This document shows, in pieces, positions 1 through 64,000 of a stretch of 64,000 nt of DNA. Numbering within the stretch: the stretch's first letter is position 1; each line of letters begins with the position of its first letter. Origin of the DNA: Ascaphus truei (Eukaryota > Chordata > Amphibia > Anura > Ascaphidae); assembly GCA_036426205.1 (NCBI GenBank), contig CM071571.1:117723076-117787075 (forward strand), read 5' to 3'. The notes beneath the pieces were generated by a model. The model was not told where the DNA came from and searched no databases. It saw only the letters and a list, made by a program, of their open reading frames with translations. Made by a program: the position numbers and the translations under genes.

Positions 1-400
1 TAACTAGTACCTAACAGCTCTATCTGTTGAAACAATTGGAATAGACAGCACTCGAAAGAGTATATAAAAGAGTATATACAAGGAAGAGGCGCAGGGTGCC
101 CACGGAACACAGGGGGACCCCAATTCCCCCTAGAGACAATGGTAAATTTAAACTAAAGTTCCAGCACTCACTGACTGTAGAATAAAGATCAAACAAGGTA
201 AATGCCCAAAAAAGTAAATAATTTAATACAAGCACAAGAACATATAACTAAACCTGGAGTGATGTGGCACTAGTGGGTAAACAATAAACCTTATGATATG
301 AGTGGTAAGGGACAGGGAAGACAGGGATAGGGAGTGTAATGAATAATAGACAAAGACAGTGGGGGAGTAACAAAACTAATGGGGGAGGGTAATCAGGGGG
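1..400. other. No gene recognised; AT-rich repeat-like sequence
   Basis: No coding region is recognisable. It leads into the minus-strand hammerhead-like motif at 401-431 and may be the flank of a PLE-type terminal repeat. That link is an inference from the motif only. Confidence 0.4.
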
Positions 401-431
401 GCAACGTTTCGGGAAATTACCCGTTCCTCAG
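401..431 (-). ncRNA. Hammerhead ribozyme-like core (PLE-type)
   Basis: Read on the minus strand there is CTGAGGA, a stem II hairpin (CGGG/CCCG), then GAAA, then self-complementary ACGT and a T before GCCC. GGGC just 5' of the core can pair with GCCC just 3' as stem I. This fits the hammerhead consensus CUGANGA...GAAA with a very short stem III, as is known in Penelope-like elements. Activity is not shown by sequence alone. Confidence 0.45.
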
Positions 432-714
432 GCCCATTCCCATAGGTCTGTAAGGACCACAAGGTACTTCCCTGGACCCTTATCTCCTCAACCGCCAGAG
501 CAGCACCCAGCAATCACTATATAAGAACAGAGATTAAGCTCAAAATGCGAGAGTCCTGTGATACAAGAGGAGAATGTATTAAAGATCAATGTCCAAACCG
601 TTAGGTTCAAAGTCTCTAATCTCTTGTCTCTCTCGTCTCTCTCACTCTGTGACAACAGCTACACGTGGAAGCAGTAGGAGTGAGAGAGAGACGAGAGACA
701 TCATCCCAATAACC
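432..714. other. No gene recognised
   Basis: No recognisable coding or RNA feature. It contains a short serine/arginine-rich open frame just before the reverse transcriptase remnant; no domain is seen in it. Confidence 0.4.
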
Positions 715-2299
715 CATGTGGAGGTTGGCATTGGCTGTTTCATTGATTATATAATCATTATTTTAAGAGGCAGTGAATCTGATCTCATTGATCTGTCTCA
801 TCATTTCAATGATAAAGATAAGGGGCTACAATTCACTCACAATATTCAATCCCTGTCCATTGAATTATTGGTTCTTGTCCTATCTTTTGAACCTAATGGG
901 ATGATTGAATAATTTAATAGTATGATCAGTTTTAGAGAATACGTAGAAACTGTTCCAATACTGTCAAGATGGAGACTGCTGGAGCGGGTAGGACCTTGGT
1001 GGCCGGAACTGCGGGGAGCAGGCAAGGATTTTTGGGGTCACAAGCAGGGTTCGGTGGCAGGCATCAAGAAGGATCATCATAGTCACAAGCAGATTTCGGA
1101 GGCAGGCAGCAAGCAGAATCTTCGTGGTCACAGGCAGGGTCGGCAACAGGATTGCAGAAGCAGGGCAGGGGAGTAGGAACTGAGACTAGGGAGCAGGAAC
1201 AGGACTGGGACTCTTAGCAGGAAACAGACTGGGGCAATCTAGTTCAATAGCAAAGGCCTTTATTATGGAACAGATACAGGAACAAGCTCAAGCATAAGTC
1301 AGGAAACACAACACAAAGCAAAGGCAAGAGAGGAACAGGAAACTATAAGGACAAAGGACAGGAGCCACAAGGAGACAGGCAAGCAGAGGAACCCCAGAGC
1401 AGACCAAAAACAGCAACACACCCAATGGACAGAGAAAGGAACTGTGGCTGGGAGCAGGATGTCAAGGAAGACTCTGACAAATAATAAGGATTTTATTCAT
1501 CAATCTCATCTCCTTAAAAACATATTTTGAGAAAAGGGATATCAAGAGAATCTTATAGATAAATCCTTTAATCGTGCCATGGTTCTAGTAGACATGAAGT
1601 GTCTGATAAAAGGACAGAATCAGAAAATAATAATAATTCACGTACCATTTTCATTACTAGGCCCTCACAATCTGCACCCAAGATTAAGAATATCCTAAAT
1701 AAACATTGGCAAGTGCTTTTCAGTGACCCCATTTAAAAAAAGCATATTTCTGCTAAACGTTTATGGTATACAAGAAGGCTAGAAACCTTAAAACCATTAT
1801 AGCACCACTTTAAAGAAACCACATAGAGGTCCACTACCATTTTACCTGTCAAACCCTCATAGAACTTTAGGTGTGTAGGTACTTCATGAATCACTTGTAA
1901 ACATTTAAAGCATGGATGCAGGACTTTTCCTTCTAGTAATGGGCAGGAATGTAAAGTTAAAGGTATTATAAATTATAACACTTCCATTGATATAAACCTT
2001 TTGTCATGTAATTGCGACCTCATGTAGGTCACACTACACACCATTTGAGAGTTCACTTTCTTGAACATATGAGAAACATTTTAAAGAAAAATCTTATGCA
2101 TTGGGTGTCCAGACACTTCATTCACTTTCATAACAGTGATCCCACAGATGTTAAGATTATGGGTTTAGAAACCATTCCTTCGGGTCTTGTAGGTGGGGCC
2201 CATTTTAATAGTTTATGTAAACAAGAAACATTTTGTATCTTTAAATTGAAAACTATGTTCCCTTCAGGTCTGAATGAGGGCCTTGATGTTCCACGATAG
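715..2299 (+). pseudogene. Penelope-like element remnant: RT core and GIY-YIG endonuclease, interrupted
   Basis: This is a decayed PLE polyprotein. At about 740-905 a frame resembles the PLE reverse transcriptase active-site region: CFIDYIIII where YIDD is expected, then RGSESDLIDLSHHFND and FTHNIQSLSIE. Homology resumes at about 1462 (TNNKDFIHQ) and continues through several stops. It ends with a GIY-YIG-like segment at about 2012-2299 (VGHTTHHLRVHFLEH, WVSRHFIHFHNSDP, LVGGAHF). In PLEs the RT copies RNA at the target and the GIY-YIG nuclease nicks DNA. The YIDD motif is damaged, there are frameshifts and stops, and about 500 bp of foreign sequence interrupts it, so it is dead. The tail resembles the Poseidon-like PLE lineage more than the copy at the end of the window; that lineage call is from memory of conserved motifs. 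Confidence 0.7.
960..1461. repeat. Insertion in PLE remnant with ~45-bp imperfect tandem repeats
   Basis: The PLE reading stops near 905-960 and resumes near 1462. The intervening sequence has about three imperfect ~45-bp repeats, each starting TCACAAGCAG or TCACAGGCAG (1038-1170), then purine-rich sequence. The element type is not recognised; it could be part of an LTR. Confidence 0.45.
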
Positions 2300-3960
2300 T
2301 TTGATCAGTTTCTTTCATTTTTCTGTTGACCTCAATAATAATACTGGTTTCAATTACGTTTTGTATTTAAGCTTTTGTGTATTTTATTTTTAATTAGCTG
2401 ATGTATTAACCTGTGTTGGCTCTTGTCTGTGTGTGAAGAACCAGACATCCACAGAATAAAGGTTGTTTTTTTTAAATGGAATTATATGTATGTGTGTTTT
2501 TATATATTGTGATTCCTACATCACGTTGCAGGGTCTGGTATCCCATATACAAGAAAACAGAGAACAAGGGGAGCTCGGATGAGTAACACCAAAATTAATA
2601 AACAACAATAGAAAGGTAGACTGGTTAGTAAATGTAACCAGACTTACCTAGTATCAAATTTGTGCACAAGGGTCCAAGCTAAACCGCAGTCAATGCACTG
2701 AAAATGGTGCAATTAAACAGGGGGTGGGTAAATATAAAAAATGAAAGTATATATATTAATACTCACACGGACCTGTGTGAGCACATACACATCAGATCTT
2801 TCTTTCTTTATATTATTTATTCATACTCCATCCCACTTGTTCATAAACCTGGGGGTACATCTTGTGAGCTGCATTTACTGTGGTTCTGGTTGAACCTTTG
2901 TGTAGCCCTCAGGTGGAGAGGGAGTTCAGCTGTTACCCCAGCTGATCTGGACGCTAATTGCACTGCTATTCAGATGCCACCCGCTGGGTAAGGCTCCTCT
3001 AAGTCTCGTGGGGCAAATGGTAGTCCGACGACTTCCATTCATCCCAGGACGTGGGTGCTTGAGTCCTTCTCAGTTACCCCAATGGTCTTCACACCTCAGG
3101 CATCCTCTGGTGGCTTTCATCTCAGATGTCTCGGCAGACTCACAGGCACCAAGTTGGTAGCCCCAGTAGCCTGTCGGAACATTGATTCTGAAAGTCCGAG
3201 CTCATTTTACCATGCACAACAGTACATTTTATACCAAACACAAAGATTAATAAAAATATACTTTTACATGTCCTAATTCTCTGGGTATGGGGAATAGAAT
3301 AGAAAGCTGCACTTTATTTTCTACTAGCCTATATTCCCAACACACTATCTCATAGACTTGGACTGGTCCCTAAGAATCCCCTCACAACCTTATCTATGGT
3401 TGGAGCACTCATGAACCTCTATATAGGTTCTGGGTTACCTGGACAGTAACTGAGTATTCCCCTTAACCAAGGGACCCCTCATAGTTACCGGGATACTTTT
3501 CATTCCTTTGCCCCATTTACCTTTCTGGGCTGTGCTGAAGCAGGGAACCTTAGCGGTGAGTCGCGCAAGCATTTTCAAGTGGAGATATTGCCGGGAAAAT
3601 GTGTCTACATGTATTTGAGAACAAGCATGATTCTCTGGTAATTTTTTAGGGGAACCAGCAACTTTGGTCCCCGACTAGCTAGGCACATTCTGACAACAAT
3701 TCCTCTGCAAACCCCCCCTTGAAACTCATACCCTAGCAATCCCTGCTTGCTGGCATCCCTGTAAATGCAAAAACAAAAATCTTTATTGGTGCACAATTAC
3801 ACATTATTACACTCTTGAACCCCAATACATGGATCAGAGGTAACCAAATGGGCTTAACATTTATTTGAGAGCCTGGTTACCCCTCACTGTCCCAATTATA
3901 TGTTTCTCTTTATTATACCGTATAAAGCAAGGTAATGCCTATTCAAAATGAAACAAACAT
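2300..3960. other. No gene recognised
   Basis: Mixed-composition intergenic sequence. Several short open frames (2704-2991, 3055-3276, 3605-3796 reverse) have no recognisable domain. No repeat boundary could be fixed by eye. Confidence 0.4.
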
Positions 3961-4596
3961 TTGTTATTCTATTATATCATCTGGTCATATTTTGATATAT
4001 TGATATTCTATTGTACATATATATGCATTTGCAGCCTCTACATGTGGTGTAATATATGTGGTCTTTACTGGCAAAGATTCATCTGCTTGTTAAATGCACC
4101 TGATTTTGATTATGTGCAAATGGAGAAAGCACCCCTTCTGGAGGGCTCCTATAGTATAAATATGGCCAGACAGTCTTTGTCCATGCCACACATGATGAAG
4201 AGAACAAGTGTTATGAAACACATAGGGCGGCTTGCACTCATCTACAACAGGTTAATATTTCCTGCACCCTGCCACAGAGACAGCCTCTTGGCTGAGAGGA
4301 AGGAGCAACATCTGGAACTCTGGCTGTTTAAGTTTGTGCTATCCTGTAATTCCTGCACACTAGTGCCAGTGATTATCTCCCGGTTTTCACGGCTCTACCA
4401 TGTGACCAGTTTTATACCTAAAGTGGATGGAGGAACAGAGGCAGTCAGCCTCCCTGGAACAGTGTGGGCGCTGTGTTCTATAAGCACTCCTAACTGTGTT
4501 TATCTGGTTAACTGTGGTGGTGTCGCCGTTTGGAGGTCCAGATCACTGCATTTATCCATAAGGCTTTCTGTAGTGCTACAGAGACATCTGCCTTAG
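3961..4596 (+). other. Unassigned 211-aa open frame, probably not coding
   Basis: The open frame starts with a hydrophobic, Tyr/Ile/Cys-rich stretch typical of translated AT-rich DNA. It continues into a mixed segment with a few plausible residues (PLLEGSYSINMARQSLSMPHM). I recognise no domain, catalytic motif or transposon protein. It could be a chance frame or an old fragment. No splice signals or neighbours support a gene. Confidence 0.2.
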
Positions 4597-4773
4597 CGCA
4601 TCCATTTTAAACGGTGCCTCAATTGCAGTCACAGATACTGGACATGTGGCCCCACAGGTACATTATTCTATGCTATTACTATAGGATCAAAAATGAAGAG
4701 GGACTGATTTTGCCATTTCAGTTCAGGAATAGCTGATCTCTGTTCAGGCAATACTGATTATTGCTCACTCATA

Positions 4774-5172
4774 CTGCTGCGACACACTTTATTCGAGCAA
4801 ATACCCAGTATGTACCTGGCAGATACCTGGAATGCGCCGCTCCTCACTTCAGACAAGCCCCGTTGCGTTTGCCTTCCCAGCCATGGTTCATGCCTGGCTG
4901 ACGGGCGGCTGATCTGTTAAATGATAATGATTAGGATTTAATAGGCTGCAATGCTTCGCGTGTCTACAAGATGGCATAAATTCATGAATTGTAATGCAGT
5001 ATATATATATATATACTGTGCAGTATTGCAGCCAGCAGGAATAAAATGCTTCAATCCCTGCCTGGAAAATAACGCAATGCACTCGGGCAGAAAACAGTCA
5101 CAAACCTCAATACACCCGAGTATACCCGAATTCGTGGGACTAGCCGAGCTCGAATAAAGTGTGTCGCCAGTG
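4774..5172 (-). mobile_element. 399-bp MITE, deletion derivative of the FOX/BEN transposon (copy 1)
   Basis: Flanked by TA at 4772-4773 and 5173-5174. The ends are inverted repeats (CACTGGCGACACACTTTATT type; the left end reads CTGCTGCGACACACTTTATT). The inner sequence matches the two ends of the large transposon at 51080-61314. One half resembles its left 150 bp (TTTATTCCTGC...GCTGCAATACTGC). The other half resembles its right end (ATTCATGAATTTATGCCATCT and the GCAGCCTATTAAAT region). It contains an (AT)n run at 4999-5014. A same-length inverted-orientation copy is at 43381-43779. It has no coding capacity. Confidence 0.85.
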
Positions 5173-5174
5173 TA

Positions 5175-6114
5175 GTCATCTGACCTGGGATTCACAAGGC
5201 GTGCATGTCCTCTATTAAACATCCACTTTTTCATCTCCATCAGTGGAATATCAAGAGACCTTACTGTGGCCCTTTTAAATAATATAGACTTACAAGGGAC
5301 CTTGTTTGTATCTCTCATCCCCATTGAAACATTTGTGGCAGCAAGTGTTAATGTTTTTTCCTTTTGGTTATTTTAATGTTTCCACTTTTTTTAGTATGTC
5401 TGTGAATAGTACAATTCTGGTGCTTTTTTGCTCTTTCTGTTTGCTATGTTTAATACCACCAATAAACAGTTTTAAATTGACAAGTATTTTTTCCGTAACA
5501 TACTAATATGGTTTTCATTTAACTTGTTTTTAATAATGTATGATGTTTCAGTTTGTGGCTTTAAAATGTATCAATTAGTCTGATAATCAAGCTACTTAAG
5601 CATTAATATACTTTTTTCTGGGGTTATAATTAAATATATTGAAGTCATATGTCTCATAAATGCATAGTCAATTTAAATTGACATTAATAGGTGACTCTTG
5701 AAATATTTACTTCTGAAAGGATTCTAGGACATTGAAAAACTCAGATCTATAATTTGAGACATGAGAGGGCCAGTATTAAATGAATAATGGGTAGCTTTGT
5801 ATTAAACTACTCTTAGAACCCAATCAGAGATATTCGGCATGTCTAAAGGTAATGTCATTCAAGCAAGTATAAAGATGCTCCTTGATTTTATGACCCGGAT
5901 AAATAGAGAGTAAGGGAAAAATGCAGTATTATCGGCCAAAATAGTTTTGTATTGTTATAGTGCAATACATCAATGTTGCACCACTAAAATTAATGCATTT
6001 TTTTTATCAGTCCATTAAAAAATAGTCATAATACTGCATTTGTATGTATTATAATGCCATACATCACATTATGATATTTAGCGGAATGGGATATGACTGG
6101 CAGAAATACTGCCC
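5175..6114. other. No gene recognised, AT-rich
   Basis: AT-rich intergenic sequence. The 128-aa reverse frame at 4938-5324 only overlaps the MITE. No domain, repeat boundary or RNA gene is seen. Confidence 0.4.
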
Positions 6115-6238
6115 TTTATTATCAGCTACTCCAAGCTGGCGTTAGCCCTATCTTGCCTATTTATATAATGGCATATATACTGGTCATTATATACATAGGC
6201 AAGATAAGATAAGCCAGCATGGAATAGGTGATAAAATA
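6115..6238. repeat. ~124-bp foldback hairpin
   Basis: Two imperfectly complementary arms of about 50 bp (6115-6165 and 6185-6237) around a short loop. Examples are TTATTATCAGCTA... against ...AATAGGTGATAAAATA, and CTATCTTGCCTAT against ATAGGCAAGATA. Probably the core of a small MITE. Its target-site duplication is not clear. Confidence 0.6.
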
Positions 6239-7479
6239 TTACTTTAACTACATTACAGTAAATATTGACCCCTTATTAGACCGTGGTCAACAAGGCATGG
6301 GTTTCCATAACTAGCTGACCACAAGGGGCTACAAAGGTTTAATATCAACATCAAACTACACTACCTACCCCCCTTTACCACCTTAGTGGCTATTAAAGCA
6401 TTGTCAAACAATGCTTTAGTAACCGCTAAGCAATTCATGGGATTAACCCACCCTCCAGGAGTCCTAACAACTCACCCGAGAAACTATTCCCATCACACCC
6501 CCCTACCCTCACCTCGCCTTTAGAATAATGACCAATATGGTCAATAGCCTGACTATCCAAACTTTTGCCCATTCCCATGCCAAATAAAAATACATAATTA
6601 AAAATATATATATAAAAACTATAGTGGGGAAAAAAACACATAATAAGAAACCCATTCAATGCATAAATCCATTAATTGGCATTGTGGCTACCTAGGCATT
6701 TTCACTGTTGGCCTAGGCAGCCATGTTGGCCATCAATATTGACCTGTAATAAAACACATGAAAAAAAAACACAAAACAAATCCGAATCCCAATGGCTAAC
6801 AAAATTCCACACATCTAAAACCATTAAAAAAATCAAAGTCCATTGGTTAATAACCCCCCCCCCCCCCACCACCCCACCTAAAACCCTAAACAACAATGAA
6901 AAGCATGATGCTAACCAAAAAGCTACATCCAGAACCAAAACAATAAATCCAAAGCCTGATGAACTATTTGTTATACAGTGCCATCATAGGGTTATGATGT
7001 TACATCCCCAATTTGCCACAAAGCCCTCAATCCTCTGTTAATTGACGAGTCTTCTTCGGTAAATATTTCTGTTCTATGTTCTTTTCTTGAAAGATGTCTT
7101 CTTCCTCTTCCTCCTCCTCCTCTTGCTTCAACCACCAGATGTGGCCTCTACAGTAATTTACAGCTTCCTGAGAGGACCTAACCTTATATAGGGCCCGGTC
7201 ATCCCAGACGCCCTGACTTCCCATGATTACATTAGCCAATCTTCTTGTGCTTGCCATAATTTTAGATGACATCTAATTAATGTGTTATTAACGGTCGCGT
7301 TAATTCCTGCATGCAACTATGAGTCAAATATCGAACCCGGTAAACTATTAACGCAATCTTAATTACTTCGTCATAAAATTATGGTAATAACTTTTCTTTT
7401 TTTGCCCGGTGAGATATTAACTCTATTTTAATGGAGCTTGATGTATCCAGATCTATACAATGTGTTCCGCAAATCTGAG
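6239..7479. other. No gene recognised; simple-sequence tracts
   Basis: AT-rich sequence with a C homopolymer near 6851-6868 and a CT-rich tract near 7083-7130. The open frames here (6435-6659 reverse, 6676-7041 forward, 7027-7272 reverse) reflect low-complexity composition and show no domain. Confidence 0.4.
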
Positions 7480-7709
7480 TTTGAGTTTTCTTGTTGCGGA
7501 ACACATTGTCAACATACAAAAGGGGTTCATGCAACACAATCTATCGACACTTTAAGGAGTTTCATGATCAGAACCCCATTGGCATTAAATGTGTTGGTAT
7601 AAATCTGCTGCACAATAATTGGAGAGGTGGTGACTTGGTTAATCAAATCTCAAAATTAGAAACAAAATGGATCCACAAATTAATAAGTTTGGTACCATTT
7701 GGACATTGA
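7480..7709 (+). pseudogene. Penelope-like element GIY-YIG fragment
   Basis: The frame reads KRGSCNTIYRHFKEFHDQNP, then GIKCVGINLLHNNWRGGD, then LETKWIHKLISLVPFG. This matches the conserved C-terminal part of PLE endonucleases (HF..H...., RGGD, the W-I-x-K-L run, and PxGLN at the end). The part carrying GIY and YIG is absent or unreadable upstream, so this is a 3' fragment. A hammerhead-like motif follows about 475 bp downstream, the order expected for an ORF followed by a PLE terminal repeat. Confidence 0.65.
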
Positions 7710-8184
7710 TTTAGGACCTTTTCTTACCAAATAATATTAGCCCCACAAGAACCATCCTATTCCATATTTGTATCTGTTTGCCCTCTCTAGTTCTTTCTCT
7801 TTTTGTTCACGTTCTGTTCCTTGATGTATATAATTTGAATCTTCTTTATCTCATACCCATTTTTATTATTCTTATACATAATAAATTTGGATTTTAATGT
7901 CCAATTCTTCATTTAATCTTTTATATGTGCATTTATGATTTTTTTCAAGATGTTTTATAAATTATAGTATTCATTATATGTTAACTATTAAAGTTTTTAT
8001 TATCTATCATGAAACTGTTTATAGTATTAGGATAAACAGTATATGCTTTACCTAATTGCTTTTTGTCATGACCATTGTGATTGGTATAACTCCACCTACC
8101 TGAAATGTGTTAACATTTTCCAATGGCAGAATTGACATGGGTATACAGTAAATGTAGAATGTTTTAGTTGATCAATTTATTCCC

Positions 8185-8220
8185 CTGAAGAAGTCCTGCT
8201 TAGGACGAAACGCGTTGGGT
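8185..8220 (+). ncRNA. Hammerhead ribozyme-like core downstream of PLE fragment
   Basis: CTGAAGA (8185-8191), then a stem II with GTCC/GGAC arms, then GAAA (8207-8210). This is followed by self-complementary ACGCGT plus T, then GGG, which can pair with CCC just before the core. All conserved core positions (C3 U4 G5 A6, G8 A9, G12 A13 A14) are kept. The palindromic stem III suggests it would work as a dimer, as described for minimal PLE hammerheads. Confidence 0.6.
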
Positions 8221-10985
8221 TGTCAGAGAGGTCATCCATTAACTCTATATTCTTCATATTATGCACCATTTATTGTATGATTTTATGCAGTAATACAGCT
8301 TTTTGATACAACAGCTGGTGTGAGCTTTTCATTTCACTTAACACTGGTGAAGCATTCTCAGAGACACAGAAACGCCTGATTAGGCAGAGTGGAAAGTCCT
8401 GTGCAACTCCCTGAGTGAGAAGCTGTGCCTGTGGAGCTCCTGCACACCTGCTTGTGTCCATTGGTAGCAGAACAGGCAAGAACAGCTAAACGGAGTGCTG
8501 CTGTAATTGAGGCGGCAAACAGAAGCATTACCGGTGAGGAGGGGAGACACAGCTAAATGCAGTGAGCTGCCATCCACAGAGACGTACACAGCCGCTCTCG
8601 GGAGGTGAAGGAGGTGAGCAAAGGGAGACGCGACAGAGAAGGGTTCAGTTGAGTTAATTATTAGCGGTGCAGGTCCACCCCCATTGTGTTATATTTAAGT
8701 TATGGCTACTTTCATTAGAAAGTACATCCTATTTGGTAGCCACAATTGGAAACACAACCCACATGCTCACAAAATATACTCTTCCACTGCTTTGGTTAAA
8801 CTTCAGTCACAGTGCCACCTGGTGACTGAAATCGCAATTTCTTTGATTCCATAACATGCTATGCAAAACCATTAAGACGATATACTACCACACTATTTTG
8901 CATGCCATTGCATCTTGTGACACACGCAAATCCATTTGGAGTTGCAATAGCATTGGCTACATCTATATGTACTCCTTATCAATAATATAAGGGTCACTGT
9001 CATGTTTCTGGATGGTTTGGTTTCCCTTAGTGAACCCAGGATTAGGTCCTGTTCAAACGTTTTCCCCTTGGCATATGTGATCATTCTCAGAAGAATATAT
9101 CCATACTTAGAGGGGTAGGAGGAAACATCACATGATTGAGACTTTCCATGCTCTGCTTTGACATGAAATTACCAGTTACAAAATGAAGGCAACTCATTGG
9201 TATAAAAAGAGAAGGAGAGTGACCTTCAGTTTTGTTTTCAGCCTTTCTTAACCTGGGAGAAGTGAGAGAGCCAGCTGAGGAGCTACTGTCTGATGAGCTG
9301 CTGTCTACACTGAGAGAATAGACACCAAAGTGATTTGAATGGCGCTTATACACACTTGAACTCAATAAGTGAAAAATAGTCTACTTCACCAATCAGTGTG
9401 ATAATCACATACTTTTCAGTAATCACTGTGACGATAGCTTTGTAACAGGCTATTAATAATACACACCAAATATCACTGGGTTGAACTGAACGGGGCTTAG
9501 ATATGATAAAATGTAATTTATTCCTTGAAAAAGTTGAACACAACAGATTATACAAATAACAGACAAAATATGGACACTCACTTAAGATGGAAATGATGAA
9601 ATAGTCAGAAATCGTGACTAGCAGTTCATACAGCAATCTTGAAAATCACAAAAGACACGAAAGACAATAGCCATAGGCTGAGCCTGGTTCTTATACAATT
9701 ATTTCCCATTGAACACAACCTAAACCCAGCCCCTCTCATAAATCAGTGGTGAGGTTGACAGTTTTCCTCAGAGTAAAACTCCTCCCACCCAAGGACGTTT
9801 AAAAACTGCTTTTCCTATCTAAATAACTTCATAACTTCAGTTCAGTAATATTTACTGGCACGCGAGACATATTAATACATTCCGGCATGCATGACGCTCC
9901 CAATGAGACTAAATATTACCGTGTAATACTAAAATTAAGAGAGATAATAATATCTGTCTCTTAGGACCTGCTAGACATCATGTGTCTGTAATCATTATTT
10001 GCGGCTCGGTCCTCCGGTTGCACATATGTAACTCTTAGCATGTTCAGCCGAGGACATCTCATAATAATCTTATATTTAATAAGGTCACTCATTCTGAGAT
10101 CTCCTTGCGTGACGCACCCCTGGCCCCCATCAAGAAATCCTTTGAAGCTGACCTGTGTGTAGTGAACATTTGTCACCGGTGCTATATTTCACACCCAATG
10201 CCCCAGCCTGGGTCCTAGCTGTCTCTACCAGCAATATACCCTTGACCTGCCAAATTAGGCATTAACATACTGTGCACTAAACCCCCATCTGTACTTTTCA
10301 CACCCAACTTCAATCAAGCCTGTTGAAGCCCAGATATTTCTGAAAAGACCCCACAAAATTGTATTTTCCTAAACTGTAGCTCATTAACCCCTTAAGCCTC
10401 CCACATCAATCCCAGTGTATGTGTTGGTGCAAACCCTGGAACAGAAACAATACATTTTTACAGGGGAATATACATTAGGATGCTGAAGGAAGGTAAAAAC
10501 ACATTACTGGATCACAGTCCAGTTAACCACTTGCTTCCCAGGTGAGAGTAGAGGGTGGCCAAATGGGGTGTAACCCCTTTAATCCGGGCCAAATCCTCTC
10601 TCTCCATGACAATCACAAATATAGTGACATAGCAATAGAAATTGAGTGTTAGGTAATTTATAAAATCTCAACCTCTGGTGGGAATTGTTTGGGATTCCCT
10701 TTTAGAATATGGATTTGTCCAGGGTCCAGAAGGAGCATACATATCAGAATCACCCCAAAAAGGAAGAAAATAATATAGTTTACTATTGTCATACAATCCT
10801 GAAGGGGATAGTGGTCTTGGCTCCTTCAGAGTGCCTACTTACAGTGCACACACAATATATAGGCAGCGAGCATGGTATCCAGATTTTTGGGTCAGGTTGT
10901 GTTGTTTGCAGTATAATCTCAGGAAAAAAAGGAAAAGAAAAACTGATTGGTCTGCACAATCTTAACCTTTATCTTAACCTTTATC
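8221..10985. other. No gene recognised
   Basis: Moderately AT-rich intergenic sequence. Short open frames (8270-8479, 8380-8589, 9087-9365 with a Ser run, 9346-9636, 9961-10176, 10709-10993) contain no domain I recognise. No clear terminal repeats were seen. Confidence 0.4.
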
Positions 10986-11918
10986 TTAATTAAAATAAGC
11001 AGCATATATGTACTCACAGTGTACAGTGTTTTTCTTCTGCAGCAATTCTTTTGGAGATCTTCTTGTATGCTTGGGATCATTGTCTTGCTGCATGAACAAC
11101 TTTTGGTTCAGCTTCAGCTCATGGACGGATGGCCTGACATTTTCTTCTAGAATCTTCTGATACAATGCAGAATTCATGGTTGTGTCAATTATGGCAAGCC
11201 GTCCAGGTTCTGAGGCTGCAAAGCAGCCCCAAACCATCAGACCCACCACCATGCTTTTTAAGATGAGGTTCTTCTGACCGAACGCAGTGCTTTTTTTTTA
11301 CCAAACAAAGTTTCTTATTGAGTCCAAAATGTTGTACCTTTAACGTATCTGTCCAGAGAACATTGTTCCAGAAGTGGATCATCTATTTGCTCTTTGCGAA
11401 CTTCAGACGGGCAGCAAGGTTCTTTTTAAAGAGCAGTGGTTTCCTCCTGGCTATCCTTCCATGAACACCATTCTTGTTCAGTCTTTTTCTTATAGTTGAG
11501 CATAGACACTCAAATTAACCATGACAAAAGTGGCCTGCAGATCCTTTAGATGTTACTCTGGGGTTCTTTGTGACTTCCTGGATGATTTTATGGTTTGTTG
11601 TTGGAGATATGTTGGTTGCATAACTGCTCCTGGGTAGAGTGATTGTGGTCTTCATCTTTCTCCATTTGTAAACTGTGTGACAGTGAATTGGTGGAGCCCC
11701 AAATCCTTTGAAATGGTTTTGTAACCCTTTCTAGACTGATGAGTATGAATAATTGATTTTCTGAGGTCCTCAGAGATTTCTTTGAATCGTGGCATGACAT
11801 GTTTCCACACACCTGTATAGTGTACATCAAACTCACAAAGGTTCTGATCTTTATATAGGGTGAAACCTCCCAAACTTACCCCTGAAGATCTACTCAATTG
11901 TTTAAACACCTGATTCAA
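10986..11918 (-). pseudogene. Tc1-like transposase, truncated and frameshifted
   Basis: Minus-strand frames give, in order: an N-terminal helix-turn-helix region (MPRFKEISEDLRKSIIHTHQ, KGYKTISKDLGLHQFTVTQF, about 11660-11800); the middle of a Tc1 transposase (FWNNVLWTDTLKVQHFG, with first catalytic D in WTD); GGSDGLGLLCS/MVWGCFAA; and [12 protein letters not shown] with the second catalytic D. The frame then runs out at about 10990, before the DLNPIE block, so the last catalytic residue is missing. At least three frameshifts separate the pieces. The 5' flank to about 12085 looks like ordinary Tc1 terminal sequence. This ordinary DD34E-type relative is distinct from the intron-bearing transposase at 53956-55947. 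Confidence 0.85.
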
Positions 11919-12497
11919 ATTATCCCCTTTAGTTTAGCTAATTAAACCAGAGTTTCTCTCACTTTTGCACATACCCTAACTCTTAATTACTCATTGTTTG
12001 TCTAATTCAAACATAATTTTGTTTCAAAAGACATGGAATTGGCTAATATAAACCCTATTGGATATTTAAAAATAAAAAAAAAGACTAGTGTTGATTCAAG
12101 AAGGTACAAATCTCCGAATTTTTTCATGGATTTTTTCCGAATGTGACGCATTTCACCGCACTTCACCACGTTCATGCCGCATTACACCCGCTTTCATGTT
12201 GCATTCATGCTGGTGTCACCCGCAGTTGATGTGTTTATTGATGTGTTTATTAATAATGTTTTGGATTTAATTGGTTGCAATTCTTCGCGTATCCGCCAGG
12301 TGGCAGATATTCATGAATTGTAATGAGCATGCGGTTCAGTAATGTGTTGAATTGCAGGTGTTTAAAAAAATACCACAGTGGTCCATTGTAAATTGGCCTT
12401 GGTACTGAAGAAGTTACAATAATGTATCAATATAGGCTTTTCATATTAAAAAATACATGCACAGTGTCTGGTGTTTTATTGTCTTGAGAGTCCCGAC

Positions 12498-12919
12498 ATG
12501 AGTGCACCACCGCAGTCCATGTTCCAAAACCCGACAGAAAGTACGCTTATTTAATATGGGCCGCGATTAATGCAACAGATGATAAGATGGCAACAGTTGG
12601 TCAAATTTATCAGTATTTTATCGAAAACTATGACTTTTACAAATGTTCACCAGATGCTCATGTGTGGAAGCGTGCAATAAGGAAAAAGTTATGTATCGAT
12701 TCGTGTTTTTTTCTTATTGATCCCAGTGTTATTGGAGGGTATTAGTGTGTATCACTGGATTTTTCCCGTATCTATGATCATGGAGACTTCAAAAGGCAAA
12801 AGGTCATGTTAAAATCAACTAAGAAACGTCAGTCGCTGGCAAGCAATGCGCCAGCGACTACGCCAGTGACAGCGCCAGCATCCAATAGCGGTCCGACCAT
12901 CAGTGAAAACCTGGTATAG
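12498..12919 (+). pseudogene. Forkhead-domain pseudogene of transposon copy 3
   Basis: The reading follows the forkhead protein of copy 1: KPD..YAYLIWAAINATDDKM, then IYQYFIENYDFYKCSP, then VWKRAIRKKLCIDSCF, GGY, and a tail KKRQSLASNAP. A frameshift near 12533 separates the ATG from the domain. A TAG (12743-12745) replaces the W of the YW pair. The acidic tail ends early at 12917-12919. Not functional, but useful as an independent copy for building a family consensus. Confidence 0.85.
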
Positions 12920-13157
12920 ACGCATGCGCAGTAATCATCAGCTATGTAGGTCCCTTCCCAAAGAGGATTACACGCAGGCGCAGAGAGGTGATGGGACGAT
13001 TAAAAGCACAATGACAAGCTTTAGAAAAGGAATGGTTCTGGAGAGGTGTCGATAAGAGGTTCAAATCCTTGAGTGAGCCTTGTGTGTGTGTGCGTGGGGG
13101 AGGGGGATACAGGGTACAGCTCCATGAAGGATTAGCTGTGCTGTAGTTCAAAGACAT

Positions 13158-14433
13158 ATATATCACACATTGATAATTGTGAGGTAAATTACATTTTTAT
13201 AATAATATTATATCTGAGGCCCCTAGGGTTCATAAATGAGATTTTTTCCCCTTCTTTCCCCTTGCTCTGCCCCCTCTTTTTGACATTTGAATCAAGCGTT
13301 GAAACCTATTCCCTGTAAGGTACAATTATGATCAAGTCAGATCCAATCAAAATTGACCCGCAATACTACATATTGCTTCTATCTAAAAAGTTCCACAATG
13401 TGGACATAATTCGAGTTCACTTTATTACCCTTTATGTAACAGGATTATCCATATCAAAATAGTAGTAGGATTATATTTTCCTATCATCTCATTCCACGTT
13501 TCTATACAGATAGGAACAGGTTAAACCGTAACAACTAGACAGAGGATTTGATTCCTATCCAAAGTGCTCCACCATGTATATAGATGTACTGATGGTAATT
13601 AGTGCAGACCATGTGTTTTTTACAAGTGTTTAGGATTAAATACCAATTGTTGAGGATATATAAAGACACCTTAGAGTAAGGGACGGTACACTCCTGAGGA
13701 AGCCACACACCCTTTTTGGCGAAACGCGAAGAGTGGTAGCCGTCCTGAGAGGAGAGAGGAGAGAGGAGAGATTGCCATACAGATACTCGCCTAGACGCGC
13801 CCGGAAGTGACGTATCGGGACGGAGCGGAAGTGACGTACCGGCGGAGAGAGAGGCAGAATCATCCACCCGAGAGGCAGCTCCAAGTGCAGTACTTGCGAA
13901 CATCTGATAAAGGGGAGTCTAACAACCCACAGAAGAAGGAGCCCATGAGGGGAGACAGCCCGGAAAGACGCCGTCCACCGCCGGAGACACACAGTCCCAG
14001 AGAGAGGTGAACTACACTAAGTCACATCGGAGGAGGCGGGTGAGCCTGAAGCTAACAAACTCTTCTCTCCTTGATCACAATGGTTGTGAAACATGCTTAA
14101 ATTACTTGTTTTTATTGTAAGTGTTCATTTTTTATCCCTATAAAGTCGAGTTTTATATTGTACTGGTCTGCACTATGGTATCATTTCTTTTACATATACA
14201 CTGTTGCTGAGCTGAGAATTGGAGACCCCATCACTGAGTGGAGAACAACATTCCTAGCAGAGACCATTGTGTGTCAAAACCGCTTGATTTTAACTTACAT
14301 CTTGTAAGTAGGCATCACATACGAGCCAAGACAAGACATAGAATTTTACACTAATTTAAAAACTGTCTACACTTAGATTGTTTTTTGTCTTTTTGTTCTA
14401 TTTCCCTCCATGCTCCCCCTGGATTACAACGAG
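13158..14433 (+). mobile_element. Retroposon with hammerhead-like motif and 13-bp TSD
   Basis: The 13-bp direct repeat AGTTCAAAGACAT occurs at 13145-13157 and 14434-14446. The same site is present once, uninterrupted, at about 21163 in a related unit, so boundaries are secure. The insert has no long ORF. It has a hammerhead-like core near 13694, a GC-rich middle and a 3' end ATGCTCCCCCTGGATTACAA shared with the copy at 42707-43865. The 13-bp TSD points to target-primed insertion (LINE or PLE machinery). Given the ribozyme-like core, a non-autonomous PLE derivative is likeliest. Confidence 0.75.
13681..13746 (+). ncRNA. Hammerhead ribozyme-like motif with stem I
   Basis: CTGAGGA (13694-13700), a loose stem II closed by GCC/GGC, and GAAA (13721-13724). 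The flanks form a stem I: GGACGG and ACTC before the core pair with GAGT and CCGTCC after it. Stem III would be formed by ACGCG(A), imperfect in this copy (ACGCGT in the copy at 42715). The interrupted stem I supports a real fold. Confidence 0.55.
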
Positions 14434-15078
14434 AGTTCAAAGACATGACATATTTTCAACCGGCAAGTCATGATAATAATTTGATTCCCACACCCCCAAA
14501 TACATAAAAACCACACAAATCAACCATGTGCAGTCAAACGCACAGTGTCGCAGTCAAAAGCTACAGCACAGATTGAATATCATAATATCAAGATGGTTTA
14601 GGCAGGCTTGTGGAGAAAATAAAAATAAAAAATGACAAGAATTTTTTTTTTTTTTCGTCACTCACTCTTGAACTTCGCAAGCAAGCAGTGGTGAAGTTAT
14701 AGATGAATGCGCAGTAATCATCAGCTATGTAGCTCCCTTCCCAAAGAGGATTACACGCAGGCGCAGAGAGGTGATGCTCGGCTATGGACGATTGTATTGT
14801 ATTGTATGTCTTTATTTATATAGCGCCATAAATGTACATAGCGCTTCACAGTAGTAATACATATCATATATAAAACAAATAATATAAATAACAGATCATG
14901 GGAATAAGTGCTTCGGACATACTGTAAAAGTAACATTAAGGAAGGAGTCCCTGCTACGAGGAACTTACAATCTAATTGTAAGTTAGGGAGAACGTACAGA
15001 GACAGTAGGAGGGAATACTAGTAAGTGCGTCTGCAGGGGGCCAAGCTTTATGTGTCATGTGTCCATGATTATCCAGTG

Positions 15079-18000
15079 CTACTCATATGCTTCTTTAAGC
15101 AGATGTGTCTTAAGGTGAGTCATAAAGGTGGATAGCGAGGGGGCTAATCGGGTATTGAGGGGAAGGGCATTCCAGAGGTGTGGGGCAGAAAGTGAGAAAG
15201 GTTTAAGGCGGGAGAGAGCTTTAGATACAAAGGGGGTAGAAAAAAGACATCCTTGAGAAGAACGCAAGAGTCGTGATGGTGCAAAGCGAGAAATTAGCGC
15301 TGAGATGTAAGGAGAGGCAGAAGAATGTAAAGCTTTAAAAGTGAGCAGGAGAATTGAGTGTGAGATACGTGATTTAATCGGAAGCCAGGAGAGGGATTTC
15401 AGGAGGGGAGATGCGGAAACAGATTTAGGAAAGAGAAGAGTGATTCTGGCAGCAGCGTTTAGGATAGATTGTAGGGGAGACAGGTGAGAGGTAGGAAGGC
15501 CAGACAGCAGGAGGTTGCAGTAATCGAGACGTGAGAGAATGAGGGTCTGAGTCAGAGTTTTAGCAGTTGAGTAACAGAGGAAAGGGCGTATCTTTGTGAT
15601 ATTGCGGAGGAAAAAGCGACAAGTTTTAGAAACGTTTTGAATATGAGAGGAGAATGAGAGAGAGGAATCAAGTGTAACCCCTAGGCAGCATGCGTGGGCT
15701 ACTGGGTGAATGATCGTATTTCCAATAGCAATGTGGAAGGAGGTAGTAGGGCCAGGTTTGGGAGGAAGTATAAGGAGCTCTGTTTTTGCCATGTTAAGTT
15801 TCAGTCGGCGGATGGCCATCCAGGATGATATTCCAGAGAGGCATTCAGAAACTTTGCTCTGTATAGCAGGTGTACACTACCGACACACTTTATTGCTCAT
15901 CGGCCAGATCCGCAAGCCGGGAGATTTCCCGGCTTGCTAGTGGCCACCCCTCGGCGTGCCGCGCGCCACCGACGCGCGGTCACGCGTCATCAGGAGCCTG
16001 CGCCCCCTGCACGCGCGTCCAGGGCTCCCCGAGGGAGCCCTGGTGTCCCGCGATCGCGGGACGGCGGCAGGGGGTTCCGGGGGACCCGGCGGACCTGGCA
16101 GCGGTAGGGAGAGCGCCCCGATCGGAGGGCGCTCTTCCGCTGCTTCGGCGCACGCCCGTCACCCTCCGGCGCGCGCCAGGATACTGCTGCGGCCAAGAAC
16201 GGGCAAATGCTCGAATAAACTTGGCCGCAGCAGTAAGGTCAGGGGTTGAAAGGTAAATTTGTGTGTCGTCAGCATAGAGGTGATATTTAAACCCAAAAGA
16301 TGTGATTAGGTCACCTAGAGAGAGTGTGTAGAGAGAAAAGAGAAGGGGTCCCAGGACAGAGCCCTGGGTTACCCCCACAGAGAGATCAATAGAGGAGGAG
16401 GTGTTAGCAAAAGAGACACTGAAGGTACAATGGGAGAGGTAAGAGGAGATCCAGGATAAAGCTTTGTTCCGAATACCAAGAGTATGGAGAATGTGAAGGA
16501 GAAGAGGGTGGTCCACGGTGTCGAATGCTGCAGAGAGGTCGAGTAATATGAGCAGAGTGTAATGACCTCTGTCTTTGGCAGCGTGGAGGTCGACAGTTAT
16601 TTTAGTGAGGGCTGTTTCAGTAGAGTGAGCAGTGCGGAAGCCAGATTGTAGAGGGTCTAGGACAGAATAGATGTTGAGAAAGTGTAGCAATCGAGAGAAT
16701 ACAAGACGTTCAAGGAGTTTGGAGGCAAAAGGCAGGAGGGAGACAGGTCGATAGTTAAAAGGACGGTTGGGTCAAGCTTGCTGTTTTTGAGTAATGGTAT
16801 AACGGTTGCATGCTTGAAGGATGAAGGAAAGGTACCAGAGTTGAGGGAAGAGTTAAAGATCTGTGTTAGCATAGGGATTAAAGAAGGAGCAAGAGGTTTT
16901 AGGAGATGGGAGGGAATGGGATCAAGAGGGCAAGTGGTAGAGGGAGAAGAGGAGATCAGCAGTGACACATCCTCCTCCGAGATAGCAGAAAAAGAGTCAA
17001 GAAAGCAGGAGGAGAGTTGGGAAGCATTGTGGGATGGGAGGAGGTACAGATGGGATGTTCTGCCGTATGGACTCCACCTTTTCCTTAAAAAAGTCAGCAA
17101 ACTCCTGAGGTGAGATGGAGGAAGAAGAGGAGGCAGCTGAGGGTGGTCTGAGTAGAGAGTCAAAGACAGAAAAGAGACGGCGTTGGTTAGACTTGTGTGT
17201 GTTGATAAGTGATGAAAAGTAGCTTTGTTTAGCCTGAAAGAGGGCAGAGTTGAAACAGGATAGCATAAATTTGTAGTGAATGAAGTCTGCGAGCGTATGA
17301 GATTTCCTCCAGAGGCGTTCAGAGGAACGAGGGGAAGAATGCAGCATGCGTGTGTGGGAGTTTAGCCAGGGTCTGGGGTTAGAAGGGCAAGGACGGCAGA
17401 GAGAAAGCGGGGCATGAAGATCAAGAGAGGAAGATAAGGCAGAGTTGTAGTTCCTGACCAGGTTGTCAGGGTCTGAAGCAGAACTGAGAGAGGAGAGGGA
17501 GGAGCGTAAAGTGGAATCAAGAGCTGGTAGGTTAATAGAGCGCAGGTTTCTGCAAAAACGAGGGCGAGATGGAGATAGAGAGAAGCGAGAGAGAGAAAAT
17601 GAGATGAGGTGATGGTCGGAGAGAGGAAAAGGGGAAATGGAGAAGTCGGAGAGAGAGAAGTTTTTAGTGAAAACCAGGTCTAGGTAGTGTCCATCCTTGT
17701 GGGTGCTGGCTTCAGTCCACTGTTGAAGGCCAAAAGAAGAGGTTAGAGAAAGAAAGCGGGAAGCCCAAGGGAGAGAGGGGTCATCAATGTGGCAATTGAA
17801 GTCCCCAAGGAGAAGAACAGGGGAGTCTGAGGAGAGAAAGAAAGAGAGCCAGGATTCAAAGTGAGAGAGAAAGGCAGAAGGGGGATGAGTAGAGGTAGGT
17901 GGGCAATAGATGACCGCCACATGGACCGGGAGAGGAGAGAAGATCTGGACTGTGTGAACCTCAAAGGAGGGAAAAGCAAGAGAGGGGGGAATAGAAACTG

Positions 18001-18700
18001 TTCGGTAATGGCAGAGAGAGGAGAGAAGGAGCCCCACGTCTCCACCCCTGCCACCAGGGCGCGGAGTGTGGGAGAAGGAAAGGCCACCATAGGAGAGGGC
18101 AGCTTCCAGAGCAGAGTCAGACTGAGTGAGCCAGGTCTCAGTTATAGCAAAGAGAAACAGGGAGTGAGAGAGAAAGAAGTCATGCACAGAGAGGAACTTG
18201 TTAGAGAGGGAGTGAGCATTCCAAAGGACACAGGAGAAAGGGAGAGAGGAGGGAGGGTGGCAGGGGATGGGTATGAGGTTAGAGGGGTTGGCACCAGAAG
18301 GAGTAGAAGTTGCATGTGGAAGGTGAGGACGAGAGCAAGTAGAAATAAGGCAGGGACCAGGATTGGGAGAAATATCCACAGAAGCAAGGAGGAGAAGCAT
18401 GGATAGAAAGAGGATGTGTGAGGATGATTTGTAGGGGTGTGTTTTAGTGCAGGAGGTATAGCTGTATGGTGACAGAGGGCGCAGGTAAGAGAGGAGTTCA
18501 TGTGAACTGAGAAGTGGTGAAGTAAGGAGAGATGGTGAAATATGAATAGAGCTAGAGACATGAGGCTGGTGGAAGGAAGTGCATAATTTGAAAATAAGTG
18601 AGGTTACAGCAAATATAAAAAGTAAAGGCGGCATCACAGCAATAGTTAAGTGTTGAGATGTGCAGTCTTGGATGATATCCTCCTTTCCAACGTAGTTCAA
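15079..18700 (-). pseudogene. L2 LINE ORF2-like protein: endonuclease and reverse transcriptase, frameshifted
   Basis: Translated on the minus strand from MNYVGKED (18700). DISPNPGP at about residue 110 is typical just before the endonuclease of L2/CR1-type LINEs. Endonuclease motifs include LLGDFNCHIDD, GHYLDLVF and the catalytic SDH (PLSDHHLISFS). RT motifs are [42 protein letters not shown] (usual P replaced by T) and YADD at about 16264-16275. The C-terminal part lies at 15819-15079 (LNMAKTELLILPP, LDYCNLLLSGLP, HLWNALPL). Frame changes occur near 17000 and 16765, and a MITE splits it at 15874. It provides nicking and reverse transcription in intact relatives; this copy cannot make a full protein. 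Confidence 0.9.
15875..16233. mobile_element. 359-bp GC-rich MITE inserted in the L2 reverse transcriptase
   Basis: Flanked by TA at 15873-15874 and 16234-16235. The ends CACTACCGACACACTTTATT and (reverse) CTGCTGCGGCCAAGTTTATT belong to the terminal repeat class of the FOX/BEN transposon. The interior is very GC-rich with self-complementary blocks (CCCGCGATCGCGGG; GGCTCCCCGAGGGAGCCC). Removing it with one TA restores the L2 frame (PDLT then PAIQS), proving the boundaries. A close copy is at 29742-30101. Confidence 0.9.
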
Positions 18701-18989
18701 ATGCAGGAATCAGAAGCAGTAGATTGTGTCCACTTTTTTCACTTCTATTTGAACTTCCTTACTACTTTAAAGATTTCTACTTAAAAGCATTTCTGCTTAG
18801 AAGCAACTGCTGCAAGCAGCAATGGCTGTTGTGATTTTACTTATATACATTTAGAAAGTCACCTGGTTGGTACAACGAACTTAATTAGCACATGTGAGTG
18901 TAGTTAAAGCAAATGGTTTTTCTAAGGTGGGTGTTGTCTTGCACAAGTGTGAAAGATGAATTAAATTAAGGCAATAGGGGGATGATTTC

Positions 18990-19231
18990 CATACAGACAA
19001 TTTGAGATGTTTTTACCTAAATTGAACTAAATTGAACTAAATAGACAGCAGGGTATGAGGATTGCAGGACACACAGACAATTTGAGATGTTTTTACCTAA
19101 ATTGAACTAAATTGAACTAAATAGACAGCAGGGTATGAGGATTGCAGGCCACACAGACAATTTGAGATGTTTTTACCTGAATTTAACTAAATTGAACTAA
19201 ATAGACAGCAGGGTATGAGGATTGCAGGACA
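18990..19231 (-). repeat. 80-bp tandem repeats (L2 5' region), first block
   Basis: About three units of 80 bp, each with ATAGACAGCAGGGTATGAGG, ATTGCAGG and GACAATTTGAGATG. They sit upstream of the L2 ORF on the minus strand and are cut by the assembly gap. Such arrays in LINE 5' regions often act as promoter monomers; that role here is inference. Confidence 0.8.
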
Positions 19232-19339
19232 NNNNNNNNNNNNNNNNNNNNNNNNNNNNNNNNNNNNNNNNNNNNNNNNNNNNNNNNNNNNNNNNNNNNN
19301 NNNNNNNNNNNNNNNNNNNNNNNNNNNNNNNNNNNNNNN
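19232..19339. other. Assembly gap (108 N)
   Basis: Run of N. The sequence starting right after it repeats the sequence from 17860 onward exactly, at an offset of 1480, which suggests a misassembled repeat. Confidence 0.99.
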
Positions 19340-20711
19340 AGTGAGAGAGAAAGGCAGAAGGGGGATGAGTAGAGGTAGGTGGGCAATAGATGACCGCCAC
19401 ATGGACCGGGAGAGGAGAGAAGATCTGGACTGTGTGAACCTCAAAGGAGGGAAAAGCAAGAGAGGGGGGAATAGAAACTGTTCGGTAATGGCAGAGAGAG
19501 GAGAGAAGGAGCCCCACGTCTCCACCCCTGCCACCAGGGCGCGGAGTGTGGGAGAAGGAAAGGCCACCATAGGAGAGGGCAGCTTCCAGAGCAGAGTCAG
19601 ACTGAGTGAGCCAGGTCTCAGTTATAGCAAAGAGAAACAGGGAGTGAGAGAGAAAGAAGTCATGCACAGAGAGGAACTTGTTAGAGAGGGAGTGAGCATT
19701 CCAAAGGACACAGGAGAAAGGGAGAGAGGAGGGAGGGTGGCAGGGGATGGGTATGAGGTTAGAGGGGTTGGCACCAGAAGGAGTAGAAGTTGCATGTGGA
19801 AGGTGAGGACGAGAGCAAGTAGAAATAAGGCAGGGACCAGGATTGGGAGAAATATCCACAGAAGCAAGGAGGAGAAGCATGGATAGAAAGAGGATGTGTG
19901 AGGATGATTTGTAGGGGTGTGTTTTAGTGCAGGAGGTATAGCTGTATGGTGACAGAGGGCGCAGGTAAGAGAGGAGTTCATGTGAACTGAGAAGTGGTGA
20001 AGTAAGGAGAGATGGTGAAATATGAATAGAGCTAGAGACATGAGGCTGGTGGAAGGAAGTGCATAATTTGAAAATAAGTGAGGTTACAGCAAATATAAAA
20101 AGTAAAGGCGGCATCACAGCAATAGTTAAGTGTTGAGATGTGCAGTCTTGGATGATATCCTCCTTTCCAACGTAGTTCAAATGCAGGAATCAGAAGCAGT
20201 AGATTGTGTCCACTTTTTTCACTTCTATTTGAACTTCCTTACTACTTTAAAGATTTCTACTTAAAAGCATTTCTGCTTAGAAGCAACTGCTGCAAGCAGC
20301 AATGGCTGTTGTGATTTTACTTATATACATTTAGAAAGTCACCTGGTTGGTACAACGAACTTAATTAGCACATGTGAGTGTAGTTAAAGCAAATGGTTTT
20401 TCTAAGGTGGGTGTTGTCTTGCACAAGTGTGAAAGATGAATTAAATTAAGGCAATAGGGGGATGATTTCCATACAGACAATTTGAGATGTTTTTACCTAA
20501 ATTGAACTAAATTGAACTAAATAGACAGCAGGGTATGAGGATTGCAGGACACACAGACAATTTGAGATGTTTTTACCTAAATTGAACTAAATTGAACTAA
20601 ATAGACAGCAGGGTATGAGGATTGCAGGCCACACAGACAATTTGAGATGTTTTTACCTGAATTTAACTAAATTGAACTAAATAGACAGCAGGGTATGAGG
20701 ATTGCAGGACA
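19340..20711 (-). repeat. Exact duplicate of 17860-19231 (likely assembly artefact)
   Basis: Every line I compared is identical to 17860-19231, including the L2 ORF start (18700 and 20180) and the first tandem units. Identity over about 1.37 kb beside a gap is more easily explained by unmerged overlapping contigs than by a recent duplication. Confidence 0.85.
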
Positions 20712-20900
20712 CACAGACAATTTGAGATGTTTTTACCTGAATTGAACTAAATTGAACTAAATAGACAGCAGGGTATGAGGATTGCAGGACACACAGACAA
20801 TTTGAGATGTTTTTACCTAAATTGAACTAAATTGAACTAAATAGACAGCAGGGTATGAGGATTGCAGGACACACAGACAATTTGAGATGTTTTTACCTGA
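20473..20900 (-). repeat. 80-bp tandem repeats (L2 5' region), second and longer block
   Basis: About 5.3 units of the same 80-bp repeat, with small differences (ACCTAA or ACCTGA, TTTAACTAA or TTGAACTAA). It is followed outward by a ~75-bp segment (20951-21027) that also occurs at about 20235-20310. The L2 5' end thus has both an 80-bp array and a flanking direct repeat. Confidence 0.85.
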
Positions 20901-22082
20901 GAAAAGACAAGACAAGAGATGAGATGAGAAGCAGATAAATTTCCCAACTTCCTTTTTTAAACTTCCATACTACTTTAAAGATTTCTACTTTAAAGCATTT
21001 CTGCTTAGAAGCAACTGCTGCAAGCACAATGACAAGCTTTAGAAACGGAATGGTTCTGGAGAGGTGTCGATAAGAGGTTCAAATCCTTGAGCAAGCCTTG
21101 TGTGTGTGTGTGGGGGGGAGGTGGGTACAGGATACAGCTGCATGAAGGATTAGCTGTACTGTAGTTCAAAGACATGACATATTTTCAACAGGCAGGTCAT
21201 CAAAATAATTTGATCCCCATACCCCCAAATACATAAAAAGCACACAAATCAACCATGTGCAGTCAAACGCACAGTGTCGCAGTCAAAAGCTACAGCACAG
21301 ATTGAATATCTTAATATCAAGATGTTTTAGGCAGGCTTGTGGAGAAAATAAAAATAAAAATGACGAGAAAAAAAAAAAAAAATTTTTTTTGGTCACTCAC
21401 TCTTGAACTTTGCAAGCAAGCAGAGGTGAAGTTATAGATGCATGCACAGTAATCATCAGCTAGAGAGCAGGAATGTGATTGAAACCAGAAAGACACACAT
21501 TCAAAGGAATGGTGTGGGAGAGGTATACTGTACTGTAGATAAGAAAAGAAGTTCAAATACTTCAGTGCAGTAAATTAGCCTGTGTGTGTGCGGGGGCGAG
21601 CAAGGGGAGAGCGCTGTATATGCCAAAATGTGATACTGTTACAGTACACGCCTATGCGTTTCAACAATGTTCAAATGAGACATACAGCACTGCACATGCA
21701 TGTATAAATATGCAAATTTACAATTACTGCGTGCGCACACGCAGACTGTGTACTGACGTACTGTAGGTTGAACTGCCAGAGTATTAGACTTTGAAGACAA
21801 CAGCTCGTTAACGCCCCCTGAGTTTTTAGACGATATTGCAGTATTGCAGACAGCAACTAATAAAATGGTAATATTCCGAGCGCTAAAATACCGGAACATG
21901 TTCCGAAAAAAAAAAATACTGCATCTGCCCGCGGTTATCAGAGTTGCGCCGATACGGCCGCATTAGGATAAAGGCGGCCGCAGCTGTAATCATGAATAAA
22001 CTATGGAATTTCTGACATTGTCATTGGGGTTCACAAACTTTTTCTTGTCACTGTACAAGTTGATCCATCCGCCTTGTGTGTA

Positions 22083-22861
22083 CAGCTTAACCCCATTATA
22101 GCGCGGTCCTCGGGGGCCACCCCCGACCACCGCGTTCTAAACGGGGTCGTGGACAAAAAGATTTTTTTTTTTGTGGTGGTACCGTGTCTGCCGGAGGGGG
22201 AAAGATGAGAACTTTCCCAGCGTTCCCAGACCCGGTGGGGCAGGGGCAACCGCACACAGCACTTACCCGGCATCTGGCAGCTCTTCTCCCTGTCTCTGCT
22301 TCCTGCTTCTGCTTCCGTCTTGCGCGATCAAGCTCCCTTAAAGAGACAGTGTGTCTCTGTGTGTGTGTGTATTTGACTGTGGGAGACTGTGTGTGTTTGT
22401 GTGTCAGTGTGTCAGTGTGTGTGTGCAGTGTGCTGTGTGTGTGCAGTGTGCTGAAAGTATGTGCAGTGTGCTGTGAGTGTATGCAGTGTGCTGTGAATGT
22501 ATGCAGTGTGCTGTGAGTGTGTGCTATGAGTGTATGCAGTGTGCTTTGCAGTGTGCTGCATGTTTCAGTGTGTGTGTGTGCAGTGTGCTGTGAGTGTGTG
22601 TGTGTGTGCAGTGTGCTGTGAGTGTGTGCAGTGTGCTGTGAGTGTGTGCAGTGTGCTGTGAGTGTGTGCAGTGTGCTGTGAGTGTATGCAGTGTGCTGTG
22701 AATGTATGCAGTGTGCTGTGAATGTATGCAGTGTGCTGTGAATGTATGCAGTGTACAGTGAGTGTGTGCAGTGTGTGTTTTTTAAATTCGGGGTCCACGC
22801 TCAAACAGCGTTATAAGCGGATCCGTGTTATAGTGGATCGCGCTATAACGGGGTTGAGCTG
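22083..22861. mobile_element. 779-bp TA-flanked MITE with inverted ends and internal minisatellite
   Basis: TA at 22081-22082 and 22862-22863. The inverted ends are CAGCTTAACCCCATTATAGC and, from the right, CAGCTCAACCCCGTTATAGC; they continue as GCGG/GCGATCC-type sequence for about 30 bp. The TA target suggests the Tc1/mariner (pogo-like) group. The middle is mostly a GTGT-rich minisatellite. No transposase is present. The ends differ from the FOX/BEN transposon family. Confidence 0.8.
22350..22780. repeat. ~20-bp GTGTGCAGTGTGCTGTGAGT minisatellite
   Basis: Many imperfect copies of GTGTGCAGTGTGCTGTGAGT and variants (TATGCAGTGTGCTGTGAATG). It lies within the MITE 22083-22861. The open frames over it are low-complexity artefacts. 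Confidence 0.9.
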
Positions 22862-22863
22862 TA

Positions 22864-25197
22864 TTATTAAAATGTATGGTTTTTGTAACTTTAAAGATAG
22901 TTATATTTCTATGTTCCTGTATTTAAATAATGGTTTACAGGAGTGTCAAAAGAGTATGGGCTCGTAAATATTCTGTAACCCTCTAGACAACTGTAAATAA
23001 ACACCAAGGTGTGCTTGAATAATATATGTCATGCCCGTAACTATCCTTACTTACCTTGAGATACGGCTTGATGGAACGCGGGTTTATCTTTCCCTTTAGA
23101 AGCTATGGCCTAATTATGAAATTAATGTAATCCTAAAAAAGGGGGGCCAGACTTACAGTATGTATTTCAATACTTAAAATGTCTATTCAGAATAAAATGT
23201 ATGAAGCCATGAGAATAGTATTGGTGGGCTAATTGGGCACTGTGTGAAAGAAGGATTGCACAGGATCTATAAAACCGCCAACTTTATTTATATCCACAAT
23301 TCAGATGAATTGTATATCAAGGCAGGGCTTCCAGATGGGAGAGAAGACATATGAGCAATCACCAGACACACATACTGTATTATAATGAGATGTATACATT
23401 ATCCATTCACTTATTTTCCTTTTTATGTATGTCAAGATTCTCTGACAAGTCTTACATGGCATACAGTAAATTCCTCTAACTAATGATCCGTATCAAATAT
23501 AAAACGTTTGTTTAACTACTGTTATTTTCTTAATAATGTTCTGTACCGTACATGCACTGTTTAATACATACTGTAGCTCCCAGAGCTGTCTTAGCTGGTC
23601 CTAAGTTGTCTTCCTTAGTCTTAGAAATCAATGCGTAATGCTAAAGACCAATGCGAGGGAAGAGATAATGGAGAATAAGAGATACTTGTGAAGGGACCCC
23701 CAAAATTATTGCTTGATTGAAGACAGGTACTGGGTAAGTGTTCCTAGAGAGTGAACTCCCCACTGAGGTAAGGTAAGTATACACAACAACACCAGGAACC
23801 CTAAGCATTTAAAGTACCCTAGAAAGTACCAAAAGTCCTAAGTCCTCCTTGCTACAAGCCATTTCTCTTCCTCCTTACTACAAGCCCTTTCTCTTCCTCC
23901 TTCCTTAGTCTTAGCAGGTTGAGCTACTACATGTATTCACCACTTCACACGTCATCTATGGTTCCAAGCAGTCACTGCCTTTTCAATGAAGAACATCTTC
24001 TAATTTCTGAAACTGCCATCCTCTGTTTCCCTTTTTTTCATGGGCATTTATACAATTGCAACACCCCTTTCCTACCCCCAAGGGATACACAGGCGTTATG
24101 CGCTATGGTGCTACCTGTTACAGGAGGCCTAAGCCTCGAGCTTGGGGAGCCTGGGGTGACTGGTGCAGCGCCTTCCACCCATAAAGATCCCTGCGTTGGA
24201 GGGATAGGCCCTCACGGGAATCATTATACCTATAGGGTATACCCCAGAAATTAAACAAACAGGTTATGCAATACGTCTTTACTGTGGTCCCACAGTCTAT
24301 CAAGAGAAACACATATGCAACACAGCAATACAATGACAATAACTGTCTAGTAATAGTCCTGGGGTAGCTAACCCCAATAGTACCTAGGGTGCTCGGGCAC
24401 CTATAGCCCAGAGTCCCATGAGAAATTCCGTCCCTGCCTCTCCAGAGTCAGCCTGAAGAACTGTGTAAATGCCCCCAGTGGCCAGGAGGAATACCATGCA
24501 ACACAATCATAACATATGGCCCAAGGGTCTTTCAGTTTCACATTATCTAATATTTCATATACTGTGCATATTAAGCATTATGAAATTCTGTTGGTTCTCA
24601 ATAAAAAGTAAGGCTTCTAGACTTGGATCTCCAATCAATGTAAGCAATTGAGTAAGTGTTTTCTTTTTCTAGCATACAAACATTTTCATCCCCTTCACTC
24701 ATGGGGACTAACAGTTTCACTCCTACAGTATCACTTACCAATATCAAAAGTAATGAACAAGACGTCAGTTGAAGGAAATGTTATGTGGTCTGGTTTATAC
24801 AAATGGAAGGAAAACATTTTTATTCAAGCTGTGCATTAGAGTTTTGTTAGTCAGGCTGCATACACTAATGCCAGCTACTCATCTACTGTCAATTACTTTG
24901 CTCTCGCATAAACCTTCTAGGTTTCTGTTTTAAATTGCAAGCAAGTAACCTAAACAAAAAGCACATATTTTCATTCCTTGTTTCACAATTAAGATTATGT
25001 TTCAAAGCAGAACATTTTGAAATTGCACCATGAAAACATATTTATACATGTGTACTGTATGTCAATAAGTAAAAACTAAAACAAAATATTGCAAGACTGT
25101 ATTGATAATTGAAGAATATGTTATTCAATTTAAGTTTAACACTTTTTAAAGTTTGGCAAACTCTAGGAGCAAAGAAATATGTACATGCTTCATTTAG
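22864..25197. other. No gene recognised
   Basis: Intergenic. At 24060-24480 a segment (GGGGAGCCTGGGGTG, GGTGCAGCGCCTTCCAC, CCCTCACGGGAATCA) resembles part of the LTR-like element at 25769-28458, so it may be a distant fragment of that family. Otherwise nothing is recognised. Confidence 0.4.
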
Positions 25198-25337
25198 AGG
25201 TGCTCAACTCCAGTCCACAAGACCACTTAACAGGTTCGGTTTTAAGGATATCCCAGCTTTAGCACAGGTGGTTCTGAAGCTGGGATATTCTTAAAACCTG
25301 ACCATTTGAGGGTCTTGATGACTGGAGTTGAGCACCA
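25198..25337. mobile_element. ~140-bp palindromic MITE (hAT-like)
   Basis: Near-perfect inverted arms: AGGTGCTCAACTCCAGTCC at the left and GGACTGGAGTTGAGCACC-type at the right (one or two differences), with GATATCCCAGCTTTA and AAGCTGGGATAT inside. The terminal sequence is a well-known hAT-MITE style. The 8-bp target duplication is only approximate (CATTTAGA, GAATTTAA). Confidence 0.65.
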
Positions 25338-25768
25338 CGAATTTAATTGATTCAAAAACAGCACTGCAATAGTCTATCTTATGTACCTTTGCTGTATTTA
25401 TCATGCGGTCACTTTATTTAAAGTAAAATCCTCTAGTAGTATGTCCTTTTGTGTTTCATTAAACGTTATATATCTCTGGCGCCTGACACATATAAATATA
25501 TGCAAAGGTAAAGGATATATACAACCAGGACTGGCGAGTATTTCAAATCCCAGGATGTGCTCCAATCGATGAAGGAATCGTATACATGGAATAGAAACAA
25601 ATAAAATATATAGCGTGATACTGTAGGGTTAAAACAAAACAAACATAAACATACAATAGTATGTAAAACACAATGGAACTACTGGAACCTGAAGCGAACA
25701 ACAGGTGAACTGATGTGAATAAAAAACATTTAATAAAACGACACAAAATGTGTAGCACTGATATAGTA

Positions 25769-28458
25769 TGTAGCCCTCTTTTTCCCCCCCTAAGTGAGAT
25801 TGGGGTGGGTAGGTGTATCTGACTACTTCTCAGTGTGGTGCGGTACCTGTTTGGCAACCAGGAGAGCTGAGCTTCCGCCATGGGGAACCTGGGGTATGTA
25901 CTTACACTCGGTGCAGCGCCTCCACTGATGAGGGATCCCAACGGGGTGGGAGTGTGCCCTCATCAGAACTCACATACAGTAAATACACACCGTGTGAATA
26001 AACAGTATTTATTGAGCATGAACTGTAACTCCAATAACACCTCTTTGCATAACATCAAAACAATATACCAATAACAGTGAATCACTATGAATGCATACCA
26101 TCCCCTCACCCACATGTCCATCATCACATTCCCCTCAGTCTCTTGAGTGTCCACAACAATAAAGACCAGTGTGAGTGTGAGGGATAGCGCTTCCCTGTGT
26201 TGGGGTCCGGTGGTGCACTTAATATATACTACCTCCCTGACCAGTCCTGGTCAGGGAAATCCTTGGAACTCAGCAACACCGCACAATGATCCCACGGCGT
26301 GCTGCGCTGCTCTCTGCAGGAATGGATGCACACGCTGCATCCACAGGAAAGGAATCTCCAGCAGGGAATGCTTCTTTAACACAGTCTCTGAACACGCTGT
26401 CAGACAGTCAGATGCTGTCAGACAGCAACCCTCTTGCTCTCTAAATATGGTGAAGGAGTCCCTGTCCTAAGGCCAACCCTATACCATACAGCTTCCTCTG
26501 GTGTCATAGGGGACTAACTGGGCCCTGGGGTATACCTCTACCCTAGTCCCTGCATGCAGAATAACTTTCCCTGTAACTTCTAGAAACAACAGAGGGGTAG
26601 GAAGTGATCACAGAACCATACTAATAGAATAAAGTAATTGAATACGTGAATAAGGTAATCAAATGGTGGGTGCAAACTGTGAACTGAAAAGTGAATCAGA
26701 AAAAGGGGAAAGGGAAACACAAAATGGATGTGCCCCCTAAAAGAATTCACTTAAATGCACACCAACTAAATGTAAAAGTTAACTTTTAATAATTATACTT
26801 AAAACATATATTACCAAAGAGTTGTGTACTGTGAGTTTAAAAATATATTAAATCAACGCTATCAAGCATCCATGTCATCAATTGTAAAGTTATGCTATCC
26901 CAGTTAACCACTTAATGTTGGTGGGATATAGAGGACAGAGGATGCTGTAAGTCAGGGTATTAACCCCTCTGGAGCAACTGTGAGACCAGATGGTAAGTGT
27001 GTGTATATATGTACAAGTCAGCGACCGGTAGATAGAATATATAGCTATCCTGCTATATTTAATATCACTGTGCACTTAAATGAAAAGTTAATTAACAGTG
27101 TGTTAGAATGCGAGTGCTTGAGTGATAGAGCTGGCACGTGCAGTGATAATGATAGTGAATTCACAGCATAATGAAACTGCCAACCACAGCAATATTAGGG
27201 TGAGTCCACAGTGGAGTACTGTGAAGACATCTCACATGACGCGCAATGTTGTCAGTCTCCTACTTGGAGCTGTTTTAATGTAGTGTCTGTAGTCTCCTGG
27301 TTCTATCTGTGTAGACCTCAGTAGTTAGTTATTTATTTATCTTCACAGTCAGTGTGCCTGCATTTCCTGCACTCCATGTGAGGTGTCTTCACAGTACACA
27401 GTTAATACCCTGACTTACAGCATCCTCTGTCCTCTATATCCCACCAACATTAAGTGGTTAACTGGGATAGCATAACTTTACAATTGATGACACGGATGCT
27501 TGATAGCGTTGATTTAATATATTTTTAAACTCACAGTACACAACTCTTTGGTAATATATGTTTTAAGTATAATTATTAAAAGTTAACTTTTACATTTATT
27601 TGGTGTGCATTTAAGTGAATTCTTTTAGGGGGCACATCCATTTTGTGTTTCCCCTTCCCCTTTTTCTGATTCCCTGTAACTTCTGTCTGATCCCAGACTC
27701 TGACAGCTCACCATGTGCAACTGGCACTGGTGATATAATACACACTGAACAACTAGAAAGCAACCCCCCTTCTTCCTATGAGGGGCCTCTCACTGACACA
27801 GCCAAAGCTAACTGCTGTGGCTGCACTTAAGGCCACACTGTGTCTTCTAGTCAGAGCACACAGCACGACAGCTATGTCACTGACAAGATTACACACACCT
27901 AAGGGCAGGGTCCCTATCTAAGGTGCCTTCCCTAAGAACTTACCCACTAACCTAGTGGGGAGTGGGACCTACCTGGGACCTGGGGGTAACCTGGCCTAGT
28001 GTAAGAGCCTTGCTCCTTACACACTTCCTCCCCCTTCATGCTCAAAGCTCCAACTGACAAACGTGGTCCCCGCAACATTGTAGCCTTCCTCCACAGGAGA
28101 AGCTGCAAAACCTTATTTGCTGGCTGGCTGTACGTGATGTGGGTGAAAGGGCAATCCCCAGAGGCTGCTGGGAATTGTAGTCCACTCAGGACCTCTGTAG
28201 CATTGGAACCGCGCGCAATCCTGTAATGGCTTCCGTGTTGGCTCTACGCATGTGCAACCTCACGCCAACCTTAACCTTGCCGGCGGCACTCCTGGCATGG
28301 TACAGCACGTGTGCAACTACACTGCGCAACCGCGAGCTCCTACAAGATGGCGACACCCTGTAACTAATGTTGCCGGCAGCCCCCTCAGCTCCCCAACATA
28401 CCACGGGGGTTCCCGTTCTCCTGCGGTGGTAAGGAGGGCTAGGGGGAAGCCTGCTACA
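25769..28458. mobile_element. LTR-like element (solo LTR?) nested in the foldback element
   Basis: It begins TGTAGCCCTC and ends CTGCTACA, the TG...CA form of an LTR. Its boundaries were deduced from the interrupted inverted arm around it. After removing the nested element at 26582-27669 it is about 1.6 kb. No gag-pol frame is seen. The flanking 5-bp duplication is weak (AGTAT, CTTAT). Family unknown. Confidence 0.45.
26582..27669. mobile_element. Foldback retroelement with 15-bp TSD
   Basis: TTCCCTGTAACTTCT is present at 26567-26581 and 27670-27684. Inside, arms of about 250 bp are inverted copies (about 26690-26965 and 27375-27665), sharing AATGGATGTGCCCCCTAAAA and TAAAAGTTAACTTTTA blocks. 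The centre (about 26970-27370) has no ORF of note. The 15-bp TSD argues for target-primed reverse transcription rather than a DNA transposase, so the inverted arms are unusual. Likely PLE-related. Confidence 0.65.
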
Positions 28459-29557
28459 CTTATATCCTATAAGAATAAGTCCCACCGAAGACTTGGACTT
28501 GAGGAAGCATTGGATGTGAAACACGTTGTTGACAGTGAACCTTTTGGACTCTTGAAAGCCACCTTATACGGCGCATACGCTCAGGATCAGCTGTTTTTGC
28601 AGCCTACCTGCCGGCCGCAGAAGTGGCGTCTCCCCTGTACTGCAGTTATCCGAGGAGCGTCGAGCTGACACACATCTGTCGGAGCACAATATAGCTGATC
28701 GCGCACTTGCCGTCTGGCCTCGCGAGACTAGGGGGGCGCTCCACCCTGATAGCATCTGCTGGGGATCAGGACGCCGCCTGTGCCGAGGAGAGGAGCCTGG
28801 AGCTGCTTTGCCACAGATGAGAGGGGATAATCTCCGATTTATCCACTGCCTGCTACCACTTCCCATTTGGTAAGTGGGCATTTCAGCCATAGCAGAGGAG
28901 TCTTCAGTGGGACTTATTCTTATAGGATATACTATATCAGTGCTACACATTTGGTGTTGTTTTATTAAATCTTTTTTATTCACATCAGTTCACCTGTTGT
29001 TCGCTTCAGCTTCCAGTAGTTCCATTATGATTTACATACTATTGTATGTTTATGTTTGTATTGTTTTAACCCTACAGTATCACGCTATGTATTTTATTTG
29101 TTTCTATTCCATGTATACGATTCCTTCATCGATTGGAGCACATCCTGGGATTTGAAATACCCGCCAGCCCTGGTTGTATATATCTTTCACCTTTGCATAT
29201 ATTTATATGTGTCAGGCACCAGAGATATACATTTTTTTCACATATATGTTTCTCTGACCAGGTGGTCAGAGTTATATCTTAGGCAGCCGCCTACATTCCT
29301 ATATGCAATATAATATTAGGTTACCATCACATTCACTCACCTAGGTGAGTAGTATTATTTTATTATTTTTAAATTTAGCGCTACCTATTTTTGTTTTTTT
29401 ATTAAACGTTGTATGTTATATTTATTGCTTCTTTATAATCATTTTGGTACTGCCCTTTCCTCATTTTTGCATTCTTACATGCGTATTTGCATCTTTTGAA
29501 TAGCTCTATATTGCATATGACAATCAGACTAAATTTGAAATGCCTTAACAAATACAT

Positions 29558-30522
29558 ATAACAGGGTATGTCCCATTGTACCTTTCTTTCCCCACATAGT
29601 ATATCTGCTATGTAAGTCCTGTTAAGTCCCACGCAGTAGTAGGTTAATCTATGGGCCAGTGACTCCCCTTCTGCTATTCTAGAAGGTGAAAGAAGAGCGG
29701 GGGTGACTCATGGCCTGTGTACAGCCTCTTGGAGGTGGGTACACTGGCGACACGCTTTATTGCGCATCGGCCAGATCCGCAAGCCGGGAGATTTCCCGGC
29801 TTGCTAGTGGCCGCCCCTCGGCGTGCCGCGCGTCATAGACGCGCGGTCACGCGTCTTCGGGAGCGTGCGCCCCCTGCACGCGCGTCCAGGGGCTCCCCGA
29901 GGGAGCCCTGGTGTCCCGCGATCGCGGGACAGCGGCAGGGGGTTCCGGGGGACCCGGCGGACCCGGCAGCGGTAGGGAGAGCGCCCCGATCGGAGGGCGC
30001 TCTTCCGCTGCTTCGGCGCGCGCCCGTCACTCTCGGGCGCGCGCCAGGCTACTGCTGCGGCACAGAACGGGCAAATGCTCGAATAAACTGTGCCGCAGCA
30101 GTACAGTCCATGAGCCCGCCCCTTCCAGAGCTTTCTTAGGAGGAGCACTAAAGTTAGAAGACAGTCTGATCCTGGTCCCCAAGGAGAGAGGGAGGCTGTC
30201 AGTCATCCCCATCGGGGGAAAGTAGGCCCACTATAGGCCGAACGGCCTATAGACCATCCAGGCCAGAGCCCGACACTATCGGGGCAGCACCATCTAGAGG
30301 TCCTGGGACTTCAGAAACCATGCTGTGCTATGAAGAGCTGCTGCACCTATGCTATGCAATAAAATCCTGTTCCTGTCTCATTACCAACTAGCAGACAACT
30401 CAGTACTCCTGCAGTCTACAGGTATAGCACCACACACCTGGTAATACGCTTATCTCCCCAGCACTGGTCCCTATGTGAGATTCGGGGGAGGGGGTAGGGG
30501 GGCGGGGAAAAACCGTGTTACA
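29558..30522. mobile_element. Solo-LTR-like repeat carrying a GC-rich MITE
   Basis: The sequence between TACAT (29553-29557) and TACAT (30523-30527) ends in GTGTTACA and matches the repeat at 50275-51066 over its first ~220 bp and in several later blocks (CTAGAGACCATCC-like, AATAAA near 30358). With the MITE removed it is about 600 bp. A 5-bp TSD and a TG/TA...CA form fit a solo LTR. No internal region is present. Confidence 0.55.
29742..30101. mobile_element. 360-bp GC-rich MITE (copy 2)
   Basis: TA at 29740-29741 and 30102-30103. The unoccupied site is preserved in the related repeat at 50457-50458 (GGTGGG-TA-CAGTCCATG). The ends CACTGGCGACACGCTTTATT and (reverse) CTGCTGCGGCACAGTTTATT match the FOX/BEN transposon terminal type. 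Very similar to 15875-16233. Confidence 0.92.
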
Positions 30523-30527
30523 TACAT

Positions 30528-32402
30528 TAGAAATGTTCAAATAGGATTTTAAAGACAAAGCACACACTAGTTTTAAAAAAAAATTATGATTACAAGAATT
30601 CCACTTTTCATTCAGACTATTGAATTTGTTGTCAAACAGATTATGACATCAAAATCAGAAACTGCATTTAACATGATCTTGGATAAGGTTCTATGAAGAA
30701 AGGCAGAATGTAAAGTTTATTTAAGGGCCTTAAACAGAAGTACACTTCTTTGGTTTGTTTCAGGAAGCTACTACTGTGACATTATTTTGATCCAGAGTTT
30801 TAAAGCATCAGTCCACTTTGCTCAATTGCTTCAGGGACATCCCAATTTTCGCAGTACTTGCACTGGGCAAAAATATTTCCCCCCTCGCCACAAAATCATC
30901 ATGGGAACAGGGATTGCACAGGTGGCACGTCGATGTCTTCAGGATATGTTGTTTTGACTTTCTAATTTTGATCTAGATTTGTAGGTTTTTTTTTTGCGTC
31001 AAAAGCGGCACACAAAAAAACAACAAATATCTCAGGAATCTGGAGGTACTCAGAGGTCGTGTCGCTCCAAGGGATCCCTCAGTTCAGGCATAGTATTCAA
31101 TTTCTTCATCTATTAGCCACATTTAAGTGTCAAAAAGATAAGTATGAGGTTCACTGCAGCCATTCCCTGATTTACGCTTCCCGTTTGATTAACATATAAT
31201 ATAGGATAATATAGGAGGTGAGAAACTGAATTACATGCAGGTTCAGTTTTTAACAGACTAAAGCCCAGATCCACAAATCTCACTTATTGACTTAATGAGG
31301 CATTAATTTAATTGAAGGCATCCTTAAGTGCTAACAGGCATCATCAAAGCTCACTAATGCAGTGCTAAGTGCTATTTTCAAATATGAAACCAGGGATATA
31401 AATGACATGCTTTTATTTTTTGTGAATCAGCTTGCCATTCTGTCACTCCTCTACATAATTTTGAATACTAGTAAAAAAAAAATATTTACTATTTAAAGCT
31501 TTTTAGCTGTTTTCTTTGCATACACCAGAATTCAGAATTCACATGAAATTGAACAAGACCAATGCTCTTGTACATAACAAATTTCATAAATAATAAGGAT
31601 AAGGTGCCTAAGAAAGTGACAAAAACATGGCACCTTTTATTCTCCAGCAAAGATAAAATGCTGGATGGGGGACCTGATAAAGACATTAAGATATATTTCT
31701 GGGTATCCTACCTTTGCCACAAGACACCTTACTACGTCAAAAGACAATCAGTCAAAACCCACAATTTTGTAGGGAGACGTGCATGTGCTGAAAAAGGAGC
31801 TGAGGTACCCGGCTAGGGGATATAATAATGCCTAGGCAAAAAGTATTGAAATGAGTCTCATCCCTCACATCCTCAAAGGATTTACATACCAACAATATGA
31901 CATTTATAAGCCTAAGGCACCAACCTAATTACTAGCACAGTGTCATACCCAATAGGACTAGAACCCACAACCACTAATTTTCTAAACCACAGCTCTAGTA
32001 GTGTGAGCTAAACCAGCTGATGGGTAGCATTACTGTAACATCATACTTTTGAGCTGCTCACTGTTCACACATGTAGCTAATATAGCTATTAGCATATCTC
32101 ACAGGTATCTCAGGTGTGCTCCGCAAGGAACTTTAGATTGTAGTATATTAACTTGAATATATAGCAGCAGTTATTATTATTATTGTTGATATTACTGTCA
32201 AAAATAATCATTTAAAACCAGAGACGAACATGAAACACAGACAGAGCTCAATGCACATCCAGTGAAACTTTATACACGGTACAGTGCCTAAATATACATG
32301 TATTGATATCTATTAAAAAAAATGGTCTTTTAGTTTAACATTTTGGCCAAATTGTTGTAAGCCGCTGAGCCACTGCACGGCAGACCACACCTCAAGGGTC
32401 CC
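30528..32402. other. No gene recognised
   Basis: AT-rich intergenic sequence without recognisable coding or repeat structure. The overlapping frames near 31489-31816 show no domain. Confidence 0.4.
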
Positions 32403-32404
32403 TA

Positions 32405-32944
32405 CACTAATATAAATTCTTAATAACCTGTGCATTGCCAGGAAGAATGATTTATAATAAATCTGTCAAAATTAGTTGCAAAGTTCTAAGTATGATTGAA
32501 GCTTTCATTAACCTGCACATTACCAGGAAAAGCATTCTGTATTAGATTTGTCACAATCACACTGCAAGCAGGCAAGTTCCCCTGAGAGTGGGAGATGCTA
32601 TGGAGTGAGCTTTTAACCATTTAAAAGTGGGAGGGGGGGAGCTTAAATTAGGTAGGAGGTTCTATATGTCTTACAATTCTTGTTCAGCTGGTCTTAGCTG
32701 ATTGGAGGGTGGCAACCTCCTACCTAATTTAAGCGCACCCCCTCCCACTTTTAAATGGTTAAAAGCTCACTCCATGCCTGCTTGCAGTGTGATTGTGACA
32801 AATCTAATACAGAGTGCTTTTCCTGGTAATGTACAAGTTAATAAAAGCTTCAATCATACTTAGAACTTTGCATTTAATTTTGACAGATTTATTATAAATC
32901 ATTCTTCCTGGCAATGCACAGGTTATTAAGAATTTATATTAGTG
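32405..32944. mobile_element. 540-bp full-length hairpin MITE, TA target
   Basis: TA at 32403-32404 and 32945-32946. The two halves are complementary over about 250 bp each. It starts CACTAATATAAATTCTTAAT and ends with its complement, around a short loop near 32650-32705. It looks like a palindromic Tc1/mariner-type MITE with no coding capacity. The left arm has a ~19-bp extra segment (CCCTGAGAGTGGGAGATG). Confidence 0.85.
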
Positions 32945-32946
32945 TA

Positions 32947-34520
32947 ATCCCAAGAATAATTATTAAACTTTCAGAATAAGTTAATTGTAATTGATGATTT
33001 TTAACAATGGATTAATACGCCGTGTTTTAAAAAAAATTACTGCGGCAGATTAATCCGCCATACTTTTTTCGTACAACACAATGACGGATTAGAAATAAAC
33101 ACAATCCATGGAATAGATTTATGTTACACCCGTCACGGGATAATTTTAAAGCCATATAACCGAGCCACATAGGTAGATTTTAAATTATCTGTGTCGATTT
33201 AAATTGGAACAATCTGTCAGCGGATTTTAATACGTGTAACGAATTTTGAATGAAAAAGTTGGGAAATTCTGGGAAACCGATTTGGACTGGCTCGTCCATC
33301 TCTACTAAATTATGAATGTGTGGGGATAAAGTAGTTACTGAGTGGATCCAGAAACGTTCTCTGAAACATAGGAATATATAACCACCTCTTATGTCAGGGA
33401 ACACACTCTTAACTCCATTTAGGGTGATTCCTATTGCCACGCGACTTCCAGGACTGAACAGAGGGTATGCCCTGACGATGAGAATGCTAGGCTTCATCTC
33501 CTGTGGTAGGAGGAATTATGCGTTCGAACAACACAGAAGTGACCAGACAAAAATATTTTTTTTTACCGATACATGCAAAATAACAACTAAATTAAGAGTG
33601 TGGACTTTTTTAAAAGCTTTTATTTTGCATGTACTATAATAAAACATAATTACGCCGCAAGAAGTGTTTTTGCGCTCTTATTTTACACACATACATACAT
33701 ACATATAAATATACATATATATACAGTATATAAAAAAAAAGCTCTGGGGCTGTATAGTTATATATATGTATGTATGTATGTATGTATATGTATACAGCCC
33801 CAGAGCTTTTTTTTTTTTTAATGTTTTCGTACAAAGGTAATATGGGCTTTACTTATTAAAGGAAATAAGTTACATTGCTTTCAATGGAATTTTTGTATTC
33901 CTTTCTACTGCTGTTTTTTTTCTAAACAGCACTGCCCGAGTTATGCAGCTGTAGGGCTAATACCCATCCTGTAAATATTTTATTCTGAAAAAACCTGCAA
34001 ATATGTGCGGACACATTTGAGGCATTGCTCAAAGTTTCTTTTGCATCAATACAGTATGTTTTCATGTCAATGTTACAAAGATCCTATGAATTTACTCAAT
34101 GATTAACAAAAAACTAATAGTAAAGCAAAGTTGAATACATCCAATTTGAATATTACTACATGTGACTTCATCTCTATCTCCCCCTCCCCCACCAGCCCAC
34201 CGCCCCCCTGTCCCCAAATCACTTGCTGGGCTCACTATGGCTTGCTTTTACTTCTAAACTTACATCTAAACCTAGACAATTTGTAATGTGTACGTTACCA
34301 CAGACTGTTCACAATACCAAACTAATACTTTTGTTTATTGGCTCCATTATATAAAATCTCTCATTAGTTGCTCTTCCTGGGCTGCAAAGGACTGAGTGTG
34401 AGAATTAGTAGTTTCATTAAACTACTGTAATTCAGCAGTGTTCACATTTGTGCCCAATAGATATGAGCTCTGATTAATTGGTTAAAATTGGTTAAATGCT
34501 AAAAGCATAAGAGGATGTTA
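32947..34520. other. No gene recognised; microsatellites and hAT-like fragment
   Basis: Contains a CATA/TATG repeat (about 33690-33790) and, ending near 33305, a possible old hAT-type MITE end (CGTCCATCTCTAC). No protein-coding signal. Confidence 0.4.
33729..33818. repeat. ~90-bp palindrome
   Basis: TAAAAAAAAAGCTCTGGGGC and its complement GCCCCAGAGC(T)n flank a TATG-rich loop. Probably a tiny MITE. Confidence 0.7.
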
Positions 34521-34523
34521 ACC

Positions 34524-34555
34524 CTGATGAAGCACCTTGTAAGTGCGAAACGCAT
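34524..34555 (+). ncRNA. Hammerhead ribozyme-like core, canonical CTGATGA
   Basis: CTGATGA (34524-34530), a stem II with GCAC/GTGC arms, GAAA (34547-34550), then CGCATTG. This is the closest match to the textbook core in the window. Stem III (ACGCAT) is one mismatch from the self-complementary form of the other motifs. No PLE ORF is nearby. Confidence 0.55.
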
Positions 34556-35441
34556 TGAGATCTCGTCACTTTATACATCATCATGTGGAGATGCCAGTCA
34601 GCGGAACAGCTGTTGAGCTGTGTTGCAAAGTAGCTCCATGGTGCTGCGAGCTTCGAGTCCGGGGATTTGGTGTACTGGGTCCTAGTTGAATTATTTCAAA
34701 GGACCTTCTCAGCTCTCACTGGGACATTGTGGAGCCTACTTTTACTTTTTTTTAATTGTAAGTCTATGCTATACAGTAGGTTTCTGTGTCTTTTGTATTG
34801 TTGTCTTGAAGAGCCGGTTGGATTATTGTATTTGGTGGGAGAATGCAGCACCCACTGTAAACTCATGCAGCAAGGAAGTGGATAAATGGAAAATCACTAT
34901 ATACAGTGGCGGCCGCCTTTATCCTAATGCGGCTGGATCCACGGCGCTCTGATAATCAGGGCCAGATGCGGTTTTTTTTTTTTGGTCCGGAGTGAATTGC
35001 GTTATTTTAACGGTCGGGATATTAGCATTTGATTATCGCTGTCTGCAATACTGCAATACCGTCTAAAAACTCAGGGGGGCGTTCGCGAGTTGTTGTCTTG
35101 GATGTCTAATACTTTAGCACTTCAACCTACGTCAGTACACAGTCTGCGTGTGCGCGCGCAGTAATTGTAAATTTGCATATTTACAGTATACATGCATTTG
35201 CAGTGCTGTATGTCTCATTTGAAAATTGTTGAAATGCATAGGCGTGTACAGTACTGTAACAGTATCACATTTCAGCATATACAGCGGTCTTCCCTTGCTC
35301 GCCCCCGCACACACACAGGATAATGTACTGGACTGCAGGGTATTTCAACTTCTTATCTTCTCTACAGTGCAGTACACCTCTCCCACACCATTCCTTTGAA
35401 TGTGTGTCTTTCTGGTTTAAATTACATTCCTGCTTAACAGC

Positions 35442-37400
35442 TGATGATTACTGCGCATGCGCCTGTAAATTCACCACTGCTTGCTTGAGTGAGTGACCAA
35501 AAAAAATAAAAATATTTTTTTTCTCTTTATTTTTATTTTCTCCACAAGCCTGCAAAAACCATCTTGATATTACGATATTCAATCTGTGCTGTAGCGTTTG
35601 ACTGATGTAAAGGGGGGTTAAGGCTGCACACCACAATATATAAATAAATACATACAGTTTACCGGTGCTGCTGGTTCAAGGAAGTACCTGCCAGGAAATT
35701 CCAAAGTACACTGAGGAAAAAAGAGAGATCCAGCGCTCCACGGATTTCAAGATGATGAATTTATTGTGCCACACGACGTTTCGACCAACAGGTCTTTTTC
35801 AACAAGGCATGTCACTTGAAATAAACCTGTTGGTCGAAACGTCGTGTGGCACAATAAATTCATTATTCTTGAAATCTGTAGCGTTTGACTGCACATGGTT
35901 GATTTGTGTGCTTTTTATGTACTGTATTTGGGGGTGTAGGGATCAAATTATTATGATGACCTGCCTTTTGAAATTATGTAATTTCTTTTAACTGCTGCCC
36001 AGCTACTGTAATCCTTCATGCAGCTGTACCCTGTACCCCCCACCCCCACGCACACACACAAGGCTCGCTCAAGGATTTGAAACTCTTATCGTCAGACACC
36101 TCTACAGAGTCATTCATTTTCTGAAGCTTGTCATTGTGTTATTAATCGGTCCCTAGCCGAGCGTCACCTCACTGCGCCTGCGTGTATTCCTCATTGAGAT
36201 GGGCGCTATCTGATTACTGCGCATGACTCACCCAACCCCCCCCCCCCAACCCTTTGAGGCTTTGTTTACGGTAACGCTTTGGAAAATCCCTTCTCGAATT
36301 TGATATGTAAATCTGATTTGCACAGCACTGTGAGAATTGAGAGTTAAAAAAACCATTAACTGATTCATGTTGTTTTGTCATTCTTTATTTTTCTTAGGTG
36401 TACTGTAGGTGTGGGGGGGGGGGGTTGTTGTCAATGATTATGATTATCATGAATGTAAATAAATATTTATTTAATTTTATCAGGAACCAAAAAAACAAAT
36501 ATAAAACGCTTGCCATTGTGTTTTTAATCCGTCCCTAGCCGAGCATCACCTCTCTATGCGCCTGCGTGTAATCCTCTTTGGGATGGGAGCTAGTTGATGA
36601 TTACTGTGCATGCGCCTGTAAATTCACCACTGCTTGCTTGAGTGAGTGACCAAAAAAATAAATATATATTTTTTTCTCTCCTCATTTTTTATTTTTATTT
36701 TCTCCACAAGCCTGCAAAAACCATCTTGATATTACGATATTCAATCTGTGCTGTAGCTTTTGACTGCGACCCTATGCGTTTGACTGCACATGGTTGATTT
36801 GTGTGCTTTTTATGTACTGTATTTGGGGGTATAGGGATCATATTATTATGATGAACTGCCTTTTGAAATTATGTAATTTCTTTGAACTGCTGCAGCTAAT
36901 CCTTCATTCAGCTGTACCCTGTAACCCCCTCCCCCACGCACAAACACAAGGCTCGCTCAAGGATTTGAAACTCTTATCGACAGACACCTCTATAGAGTCA
37001 TTCATTTTCTGAAGCTTGTCATTGTGTTTTTAATCCGTCCCTAGCCGAGCGTCACCTCACTGCGCCTGCGTGTAATCCTCTTTGAGATGGGAGCTAGCTG
37101 ATTACTGCGCATGACTCACCCAACCCCCCTGCAACCAACCCTTTGAGGCTTTGTTTACGGTAACGCTTTGGAAAATCCCTTCTCGAATTTGATATGTAAA
37201 TCTGATTTGCACAGCATTGTGAGAATTGAGAGTTAAAAAAAACATTAACTGATTCATGTTGTTTTGTCATTCTTTATTTTTCTTTGGTGTACTGTAGGTG
37301 TGGGGGGGGTTGTTGTCAATGATTATGATTATCGTGAATGTAAATAAATATTTATTTTATTTTATCAGGAACAAAAAAAACAAATATAAAAATAATCATG
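35442..37400. repeat. Two tandem ~0.87-kb units inside transposon copy 2
   Basis: The segment from about 35442 recurs from about 36597 (GCGCATGCGCCTGTAAATTC; GCACATGGTTGATTTGTGTG; GGAAAATCCCTTCTCGAATT). The first unit is lengthened by the 271-bp retroposon at 35605-35875. Copy 3 has the same pair of units, so the duplication predates their separation. Function unknown. Confidence 0.75.
35605..35875 (+). mobile_element. 271-bp retroposon with inverted hammerhead-like motifs and 16-bp TSD
   Basis: CTGTAGCGTTTGACTG flanks it (35589-35604, 35876-35891). It begins with a segment related to the one at 49471-49690 (ACCGGTGCT.CTGGTTCA). It ends in a ~60-bp foldback in which CCAACAG...GTCGAAACGTCG occurs in both orientations. 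The hammerhead-like core is degenerate (TTGAAAA or TTGAAAT for CTGANGA), though GAAACGT is kept. Probably a non-autonomous PLE or retrozyme-like unit. Confidence 0.7.
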
Positions 37401-38122
37401 AATAATACATAATGCAGTCTTTATTAATTCTTCTGTCAGATGGAAATTGAGGGCCGGTGGATAATCATGAATAATGCACATTGATAATAATATTAATTAA
37501 TAATATATAATATATAATAATGTATATATATATAGTAATATAATTTTTTCCGTCTTTATCTTCTTCCTCATTCTGGGTACAGTACAGTAGTCATTGAGAG
37601 AGGAGAGGTTTTGTGTACAGTACATCATGACTGCCGTTTAGATACTGTACACTTAACTTTACAAACAGTTCACTGACTGTACACGATACCCCCCCTCTTC
37701 CCCAAAACATCCTTTTTTTCTGAAAAGACAAGAAAACAAAAAATTAGTGCAGTTAGCATACTGTATTATTGCATTGTGTACTGTATAGCTACTCCATATT
37801 GGACTACAGTATGCAGTACTGTCAAACTAATCTATACTGGAACTACTGTATACCCTGACTACTATTAAATACTTTGTAACCAGGCAGTTGGTGCTGCTCT
37901 CTCTGGAAAGAAAAAAATTGAGCAGTTAGGTGCATACTGTATTATGGCATTGTGTACTGTATAGCTACTCCATATTGGACTACAGTATGCAGTTAGTACT
38001 GTCAAACTACTATACTGGAACTACTGTATACTCTGACTACTAGGAAAGAAAAAATCTGTGCCATACTTACCTATATCATACTGTACTTACAATACTACAG
38101 TACAGTACTACAGTATACCATA

Positions 38123-39196
38123 CTACCTTCCTGATGCTTGCCCATTACGCGCGATCACAATGGGCAACACAGTCACAATATGGTCAATATATTTATTGCA
38201 TCATTCCACGGTGAGTACATCGTTCCAAAAATACAATATGCCTTGCGCCAACTCATCCTTTTTGGAGGGTTTCCCGACTTTTCGGATATGGTCCTTCAGC
38301 TGATGCCAGACCATTTCGAACGGATTGAAGTCTGGCGATCTGTCATTGGAGGGGAAAAAAAAGGACAATTAGTTTAAGAGATACAGTACACAGTAGAAAC
38401 AGTGGGAAAAAATGAGACACAGTTACCGCACTTACTCCGCTGGCGTCTTCACCCAGTTGATACCGCGCTCAAGGATATGCGCTGTTGACGCGGTGTGCTT
38501 CGGATCGTTGTCCTGGTAGAAACGGTGACCATCCGGGAACTCACGTGTGATGTATTCCACAATCTCAGGCACAATTTTGTCTTGGAAGAAAGCTTTATTC
38601 ATGATTCCTATATCAAGAAAAGAAAAGTGCTCAAAAAACTGCACACTAGTACAGTACAGTGCGTAAGGCAAAAGCGTGTGACATATATTTTACTGTACCT
38701 TCAAAGATGACGATGTATCCTGGTCCACGTCTAGAGATGGCACCCCACACATGCATCTTCACTGGGTGTTTTGGACGTGGCTTCATAGATATGCGACCTT
38801 TTTTGTGGAATGCAAAGGTGGCAAATCTCTCCAGCGAAACAGTAGACTCATCAGTGAAGATGCAATCCTGGAAAGTTTCTCCACTGTCGATCCATGCCTG
38901 GGACTGGACCACTCGCTTGATTTTGTTAACGTCCCTTATCATGGGGTACGCTCTGTAATGACAAGGAATAAATAATTTTAGAGGTACAGTACAGTTTCTT
39001 TAACAACACTTTCACCTCCTGTACTGTCCAGTACTAACCTCACACGTCCATATTTCCATCCAATTCTGCGTCTCATCTTCTTTATGCTGTCTCGGATACA
39101 GTGAGATTGTGATTTTCCTGCAGAGTGTATTTGACCCTTAATGCACTCTTCTCATCATTCTCCTCACTTATTTTGTCGACCAGAAGAGTTGTCTCC
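38123..39196 (-). pseudogene. Intron-bearing DDE transposase of copy 2, exons 2-5
   Basis: Predicted minus-strand exons are 39196-39039 (helix-turn-helix part), 38952-38699 ([51 protein letters not shown]), 38607-38436 ([32 protein letters not shown]) and 38339-38123 ([18 protein letters not shown], ending QASGR). Introns have GT...AG ends at the same places as in copy 1. Catalytic D, D and E are all present. Defects: no exon 1 is found, exon 2 differs in length from that of copy 1, and a TGA at 38201-38203 replaces an Arg codon. Probably inactive, but a good second witness for the gene model. Confidence 0.85.
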
Positions 39197-39394
39197 CTAC
39201 AATGTACAGAAAAACAACAATCCGGTATTAATTAATTAATATGCAGCAATATAAACACTATATATACTGTTGATATAAAAATATACTGAAATAACTATAA
39301 AAATTAGATAGATCTACACAATATATTGTTCTATTAATATGCAGCAATATAAACAATATATATACTGTTGTTATAAAAATATACAGAAATATCC

Positions 39395-39960
39395 TTGACG
39401 CTGCCGCCGCTCTCCCGGAAACCCACAGGCCATCTTCGCCACTGCTCTTCGACGACGCTGCCGCTGGTGCCCCTGAAATCCACGGGTCACTTTCTCCATT
39501 GCGCTTTGACGACTCTGCCGCTTCTCGCCCGGAAATCCACAGATCACTTTCTCCATCCCTCTTCGACGACGCTGCCGCTTCTCCTCTCCTGGAAATCCAC
39601 AGGTCACCTCCTCCACCCTTTTCGGTGACGCTGCCGCTTCTCTCCATGGAACCCCCATCTCATCCTCCGTAGCACCCATCCACCCAGATGTCCAGAACCA
39701 GCTCGTCTTCCTTGTTAATTTTTAAGCACCACGTGTCCTACTTGGTGTACTGCGAGTGGGCCTACAAAGTGAACTATGAAAGAAATCGCGAAAAAAGGCG
39801 CTTCCCGACAATTTAAGAAAGACTATTGGGGAGGAATTGCGGCGCTTTTTTTCAATTACAGATCCTTTAATGAAAAGCGTTCGAGACTGCATTAATGGCA
39901 TTTTGCGCCATACAAGACATCGGCCCTGGAAGGACAATCTGGTGGGATACGCATTTGCGT
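39395..39960 (+). pseudogene. BEN-domain protein fragment of copy 2
   Basis: The first part matches the Ser/Pro/Asp repeats of the copy 1 BEN protein (repeats with PEIHRSLSPSLFDDAAAS-like sequence), now frameshifted. From about 39715 it encodes the BEN domain: FKHHVSYLVYCEWAYKVNYE, a frameshift, then LRKTIGEELRRFFSITDP, then VRDCINGILRHTRHRPWKDN. The N-terminus, coiled coil and linker are deleted. Lies just upstream of and divergent from the transposase remnant, as in copy 1. Confidence 0.8.
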
Positions 39961-40000
39961 GAGTGTTCAACTGTTGTTTATTTTTTGTAAATGTTTTGTT

Positions 40001-40094
40001 CCAGTCCCCGAGGGCCGCAAACAGGCCTGGTTTTCAAAGGTTATCCTGAAACCGGGCCTGTTTGCGGCCCTCGAGGACTGGAGTTGTGCAGGGC
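40001..40094. mobile_element. ~94-bp palindromic hAT-like MITE, copy a
   Basis: CCAGTCCCCGAGGGCCGCAA and its complement around a short loop, ending GGACTGGAGTTGTGCA. Related in its ends to 25198-25337. Duplicated with its flanks at 40325-40424. Confidence 0.65.
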
Positions 40095-40324
40095 TGACTG
40101 ACTGTTCTGTACACCATCCTACTGTAAATGTTTTGACTTGCTGTACTTTAAAAAGGAGATGTTCCCTTTTGTATATTTTATGAATAAAGATTTTTTTTTA
40201 ATAACACCATACTGTTGTGCTGTACTGTACATGTTTTGACTTCCTGTACTTAAATAAAGGAGATGTTGCGTGTTTTAACCTGTATTAATAAAGAAATGTT
40301 TTTACTTACTGTACACACAGGACC

Positions 40325-40424
40325 TGCACAATTCCAGTCCCCGAGGGCCGCAAACAGGCCCAGTTTTCAAAGGTTTTCCTGAAAACCGGGCCTGTTTGCG
40401 GCCCTCGAGGACTGGAGTTGTGCA
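40325..40424. mobile_element. ~100-bp palindromic hAT-like MITE, copy b
   Basis: TGCACAATTCCAGTCCCCGA at left and its near-complement ending GAGTTGTGCA at right. Its downstream flank (CTGACTGACTGTTCTGTACA and beyond) repeats that of copy a, so a ~325-bp block was tandemly duplicated rather than inserted twice. Confidence 0.65.
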
Positions 40425-41382
40425 GGCCTGACTGACTGTTCTGTACACCATACTACTGTAAATGTTTTGACTTGCTGTACTTTAATAAAGGAGATGTTGC
40501 GTTTTGTATATTTTATGAATAAAGATTATTTTTTAATAACAACATGTGACTGTAAACCATACTGACTGACTGTAAATGTTTTGACTTTCTGTACATAAAT
40601 GTTTTCACTTGCAGTAAACCATACACCTGTTGATGTTTTGAATTGCTGTGCACTTAAAATGTTTTTACATTGTACAGTATTTGTAAATAAATGTTTTTGT
40701 ACTTACTCCAACAATAAAAGAAAATGTTGATTTGTTTTAAATTGTTCCATTGTCTCCTTTTATACTGTAACAAAATACAGTGTTTCTAGAATGTACAGTA
40801 CTGTCCATCACAAGAGTATTAAAACAATACATGCTGTACGGGTATATAATACACATATGTACTGGAATATATGTAGAATAAATGCATCCTTTTTATTTTC
40901 TCGGGTTTATTATAAAGTATATATATAAACTGTAGTCTCTGGTACGTGTTTTTTTAAATACGATTCAGCAATGTGCAGGCATTGTTACACAAAGCGATAT
41001 TATCCATCGAAATCCCTCCATTTGCCGTTTTCCACATGAGATGTCAAAGTTTTCTTTTCTGAGGAAAATATAAATAAAAGTTTTACTGTAATTGTCAGTC
41101 CCCTAAAGAAGTTCCCAGTCAGTCCCACCAATAATTTTCTTGGGGGGACGTCTCCTGTTCACATGCGCATGTGCCTACCGTCGATGTGATGACACGCATA
41201 TGCATTTCAAGAAGGTTCCAATGCGCATGCGCCTAGCATTCCACCAGTTGTTCAGTATCTACAGTACTGTAGAAGCCGCTCAGCCAATGATATTGCTTAC
41301 AGGAGAATCGCTTGACTTTTGAATTGCACTGATATTGATATTTTCAAAATAAAAAAAACAGAATAAAATACAGCAACATTAC

Positions 41383-41992
41383 TCACCATAGAATTTCCCA
41401 TTCAGCTGGCGCCGGCGCCGGGCCACTGCCAGTCCAGTATTCTTGATCATACACGTTGACAGGTGACAGCGGGACTACTACACCTGTAGTCAGCTGATGA
41501 GGCTGGAAATCGCTTAGGTACAAGAAAGCTTGCTCGAAACTGTACGCGAAATCCGGCTCAGGCTGCAGTTATCCATGCGTGGACAGACAGCAAGGGTTGT
41601 CACTGATGGTCGGACCGTTATTGGAAGCCGGTGCTGGTGCTGGCGCATTGCTTGCCAGCGACTGACGTTTCTTACTTGGTTTTAACACGACCTTTCGCCT
41701 TTTGCCGTCTGCATCATAGATACGGGAAAAACCTGGTGATACACACCAATACCCTCCAATAAATTCGGGATCAATACGAAAAAAACAGGGATCGCTACAT
41801 AACTTTTTCCTTATTGCACGCTTCCACACATGAGGAGCTGGCGAAAATTTGTAAAAGTCATAGTTTTCGATAAAATACTGATAAATTTGAACAACTGTTG
41901 CCATCTTAGCATGTTGCATTAATCGCGGCCAATATTAAATAAGCGTACGTTCTGTCGGGTTTTTGGAACACGGCCTGCACTTGTACACTCAT
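41383..41992 (-). pseudogene. Forkhead-domain gene of copy 2, frameshifted
   Basis: It starts MSVQVQAVFQKPDR (41992) and follows copy 1 closely. A deletion of about 2 bp near 41912 shifts the frame after INAT. The domain then continues (IYQYFIENYDFYKFSPAPHV, WKRAIRKKLCSDPCFFRIDP, GGYWCVSPGFS) with the basic KRRKVVLKPSKKRQ run. A stop lies at 41569-41571, beyond which the same frame continues with the conserved acidic tail (PEPDFAYSFEQAFLYLSDF) to a stop at 41383. The YW pair of the forkhead fold is intact. Right next to the right end of copy 2. Confidence 0.88.
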
Positions 41993-42714
41993 GGCGGCGG
42001 GAATCTCTGGACAATAACCAGACCAGAAACTGGTGATTGTCTTTCTTTAATATGAAAATCCTAAATTGATACATTATTGTAACCTTTTCCTTCAGTCCCA
42101 AGGCCAATTTACAATAGACCACTATGGTATCTTTTTTAAAACGAAACACATGCAACTCGACACATTACTGAAGTGCATGCGCATTACAATTCATGAATAT
42201 CTGCCATCTGGCGGATACACGAAGAATTGCAACCAATTAAATCCAAACCATTCTCAATAAACACATCAACCGCGCATCAACTGCGGCTGTGAATGCAACA
42301 TGAATGCGGTATGAATGCGGCATGAACGCGGTGAAGTGCGTAGCATTCGAAAAAAAATCCCTGAAAAATGCGGTGATGTTGGAGAATAAAAGGGGCCGCG
42401 ACAGTATGTTCTGATTTCATTATATACAGTATTACAGTCTGCGCAATGGGATCTTTTTCTCTATGTCTGATTGTAAAATGTATTGGAAGTGTGATTGTGA
42501 TTTGGATTGTGGCGATTTACAATAGAATGTATGAGAAGTCAGTTTTTAAAACACCTTTAATAATGTGTTATGCTAAATAATTAGGGTGGGCACTTTCACT
42601 GTTTTGGTTGTATTTGTTTTGTGTTCTGGAATTACATTATGGGGAAAAAATAAAATGTTTTCACATTTCAAACTTTTGTGCCAATCCTGTGTGTGTGTGT
42701 GTTCATTCATACTC

Positions 42715-42770
42715 CTGAGGAAGCCACACACCCTTTTTGGCGAAACGCGTAGAGTGGTAGCCGTCCAGAG
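42715..42770 (+). ncRNA. Hammerhead ribozyme-like core
   Basis: CTGAGGA (42715-42721), stem II closed by GCC/GGC, GAAA (42742-42745), then the perfect palindrome ACGCGT, A, and GAGT, which pairs with ACTC before the core. The outer stem I seen at 13681 is lost through 5' truncation. Confidence 0.55.
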
Positions 42771-43380
42771 AGGAGAGAGAAGAGAGGAGAAATTTACTGA
42801 CAGATACTCACAGAACCGCGACCGGAAGTGACGTATCGGGACGGAGCGGAAGTGACGCATCGGTGTGCGAGTGAAGCTGAAACATCCACCCGAGAGGCTG
42901 TATCCCAGTGGAGAACTCCACAGTGCCTGCGGGCAGCTGTTATAGGAAGGTGATCGACCCACAAAAGAGGGAACCCACGAGGGGAGAGATACCTGGATCA
43001 ACGCGCCCACCGCTGGAGGTACAAAGTCCCTGAGAGTGGTGGTTCACACCAAGTCACACCGGAGGAGGCTGAAGTTTAAACCAAAAATCCTTCTCTCTTT
43101 GATCACAATGATTGTGGTACATGCCTGAAATACTTGTTTTTATTGTAAGTGTTCATTTTTTAAACCCCATAAAGTCGAGTTTTTTTACATTATACTGGTC
43201 TGCACTATGGTTTATATTTCTTTTACATACACTTTGCTGCGGAGCTGAGAGCTGGAGACCCTATCACCTGGTGGGAATATCTGTACAGCAGAGACCATTG
43301 AGTGTCAAAACCGCTTGATTTTGACTTACATCTTGTAAGTAGACATCACATATGAGCCAAGAAAGAACGCAGAATATATA

Positions 43381-43779
43381 CACTGGCGACACACTTTATT
43401 CGAGCTTGGCTAGTCCCACGAATTCGGGTATACCCGGCTGTATTGAGGTTTGTGACTGTTTTCTGCCCGAGTGCATTGAGTTATTTTCCAAGCAGGGATT
43501 GAAGCATTTTATTCCCGCTGGCTGCAATACTGCACAGTATATATATATATATACTGCATTACAATTCATGAATTTATGCCATCTGGTAGACACGCGAAGC
43601 ATTGCAGCCTATTAAATCCTAATCATTATCATTTAACAGATCAGCCGCCCGTCAGCCAGGCATGAACCCAGGCTGGGAAGGCAAACGCAACGGGGCTTGT
43701 CAGAGGTGAGGAGCGGTGCATTCCAGGTATCTGCCAGGTACATACCGGGTATTTGCTCGAATAAAGTGTGTCGGTGCAG
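43381..43779 (+). mobile_element. 399-bp MITE, deletion derivative of the FOX/BEN transposon (copy 2)
   Basis: TA at 43379-43380 and 43780-43781. Same length as, and highly similar to, 4774-5172 in opposite orientation. Its left part parallels copy 1 of the transposon from 51080 (TTTATTCCCGCTGGCTGCAA) and its right part parallels about 61085-61314. It interrupts a retroposon copy, so it moved after that insertion. Confidence 0.92.
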
Positions 43780-43902
43780 TATCACTTGAATTTTATTGTC
43801 TGCACTTAGATTGTTTTTCTTGTTTTATGTTCTTTTCCCTTCATGCTCCCCCTGGATTACAACTGGTGTGTGTTCATACACACATCTTTTTACATTACAT
43901 AT

Positions 43903-44345
43903 TGTGACAAAGTACCTTCATGCTCTGTACCTTTTGTCCAGGGATCAGCACTTTCACACAGCCTTCCAGGTAGAGGAGACAGTCTTCTGACACAGAGGTG
44001 AAAAGCTTTGGCCTGTTTATTTTGCCATTCAAATGCTACAGCAGATAACAGGAGTAAATCAAACAAACAAAACAAAAGTCTTTGCTTTTTCCTCAGCATC
44101 ACACAGCGTTTCAGCACACACTTCTCTTCAGAGTAAAACAGCTCTGTCTTGCTCTGTTAAGAGCAGCCTTTTAATAATCTCCCTGCTCAATCAGCTGCTC
44201 CAGTCCTGTGAAAGAAGGGAGAGCTAGCAGTCCTGGTCTGGATTCCCTTTGGTAAATCTCCAAACCGTGGAGTGGAGCAGAAACCCTGCACTAATTGAGG
44301 GCCGTAATATCCCCTTTTCACTACCGTTCCCTCATATCTGTCACA
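43903..44345. mobile_element. Solo-LTR-like repeat
   Basis: Begins TGTGACAAAG and ends TCTGTCACA, flanked by ATAT on both sides. The TG...CA form and short inverted ends fit a solo LTR of about 440 bp. Superfamily not determinable. Confidence 0.45.
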
Positions 44346-44986
44346 ATATATTATATATTTATATAGTAAAGCTGGCTGAGTTATTGTGAACAGTGCAGAG
44401 GAATTCTTGGTAGGGACTTTGACATTATGGTAAATATCCATTAACATTTTGAAGCATTTTAAATCTTAGGAATTATAGGGCTTTAAATATAGATTTTCTT
44501 ATATTTTAATTAAGCATTTAAGAGGAAATCTGTAACAAATAAATGAACGCACACAAAACATCTTGTAGACAGCTGAATAATGTAAGTGGCCTCATTTAGC
44601 TAAATGAATTATCTTACAGCAAATATATCTTCATTTAATGCCAACCCCCATATACAGTCAGAGAAAGAATCATGGTGGAGGAAAGAGGTGGTACTTTACC
44701 TATGGATGGACAAGCTTATCCCACACTGGCATCACACATTAGGAAGCAAAAATCAAACTGCTCCTATAAATTACATTCATCATTAGCTGACATCAGCTTA
44801 ATTAGGTCCTAAAAGTGCCTACATAGCTAGATAGACAGATACAGAGAAGGGATAAAACTAATAGTTACTGCTACTGTATCTTGCTACTGAAATAATGACA
44901 ATTAAAAATACAACTATGTACCGACAAAGTACTTATTTTGTATACAAAATGTTCTAAAAAGGAAAACAAATCAGTGCACTAGGAAT
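44346..44986. other. No gene recognised
   Basis: AT-rich intergenic sequence with no recognisable feature. Confidence 0.4.
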
Positions 44987-45242
44987 CAAGATGGGCGAAT
45001 CTGCCCAAATCTGTTTCCTGGATTTTTTCGCATTTTCCTTCCAAAATACGTTTCGCGGTGTAAAATCGCCAATTGGATTCTACAAATTCGTCCACACATT
45101 TCAGAATCCGCTGTGTGCATTGGCAATAATAATAAAACAAAATCCGCAAAACGCAATCGCCCCTTTTGAGATTGATCCGCTGAAATCCGCAGAGCAAAAT
45201 GAACCCGCCGATCCCCTGTGGAACAAATTTACCCATATCTAA
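44987..45242. mobile_element. 256-bp hAT-type MITE
   Basis: Direct repeat CTAGGAAT (8 bp) at 44979-44986 and 45243-45250. Imperfect inverted ends: AAGATGGGCGAATCTG, and from the right AGATATGGGTAAATTTG. An 8-bp TSD is the hAT signature. Confidence 0.8.
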
Positions 45243-45250
45243 CTAGGAAT

Positions 45251-46179
45251 GCATTAGTAGGTAATTTTATAACCAAATGGACACAGTATATTTTAATTGC
45301 AATAATTTCCATATATACTTTATATCTATTTCTAAAGCTTATTTGCATTTATGTTTTTAAAAAAAACTACACGATCAAGCAAACATAATTCTAGCTATTT
45401 ATGTAAAATGAAGCAACCTTTGGTAATAAATATACTAAACTAGCCTCCCTCTAGTCTTGCAAATGTATGTATGTGTTCTATAATTTAACATGTTATAATT
45501 TGTTTGGAAAATTAAAGTAATAAACTACAGTTTGTTGTTAGTCTGAACAGTGGCTATGATTGTCACAGTGGGTGGTTGCAAATGCTGGGGGAAAAAAGTA
45601 TTGTCAAAAACATATGTAGACAGCATAAATACTATTTTCTAAGGGCTATTATCAAAGCAGTATTTTTAGACCAAGTATTGCATTTAAAAATTCACCCCCT
45701 AAGATAACATCTACAGTTAATGCAATCAAAACCTTATAAAGGATTTCTCTTTTTTTCCTCTCCATCTCTGTCAGGGCAGTTCAGAAAATAAGCTCCCAAA
45801 ATCAATAGATCTTATTGCTGTATTATATATATATATAAAAAAAACCTTTAAGGCCAGCTGTTTAATATGCTGTGTAACCTCTTCTTCGTGTTAAGAAATC
45901 CTCTGAGCTCCATTAATCAAAGCATTTTACTGGTGGTTTCACAGTATATAACGGCACAGATAAACAAAGGAGGTACTGACTGGGTAGGGGGGGGGGAAGG
46001 AGGGGGAGGGTTGAAGTTAGGATGTACAGGGTTAAGTTTTAGTGGTGTCAGAGCAGGTAGTTTGGCTCAGTGGGGAGGTATAAGAGTAATGGGAAAAATA
46101 TACTCGCCCTCTTTTCCTGCTTGCGCACGAGGAGTCATCATGTTGCCAAAGAAATACACCCATGCTGACAAGCCCATGC
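45251..46179. other. No gene recognised
   Basis: AT-rich, with an (AT)n at about 45825-45836 and a G-rich tract at about 45990-46010. The 129-aa frame at 45867-46256 runs into the next MITE and shows no domain. Confidence 0.4.
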
Positions 46180-46181
46180 TA

Positions 46182-46549
46182 CAGATGCTGCGGTCGTTAT
46201 TCGAACAAATCACGGAGCCGTTTTCATGTGCGCTGCTGTACTCCACGCGGCATTGACGCGGCCAATCGCACGAGGCACACCTGTTTATCGCGGTTGCTTT
46301 GTTTGAATTTCATGGATTGTGTGCAATTAAATGCAATGAAATTAATGAATTGTAATGTGTACAGTACTGTGCTACTGTGCTACTGTGTCAATTTCAGGTG
46401 TTTAAAAACCAGAACACTAAAATGCAATTTTCTGCACTCGCCTGCACTCGCGTCTTAAGACGGTAAGGTTGGAAGAAATCCCGCTCCATGACATGGGTAT
46501 TCTGAGGTATACAACTCATGAAGTGTTCGAATAACGGCTGCTGCATCTG
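46182..46549 (-). mobile_element. 368-bp MITE with FOX/BEN-type ends (diverged)
   Basis: TA at 46180-46181 and 46550-46551. Ends CAGATGCTGCGGTCGTTATT and, from the right, CAGATGCAGCAGCCGTTATT. The middle keeps AATGAATTGTAATG and TTCAGGTGTTTAAAAA, found in the right-end region of the large transposons. A third, more diverged non-autonomous family. Confidence 0.8.
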
Positions 46550-46551
46550 TA

Positions 46552-47124
46552 CGTGCACTGGGCCAGGTGAAGTTTCCCCCGTCTATTCGTCTGAGAAGCA
46601 GCTGTTTTCTGCTATCAGGGAGAGGTCTATGAGCTGCAGATCTGACTGATTGTGGGGAGCTCTGGATTTAGGGGCTGTTCCCCCATGGGATCACTGAGCA
46701 GTGCTATGCACCATCTAGTGCCTAAAGTAGCCAGATGAGGGCCTGGCCACCTGCGCACCTGTTCCCCGGGATCTCCACCAGGATATGTGAGAGGAGGAAG
46801 TTGGTGGCGTGCCCCACAGCAAAGCAGAGGGACAGGAGAGCTGACCTGTCTTCAAGGTCGGAGGGATATAGGAGGAAGAGCATAAGGTGGGCTGGTGAGT
46901 ATTTAAAGGGACAGGTTGGTAGTTTTAAGAGGTGTTGATCAGCTAAGCGGTAGAGTGTGGGGGGATTAGGATAATGTCGAGGGCTAGGGACTCTTGTTTA
47001 ATTAGGTCCCTTAGTACCCCCACCCCTCCTGGTTTTGATTTCCAAGGGCTGTATTTTTTTTTGGTGGAGGATAGGGATGATTACAATGTTCCTAAATTGT
47101 CTCGATTCAGGACTGTAGGAGGTA
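46552..47124. other. No gene recognised
   Basis: Purine-rich sequence leading into the DIRS-like remnant. The frame at 46735-46938 has no recognisable domain. Confidence 0.35.
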
Positions 47125-50110
47125 ATGGAAGAATCGAGTGAAGACAGGATTTATGGTGGGGAGGGTGAAGGGTGTTTGAAAAATCTGGGCACCTGGGCTG
47201 TGCTTTATGCTGTTCCTAACCAGTTAGATAATAATGGTGGGGCTTGTGGGGGCCAGGTATGGTCGGATATGGCGGGGGTGTCAGGTAGTGGGATACAGGC
47301 AGTTTCTGGTGTTGGCAGGGCAGCGGAGATCTAAATACCAGCGGTACCAGAGTATCTATGCAGGCCAAGGTGGCTGTCATGGTGGATGCCAGACAGAAGC
47401 GGCAAGCACTGTAAGGGCCCAGGAGTGTGAGGGCAACCACAGCAGTGGAAGCACCAAAGAAATTTCCATATGTCACTTCTAAGGAGGCCTATTTATGTTG
47501 GGCTATCCCACTTGATATGCACTTGCTTTTGACTATGAAGGAGATAATTTGGGCAGCAGAGTATGTGGACATCTGGACATTACACCTGGGGTACAAGGTC
47601 CTGCTGCTACGAGTTGATAAGAAGGGGGATTATTTGGATGATGAAAAAAAAGGAGAAGCAGGTACCAAGAACCTTTGGGAATTGTCTATAGCCGTATGTT
47701 ATTCTTGCTAGCCTGATAGTTGAGATGTCGCCTATAGTAACTTGCTCAAGCACCCTTGGTTCTTACAGAGCGGGACGGCAGTCTACAGCACACCAGGCAA
47801 TTGACCAACTCCACCAAGGGTGTGTGCTGGCCATAAAATGAGGTAAATTTCAAGTGAAGGTCATCATGTCAATTAAGGCATGTATGCTCGGGATGCAGAA
47901 GAAATCATCCTGCACAGAGGTACTTCAAGAAAGGTAGAAGTTAGGAAGGAGCCAGAGAAGCTAAGGATGCTGCAAATAAGGGCAATGACACAAGCAAGCG
48001 CTACCACTATAGGAGAGTCTCTCCAAGTAGCCCTTTAAAGAAGCCACAAGTACTGCGATTCGGCTTTTGCAAGGGGTTCCGGACCTCATTCAGTCAGTCA
48101 GGGCAAAGAGCTAGGAACTTAAAATCATCAGCAGGGCATCAAGAGGTGATCCACAGCAAGTTGGAGAAAGAAGTGGGTTTGGGCTTGATGACAAGGCCAT
48201 TTGCTAACCTGAGAGTGTCACAATTGGGGGTGGTCCCCAAAAGGAGCTCAGTGCATACCGACTTCTGTTGAATATCAAGGGGGTATCTCTGAATTCTGAT
48301 GTCAACAACGACATTGGCAGGGTGATATACTGTCACTTGGACAAACTGCGGGGCTGGAGTATTTTGGCTTGGACAGACTAGCAGGCAGGTAGCGATGGTC
48401 TGCAGCAAAGACGAGGTCAGGGCTGCTAACAGACTATGGATGGTAAGGAACAAAGCAGAAGTCAGGACTGGTGGTAAGAAGAGAGCACTGGTCCGTAAAC
48501 AGGCAGAGGTCAGGGCTTGAGAAAGGCAAGTGTATTGAAGTCCGAGCAGGGTCTGAAACACAGCAAAAGTAAGTAACAGACAGCCAGGAAACAGCAAACT
48601 TGCATACTGGGAAGAACCACCATAAGCAGACACCGGAAGCAGTAAGTGGGGGTCTTATATGGAGCTGGCTGGAGAAAGGGAATTGGTGCTCAGCATCAGG
48701 TACTGTCATTCAAAAAATATTTAAGGCACAAAGTAATCAGAATTATCTGAGAGTTCTCTGCAGAAATCAGCAGCAGGTAACAACAGCAGTTCCAGTGGCA
48801 AAATTGCTGACAGTGACAAGGAGTTCAATCCCCACCTGGGACATCCCAGGCACCTACACTTCTTTTGACGGGGCAATGAAGCTGGTGAGGAGGTGTGGTC
48901 TGGGATCATTGCTAGCAAAGAAGGATATCAAATGTAATTCCATTTTCTGCCGGTAAATCCAGACTGTTTTCCTATACTGGGGTTTGAATTTAGGGAGGCA
49001 GTTTTTTGTTGACAATTGCCTGCCAATAGGATGGTCAATTTTTTGTTTTATTTTGCATTATTCAGTCCTTTTTCATATTGGGTTCTTTGGCAAATGGCGG
49101 CGAACTTAGGGGTACTCCATTACCTTCATGATTTTTTGTTTGTCGGTCCAGCAGAGTCTGGGTCTTGCATGTTTTTTTAAAGAGCTTTGAGGAACTAGCA
49201 GCAAGTTTAGGGGTACCGCTGGCTATAGGGAAGACTGAGGGCACTTTGCAAGGCTGTCTTTCCTAGAAATCGAGATTGAAAAAATTCAAATGGTATATAG
49301 ATTGCCTAAGAATAAGCAGGTGGAGTTACAAGGAAATATTTATGGGGCAAAAATAGCTAAAAAGGTAACACTGAAACAACATAATTTGCTTTTGGATTAT
49401 CTGGTGTTTGCTTGCAGGGTCCTGCCAATGAGTAGGATTTTTATCCTATGGGTGGCTCTGGGTTTAAAAACAAATTAGTAGATGAATGCTGCACTCCCCA
49501 ATAAACAAAAATGTAATAAATACCGGTGCTCCTGGTTCAGGAATCTCTGGGTGGTATTCCAATGTAAGATAGGAAGGCTGGAAATGCCATTTGCATTTGA
49601 GAAAGGCCCTTGAGGCCGAAACGTCATCATACTGGCTCACAAATAAATTTTCTTAGCAGAAATCCATAGTGCCCAGGCTCTTCCTTCCTATCTGGGTTTA
49701 AAAAGCCACATAATTTACTTACGTTAACAAAAGTCTCTCTTGAATCATTCAATGGGAGGACGTTGTGGCTGGAGTCGAAAGTGTCAAAGAGGGCTTTAGA
49801 ACATTTTATGAATGCATCTGGATGATGGAGATTTGTGGCATTTTGTCACGATCGGTGTGTAAAGAGCTGGCCTCAATGAGTGGGTGGAGTAAGGATTAGT
49901 CCGTAATTTGACCTTTTAATTTTTTTCTGGTGTAGTCATATCTGGTGGAGGTGATGAATGGGTGACGGACAGCTCTACCATGGCTGTGCGCTTGCTGAGA
50001 AGATTAGTGCTCTGTCAAATGGGGAACATTTATTTTAGGGCAAAGCATGTTCTGGGACTAGAGAATAACAGAGCTGATGCATTCATGTCTCATTCTGTGA
50101 GCTACTGTGA
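47125..50110 (+). pseudogene. DIRS-like retroelement remnant (gag-like, RT, RNase H)
   Basis: Degraded protein traces occur in DIRS order. The gag-like part is at about 47430-47711 (PLDMHLLLTMKEIIWAAEYV, DIWTLHLGYK). RT begins near 48851 (TYTSFDGAMKLVRRCGLGSL, LAKKDIK), then VDNCLPIG near 49005, and QMVYRLPKNKQVELQG then KKVTLKQHNLLLDYLVFACR at about 49290-49430. RNase H region at about 49960-50095 reads VRLLRRLVLCQMGNIYFRAK, HVLGLENNRADAF, matching the conserved VRLLRRLVL...HVPGxxNxxADALSR run. Many stops and frameshifts, so it is dead. The tyrosine recombinase is not seen; the 3' part is missing. A 220-bp retroposon (49471-49690) interrupts the RT. Confidence 0.75.
49471..49690 (+). mobile_element. 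220-bp retroposon with hammerhead-like motif and 14-bp TSD
   Basis: TCTGGGTTTAAAAA flanks it (49457-49470, 49691-49704), inside the DIRS RT frame. Contains TTGAGAA, a stem II GGCC/GGCC and GAAACGTC near 49593-49624: the hammerhead layout with two core changes (C3 to T, G8 to A). Shares ACCGGTGCT.CTGGTTCA with 35605-35875. No ORF. Likely a short PLE-derived or retrozyme-like unit. Confidence 0.72.
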
Positions 50111-50274
50111 GCTGCTGCTGTTGCATTGGGGTGCTTATCTGCTGCTTGTACTACTAGGAGCAGCAGCACTGACATCATGTGATCTGGTTTACAAACTGCC
50201 ACTACACAGGCTAGCACTAGCACCCACACCATAATCATTACCACTGCTATTGATCATCAACCCTGTTATATAAA

Positions 50275-51066
50275 TGTAACATGGTATGTCTCAGGTACCG
50301 TCTTTCCCCACATAGAATGGTCTATTACATAAGCCCTGTTATGTTCCAGGCAGTAACAGGTTAATATATGGGCTAATGACCCCCCTTGTTCTTTCCTTGA
50401 AGATGAAGGAAAGGAGGGGGTGACTCATGGCCTGTGTACAGCCCCTTGGAGGTGGGTACAGTCCATGAGCCCGCCCCTTCTAGATTCTTCTGCGGAGGAT
50501 CTAAATTGAGTTGAGCTTGATTCTCCTACGGGAGAGGATGAGAGAGGTTCTACTCTAACCTGCTCTAGGAGTAGGTGTGGAAAGAGATGAGGTCTAGCTC
50601 TGATCCCGAAAGGGAGTAAGAGGGCTATGAGTCTTCACCATTGCGGGGCAAGCATGCCATTCTAAGCCGGCCGGCCTAGAGACCATCCAGACCAGAATGT
50701 CCCAAGAGAATGGGCAAGCACCATCCATAAATCCTGCACTGCAGGAGACTATGCTGCTCTAAGGAAGGAGCAGGAGAGAAAGAAAATAAAGATGCTTGTG
50801 CACCTTGCCTCTGCCTGGGTGTCAGTTACTGAGCAGGAGGTAGATGGACTGCAATGATAGGAGCTGATATCCTAGTCTTGGGATCGTGTCATGGCTGGAG
50901 GCGCTGTACCATGAGTGTGAGTAACTAAGAAATATCCCTAAAGTTTGTCCCATTGCCCATACCATCACGCAGCTCAGCTTCTCTTGACACCTCAGGTAGG
51001 CTTCAGCACCACACAAGAAGCAGTAACCAGGGTAGTTTCCCAGAGGAGGGGGGAAACAGGGTTACA
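50275..51066. mobile_element. LTR-like repeat, empty-site relative of 29558-30522
   Basis: Begins TGTAACATGG and ends GGGTTACA, with AATAAA near 50787. Its first ~220 bp align with 29558-30522 without the MITE. No TSD is obvious. Ends about 13 bp before the large transposon. Confidence 0.5.
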
Positions 51067-51079
51067 CAAACAACATCTA

Positions 51080-51104
51080 CAGTGGCGACCAACTTTATTC
51101 TAAC
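51080..51104 (+). repeat. Left terminal inverted repeat of copy 1
   Basis: CAGTGGCGACCAACTTTATT plus CTAAC. It shares the CAGTGGCG and CTTTAT blocks with the left ends of copy 2 and of the 399-bp MITEs. Confidence 0.85.
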
Positions 51105-51439
51105 TCAGCTAGCACCGCGAATTTCAGAATATCCCGGTGATGTGCGGTTTGTGTCGTTTTCGCCCGGAGTGTATTGCGTTATTTTCGCTGCTGTGATTTA
51201 AGCATTTTATTCCCGCTGGCTGCAATACTGCAATGCCGTGTAAAAACGCATGGGGGCGTTTGCGAGCTGTTGTCTTTGGAGTCTAATACCTTCGCGGTTC
51301 AACCTACAGTACACAGTCTGTGCGTGCGCGCGCAGTAATAGTAAAATTGCATATTTAATTTATTTTAAAGTACAGTACTGTACATGCTCGGACCCTGTTG
51401 GGGTGAAGTGAGGGGGTTCCTAACATCTGGGGGCAAAAT

Positions 51440-53110
51440 GAATTTTAGTTCTATGGTGCGTACTGTCTTGTTGCCGTATTATTTTGGTGGGGCTGGCTGG
51501 GTACTTCTTTAGGGGGCTGACCATTACTGTACATTAAAACTTTTCTTTTTGTTTTTCCTCAGCAAAGAAAACAGCTAATGGGGGGATTTCGATGGATAAT
51601 ATTGTACTGTATGCTGATGTTTTCCGGCCGTACAGTATACTGTGTAATAAACCAGAATAAATAAAACTATGCATTTATTCTACATGTTCAGTATCGTTTC
51701 ATTATGTGTCTTCTACAGTATACTGTACAGTGGTATACAGTGCCTAACATCTATGGGCAAAAAGAATTTTATTTCTAGGTGCCCTAGAACAGAAGTTCCC
51801 ACACCAATTGCCCGTGAACTTGACCGAGGCCCTAAGTAGTTCCCACGCCAATTGCGCGAATATAATGTAAAATAATCCGTTCTGTGGGTCTGAGCGGGTT
51901 GAAATTTGCCTGGTCCTCATGCGGGAGGTCCCTTGCCTAAGTGGCAAAATATCAGCCTTGCACGACCCCCGGAACCGGAGATACCAAAAGACAGTTTAAA
52001 AGCACTTTACCAAAGTGGCTTTTTTTCTGCCATGCAAGTCAATGGCAAAAACCTGAACTTTAACATCACCCTGACTCCGTTCTGTTGCCACGAGAGGGTC
52101 GCAATTTGCCATGCAATCCTGCCGCAATTAGGACTACATGGTGACCGAATCTGAGCCCTCTAGGTCGAACAGAAACGGAGTTGTGGGTTCCAGGTTTCTG
52201 CTCATTCTGACTTTGCCGGTTCAAAGCTTTCTCCGCCATTACGCTCAATGGTAGGACCCTCCTTGCCGGCGTGACCCTTTCTCGCCGCCATTACTGCTCA
52301 GACTCTGTTGGGGTCAAGTGAGGGGGTTCCTAAAATCTAGGGGCAAAATGAATTTTATTTCTAGGTGCCCTAGAACAGAAGTTCCCACGCCAATTGACCT
52401 AGTTCCCACGCCAATTGCGCGCTCATTGCTCTTTTTTTACAATGTTGCCGATCTTGCGGCTTTGCGGTCAGGCAGTANNNNNNNNNNNNNNNNNNNNNNN
52501 NNNNNNNNNNNNNNNNNNNNNNNNNNNNNNNNNNNNNNNNNNNNNNNNNNNNNNNNNNNNNNNNNNNNNNNNNNNNNNNNNNNNNNNNNNNNNNNNNNNN
52601 NNNNNNNNNNNNNNNNNNNNNNNNNNNNNNNNNNNNNNNNNNNNNNNNNNNNNNNNNNNNNNNNNNNNNNNNNNNNNNNNNNNNNNNNNNNNNNNNNNNN
52701 NNNNNNNNNNNNNNNNNNNNNNNNNNNNNNNNNNNNNNNNNNNNNNNNNNNNNNNNNNNNNNNNNNNNNNNNNNNNNNNNNNTGCTGTTAACTATTTCAG
52801 CCACACACCTCCAGAGTTTTTAATCCCTCCCTAGCCAAGTGTCAATCGGCTGAGTCACCCTAGCCTACCATCCCCCACTCTCCACTGGGTCGTTGATCTT
52901 CTGCATATTGCCATTGTGTTCTTAATCCGCCCATAGCCGAGCTACAAACACTCAGTACGCCTGCGTCTAATCACACCACCCCCCTCCCCCAACCCTTAGA
53001 GGCCTGTTGTTTGAACGGTAATGCTTTGGAAAATCCCCTCTCGAATTGGAAATGTAAATCTGATGTGCACAGAACAGTGAGAATTGAGAGTACACAGATA
53101 TTGCAATGGT
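51440..53110. repeat. Left arm of large internal inverted repeat (copy 1)
   Basis: Reverse-complement matches 58140-60340 in collinear blocks: 51446-51530 with about 60240-60340; 51590-52477 with about 59310-60190; 52783-53100 with about 58140-58450. It includes a truncated inverted duplicate of the forkhead gene's 3' end. The central part is hidden by the gap. Confidence 0.8.
52478..52782. other. Assembly gap (305 N)
   Basis: Run of N inside the left inverted arm, just where the two arms would be hard to assemble. The other arm suggests that sequence like 58450-59310 may be missing here. Confidence 0.99.
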
Positions 53111-53955
53111 TAATGGATAATGATGGTTGTCAATGATTATGATTCGCAGGAAAGTGAATAAATATTTATTTTATTTTATCAGGAACCAAAAAATACAAAT
53201 ATAAAAATAATAATCAGGAATAATACATACAGTAATGCAGTCTTTATTAAGTTCTTTTGGCAGATTGAAATTGAATAACCATTTGGAAAACATTTGTAAA
53301 ACATGGGGAAACATGAGTAATGCACATTTATAAGAATATTATTTAATACTATATACAGTACTGTACTGTAATGTACTGTATAATATATACTGTATACTGT
53401 AGTAATATTTTTTTATTCGTCTTTATCTTTTCCTCATTCTGTCTGCAGTACAGTAGTTCATTGAGAGAGGAGAGGTTTTGTGTACATCATTACTGCTGTT
53501 TATATACTGTCATTTGACTATACAGTACAAGCAGATTAGACTGGATGCAACACCCCACCCACCCCTAGGCCACCCTTTTTCCTGAAACGACAAGAAAACA
53601 AAAAATTAGTGCAGTTACTGTACTGTACTGTACTGTACTGTATGTGCATACTGTACTGTATTATGGCAGAACTACTGTAGGTGGTTGGTGCAGCTTTCTC
53701 TCTGGAAAGAAAAAAATGGAGCAGTTAGTACGCAGTTACTGTAGTACTGCCAAACTAGTCTACTGTATACTGTAAAAACTGTATACTCTGACTACGGTTA
53801 AATTCTATGTACTGTACTTGAACCTGATGGCTGGTGCTCTTCTCTCTGTAAAGAATAAACTAACTACTGTAGTGTATACTCTTACTATCTGGAAAGAAAA
53901 ATTCTGTGCCATACTTACCTGTATCATACTGTACGTACAATACTACAGCACAGTA
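53111..53955. other. 3' non-coding region beyond the transposase, rich in TACTGTAC motifs
   Basis: AT-rich, with many copies of ACTGTA/TACAGTA and runs such as GTACTGTACTGTACTGTACT near 53625. It parallels 37210-38120 in copy 2. No ORF. Confidence 0.6.
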
Positions 53956-55947
53956 CTACTTTCCTGATGCTTGCCCATTACGCGCGATGACAATGGGCAA
54001 CACAGTGGCAATATGTCCTATATATTTATTGTAGCGTTCCACGGTGAGTACATCGTTCCAAAAACTCATTATGCCTTTCGCCAACTCGTCCTTTTTGGAG
54101 GGTTTCGCCACTTTCTGGATATGGTCCTTCAGCTGATGCCAGACCATTTCGATCGGATTGAAGTCTGGAGACCTGTCATTGGAAAGAGCTAAATTGGTTT
54201 AAGAGCTAAAAACAGTGAGGAACAAAAATGGGACACGGTCTACTGCACTTACTCCGCTGGCGTCTTCACCCAGTTGATGCCACGCTCAAGGATATGCGCC
54301 ATTGACGCAGAGTGCTTGGGATCGTTGTCCTGGAAGAAGCGGTGACCATTGGGGAAGTCGCGTGTGATGTATTGCACTATCTCGGGCACAATGTTGTCTT
54401 GGAAGAAAGCTTTATTCATGATTCCTATAGCAAGAAAAGAAAAGTGCTCAAAAAACTGCACAATAGTACAGTACAGTGCATACAGTAAGGCAACACTAGT
54501 CAAGTACAGTGCATTAGGCGACATTATATTTGATACATTTTACCTTCAAAGATGACAATGCATCCCGGTCCACGCCTAGAGATGGCACCCCACACATGCA
54601 GCTTCACAGGGTGTTTTGGCCGCGGCTTCAAAGATATGCGGCCTTTTTTGTGGAATTGAAAACTTGCAAATCTCTCCAGTGACACAGTAGACTCATCAGT
54701 GAAGATGCAATCCTGGAAAGTCTCCCCACTGTCGATCCATGCCTGGGCCTGGAGCACTCTCTTGATTTTGTTTGCGTCCCGTATCATGGGGTACTCTCTG
54801 TAATGACAAGGAATAAAAAAAATTAGCGGCACAGTGCAGTACAGTTTTCTAAACAACACTTTTACCTCCTGTACTGTCCAGTACTAACCTCACACGTCCA
54901 TATTTCCATCCAATGCTGCATCTCATCTTTATGCTGCTCTCGGATACAGTCAGATTGTGCTTTTCCTGCAGAGTGTTTTTAACACTTAATGCACTCCTCT
55001 CATCATTCTCCTCACTTATTTTGTCCACCAGAAGAGTTGTCTCCCTACAATGTAAAGAAAATATATTGTTTTATTAATATGCAGCAATATAAAATGTATA
55101 TACTGTAAATATAATGTTGTAATATTAAATAAATTGAAATATACAAAAAATATAGACTGCTGTACTATAAATATAAATATACACAATAAATATACTGTTG
55201 TAATATAAATATAAATATACATCCTATATATACCGTTGTAAGATAAATTGAAATATACAAAATATGTATACTGCTGTACTATAAATATAAATAGACAAAA
55301 TATATATACTGTTGTACTATAAATATAAATATACACTATAAATATACTGTTGTAATATAAATATAAATATACATTCTATGTATACCGTTGTAAGATAAAT
55401 TGAAATATACAAAATATGTATACTGCTGTACTATAAATATAAATAGACAATATATATATACTGTTGTGCTATAAATATAAATATACACTATAAATAAACT
55501 GTTGTAATATAAATATAAATATACATCCTATATATACCGTTGTAAGATAAATTGAAATATACAAAATATGTACAGTATACTGCTGTACTATAAATATAAA
55601 TAGACAAACTATGTTGTAATATAAATCAACAGAAATAACAACAGTATTACAGTAGATACAGAACTGTACTGTAGATGTACTGTACTTTATGAACAGTACA
55701 GTACGTACAGTACAGTTTTCTATATTTTTTTTTTGTTAAGTTTTATAAATATACTTACGCGTTAGTTACCCTTGGTGCCTTTTTCCGGTCTCTGTTTTTT
55801 CCGTATGCATGATAGCCCACGGTGTTTGATGGTACAATGAGGCCAGAAGTAGCTAACCAGCATTGGAAAAGCAGCAATTCGGTGTCCGCTCGTGTACATG
55901 TCCTTAATTCGCATGCTGAGATCCTTTGAAATCTTTATAACAGGCAT
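53956..55947 (-). CDS. Five-exon DDE transposase, Tc1/mariner type, DD32E spacing
   Basis: Cuts and joins the element's ends (family knowledge). Predicted exons: 55947-55759 ([20 protein letters not shown], a helix-turn-helix start), 55044-54889 (second helix-turn-helix: [20 protein letters not shown]), 54797-54544 ([19 protein letters not shown], then [12 protein letters not shown] with catalytic D, then [12 protein letters not shown]), 54424-54253 ([10 protein letters not shown], then [15 protein letters not shown] with second D), 54172-53956 ([18 protein letters not shown] with catalytic E, ending NGQASGK). Introns have GT-AG ends and their phases join correctly; copy 2 has the same junctions for exons 2-5. 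About 330 aa, the usual size. From the first D of DND to the E there are 32 residues, against 34 in Tc1. Exon 1 seems to hold a 1-base frameshift near 55850: downstream the frame that joins exon 2 reads [19 protein letters not shown]. So this copy may be defective. Confidence 0.85.
55060..55640. repeat. AT-rich minisatellite in transposase intron 1
   Basis: Imperfect tandem blocks containing ATAAATATAAATATACA, TACTGTTGTAATATAAA, and GTTGTAAGATAAATTGAAAT, recurring about every 130-190 bp with shorter internal repeats. Intron 1 is therefore about 0.7 kb, while the other introns are about 80-120 bp. Confidence 0.75.
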
Positions 55948-56112
55948 TGATGCGAGTAGAAAGAAATACAAACACAAGAATGTATATTCGATGTTTAGTC
56001 GATGTGTATTCAATGTGCAGTGAATCCACAAAATGGATGGTGTATTTATACGGTAATGACTCACATTAGAGTACTGTACGCCCACTTTCAACACCTGTAC
56101 CTGGTAGCCATG
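55948..56112. promoter_or_regulatory. Divergent promoter between transposase and BEN gene
   Basis: Only about 165 bp separate the transposase ATG (minus) from the BEN ATG (plus). A TATTTATA box lies at about 56042-56049, in the right place for the BEN transcript. This suggests co-regulation from one bidirectional promoter; start sites are inferred. Confidence 0.45.
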
Positions 56113-57603
56113 CATAAAAGGTCACACACTTTGAATAGCCCACCACTCGATGATCTTTATCTGAACTTGCCCCTGTCCAGATACTGCATTGTGCCACCTG
56201 CTTCCATGGAGCAGCCCCGTTTCTATGGACGCAAGAACCCACTCACCTCTGCCGTGCCTGTCATGCTGAAAAAGCGAAAGGCGGTTGCCATTTCCACGCC
56301 AAGGGCAAAGCGACAGGCTAAGGCCAATAAAGAAAACCTTCTGCTGACCCCAAAGGTTAAGGGTTTTCTTAGTCGTAAGCCTCATTATGTGAAGAAGATA
56401 TACAGTGATGTACTCTCGACGCAGAACGAATGGCAGCCAACCCATCGAATCCGCAGACCACTTACTCCCATATGCTTCGACGACTCTGCTGTAGCTGTCC
56501 CGGAAAACTTCAGCCCGTCTTCTCCACACCCATCTTCTCCGGTTCCATCTGACGACGCTGCCGCCTCTGAAATCCACGAGTCACTGTCTCCTTTGCGCTT
56601 AGACAGCTCTGCTTCTCGCCCGGAAATCCAAAGGTCACTTTCTCCATCCCTCTTCGACGACGCTGCCGCTTCTCCTCTACCGGGTATCCACAGGTCACCT
56701 CCTCCACTCTCCATCAATGCCGCTTCTCTCCATGGAACCCCCATCTCATCCTCCGTTGCACCCATCCCCCCAGATGTCCACACGCCATGCACAAGAAGCA
56801 GCTCGTTAGAGCGGATGCTGAATGGGATAAGTGTGGATCTCCCCGGGAATTCTATTGTGCTGGCAAAGATAGATGTGCTTCTGGAGACAATGCTAAATGT
56901 GGAGCAACGGATGCTACAAATGGAACAACGGATGGATCGACGGATGGAGAAGATAGAGGCTGACATAGCGGGCATACATTATTTGCTCGGTGCTAATGCC
57001 CCTGTTTCCCCGCCCCCGGAGCAGGGGGGTGACATGGATGTGATGAATGGGACCTTCGACCCCCTTCCATCAGCAAGTGCACCCCCTCCACCAGAAGATG
57101 TAGTGTACATGTATGCCGTTGAGGAGGACATGACAACCCCGTCAAGACCACGCCAGGAGACAACACGGCGACCAAGACCGGAGGAAAGCTTCCTCCCAGA
57201 CAACCTACCATCGCCCGTCGCCTCAAGCACACCCGTTCCCAAAAGACCTACACCCGCTCGCATCGAAATGGTGCCCGGCATCACCCTGTGCGATCTGCCA
57301 CCGGCGCTCAGAGAGAATAATAGGGTGAGGAGTGCTGGTGCACCCCACAAGTATGCCTTGATAATTTTTAAGCACCATGTTCCCTACATGTTGTACTGCG
57401 AGTGGGTGTTCAAAGTGAACTACGATGGGAATCGCGCAAAAAAGGCCCTTCCTGTCAATTTAAGGAAAAACATTGTGGAAGAAATGCGGCGCTTTTATAC
57501 AGTTACAGATCCTGTAATGAAAGGCGTTAGAGACTGCATTAATGGTGTTTTGCACCATGCAAGGAATCGGCCATGGACGGACAATGTGGAGGACTTTGAG
57601 TGA
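56113..57603 (+). CDS. BEN-domain protein with coiled coil, transposon-encoded
   Basis: The frame is open from 56002. I chose 56113 as the first ATG after the TATA-like box (496 aa); 56206 (MEQPRFYGRK, good context) is also possible. Order (numbering from 56113): basic N-terminus (LKKRKAVAISTPRAKRQAKA); about four imperfect ~22-residue repeats with a DDAAAS/IHRSLSPSLF pattern; a Ser/Pro linker; a coiled coil at about 246-285 (LLETMLNVEQRMLQMEQRMD, RRMEKIEADIAGIHYLLG); a Pro-rich, acidic stretch; then a BEN-like domain at about 405-490 (ALIIFKHHVPYMLYCEWVFK, LPVNLRKNIVEEMRRFYTV, MKGVRDCINGVLHHARNRPW). BEN domains bind DNA or chromatin proteins, so it may bind transposon ends, target chromatin or act on the host. 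No defects are seen; AATAAA signals follow at about 57688. A decayed equivalent sits at the same place in copy 2. The BEN call is by motif, unsearched. Confidence 0.75.
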   Translation, partial: HKRSHTLNSPPLDDLYLNLPLSRYCIVPPASMEQPRFYGRKNPLTSAVPVMLKKRKAVAISTPRAKRQAKANKENLLLTPKVKGFLSRKPHYVKKIYSDVLSTQNEWQPTHRIRRPLTPICFDDSAVAVPENFSPSSPHPSSPVPSDDAAASEIHESLSPLRLDSSASRPEIQRSLSPSLFDDAAASPLPGIHRSPPPLSINAASLHGTPISSSVAPIPPDVHTPCTRSSSLERMLNGISVDLPGNSIVLAKIDVLLETMLNVEQRMLQMEQRMDRRMEKIEADIAGIHYLLGANAPVSPPPEQGGDMDVMNGTFDPLPSASAPPPPEDVVYMYAVEEDMTTPSRPRQETTRRPRPEESFLPDNLPSPVASSTPVPKRPTPARIEMVPGITLCDLPPALRENNRVRSAGAPHKYALIIFKHHVPYMLYCEWVFKVNYDGNRAKKALPVNLRKNIVEEMRRFYTVTDPVMKGVRDCINGVLHHARNRPWTDNVEDFE

Positions 57604-58139
57604 GACCATACTGTTGTGCTGAACTGTATTGTACTGTATATATTTTGCCCTACTGTTACTTAAAATGCTTCAACATTGTATTTGTAAATAAATGTTTTTG
57701 TACTGACTCCACTAATAAAAGAACATGTTGAATTGCCTCACATTGTTTCCATTTGCTCCTTTGACAGTGTAACAAATGTAGAGGCTTGCTGCACGGTTGT
57801 TTTACTGCCTGGTTGCGCAATTGGCGTAGGAACTAGGGCAATTGGCGTGGGAACTAGGGCAATTGGCGTGGGAACTAGGTCAATTGGGAACTTCTGTTCT
57901 AGGGCACCTAGAGATAAAATTTTGCCCCTAGATGTTAGGAACCCCCTCACTTCACCCCAACAGGGTCCGAGCAGTACTGGCGGGCAGAAAGGGTCACGCC
58001 GGTGAGGAGGGTCCTACCATTGAGCGTAATGGCACGAAACGCGTAGAAGGTTGCAGCCTTCTGTTTTTATGTCCACACAATAAAGAAACATTTTTGCCAG
58101 ACCTGCCATCACCCCTTTTTTTTGCTGTGCGTTGCACCA
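57604..58139. other. 3' region of BEN gene; duplicated with 59218-59560
   Basis: Poly(A)-signal-like AATAAA near 57688 and 57713. The stretch ACATGTTGAATTGCCTCACA and the following ~80 bp recur at about 59222, and GTTAGGAACC.CCTCACTT... recurs at about 59448: a direct duplication within the element. Confidence 0.65.
57818..57887. repeat. 21-bp tandem repeat CAATTGGCGTGGGAACTAGG
   Basis: Three and a third units of 21 bp. Single and double units recur at 52390-52425, 51800-51865, 59360-59400 and 59925-59985, always in the arms of the large transposon. A candidate protein-binding array, untested. Confidence 0.8.
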
Positions 58140-60340
58140 ACCCACATTACTCTCAATTCTCACAGTGCTGTGCACATCAGATTTACATTTCAAATTCGAG
58201 AGGGGATTTTCCAAAGCATTACCGTTCAAACAACAGGCCTCTAAGGGTTGGGGGAGGGGGATGGTGTGATTAGACGCAGGCGTACTGAGTGTTTGTAGCT
58301 CGGCTATGGGCGGATTAAGAACACAATGGCAATATGCAGAAGGTTAACGACCCAGTGGAGAGAGGGGGTTGGTAGGATAGGGTAACTCAGCCGATTGACG
58401 CTTGGCTAGGGAGGGATTAAAAACTCTGGAGGTGTGTGGCTGAAATAGTTAACAGCACTGTAATTTCAAAGGGCATGTAAGGTTTAAACTGTCTTCTGTC
58501 TTCTGGAATTGATAAGGTTAAAAAGAATACGCTGGCCTTGCTATTTTCATGGGAGGCTATCGTAAATAGCTTCAGACCAACTGTTCAATGCCTGTCAAAA
58601 TATTGTTAAAACAAGACCACAGAGGATAGGGCTGCCTTATAAGTCACCATTGTATATGTCTCTTGCTCAGCAGTTAAATGTTTTAAGCTCTACAGAAAAG
58701 GCATTATGTGAAGGATACATGTAAATTTAGATGTGTACCCATATTTGTAACAGATGACAACTGTATTTTTGTCCCTGCCTTGTGTATATAAACCTGCTTG
58801 TGAACCATTAAAATTTAGTTGTGACAATTCAACAACCAGCCTCCTTGAATTCTCACAGCTCCGAGCTCGTATGCTACGCTAATTGAAATAATTATATATC
58901 TGTTTCGTTTCAGTAGCTCCCGGGAGAAAAGGTTTTGCTTGCCCTAGAAGGACCTGATCTGTAGAGATCTAACAGGGCAGTTCATCATAACAATTTGATG
59001 AATAAACCCCCAAAGACAACCCCCATATACAGTACATAAAAAGCAAGTCACTTTAACACTCTTTGCCCCATGCACCAAAAAATGTTTTGTGGCAGAAGAA
59101 TTTAATAAAGGCTTGCAGTATGTATTATTGTGTGTTGATGGTTAGATTGCTGTGCACTTTATGTTTCACATTGTACAGTATTTGTAAATAAATGTTTTTG
59201 TACTGACTCCACCAATAAATAACATGTTGAATTGCCTCACATTGTTTCCATTTGCTCCTTTGACATGTGTAACAAATGTAGAGGCTTGCTGCACTTTTTT
59301 TTTACGCCTGACCGCAAAGCCGCAAGATCGGCAACATTGTAAAAAAAGGGCAATGAGCGCGCAATTGGCGTGGGAACTAGGTCAATTGGTGTGGGAACTT
59401 CTGTTCTAGGGCACCTAGAAATAAAATTCATTTTGCCCCTAGATGTTAGGAACCTCCTCACTTGACCCCAACAGGGTCTGAGCAGTAATGGCGACAATAA
59501 AGGGTCACGCCGGTGAGGAGGGTCCTACCATTGAGCGTAATGGCGGAGAAAGCTTTGAACCGGCTAAGTCAGAATGAGCAGAAACCTGGAACCCACAACT
59601 CCGTTTCTGTTCGACCTAGAGGGCTCAGATTCGGTCACCATGTAGTCCTAATTGCGGCAGGATTGCATGGCAAATTGCGACCCTCTCTTGGCAACAGAAC
59701 GGAGTCAGGGTGATGTTAAAGTTCAGGTTTTTGCCATTGACTTGCATGGCAGAAAAAAAGCCACTTTGGTAATGTGCTTTTAAACTGTCTTTTGGTACCT
59801 CCGGTTCCGGGGGTCGTGCAAGGCTGATATTTTGCCACTATGGCAAGGGTCCTCCCGCATGAGGACCAGGCAAATTTCAACCCGCTCAGACCCACAGAAC
59901 AGTTTATTTTACATAATATTCGCGCAATTGGCGTGGGAACTACTTAGGGCCTCGGTCAAGTTCACGGGCAATTGTCGTGGGAACTTCTGTTCTAGGGCAC
60001 CTAGAAATAAAATTATTTTTGCCCATAGATGTTAGGCACTGTATACCACTGTACAGTATACTGTAGAAGACACATAATGAAACGATACTGAACATGTAGA
60101 ATAAATGCATAGTTTTATTTATTCGGGTTTATTACACAGTATACTGTACGGCCGGAAAACATCAGCATCAAGTACAATATTATCCATCAAAATCTCCCCA
60201 TTAGCCGTTTTCTTTTCTGAGGAAAAACAAAAAGAAAAGTTTTAATGTACGGTAATGGTCAGCCCCCTAAAGAAGTACCCAGCCAGCCCCACCAAAATAA
60301 TATGGCAACAAGACAGTACTCACCATAGAATTTCCCATTC
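58140..60340. repeat. Right arm of large internal inverted repeat (copy 1)
   Basis: Inverse of 51440-53110 (see that entry). The segment 58456-59215, with no recognisable gene and an LTR-like 3' part, has its counterpart within or lost at the N gap. Confidence 0.75.
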
Positions 60341-60907
60341 AGCTGGCGTCGGCGCCGGTCCACTGCCAGTCCAGCTTTCTTCATCATCCACGTCGATAGT
60401 TTGCAGCGGGACAAGTCCACCTGTAGGCTGGAAATCGCTTAAGTACATGCAAGCTTCATCAAAACTGCACGCGAAATGTGACTCAGGCTCAGGCTCAGGG
60501 TTGTCACAGACAGTGGGACCGTCATTGGAAGCCGGTGCTGGTGCTGGTGCTGGTGCATTGCTTGGCAGCGACTGTCGCTTCTTAGTTGGTTACAACATGA
60601 CCCTTCGCCTTTTGCCGCCTCCATGATCATAGATACCGGAAAAATCCGGTGACACACACCAATACCCTCCAACAAATTGGGGCTCAATACGGTGAAAACA
60701 GGGGTCGCTACATAACCTTTTCCTTACTGCACGCTTCCACGTATGAGGAGTTGGCGAAAATTTGTAAAAGTCATAGTTTTCGATAAAATAATGATAAATT
60801 TGAGCAATTGTTGCCATCTTATCATCTGTTGCATTAATCGCGGCCCAAATCAAATACGCGTAACTTCTGTCTGGTTTTTGGAAAGCGGGCTGCACTTGAA
60901 CACTCAT
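60320..60907 (-). CDS. Forkhead (FOX-like) domain protein, transposon-encoded; one internal stop
   Basis: From MSVQVQPAFQKPDR (60907) the protein has a forkhead-like winged helix at about residues 12-92: YAYLIWAAI (cf. YSYxxLIxxAI), KMATIAQIYHYFIENYDFYK (helix 2 region), TWKRAVRKRLCSDPCF (recognition helix, cf. WQNSIRHNLSLNxCF), and GGYWCVSP (cf. GxYWxLxP). A basic GGGKRRRVML run follows. TAA at 60590-60592 then interrupts a frame that continues 89 codons: KKRQSLPSNAP, an Ala/Pro repeat, and an acidic, aromatic tail (PEPEPESHFACSFDEACMYL) to a stop at 60320-60322, by a GTGAGT splice-donor-like site. Copies 2 and 3 have Lys codons at the TAA site, so the stop is a recent mutation, or the short form could still be made. 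Sits beside the right end. Likely binds DNA; whether it binds the ends or host promoters is unknown. Confidence 0.8.
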
Positions 60908-61289
60908 GGCGGGTGTGTCTCTGGAGAATACTGTAACTGAAACTGGTCTTTGTCTTTCTTTAATATGAAAAGTCTAAATTGATACATTTTTGCAACCTCT
61001 TCCTTCAGTCTCAAGGCCAAGTCCAAGTTACAATAGCACACTGTGGTACAGTATCTTTTTTAAACGAAACACCTGCAAGCCGACACATTACTGATTCGGC
61101 GCATTACAATTCATGAATTTCTGCCATCTGGCGGACACGCGAAGCATTGCAGCCTATTAAAATCCGAACCATTATCAATAAACGCATCAGCCGGGCATGA
61201 CCCATGGCTGGGAATGCAAGGTGAACGCGGCATGCGCCAGGTGAACAGCGTCGCATTCCAGGAACCAGCCAGGGACAAACCGGTGATTT
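60908..61289. other. Right subterminal region of copy 1
   Basis: Upstream region of the forkhead gene and right end. Contains the ATTCATGAATTTCTGCCATC and CGAAGCATTGCAGCCTATTA blocks that are retained in the 399-bp MITEs, so it probably holds sequences needed for movement. Confidence 0.6.
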
Positions 61290-61314
61290 GTTAGAATAAA
61301 AGCTGCCGCAACAG
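61290..61314 (-). repeat. Right terminal inverted repeat of copy 1
   Basis: Reversed: CTGTTGCGGCAGCTTTTATT plus CTAAC. Matches the left end at CTG/CAGT, the GCGGC-type block, CTTTTATTCTAAC. Confidence 0.85.
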
Positions 61315-61419
61315 TAAATCACCATCATAATCTAATTCATCACCACCACAAGACAATTGTGACTACTGGGGTTGCGTGTGTCTGCAGTACTGATGACAGT
61401 GACCTATTGTACTGTATGT

Positions 61420-61482
61420 ACTGTTTATCTTTATTTATATAGAGCCATCCAAGTTCATAGTGCTTCACAACAGTAATACACT
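61420..61482 (-). repeat. L2 LINE 3'-tail fragment
   Basis: TTTATTTATATAGAGCCATC and ATAGTGCTTCACAACAGTAA resemble the L2 tail at 14808-14870. Confidence 0.6.
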
Positions 61483-61523
61483 TTAAGTGCTTTAAGACAC
61501 ACAAATTGTCTCCATCTCCACCT

Positions 61524-61884
61524 GTAGACAATGGGAGGACAGAACAAGAATCCCTATTGATGAACTCACTATAGGTCAAGATCCAAAATAATAAAATTTA
61601 ATTGATAATAGGAAAACACAAACTAATTAAAACCTAATCGTACCGCATGTCAAAGACAGCTAATGGATATAATATCCAAGGTGTACTGTAAGAAAATGCC
61701 TCTAATGTAACCATATATAGGACAAAGAATGCAATTGATCTCTCCTGAATTCCACTTCAGGTATATATCTGAAATGTCAGTGGTGACCTGAATAGTTGTC
61801 CGAAGTAATACTAGACAATCAGGTAATCTTGACCTATAGTGAGTGCATCAATAGGGATTCTTGTTCTGTCCTCCCATTGTCTAC
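61524..61884. repeat. 361-bp foldback element
   Basis: Inverted arms of about 59 bp: GTAGACAATGGGAGGACAGA at the left and its complement ending CCATTGTCTAC at the right, with CTATTGATG and CATCAATAG inside. Target duplication not clear. No coding capacity. Confidence 0.75.
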
Positions 61885-63126
61885 TTTCTATCCCAGATAG
61901 CACCACTTCTAGTTTCTATCTCATAATCTAGTGGCTGAGCAGCATCCTCCTACCTCTCTCCCTACCTCCCTATCATTGGTTCATCTCCACCTGTGACATG
62001 ACATTGTGTTGTGTGACTGCAGCCCCCCATTCTCCTACACTCACTATCTAAGGTTGCCTGCCACTTTTTATAGTCGTAGCAGATCAAATAAGCTCTTAAT
62101 TCAGAGGTCCCAAGATTGGAGCCTGGTATACCCCTTTTCACAAATGTTCGATATAAGGTACATGTAACGATAAGCTGATCCTATGATCACAATAGCTTGT
62201 GCATTGAAATTACGACCAATGGGAGATGTAACCAGGGCTGCCAATGGAGGGGGAGAGCCGGGACAAGGGTCTCAGGCCTGGTGGCTTCGGGGGGCCTCGC
62301 TGGCTGTGCTGGAAGTTGGGCTCAGCCAGAGGTCAGGCCAAACTTCTTTGTTAGGCTGCCGGACTTCTGGTTGCAACCGAGCACCAGCTCTCCCCAGCTG
62401 CGGGCCTCCCTCACACTCCCGCGCCAGCCTCTCATATGCCAGTGCTCGCCGGCATGAGATAGGCCTGGTGCGGGTGAGCCGGGGCATGGAGGCAAACCAG
62501 AGCCTGACAGCCTGGCAACCAAACAGTTGATAGTGAAAAAAATGTGATTGCAACGGTGCTTACTTATAACAATGTCCTAAAAAAGTGAAATATGTGTAAC
62601 AATGTGTTTAAAAGCAAATGACAGAAATAATATCTATAAATTCAATTACAACGTGAACTGTGATCTATTAGTTAATCATGTGATAAATCCACCACCCAGT
62701 TTAAAAGGTGCTAATAGAAAAGCTACTCAAAACCCTTGTAAAGACTGTTCTCTTAGTCTTTTTGATTGCAGAATTCCTCAAAGATTCAGGGGAGCGCCAA
62801 TGTTCACGTGATTATATGAAAAATAAAAATAAAGGCAACATAGTGTGATACAGTCTCAATTCTTTCTTTCTAGTGAAAAAGGTAATCCACTCACAATTTT
62901 CCTTTCAAAAATCAGGCATTAAAGAGACACTCCTCTCTCTGTTTAGAGCAATGAACATGGATATCCACAGGTGTAGACCTCTTTCACTTTTTCTCCACCA
63001 CCGCACGAATACCCAGAAATAATAAGAAATACCAAAATTGCGCAATAACGTCTTAAAATGTATTGGAGATCATCACAGATAAAACATATGGCTATGCACT
63101 CACATAAGGAATAATAGGTACAGTCA
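61885..63126. other. No gene recognised; GC-rich block
   Basis: A GC-rich block at 62225-62515 gives open frames in both strands (115, 93 and 86 aa) but no recognisable domain. The rest is AT-rich and runs up to the PLE frame. Confidence 0.4.
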
Positions 63127-63861
63127 TTGTACGAAATCCTGATAGATAAAGAAATTCACCGGTACACAGTGTGTTTCTTCCCTCTGCTTCTCACTGAAGA
63201 TTCCCCTTTATTCATTACAACCTTCTCCAGACAGGCACAACAAATTCGCACTATTCTAACTAAGCATTGGGGAGTGTTAAAACTCGACAAAGATTTGAAT
63301 AGAGTAATTCAAAATCATCCTAGAATGGTCTTTAGAAGGGCTAAAACAATTGGCAATAAGATCTCACCGAGTCTTTTTGATCCAAATAAAGAAAAGAACA
63401 AACCCAAGACTAAAGGCTTCTTCAGATGTGGCACTTGCAACATGTGTAAATACGCCTCCCCCTTGAAAAATACAAAAAATATACATACTAAAAAGAACCA
63501 CACTCTGTGCTCATTTATGACGTGTAATACAAAATACGTAGTATATGTACTTAAATGTAACTGTGGTAGCTCATATGTGGGCAGGACAATTAGACCACTT
63601 AGAGAGAGAATCTCAGAACACGTCAGAACGATAAGAAATAGAGATGAAAGATATCCTGTAGCACGTCATTTTTCTATATGTCAACACGGGTCCATGCAAC
63701 ATTTTTCCTTTAGTGCGATTGAGCACATTCGTCCTAATACACGAGGAGGGGACAGAGAGTCTCTTCTTAACCAAAGGGAGATGTACTGGATTTATGCCCT
63801 TGGGACATTGGCACCCAGGGGCATGAATCTAGATTGGGAACTTAAACATTTCCTCACATAG
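63127..63861 (+). CDS. Penelope-like element C-terminal region with GIY-YIG endonuclease
   Basis: Open to a stop at 63861. From about residue 30 it matches the end of PLE polyproteins: TTFSRQAQQIRTILTKHWGV, then MVFRRAKTIGNKISPSLF (thumb/linker), a Cys motif FRCGTCNMCKYA, then the nuclease VVYVLKCNCGSSYVGRT with the GIY-like VVYVL and YIG-like YVG. It continues RPLRERISEHV, PVARHF, RGGDRESLLNQREMYWIYAL and TLAPRGMN. It nicks DNA for target-primed reverse transcription (family knowledge). The RT part is absent upstream, and the first ~29 residues are not PLE-like, so it is a 5'-truncated copy whose frame happens to be intact. The best preserved PLE segment of the window; probably a Neptune-like lineage (by impression). 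The downstream repeat is cut by the window end. Confidence 0.88.
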   Translation: MYEILIDKEIHRYTVCFFPLLLTEDSPLFITTFSRQAQQIRTILTKHWGVLKLDKDLNRVIQNHPRMVFRRAKTIGNKISPSLFDPNKEKNKPKTKGFFRCGTCNMCKYASPLKNTKNIHTKKNHTLCSFMTCNTKYVVYVLKCNCGSSYVGRTIRPLRERISEHVRTIRNRDERYPVARHFSICQHGSMQHFSFSAIEHIRPNTRGGDRESLLNQREMYWIYALGTLAPRGMNLDWELKHFLT

Positions 63862-64000
63862 GCACCATATTTATCTATTCATATGGTATATAGAGCGCTT
63901 CTACAATTATTGAATATTTAATCTATGTCTATGTACATGTGTCAAATTGATGGTCTAGAGGTTTCTCAACGGTTTCATTTATGTATATTATGGAATATAT

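What the first reader, a model, noticed from the sequence alone, without database searches (positions are those of the whole stretch)
51078..61316. A 10-kb Tc1/mariner-class transposon carrying a transposase, a BEN-domain gene and a forkhead-domain gene
Seen: TA duplications, imperfect inverted ends, and between them a DDE transposase, a BEN-like protein and a FOX-like protein. The same order recurs in a second 7.5-kb copy (34904-42404). A third gutted copy keeps the FOX gene. Known: elements of this superfamily normally encode only a transposase in 1.3-2.4 kb. Inference: this is a large, possibly undescribed lineage that has acquired two regulatory DNA-binding proteins and moves them as a unit.
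Basis: partly seen in the sequence, partly recalled or inferred. Interest (0 to 1): 0.95.

Follow-up and report, generated by a model that had tools for sequence, protein, structure and literature searches.

The report
Frog transposon carrying a forkhead gene
A large jumping DNA element in a frog genome carries, besides the enzyme that moves it, a forkhead-type gene and a second protein gene, and related copies of these genes occur in well over a thousand places, which is unusual for this group of jumping elements.

Summary
Window 51078-61316 is a 10.2-kb Tc1-like transposon of the tailed frog Ascaphus truei: TA duplications, imperfect ~25-bp inverted ends, a five-exon DDE transposase, a long second ORF and a forkhead gene. 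A diverged copy (34904-42404) has the same order; a remnant (12110-21988) keeps the forkhead gene. Genome-wide tag counts: 928 exact 3' termini, 2448 forkhead, 2333 second ORF, 1068 transposase. 29 of 30 forkhead loci read end at the same terminus. On one chromosome exact tags pair up 34 to 80 times more often than in shifted controls. A second complete copy has all three genes between the same ends, but with the transposase/second-ORF core inverted between long inverted arms. Transposase shows strong purifying selection (dN/dS 0.2, two copies), the forkhead domain weaker (0.41, p=0.048), the rest of that gene none detectable. The 'BEN' label is unconfirmed: no Pfam, PDB or fold match. Three-gene Tc1/mariner elements were known from ciliates; nine literature searches showed none with a forkhead gene. 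Functions of the two extra proteins are inferred.

The parts
51078..61316 (+). Element A, complete 10.2-kb transposon including the two TA target duplications
51080..51104 (+). 5' terminal inverted repeat (imperfect)
   Evidence: 40 of 40 scored genome matches to 51078-51357 start at base 1 (3483 candidates, 40 scored)
61290..61314 (-). 3' terminal inverted repeat (imperfect)
   Evidence: 928 exact genome matches to the last 23 bases incl. TA, allowing A or G at one site
51385..53092 (+). left long inverted arm (96-97% to the right arm where aligned; partly unread)
58148..60330 (-). right long inverted arm
55759..55947 (-). transposase exon 1 (N-terminal helix-turn-helix region); one-base frameshift in this copy
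54889..55044 (-). transposase exon 2
   Evidence: junctions 1-2 and 2-3 agree with NCBI model P0004
54544..54797 (-). transposase exon 3, first catalytic D
   Evidence: junction 3-4 as in NCBI model P0006
54253..54424 (-). transposase exon 4, second catalytic D
53956..54172 (-). transposase exon 5, catalytic E, stop; junction 4-5 inferred from splice signals
60320..60907 (-). forkhead gene (stop at codon 106 in this copy; homology continues to codon ~195)
34904..42404 (+). Element B, diverged second copy with the same order (shortened, frameshifted second ORF)
38123..39196 (-). transposase exons 2-5 of element B
41386..41992 (-). forkhead gene of element B (frameshifted, one stop)
12110..21988 (-). 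Element C, remnant with 5' end and forkhead gene, no match to transposase or second ORF, other repeats inserted
43379..43782 (+). 404-bp non-autonomous derivative with the same type of ends; related empty site at 14352-14364
4771..5174 (-). 404-bp non-autonomous derivative, second copy (96% identical)

Best explanation
A high-copy Tc1-like cut-and-paste transposon of the tailed frog Ascaphus truei that carries three genes. Shown: the ends, TA target duplications, DDE transposase, forkhead gene and second ORF belong to one element, repeated many times next to the same termini. Inferred: the transposase, spliced from five exons, binds the ends and moves full copies as well as short derivatives in trans. 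The forkhead protein, whose gene starts ~410 bp inside the 3' end and reads inwards, and the second protein, divergent from the transposase, are element-encoded accessory proteins. The most likely role is binding the element's own ends or long arms, to regulate transposase expression, silencing or target choice. Homologous recombination between the long inverted arms flips the transposase/second-ORF core.
For: Termini sharp in 29 of 30 forkhead loci read. Complete second copy with all three genes. From hit tables: BEN-FOX 14 pairs among 81 BEN places, 10 in the A arrangement, 4 flipped, 0 other; Tpase-BEN 15 of 40, all same strand. Exact tags on one chromosome, pairs vs shifted mean: BEN-FOX 26 vs 0.44; Tpase-BEN 16 vs 0.20, all same strand; Tpase-FOX 19 vs 0.25, in two arrangements only (13 and 6); BEN-3' end 24 vs 0.41; Tpase-3' end 12 vs 0.35. 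45 of 100 exact forkhead tags have an exact terminus downstream, 43 of them at 530-583 bp; shifted mean 0.053. Empty sites in three derivatives. In a tree of 95 rows the transposase falls, support 100/100, in a branch of 19 whose named members are a frog and fishes (names). Transposase exons 3-5, A vs B: dN 0.060, dS 0.305, 214 codons. Forkhead domain between subfamily majorities: 0.073/0.18. Second-ORF C-terminus, A vs B: 0.161/0.406, 78 codons.
Against: No functional data. The forkhead gene outside the domain is not distinguishable from neutral (0.126/0.141), and whole-gene constraint is weak (0.62, p=0.097). Pairwise among 8 end-selected forkhead genes plus A the ratio was 0.77, against B 0.68, against C 0.88 (one badly decayed copy included). 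Changes shared by three or more of 30 second-ORF copies gave 0.71, singletons 0.85: near neutral. Those 8 forkhead genes all carried stops, frameshifts or worse. Some copies keep forkhead without transposase (L071). Odd arrangements exist: 2 of 26 BEN-FOX pairs and 1 of 24 BEN-end pairs; 1 of 9 5'end-FOX pairs, 1 of 8 5'end-3'end pairs and 1 of 3 5'end-BEN pairs. Only 7 of 47 exact transposase tags on that chromosome have exact tags of both other genes nearby. Five of 30 second-ORF loci show no transposase exon within their 1.5-kb flank. Core inversion by arm recombination rests on anatomy only.
Confidence: 0.75

Rival explanations
1. Nested insertion: two elements, an outer one with the forkhead gene and an inner one with long inverted repeats carrying transposase and second ORF, stacked by chance and amplified afterwards.
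For: The forkhead gene lies outside the long inverted arms and the core inside; the core occurs in both orientations.
Against: The diverged element B has the same order, so the stack would be older than the A/B split; the arrangement recurs in many places; the short derivatives share the outer ends. Separate target duplications of a solitary core were not searched for.
Confidence: 0.12
2. The forkhead gene and second ORF are passengers: captured once, carried along because they lie next to sequences the transposase needs, without function for the element.
For: Forkhead gene outside the domain not distinguishable from neutral; second-ORF polymorphism near neutral; many decayed copies.
Against: Forkhead domain at 0.41 of neutral, p=0.048; copies of both subfamilies keep open forkhead frames of about 195-220 codons (ranked by protein similarity, hence biased); second-ORF C-terminus ratio 0.40 between A and B.
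Confidence: 0.25
3. Host genes flanking repeats, joined by assembly error or segmental duplication.
For: The assembly has 19235 contigs, and the window holds a likely false duplication elsewhere.
Against: 28 distinct flanks at the same terminus and 928 exact termini, on chromosomes and small contigs.
Confidence: 0.01

Closest known systems
Tc1-like elements of the Tc1/mariner (IS630) superfamily; nearest non-Ascaphus transposase Xenopus laevis LOC121396371 (53% over 99%), then fish Tc1-like proteins
   Same: DDE_3 transposase, TA duplication, short imperfect inverted ends, tree placement
   Different: 10 kb instead of ~1.3 kb with a single ORF (typical value from PMC7325037); five exons; 32 residues between second D and E (shared with 15 of the 94 other rows of the tree); two extra genes; long internal inverted arms
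Ciliate TBE elements (Oxytricha) and Tec elements (Euplotes)
   Same: Tc1/mariner elements with three ORFs; the extra ORFs of TBE are also under purifying selection (PMC4724952, passages; PMC7325037 section 8)
   Different: Ciliate hosts; DD34E; TBE extras are a 22-kD ORF and a zinc-finger/kinase ORF, Tec carries a recombinase; no forkhead gene mentioned in the passages seen
Plant MuDR, En/Spm and VANDAL elements with accessory DNA-binding proteins (recalled, no call)
   Same: Extra proteins that bind the element and regulate it
   Different: Other superfamilies, plant hosts, unrelated proteins
Forkhead (FOX) transcription factors
   Same: PF00250 and matches to many FOX structures, best FOXA2 E=4.1e-11
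   Different: Recognition helix WKRAVRKRL in place of WQNSIRHSL: the Asn and His that contact bases (recalled) are replaced by basic residues; the protein search, which needs shared 5-residue words, found only 3 Ascaphus relatives

Membership tests
Tc1/mariner superfamily | TA target-site duplication | tested here: met
Tc1/mariner superfamily | terminal inverted repeats | tested here: met
   imperfect, ~25 bp
Tc1/mariner superfamily | DDE/D transposase domain of DDE_3 type | tested here: met
   PF13358 E=6.6e-16; IS630 model NF033545 E=1.3e-19 but below its cut-off (70.8 of 100 bits)
Tc1 family (within the superfamily) | N-terminal helix-turn-helix of Tc3 type | tested here: inconclusive
   PF01498 E=0.16 for the query, below cut-off; annotated in relatives such as P0005
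Tc1 family (within the superfamily) | catalytic spacing of described subfamilies (DD34E, DD37E, DD41D, DD37D) | tested here: not met
   32 residues, as in 20 of the 120 listed relatives; 34 in 83; 17 not measurable. Hence filed as a Tc1-like member of the superfamily only
Tc1 family (within the superfamily) | single ORF, about 1.3 kb (typical rather than defining) | tested here: not met
   three genes, 10.2 kb; typical value from PMC7325037 section 5
Forkhead family | forkhead domain profile | tested here: met
   PF00250 60.2 bits, cut-off 27
Forkhead family | Asn and His of the recognition helix (typical of FOX factors, recalled; not part of the profile's definition) | tested here: not met
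   WKRAVRKRL in 28 of 30 loci, motif not found in 2; comparison with FOXA2
BEN domain family | BEN profile or BEN fold | tested here: not met
   7 of 7 sequences without a BEN match at E<=10, one with an unrelated match at 0.15; no PDB match. Fold open: models of low confidence (pLDDT 40.6 and 53.4), no significant Foldseek match
Ciliate TBE/Tec | transposase within the TBE or Tec clade | not tested
   no ciliate reference rows were put in the tree

The most novel reading that the evidence does not exclude
A vertebrate Tc1-like transposon captured a forkhead transcription factor, remade its recognition helix to read the element's own DNA, and coupled it to a second DNA-binding protein and to an invertible transposase core, so that it has seeded the frog genome with over two thousand forkhead genes and their binding sites.
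Probability: 0.3. Interest if true: 0.9.

Novelty: new variant of a known kind. Interest (0 to 1): 0.74.

Why it matters
Animal Tc1 elements are described as short, one-gene DNA transposons. One that carries an intron-split transposase plus a transcription-factor-type gene, with about a thousand exact termini and over two thousand forkhead tags, shows that this superfamily can acquire further genes in vertebrates. If the forkhead protein works for the element, it is a natural test of how a transposon recruits a host DNA-binding domain, and a possible source of new regulators for the host. It is also an annotation warning: many forkhead hits in this genome are transposon genes.

Tried and rejected
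BEN identity: Pfam, NCBIfam, PDB sequences, two AlphaFold jobs and one Foldseek search gave nothing; a scan of viral contigs with the C-terminal alignment found no relative. Rfam: no match in the window. A first forkhead constraint estimate (0.056/0.244 at 93 codons where B and C agree) was replaced by the less favourable majority comparison with five more B-type genes. The low ratios from the 30 protein-ranked forkhead loci were set aside as biased by ranking. A first co-localisation script used only part of the tables (37 BEN and 16 FOX rows) and was replaced (81 of 82 BEN rows, the second fragment of one place dropped; 150 FOX rows; 40 main places of 81 transposase rows; 40 and 40 end rows). 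A/B comparisons of the second ORF that ran across frameshifts were replaced by an aligned one. Literature: nine searches; in the listings seen (some partial: 15 of 32, 10 of 68, 8 of 16) no title or abstract start describes a forkhead-carrying transposon. Repbase and Dfam could not be searched. Cargo in other species could not be tested: no other frog genome is held.
Full report
What is in the window. Self-comparison shows three related elements and two short derivatives: A 51078-61316, B 34904-42404, C 12110-21988 (reverse) and 404-bp copies at 4771-5174 and 43379-43782. A begins TA-CAGTGGCGACCAACTTTATTC and ends in the imperfect inverse, followed by TA. A also has long internal inverted arms (51385-53092 and 58148-60330, 96-97% alike where aligned). 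The forkhead gene lies outside the arms, about 410 bp from the 3' end; transposase and second ORF lie inside them and are divergently transcribed.

Host. The forkhead protein's only relatives in the protein collection, at that search's sensitivity, are three Ascaphus truei proteins. The contig of P0001 has 248248485 bases, exactly the length of contig C4 of the window's own genome. The window is therefore from the tailed frog.

Transposase. Exons alternate with diverged introns in the A/B alignment. The first three deduced junctions agree with NCBI gene models of the same frog (P0004, P0006); the fourth rests on splice signals. Exons 2-5 joined match DDE_3 at 6.6e-16. In A, exon 1 carries a one-base shift; of the 28 other sequences in that alignment (K1 and L010 are one locus) only L011, nearly identical to A, shares it. 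529 proteins match, 120 listed; the best ones outside Ascaphus include Xenopus laevis at 53% over 99%. The second D and the E are 32 residues apart; of the 120 listed relatives 20 share this, 83 have 34 and 17 could not be measured (whose 21 unmeasured of 124 include four proteins that are not transposases). In a tree of 95 rows (the query and 94 of the 120) the 16 rows with 32 fall in one supported branch of 19, which also holds 3 rows with 34. A/B, exons 3-5: dS 0.305, dN 0.060 over 214 codons.

Forkhead gene. PF00250 at 2.2e-16, matches to FOX structures. The best-ranked copies often have an open frame of about 195-220 codons ending in AEWEILW or similar (150 scored of 15915 and of 14432 first-look candidates). 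In A a stop falls at codon 106. Between the A-type and B-type majorities the domain gives dN/dS 0.41 (p=0.048), the remainder 0.89 and the whole 0.62 (p=0.097). Within a subfamily changes look neutral (B against C 0.093/0.099; 0.77 pairwise among end-selected copies). This fits constraint in the moving lineage and decay after insertion, but it is modest evidence. The recognition helix reads WKRAVRKRL in 28 of 30 loci, not found in 2, against WQNSIRHSL in FOXA2. That the replaced Asn and His contact bases is recalled, not tested.

Second ORF. 533 codons are open in A; 80 near-full-length matches were scored in the genome, 83-100% identical, plus two fragments of one more (a capped list). Its conserved C-terminus looks like a BEN domain to the eye, but no profile, structure or model supports that. 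Models were of low confidence, so the fold is open. The protein search found one relative, in Ascaphus. A/B C-terminus: 0.161/0.406 over 78 codons. Among 30 copies ranked by protein similarity the ratio is 0.85 for singleton changes and 0.71 for those in three or more copies, which is near neutral.

Genome-wide linkage. Exact 3' terminus: 928 places, control 0. Tags with up to two mismatches: forkhead 2448 (control 0), second ORF 2333 (control 1), transposase exon 1068 (control 0). The tags differ in how conserved they are, so ratios between them are rough. On chromosome C1, among the listed exact tags, 45 of 100 forkhead tags have an exact terminus downstream, 43 of them at 530-583 bp; shifted control mean 0.053, maximum 1. 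Pairs within 9.5 kb, with shifted means: transposase-BEN 16 (0.20), all same strand; transposase-FOX 19 (0.25), 13 in the A arrangement and 6 flipped; BEN-FOX 26 (0.44), of which 22 in the A arrangement, 2 flipped and 2 in neither; BEN-terminus 24 (0.41), one odd; transposase-terminus 12 (0.35). Of 47 transposase tags 31 have at least one partner and 7 have both other genes, all by exact tags. From the protein and DNA tables: Tpase-BEN 15 of 40; BEN-FOX 14 of 81 (10 A arrangement, 4 flipped); 3' end-FOX 19 of 40; 5' end-FOX 9 of 40, one in the wrong orientation; 5' end-BEN 3 of 40, one on the wrong side; of 8 paired 5' and 3' ends 7 are in the expected orientation at 4.1-9.9 kb and one is not. 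25 of 30 second-ORF loci reach into transposase exon sequence within their 1.5-kb flank; five (L022, L028, L031, L036, L037) do not.

Complete copies and derivatives. K1 (L069+L070) spans 9.99 kb between the same ends with all three genes; its core is inverted and its arms are 98% alike over 1.2 kb. L071 is a 4.4-kb derivative with both ends and the forkhead gene but no match to transposase or second ORF inside it. Short derivatives with related ends inserted in other copies show clean TA duplications against empty sites, 3 of 3 examined.

Unbiased look at decay. Of 40 places chosen by the non-coding 3' end (40 scored of 3504 candidates), 19 adjoin a forkhead gene among the top 150. I read 8 of the other 21: 7 hold a recognisable forkhead gene, all with stops or frameshifts, and one is badly decayed; 13 were not read.

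Comparison. Tc1 elements are typically about 1.3 kb with one ORF; TBE and Tec of ciliates carry three ORFs (PMC7325037, passages and sections 5 and 8 read). TBE extras are under purifying selection (PMC4724952, passages). PMC12822217 (passages) lists an Ascaphus assembly, GCA_037306005.1 of 3.72 Gb, not this one of 2.82 Gb, and does not mention this element in the passages seen. The listings of nine literature searches showed no forkhead-carrying transposon. So this is a Tc1-like member of the Tc1/mariner superfamily, with a gene content not reported as far as these searches go.

Mechanism, shown and inferred. Shown: insertion of the ends at TA with duplication, shared termini, linkage, constraint on transposase. 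Inferred: trans-mobilisation of derivatives, accessory roles of the two other proteins, flipping by recombination between arms.

Noticed in passing
window 17860-20711: Two identical 1372-bp stretches of tandemly repeated, G-rich DNA lie next to each other with unread bases between them: probably a false duplication of the assembly.
   Followed up: no
window 32403-32946: A 0.54-kb imperfect palindrome (83% inverted self-match), possibly a foldback element; smaller ones at 6119-6234, 25199-25336 and 33723-33824.
   Followed up: no
window 28929-30325 and 50270-50756: Dispersed repeats: pieces match each other at 71-81% and match 15872-16235 and 25469-25769 at 94-96%.
   Followed up: no
L041, L047, L071: Copies of the element are inserted into sequence that matches elements A or B, a nested pattern.
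   Followed up: partly
window 35881-37391: A ~0.9-kb-spaced tandem duplication (94%) in the 5' part of element B; similar units in element C.
   Followed up: no
C6792 (L011): A locus identical at protein level to element A over residues 1-502 of the second ORF and sharing its exon-1 shift; perhaps an alternative haplotype of the same insertion.
   Followed up: no
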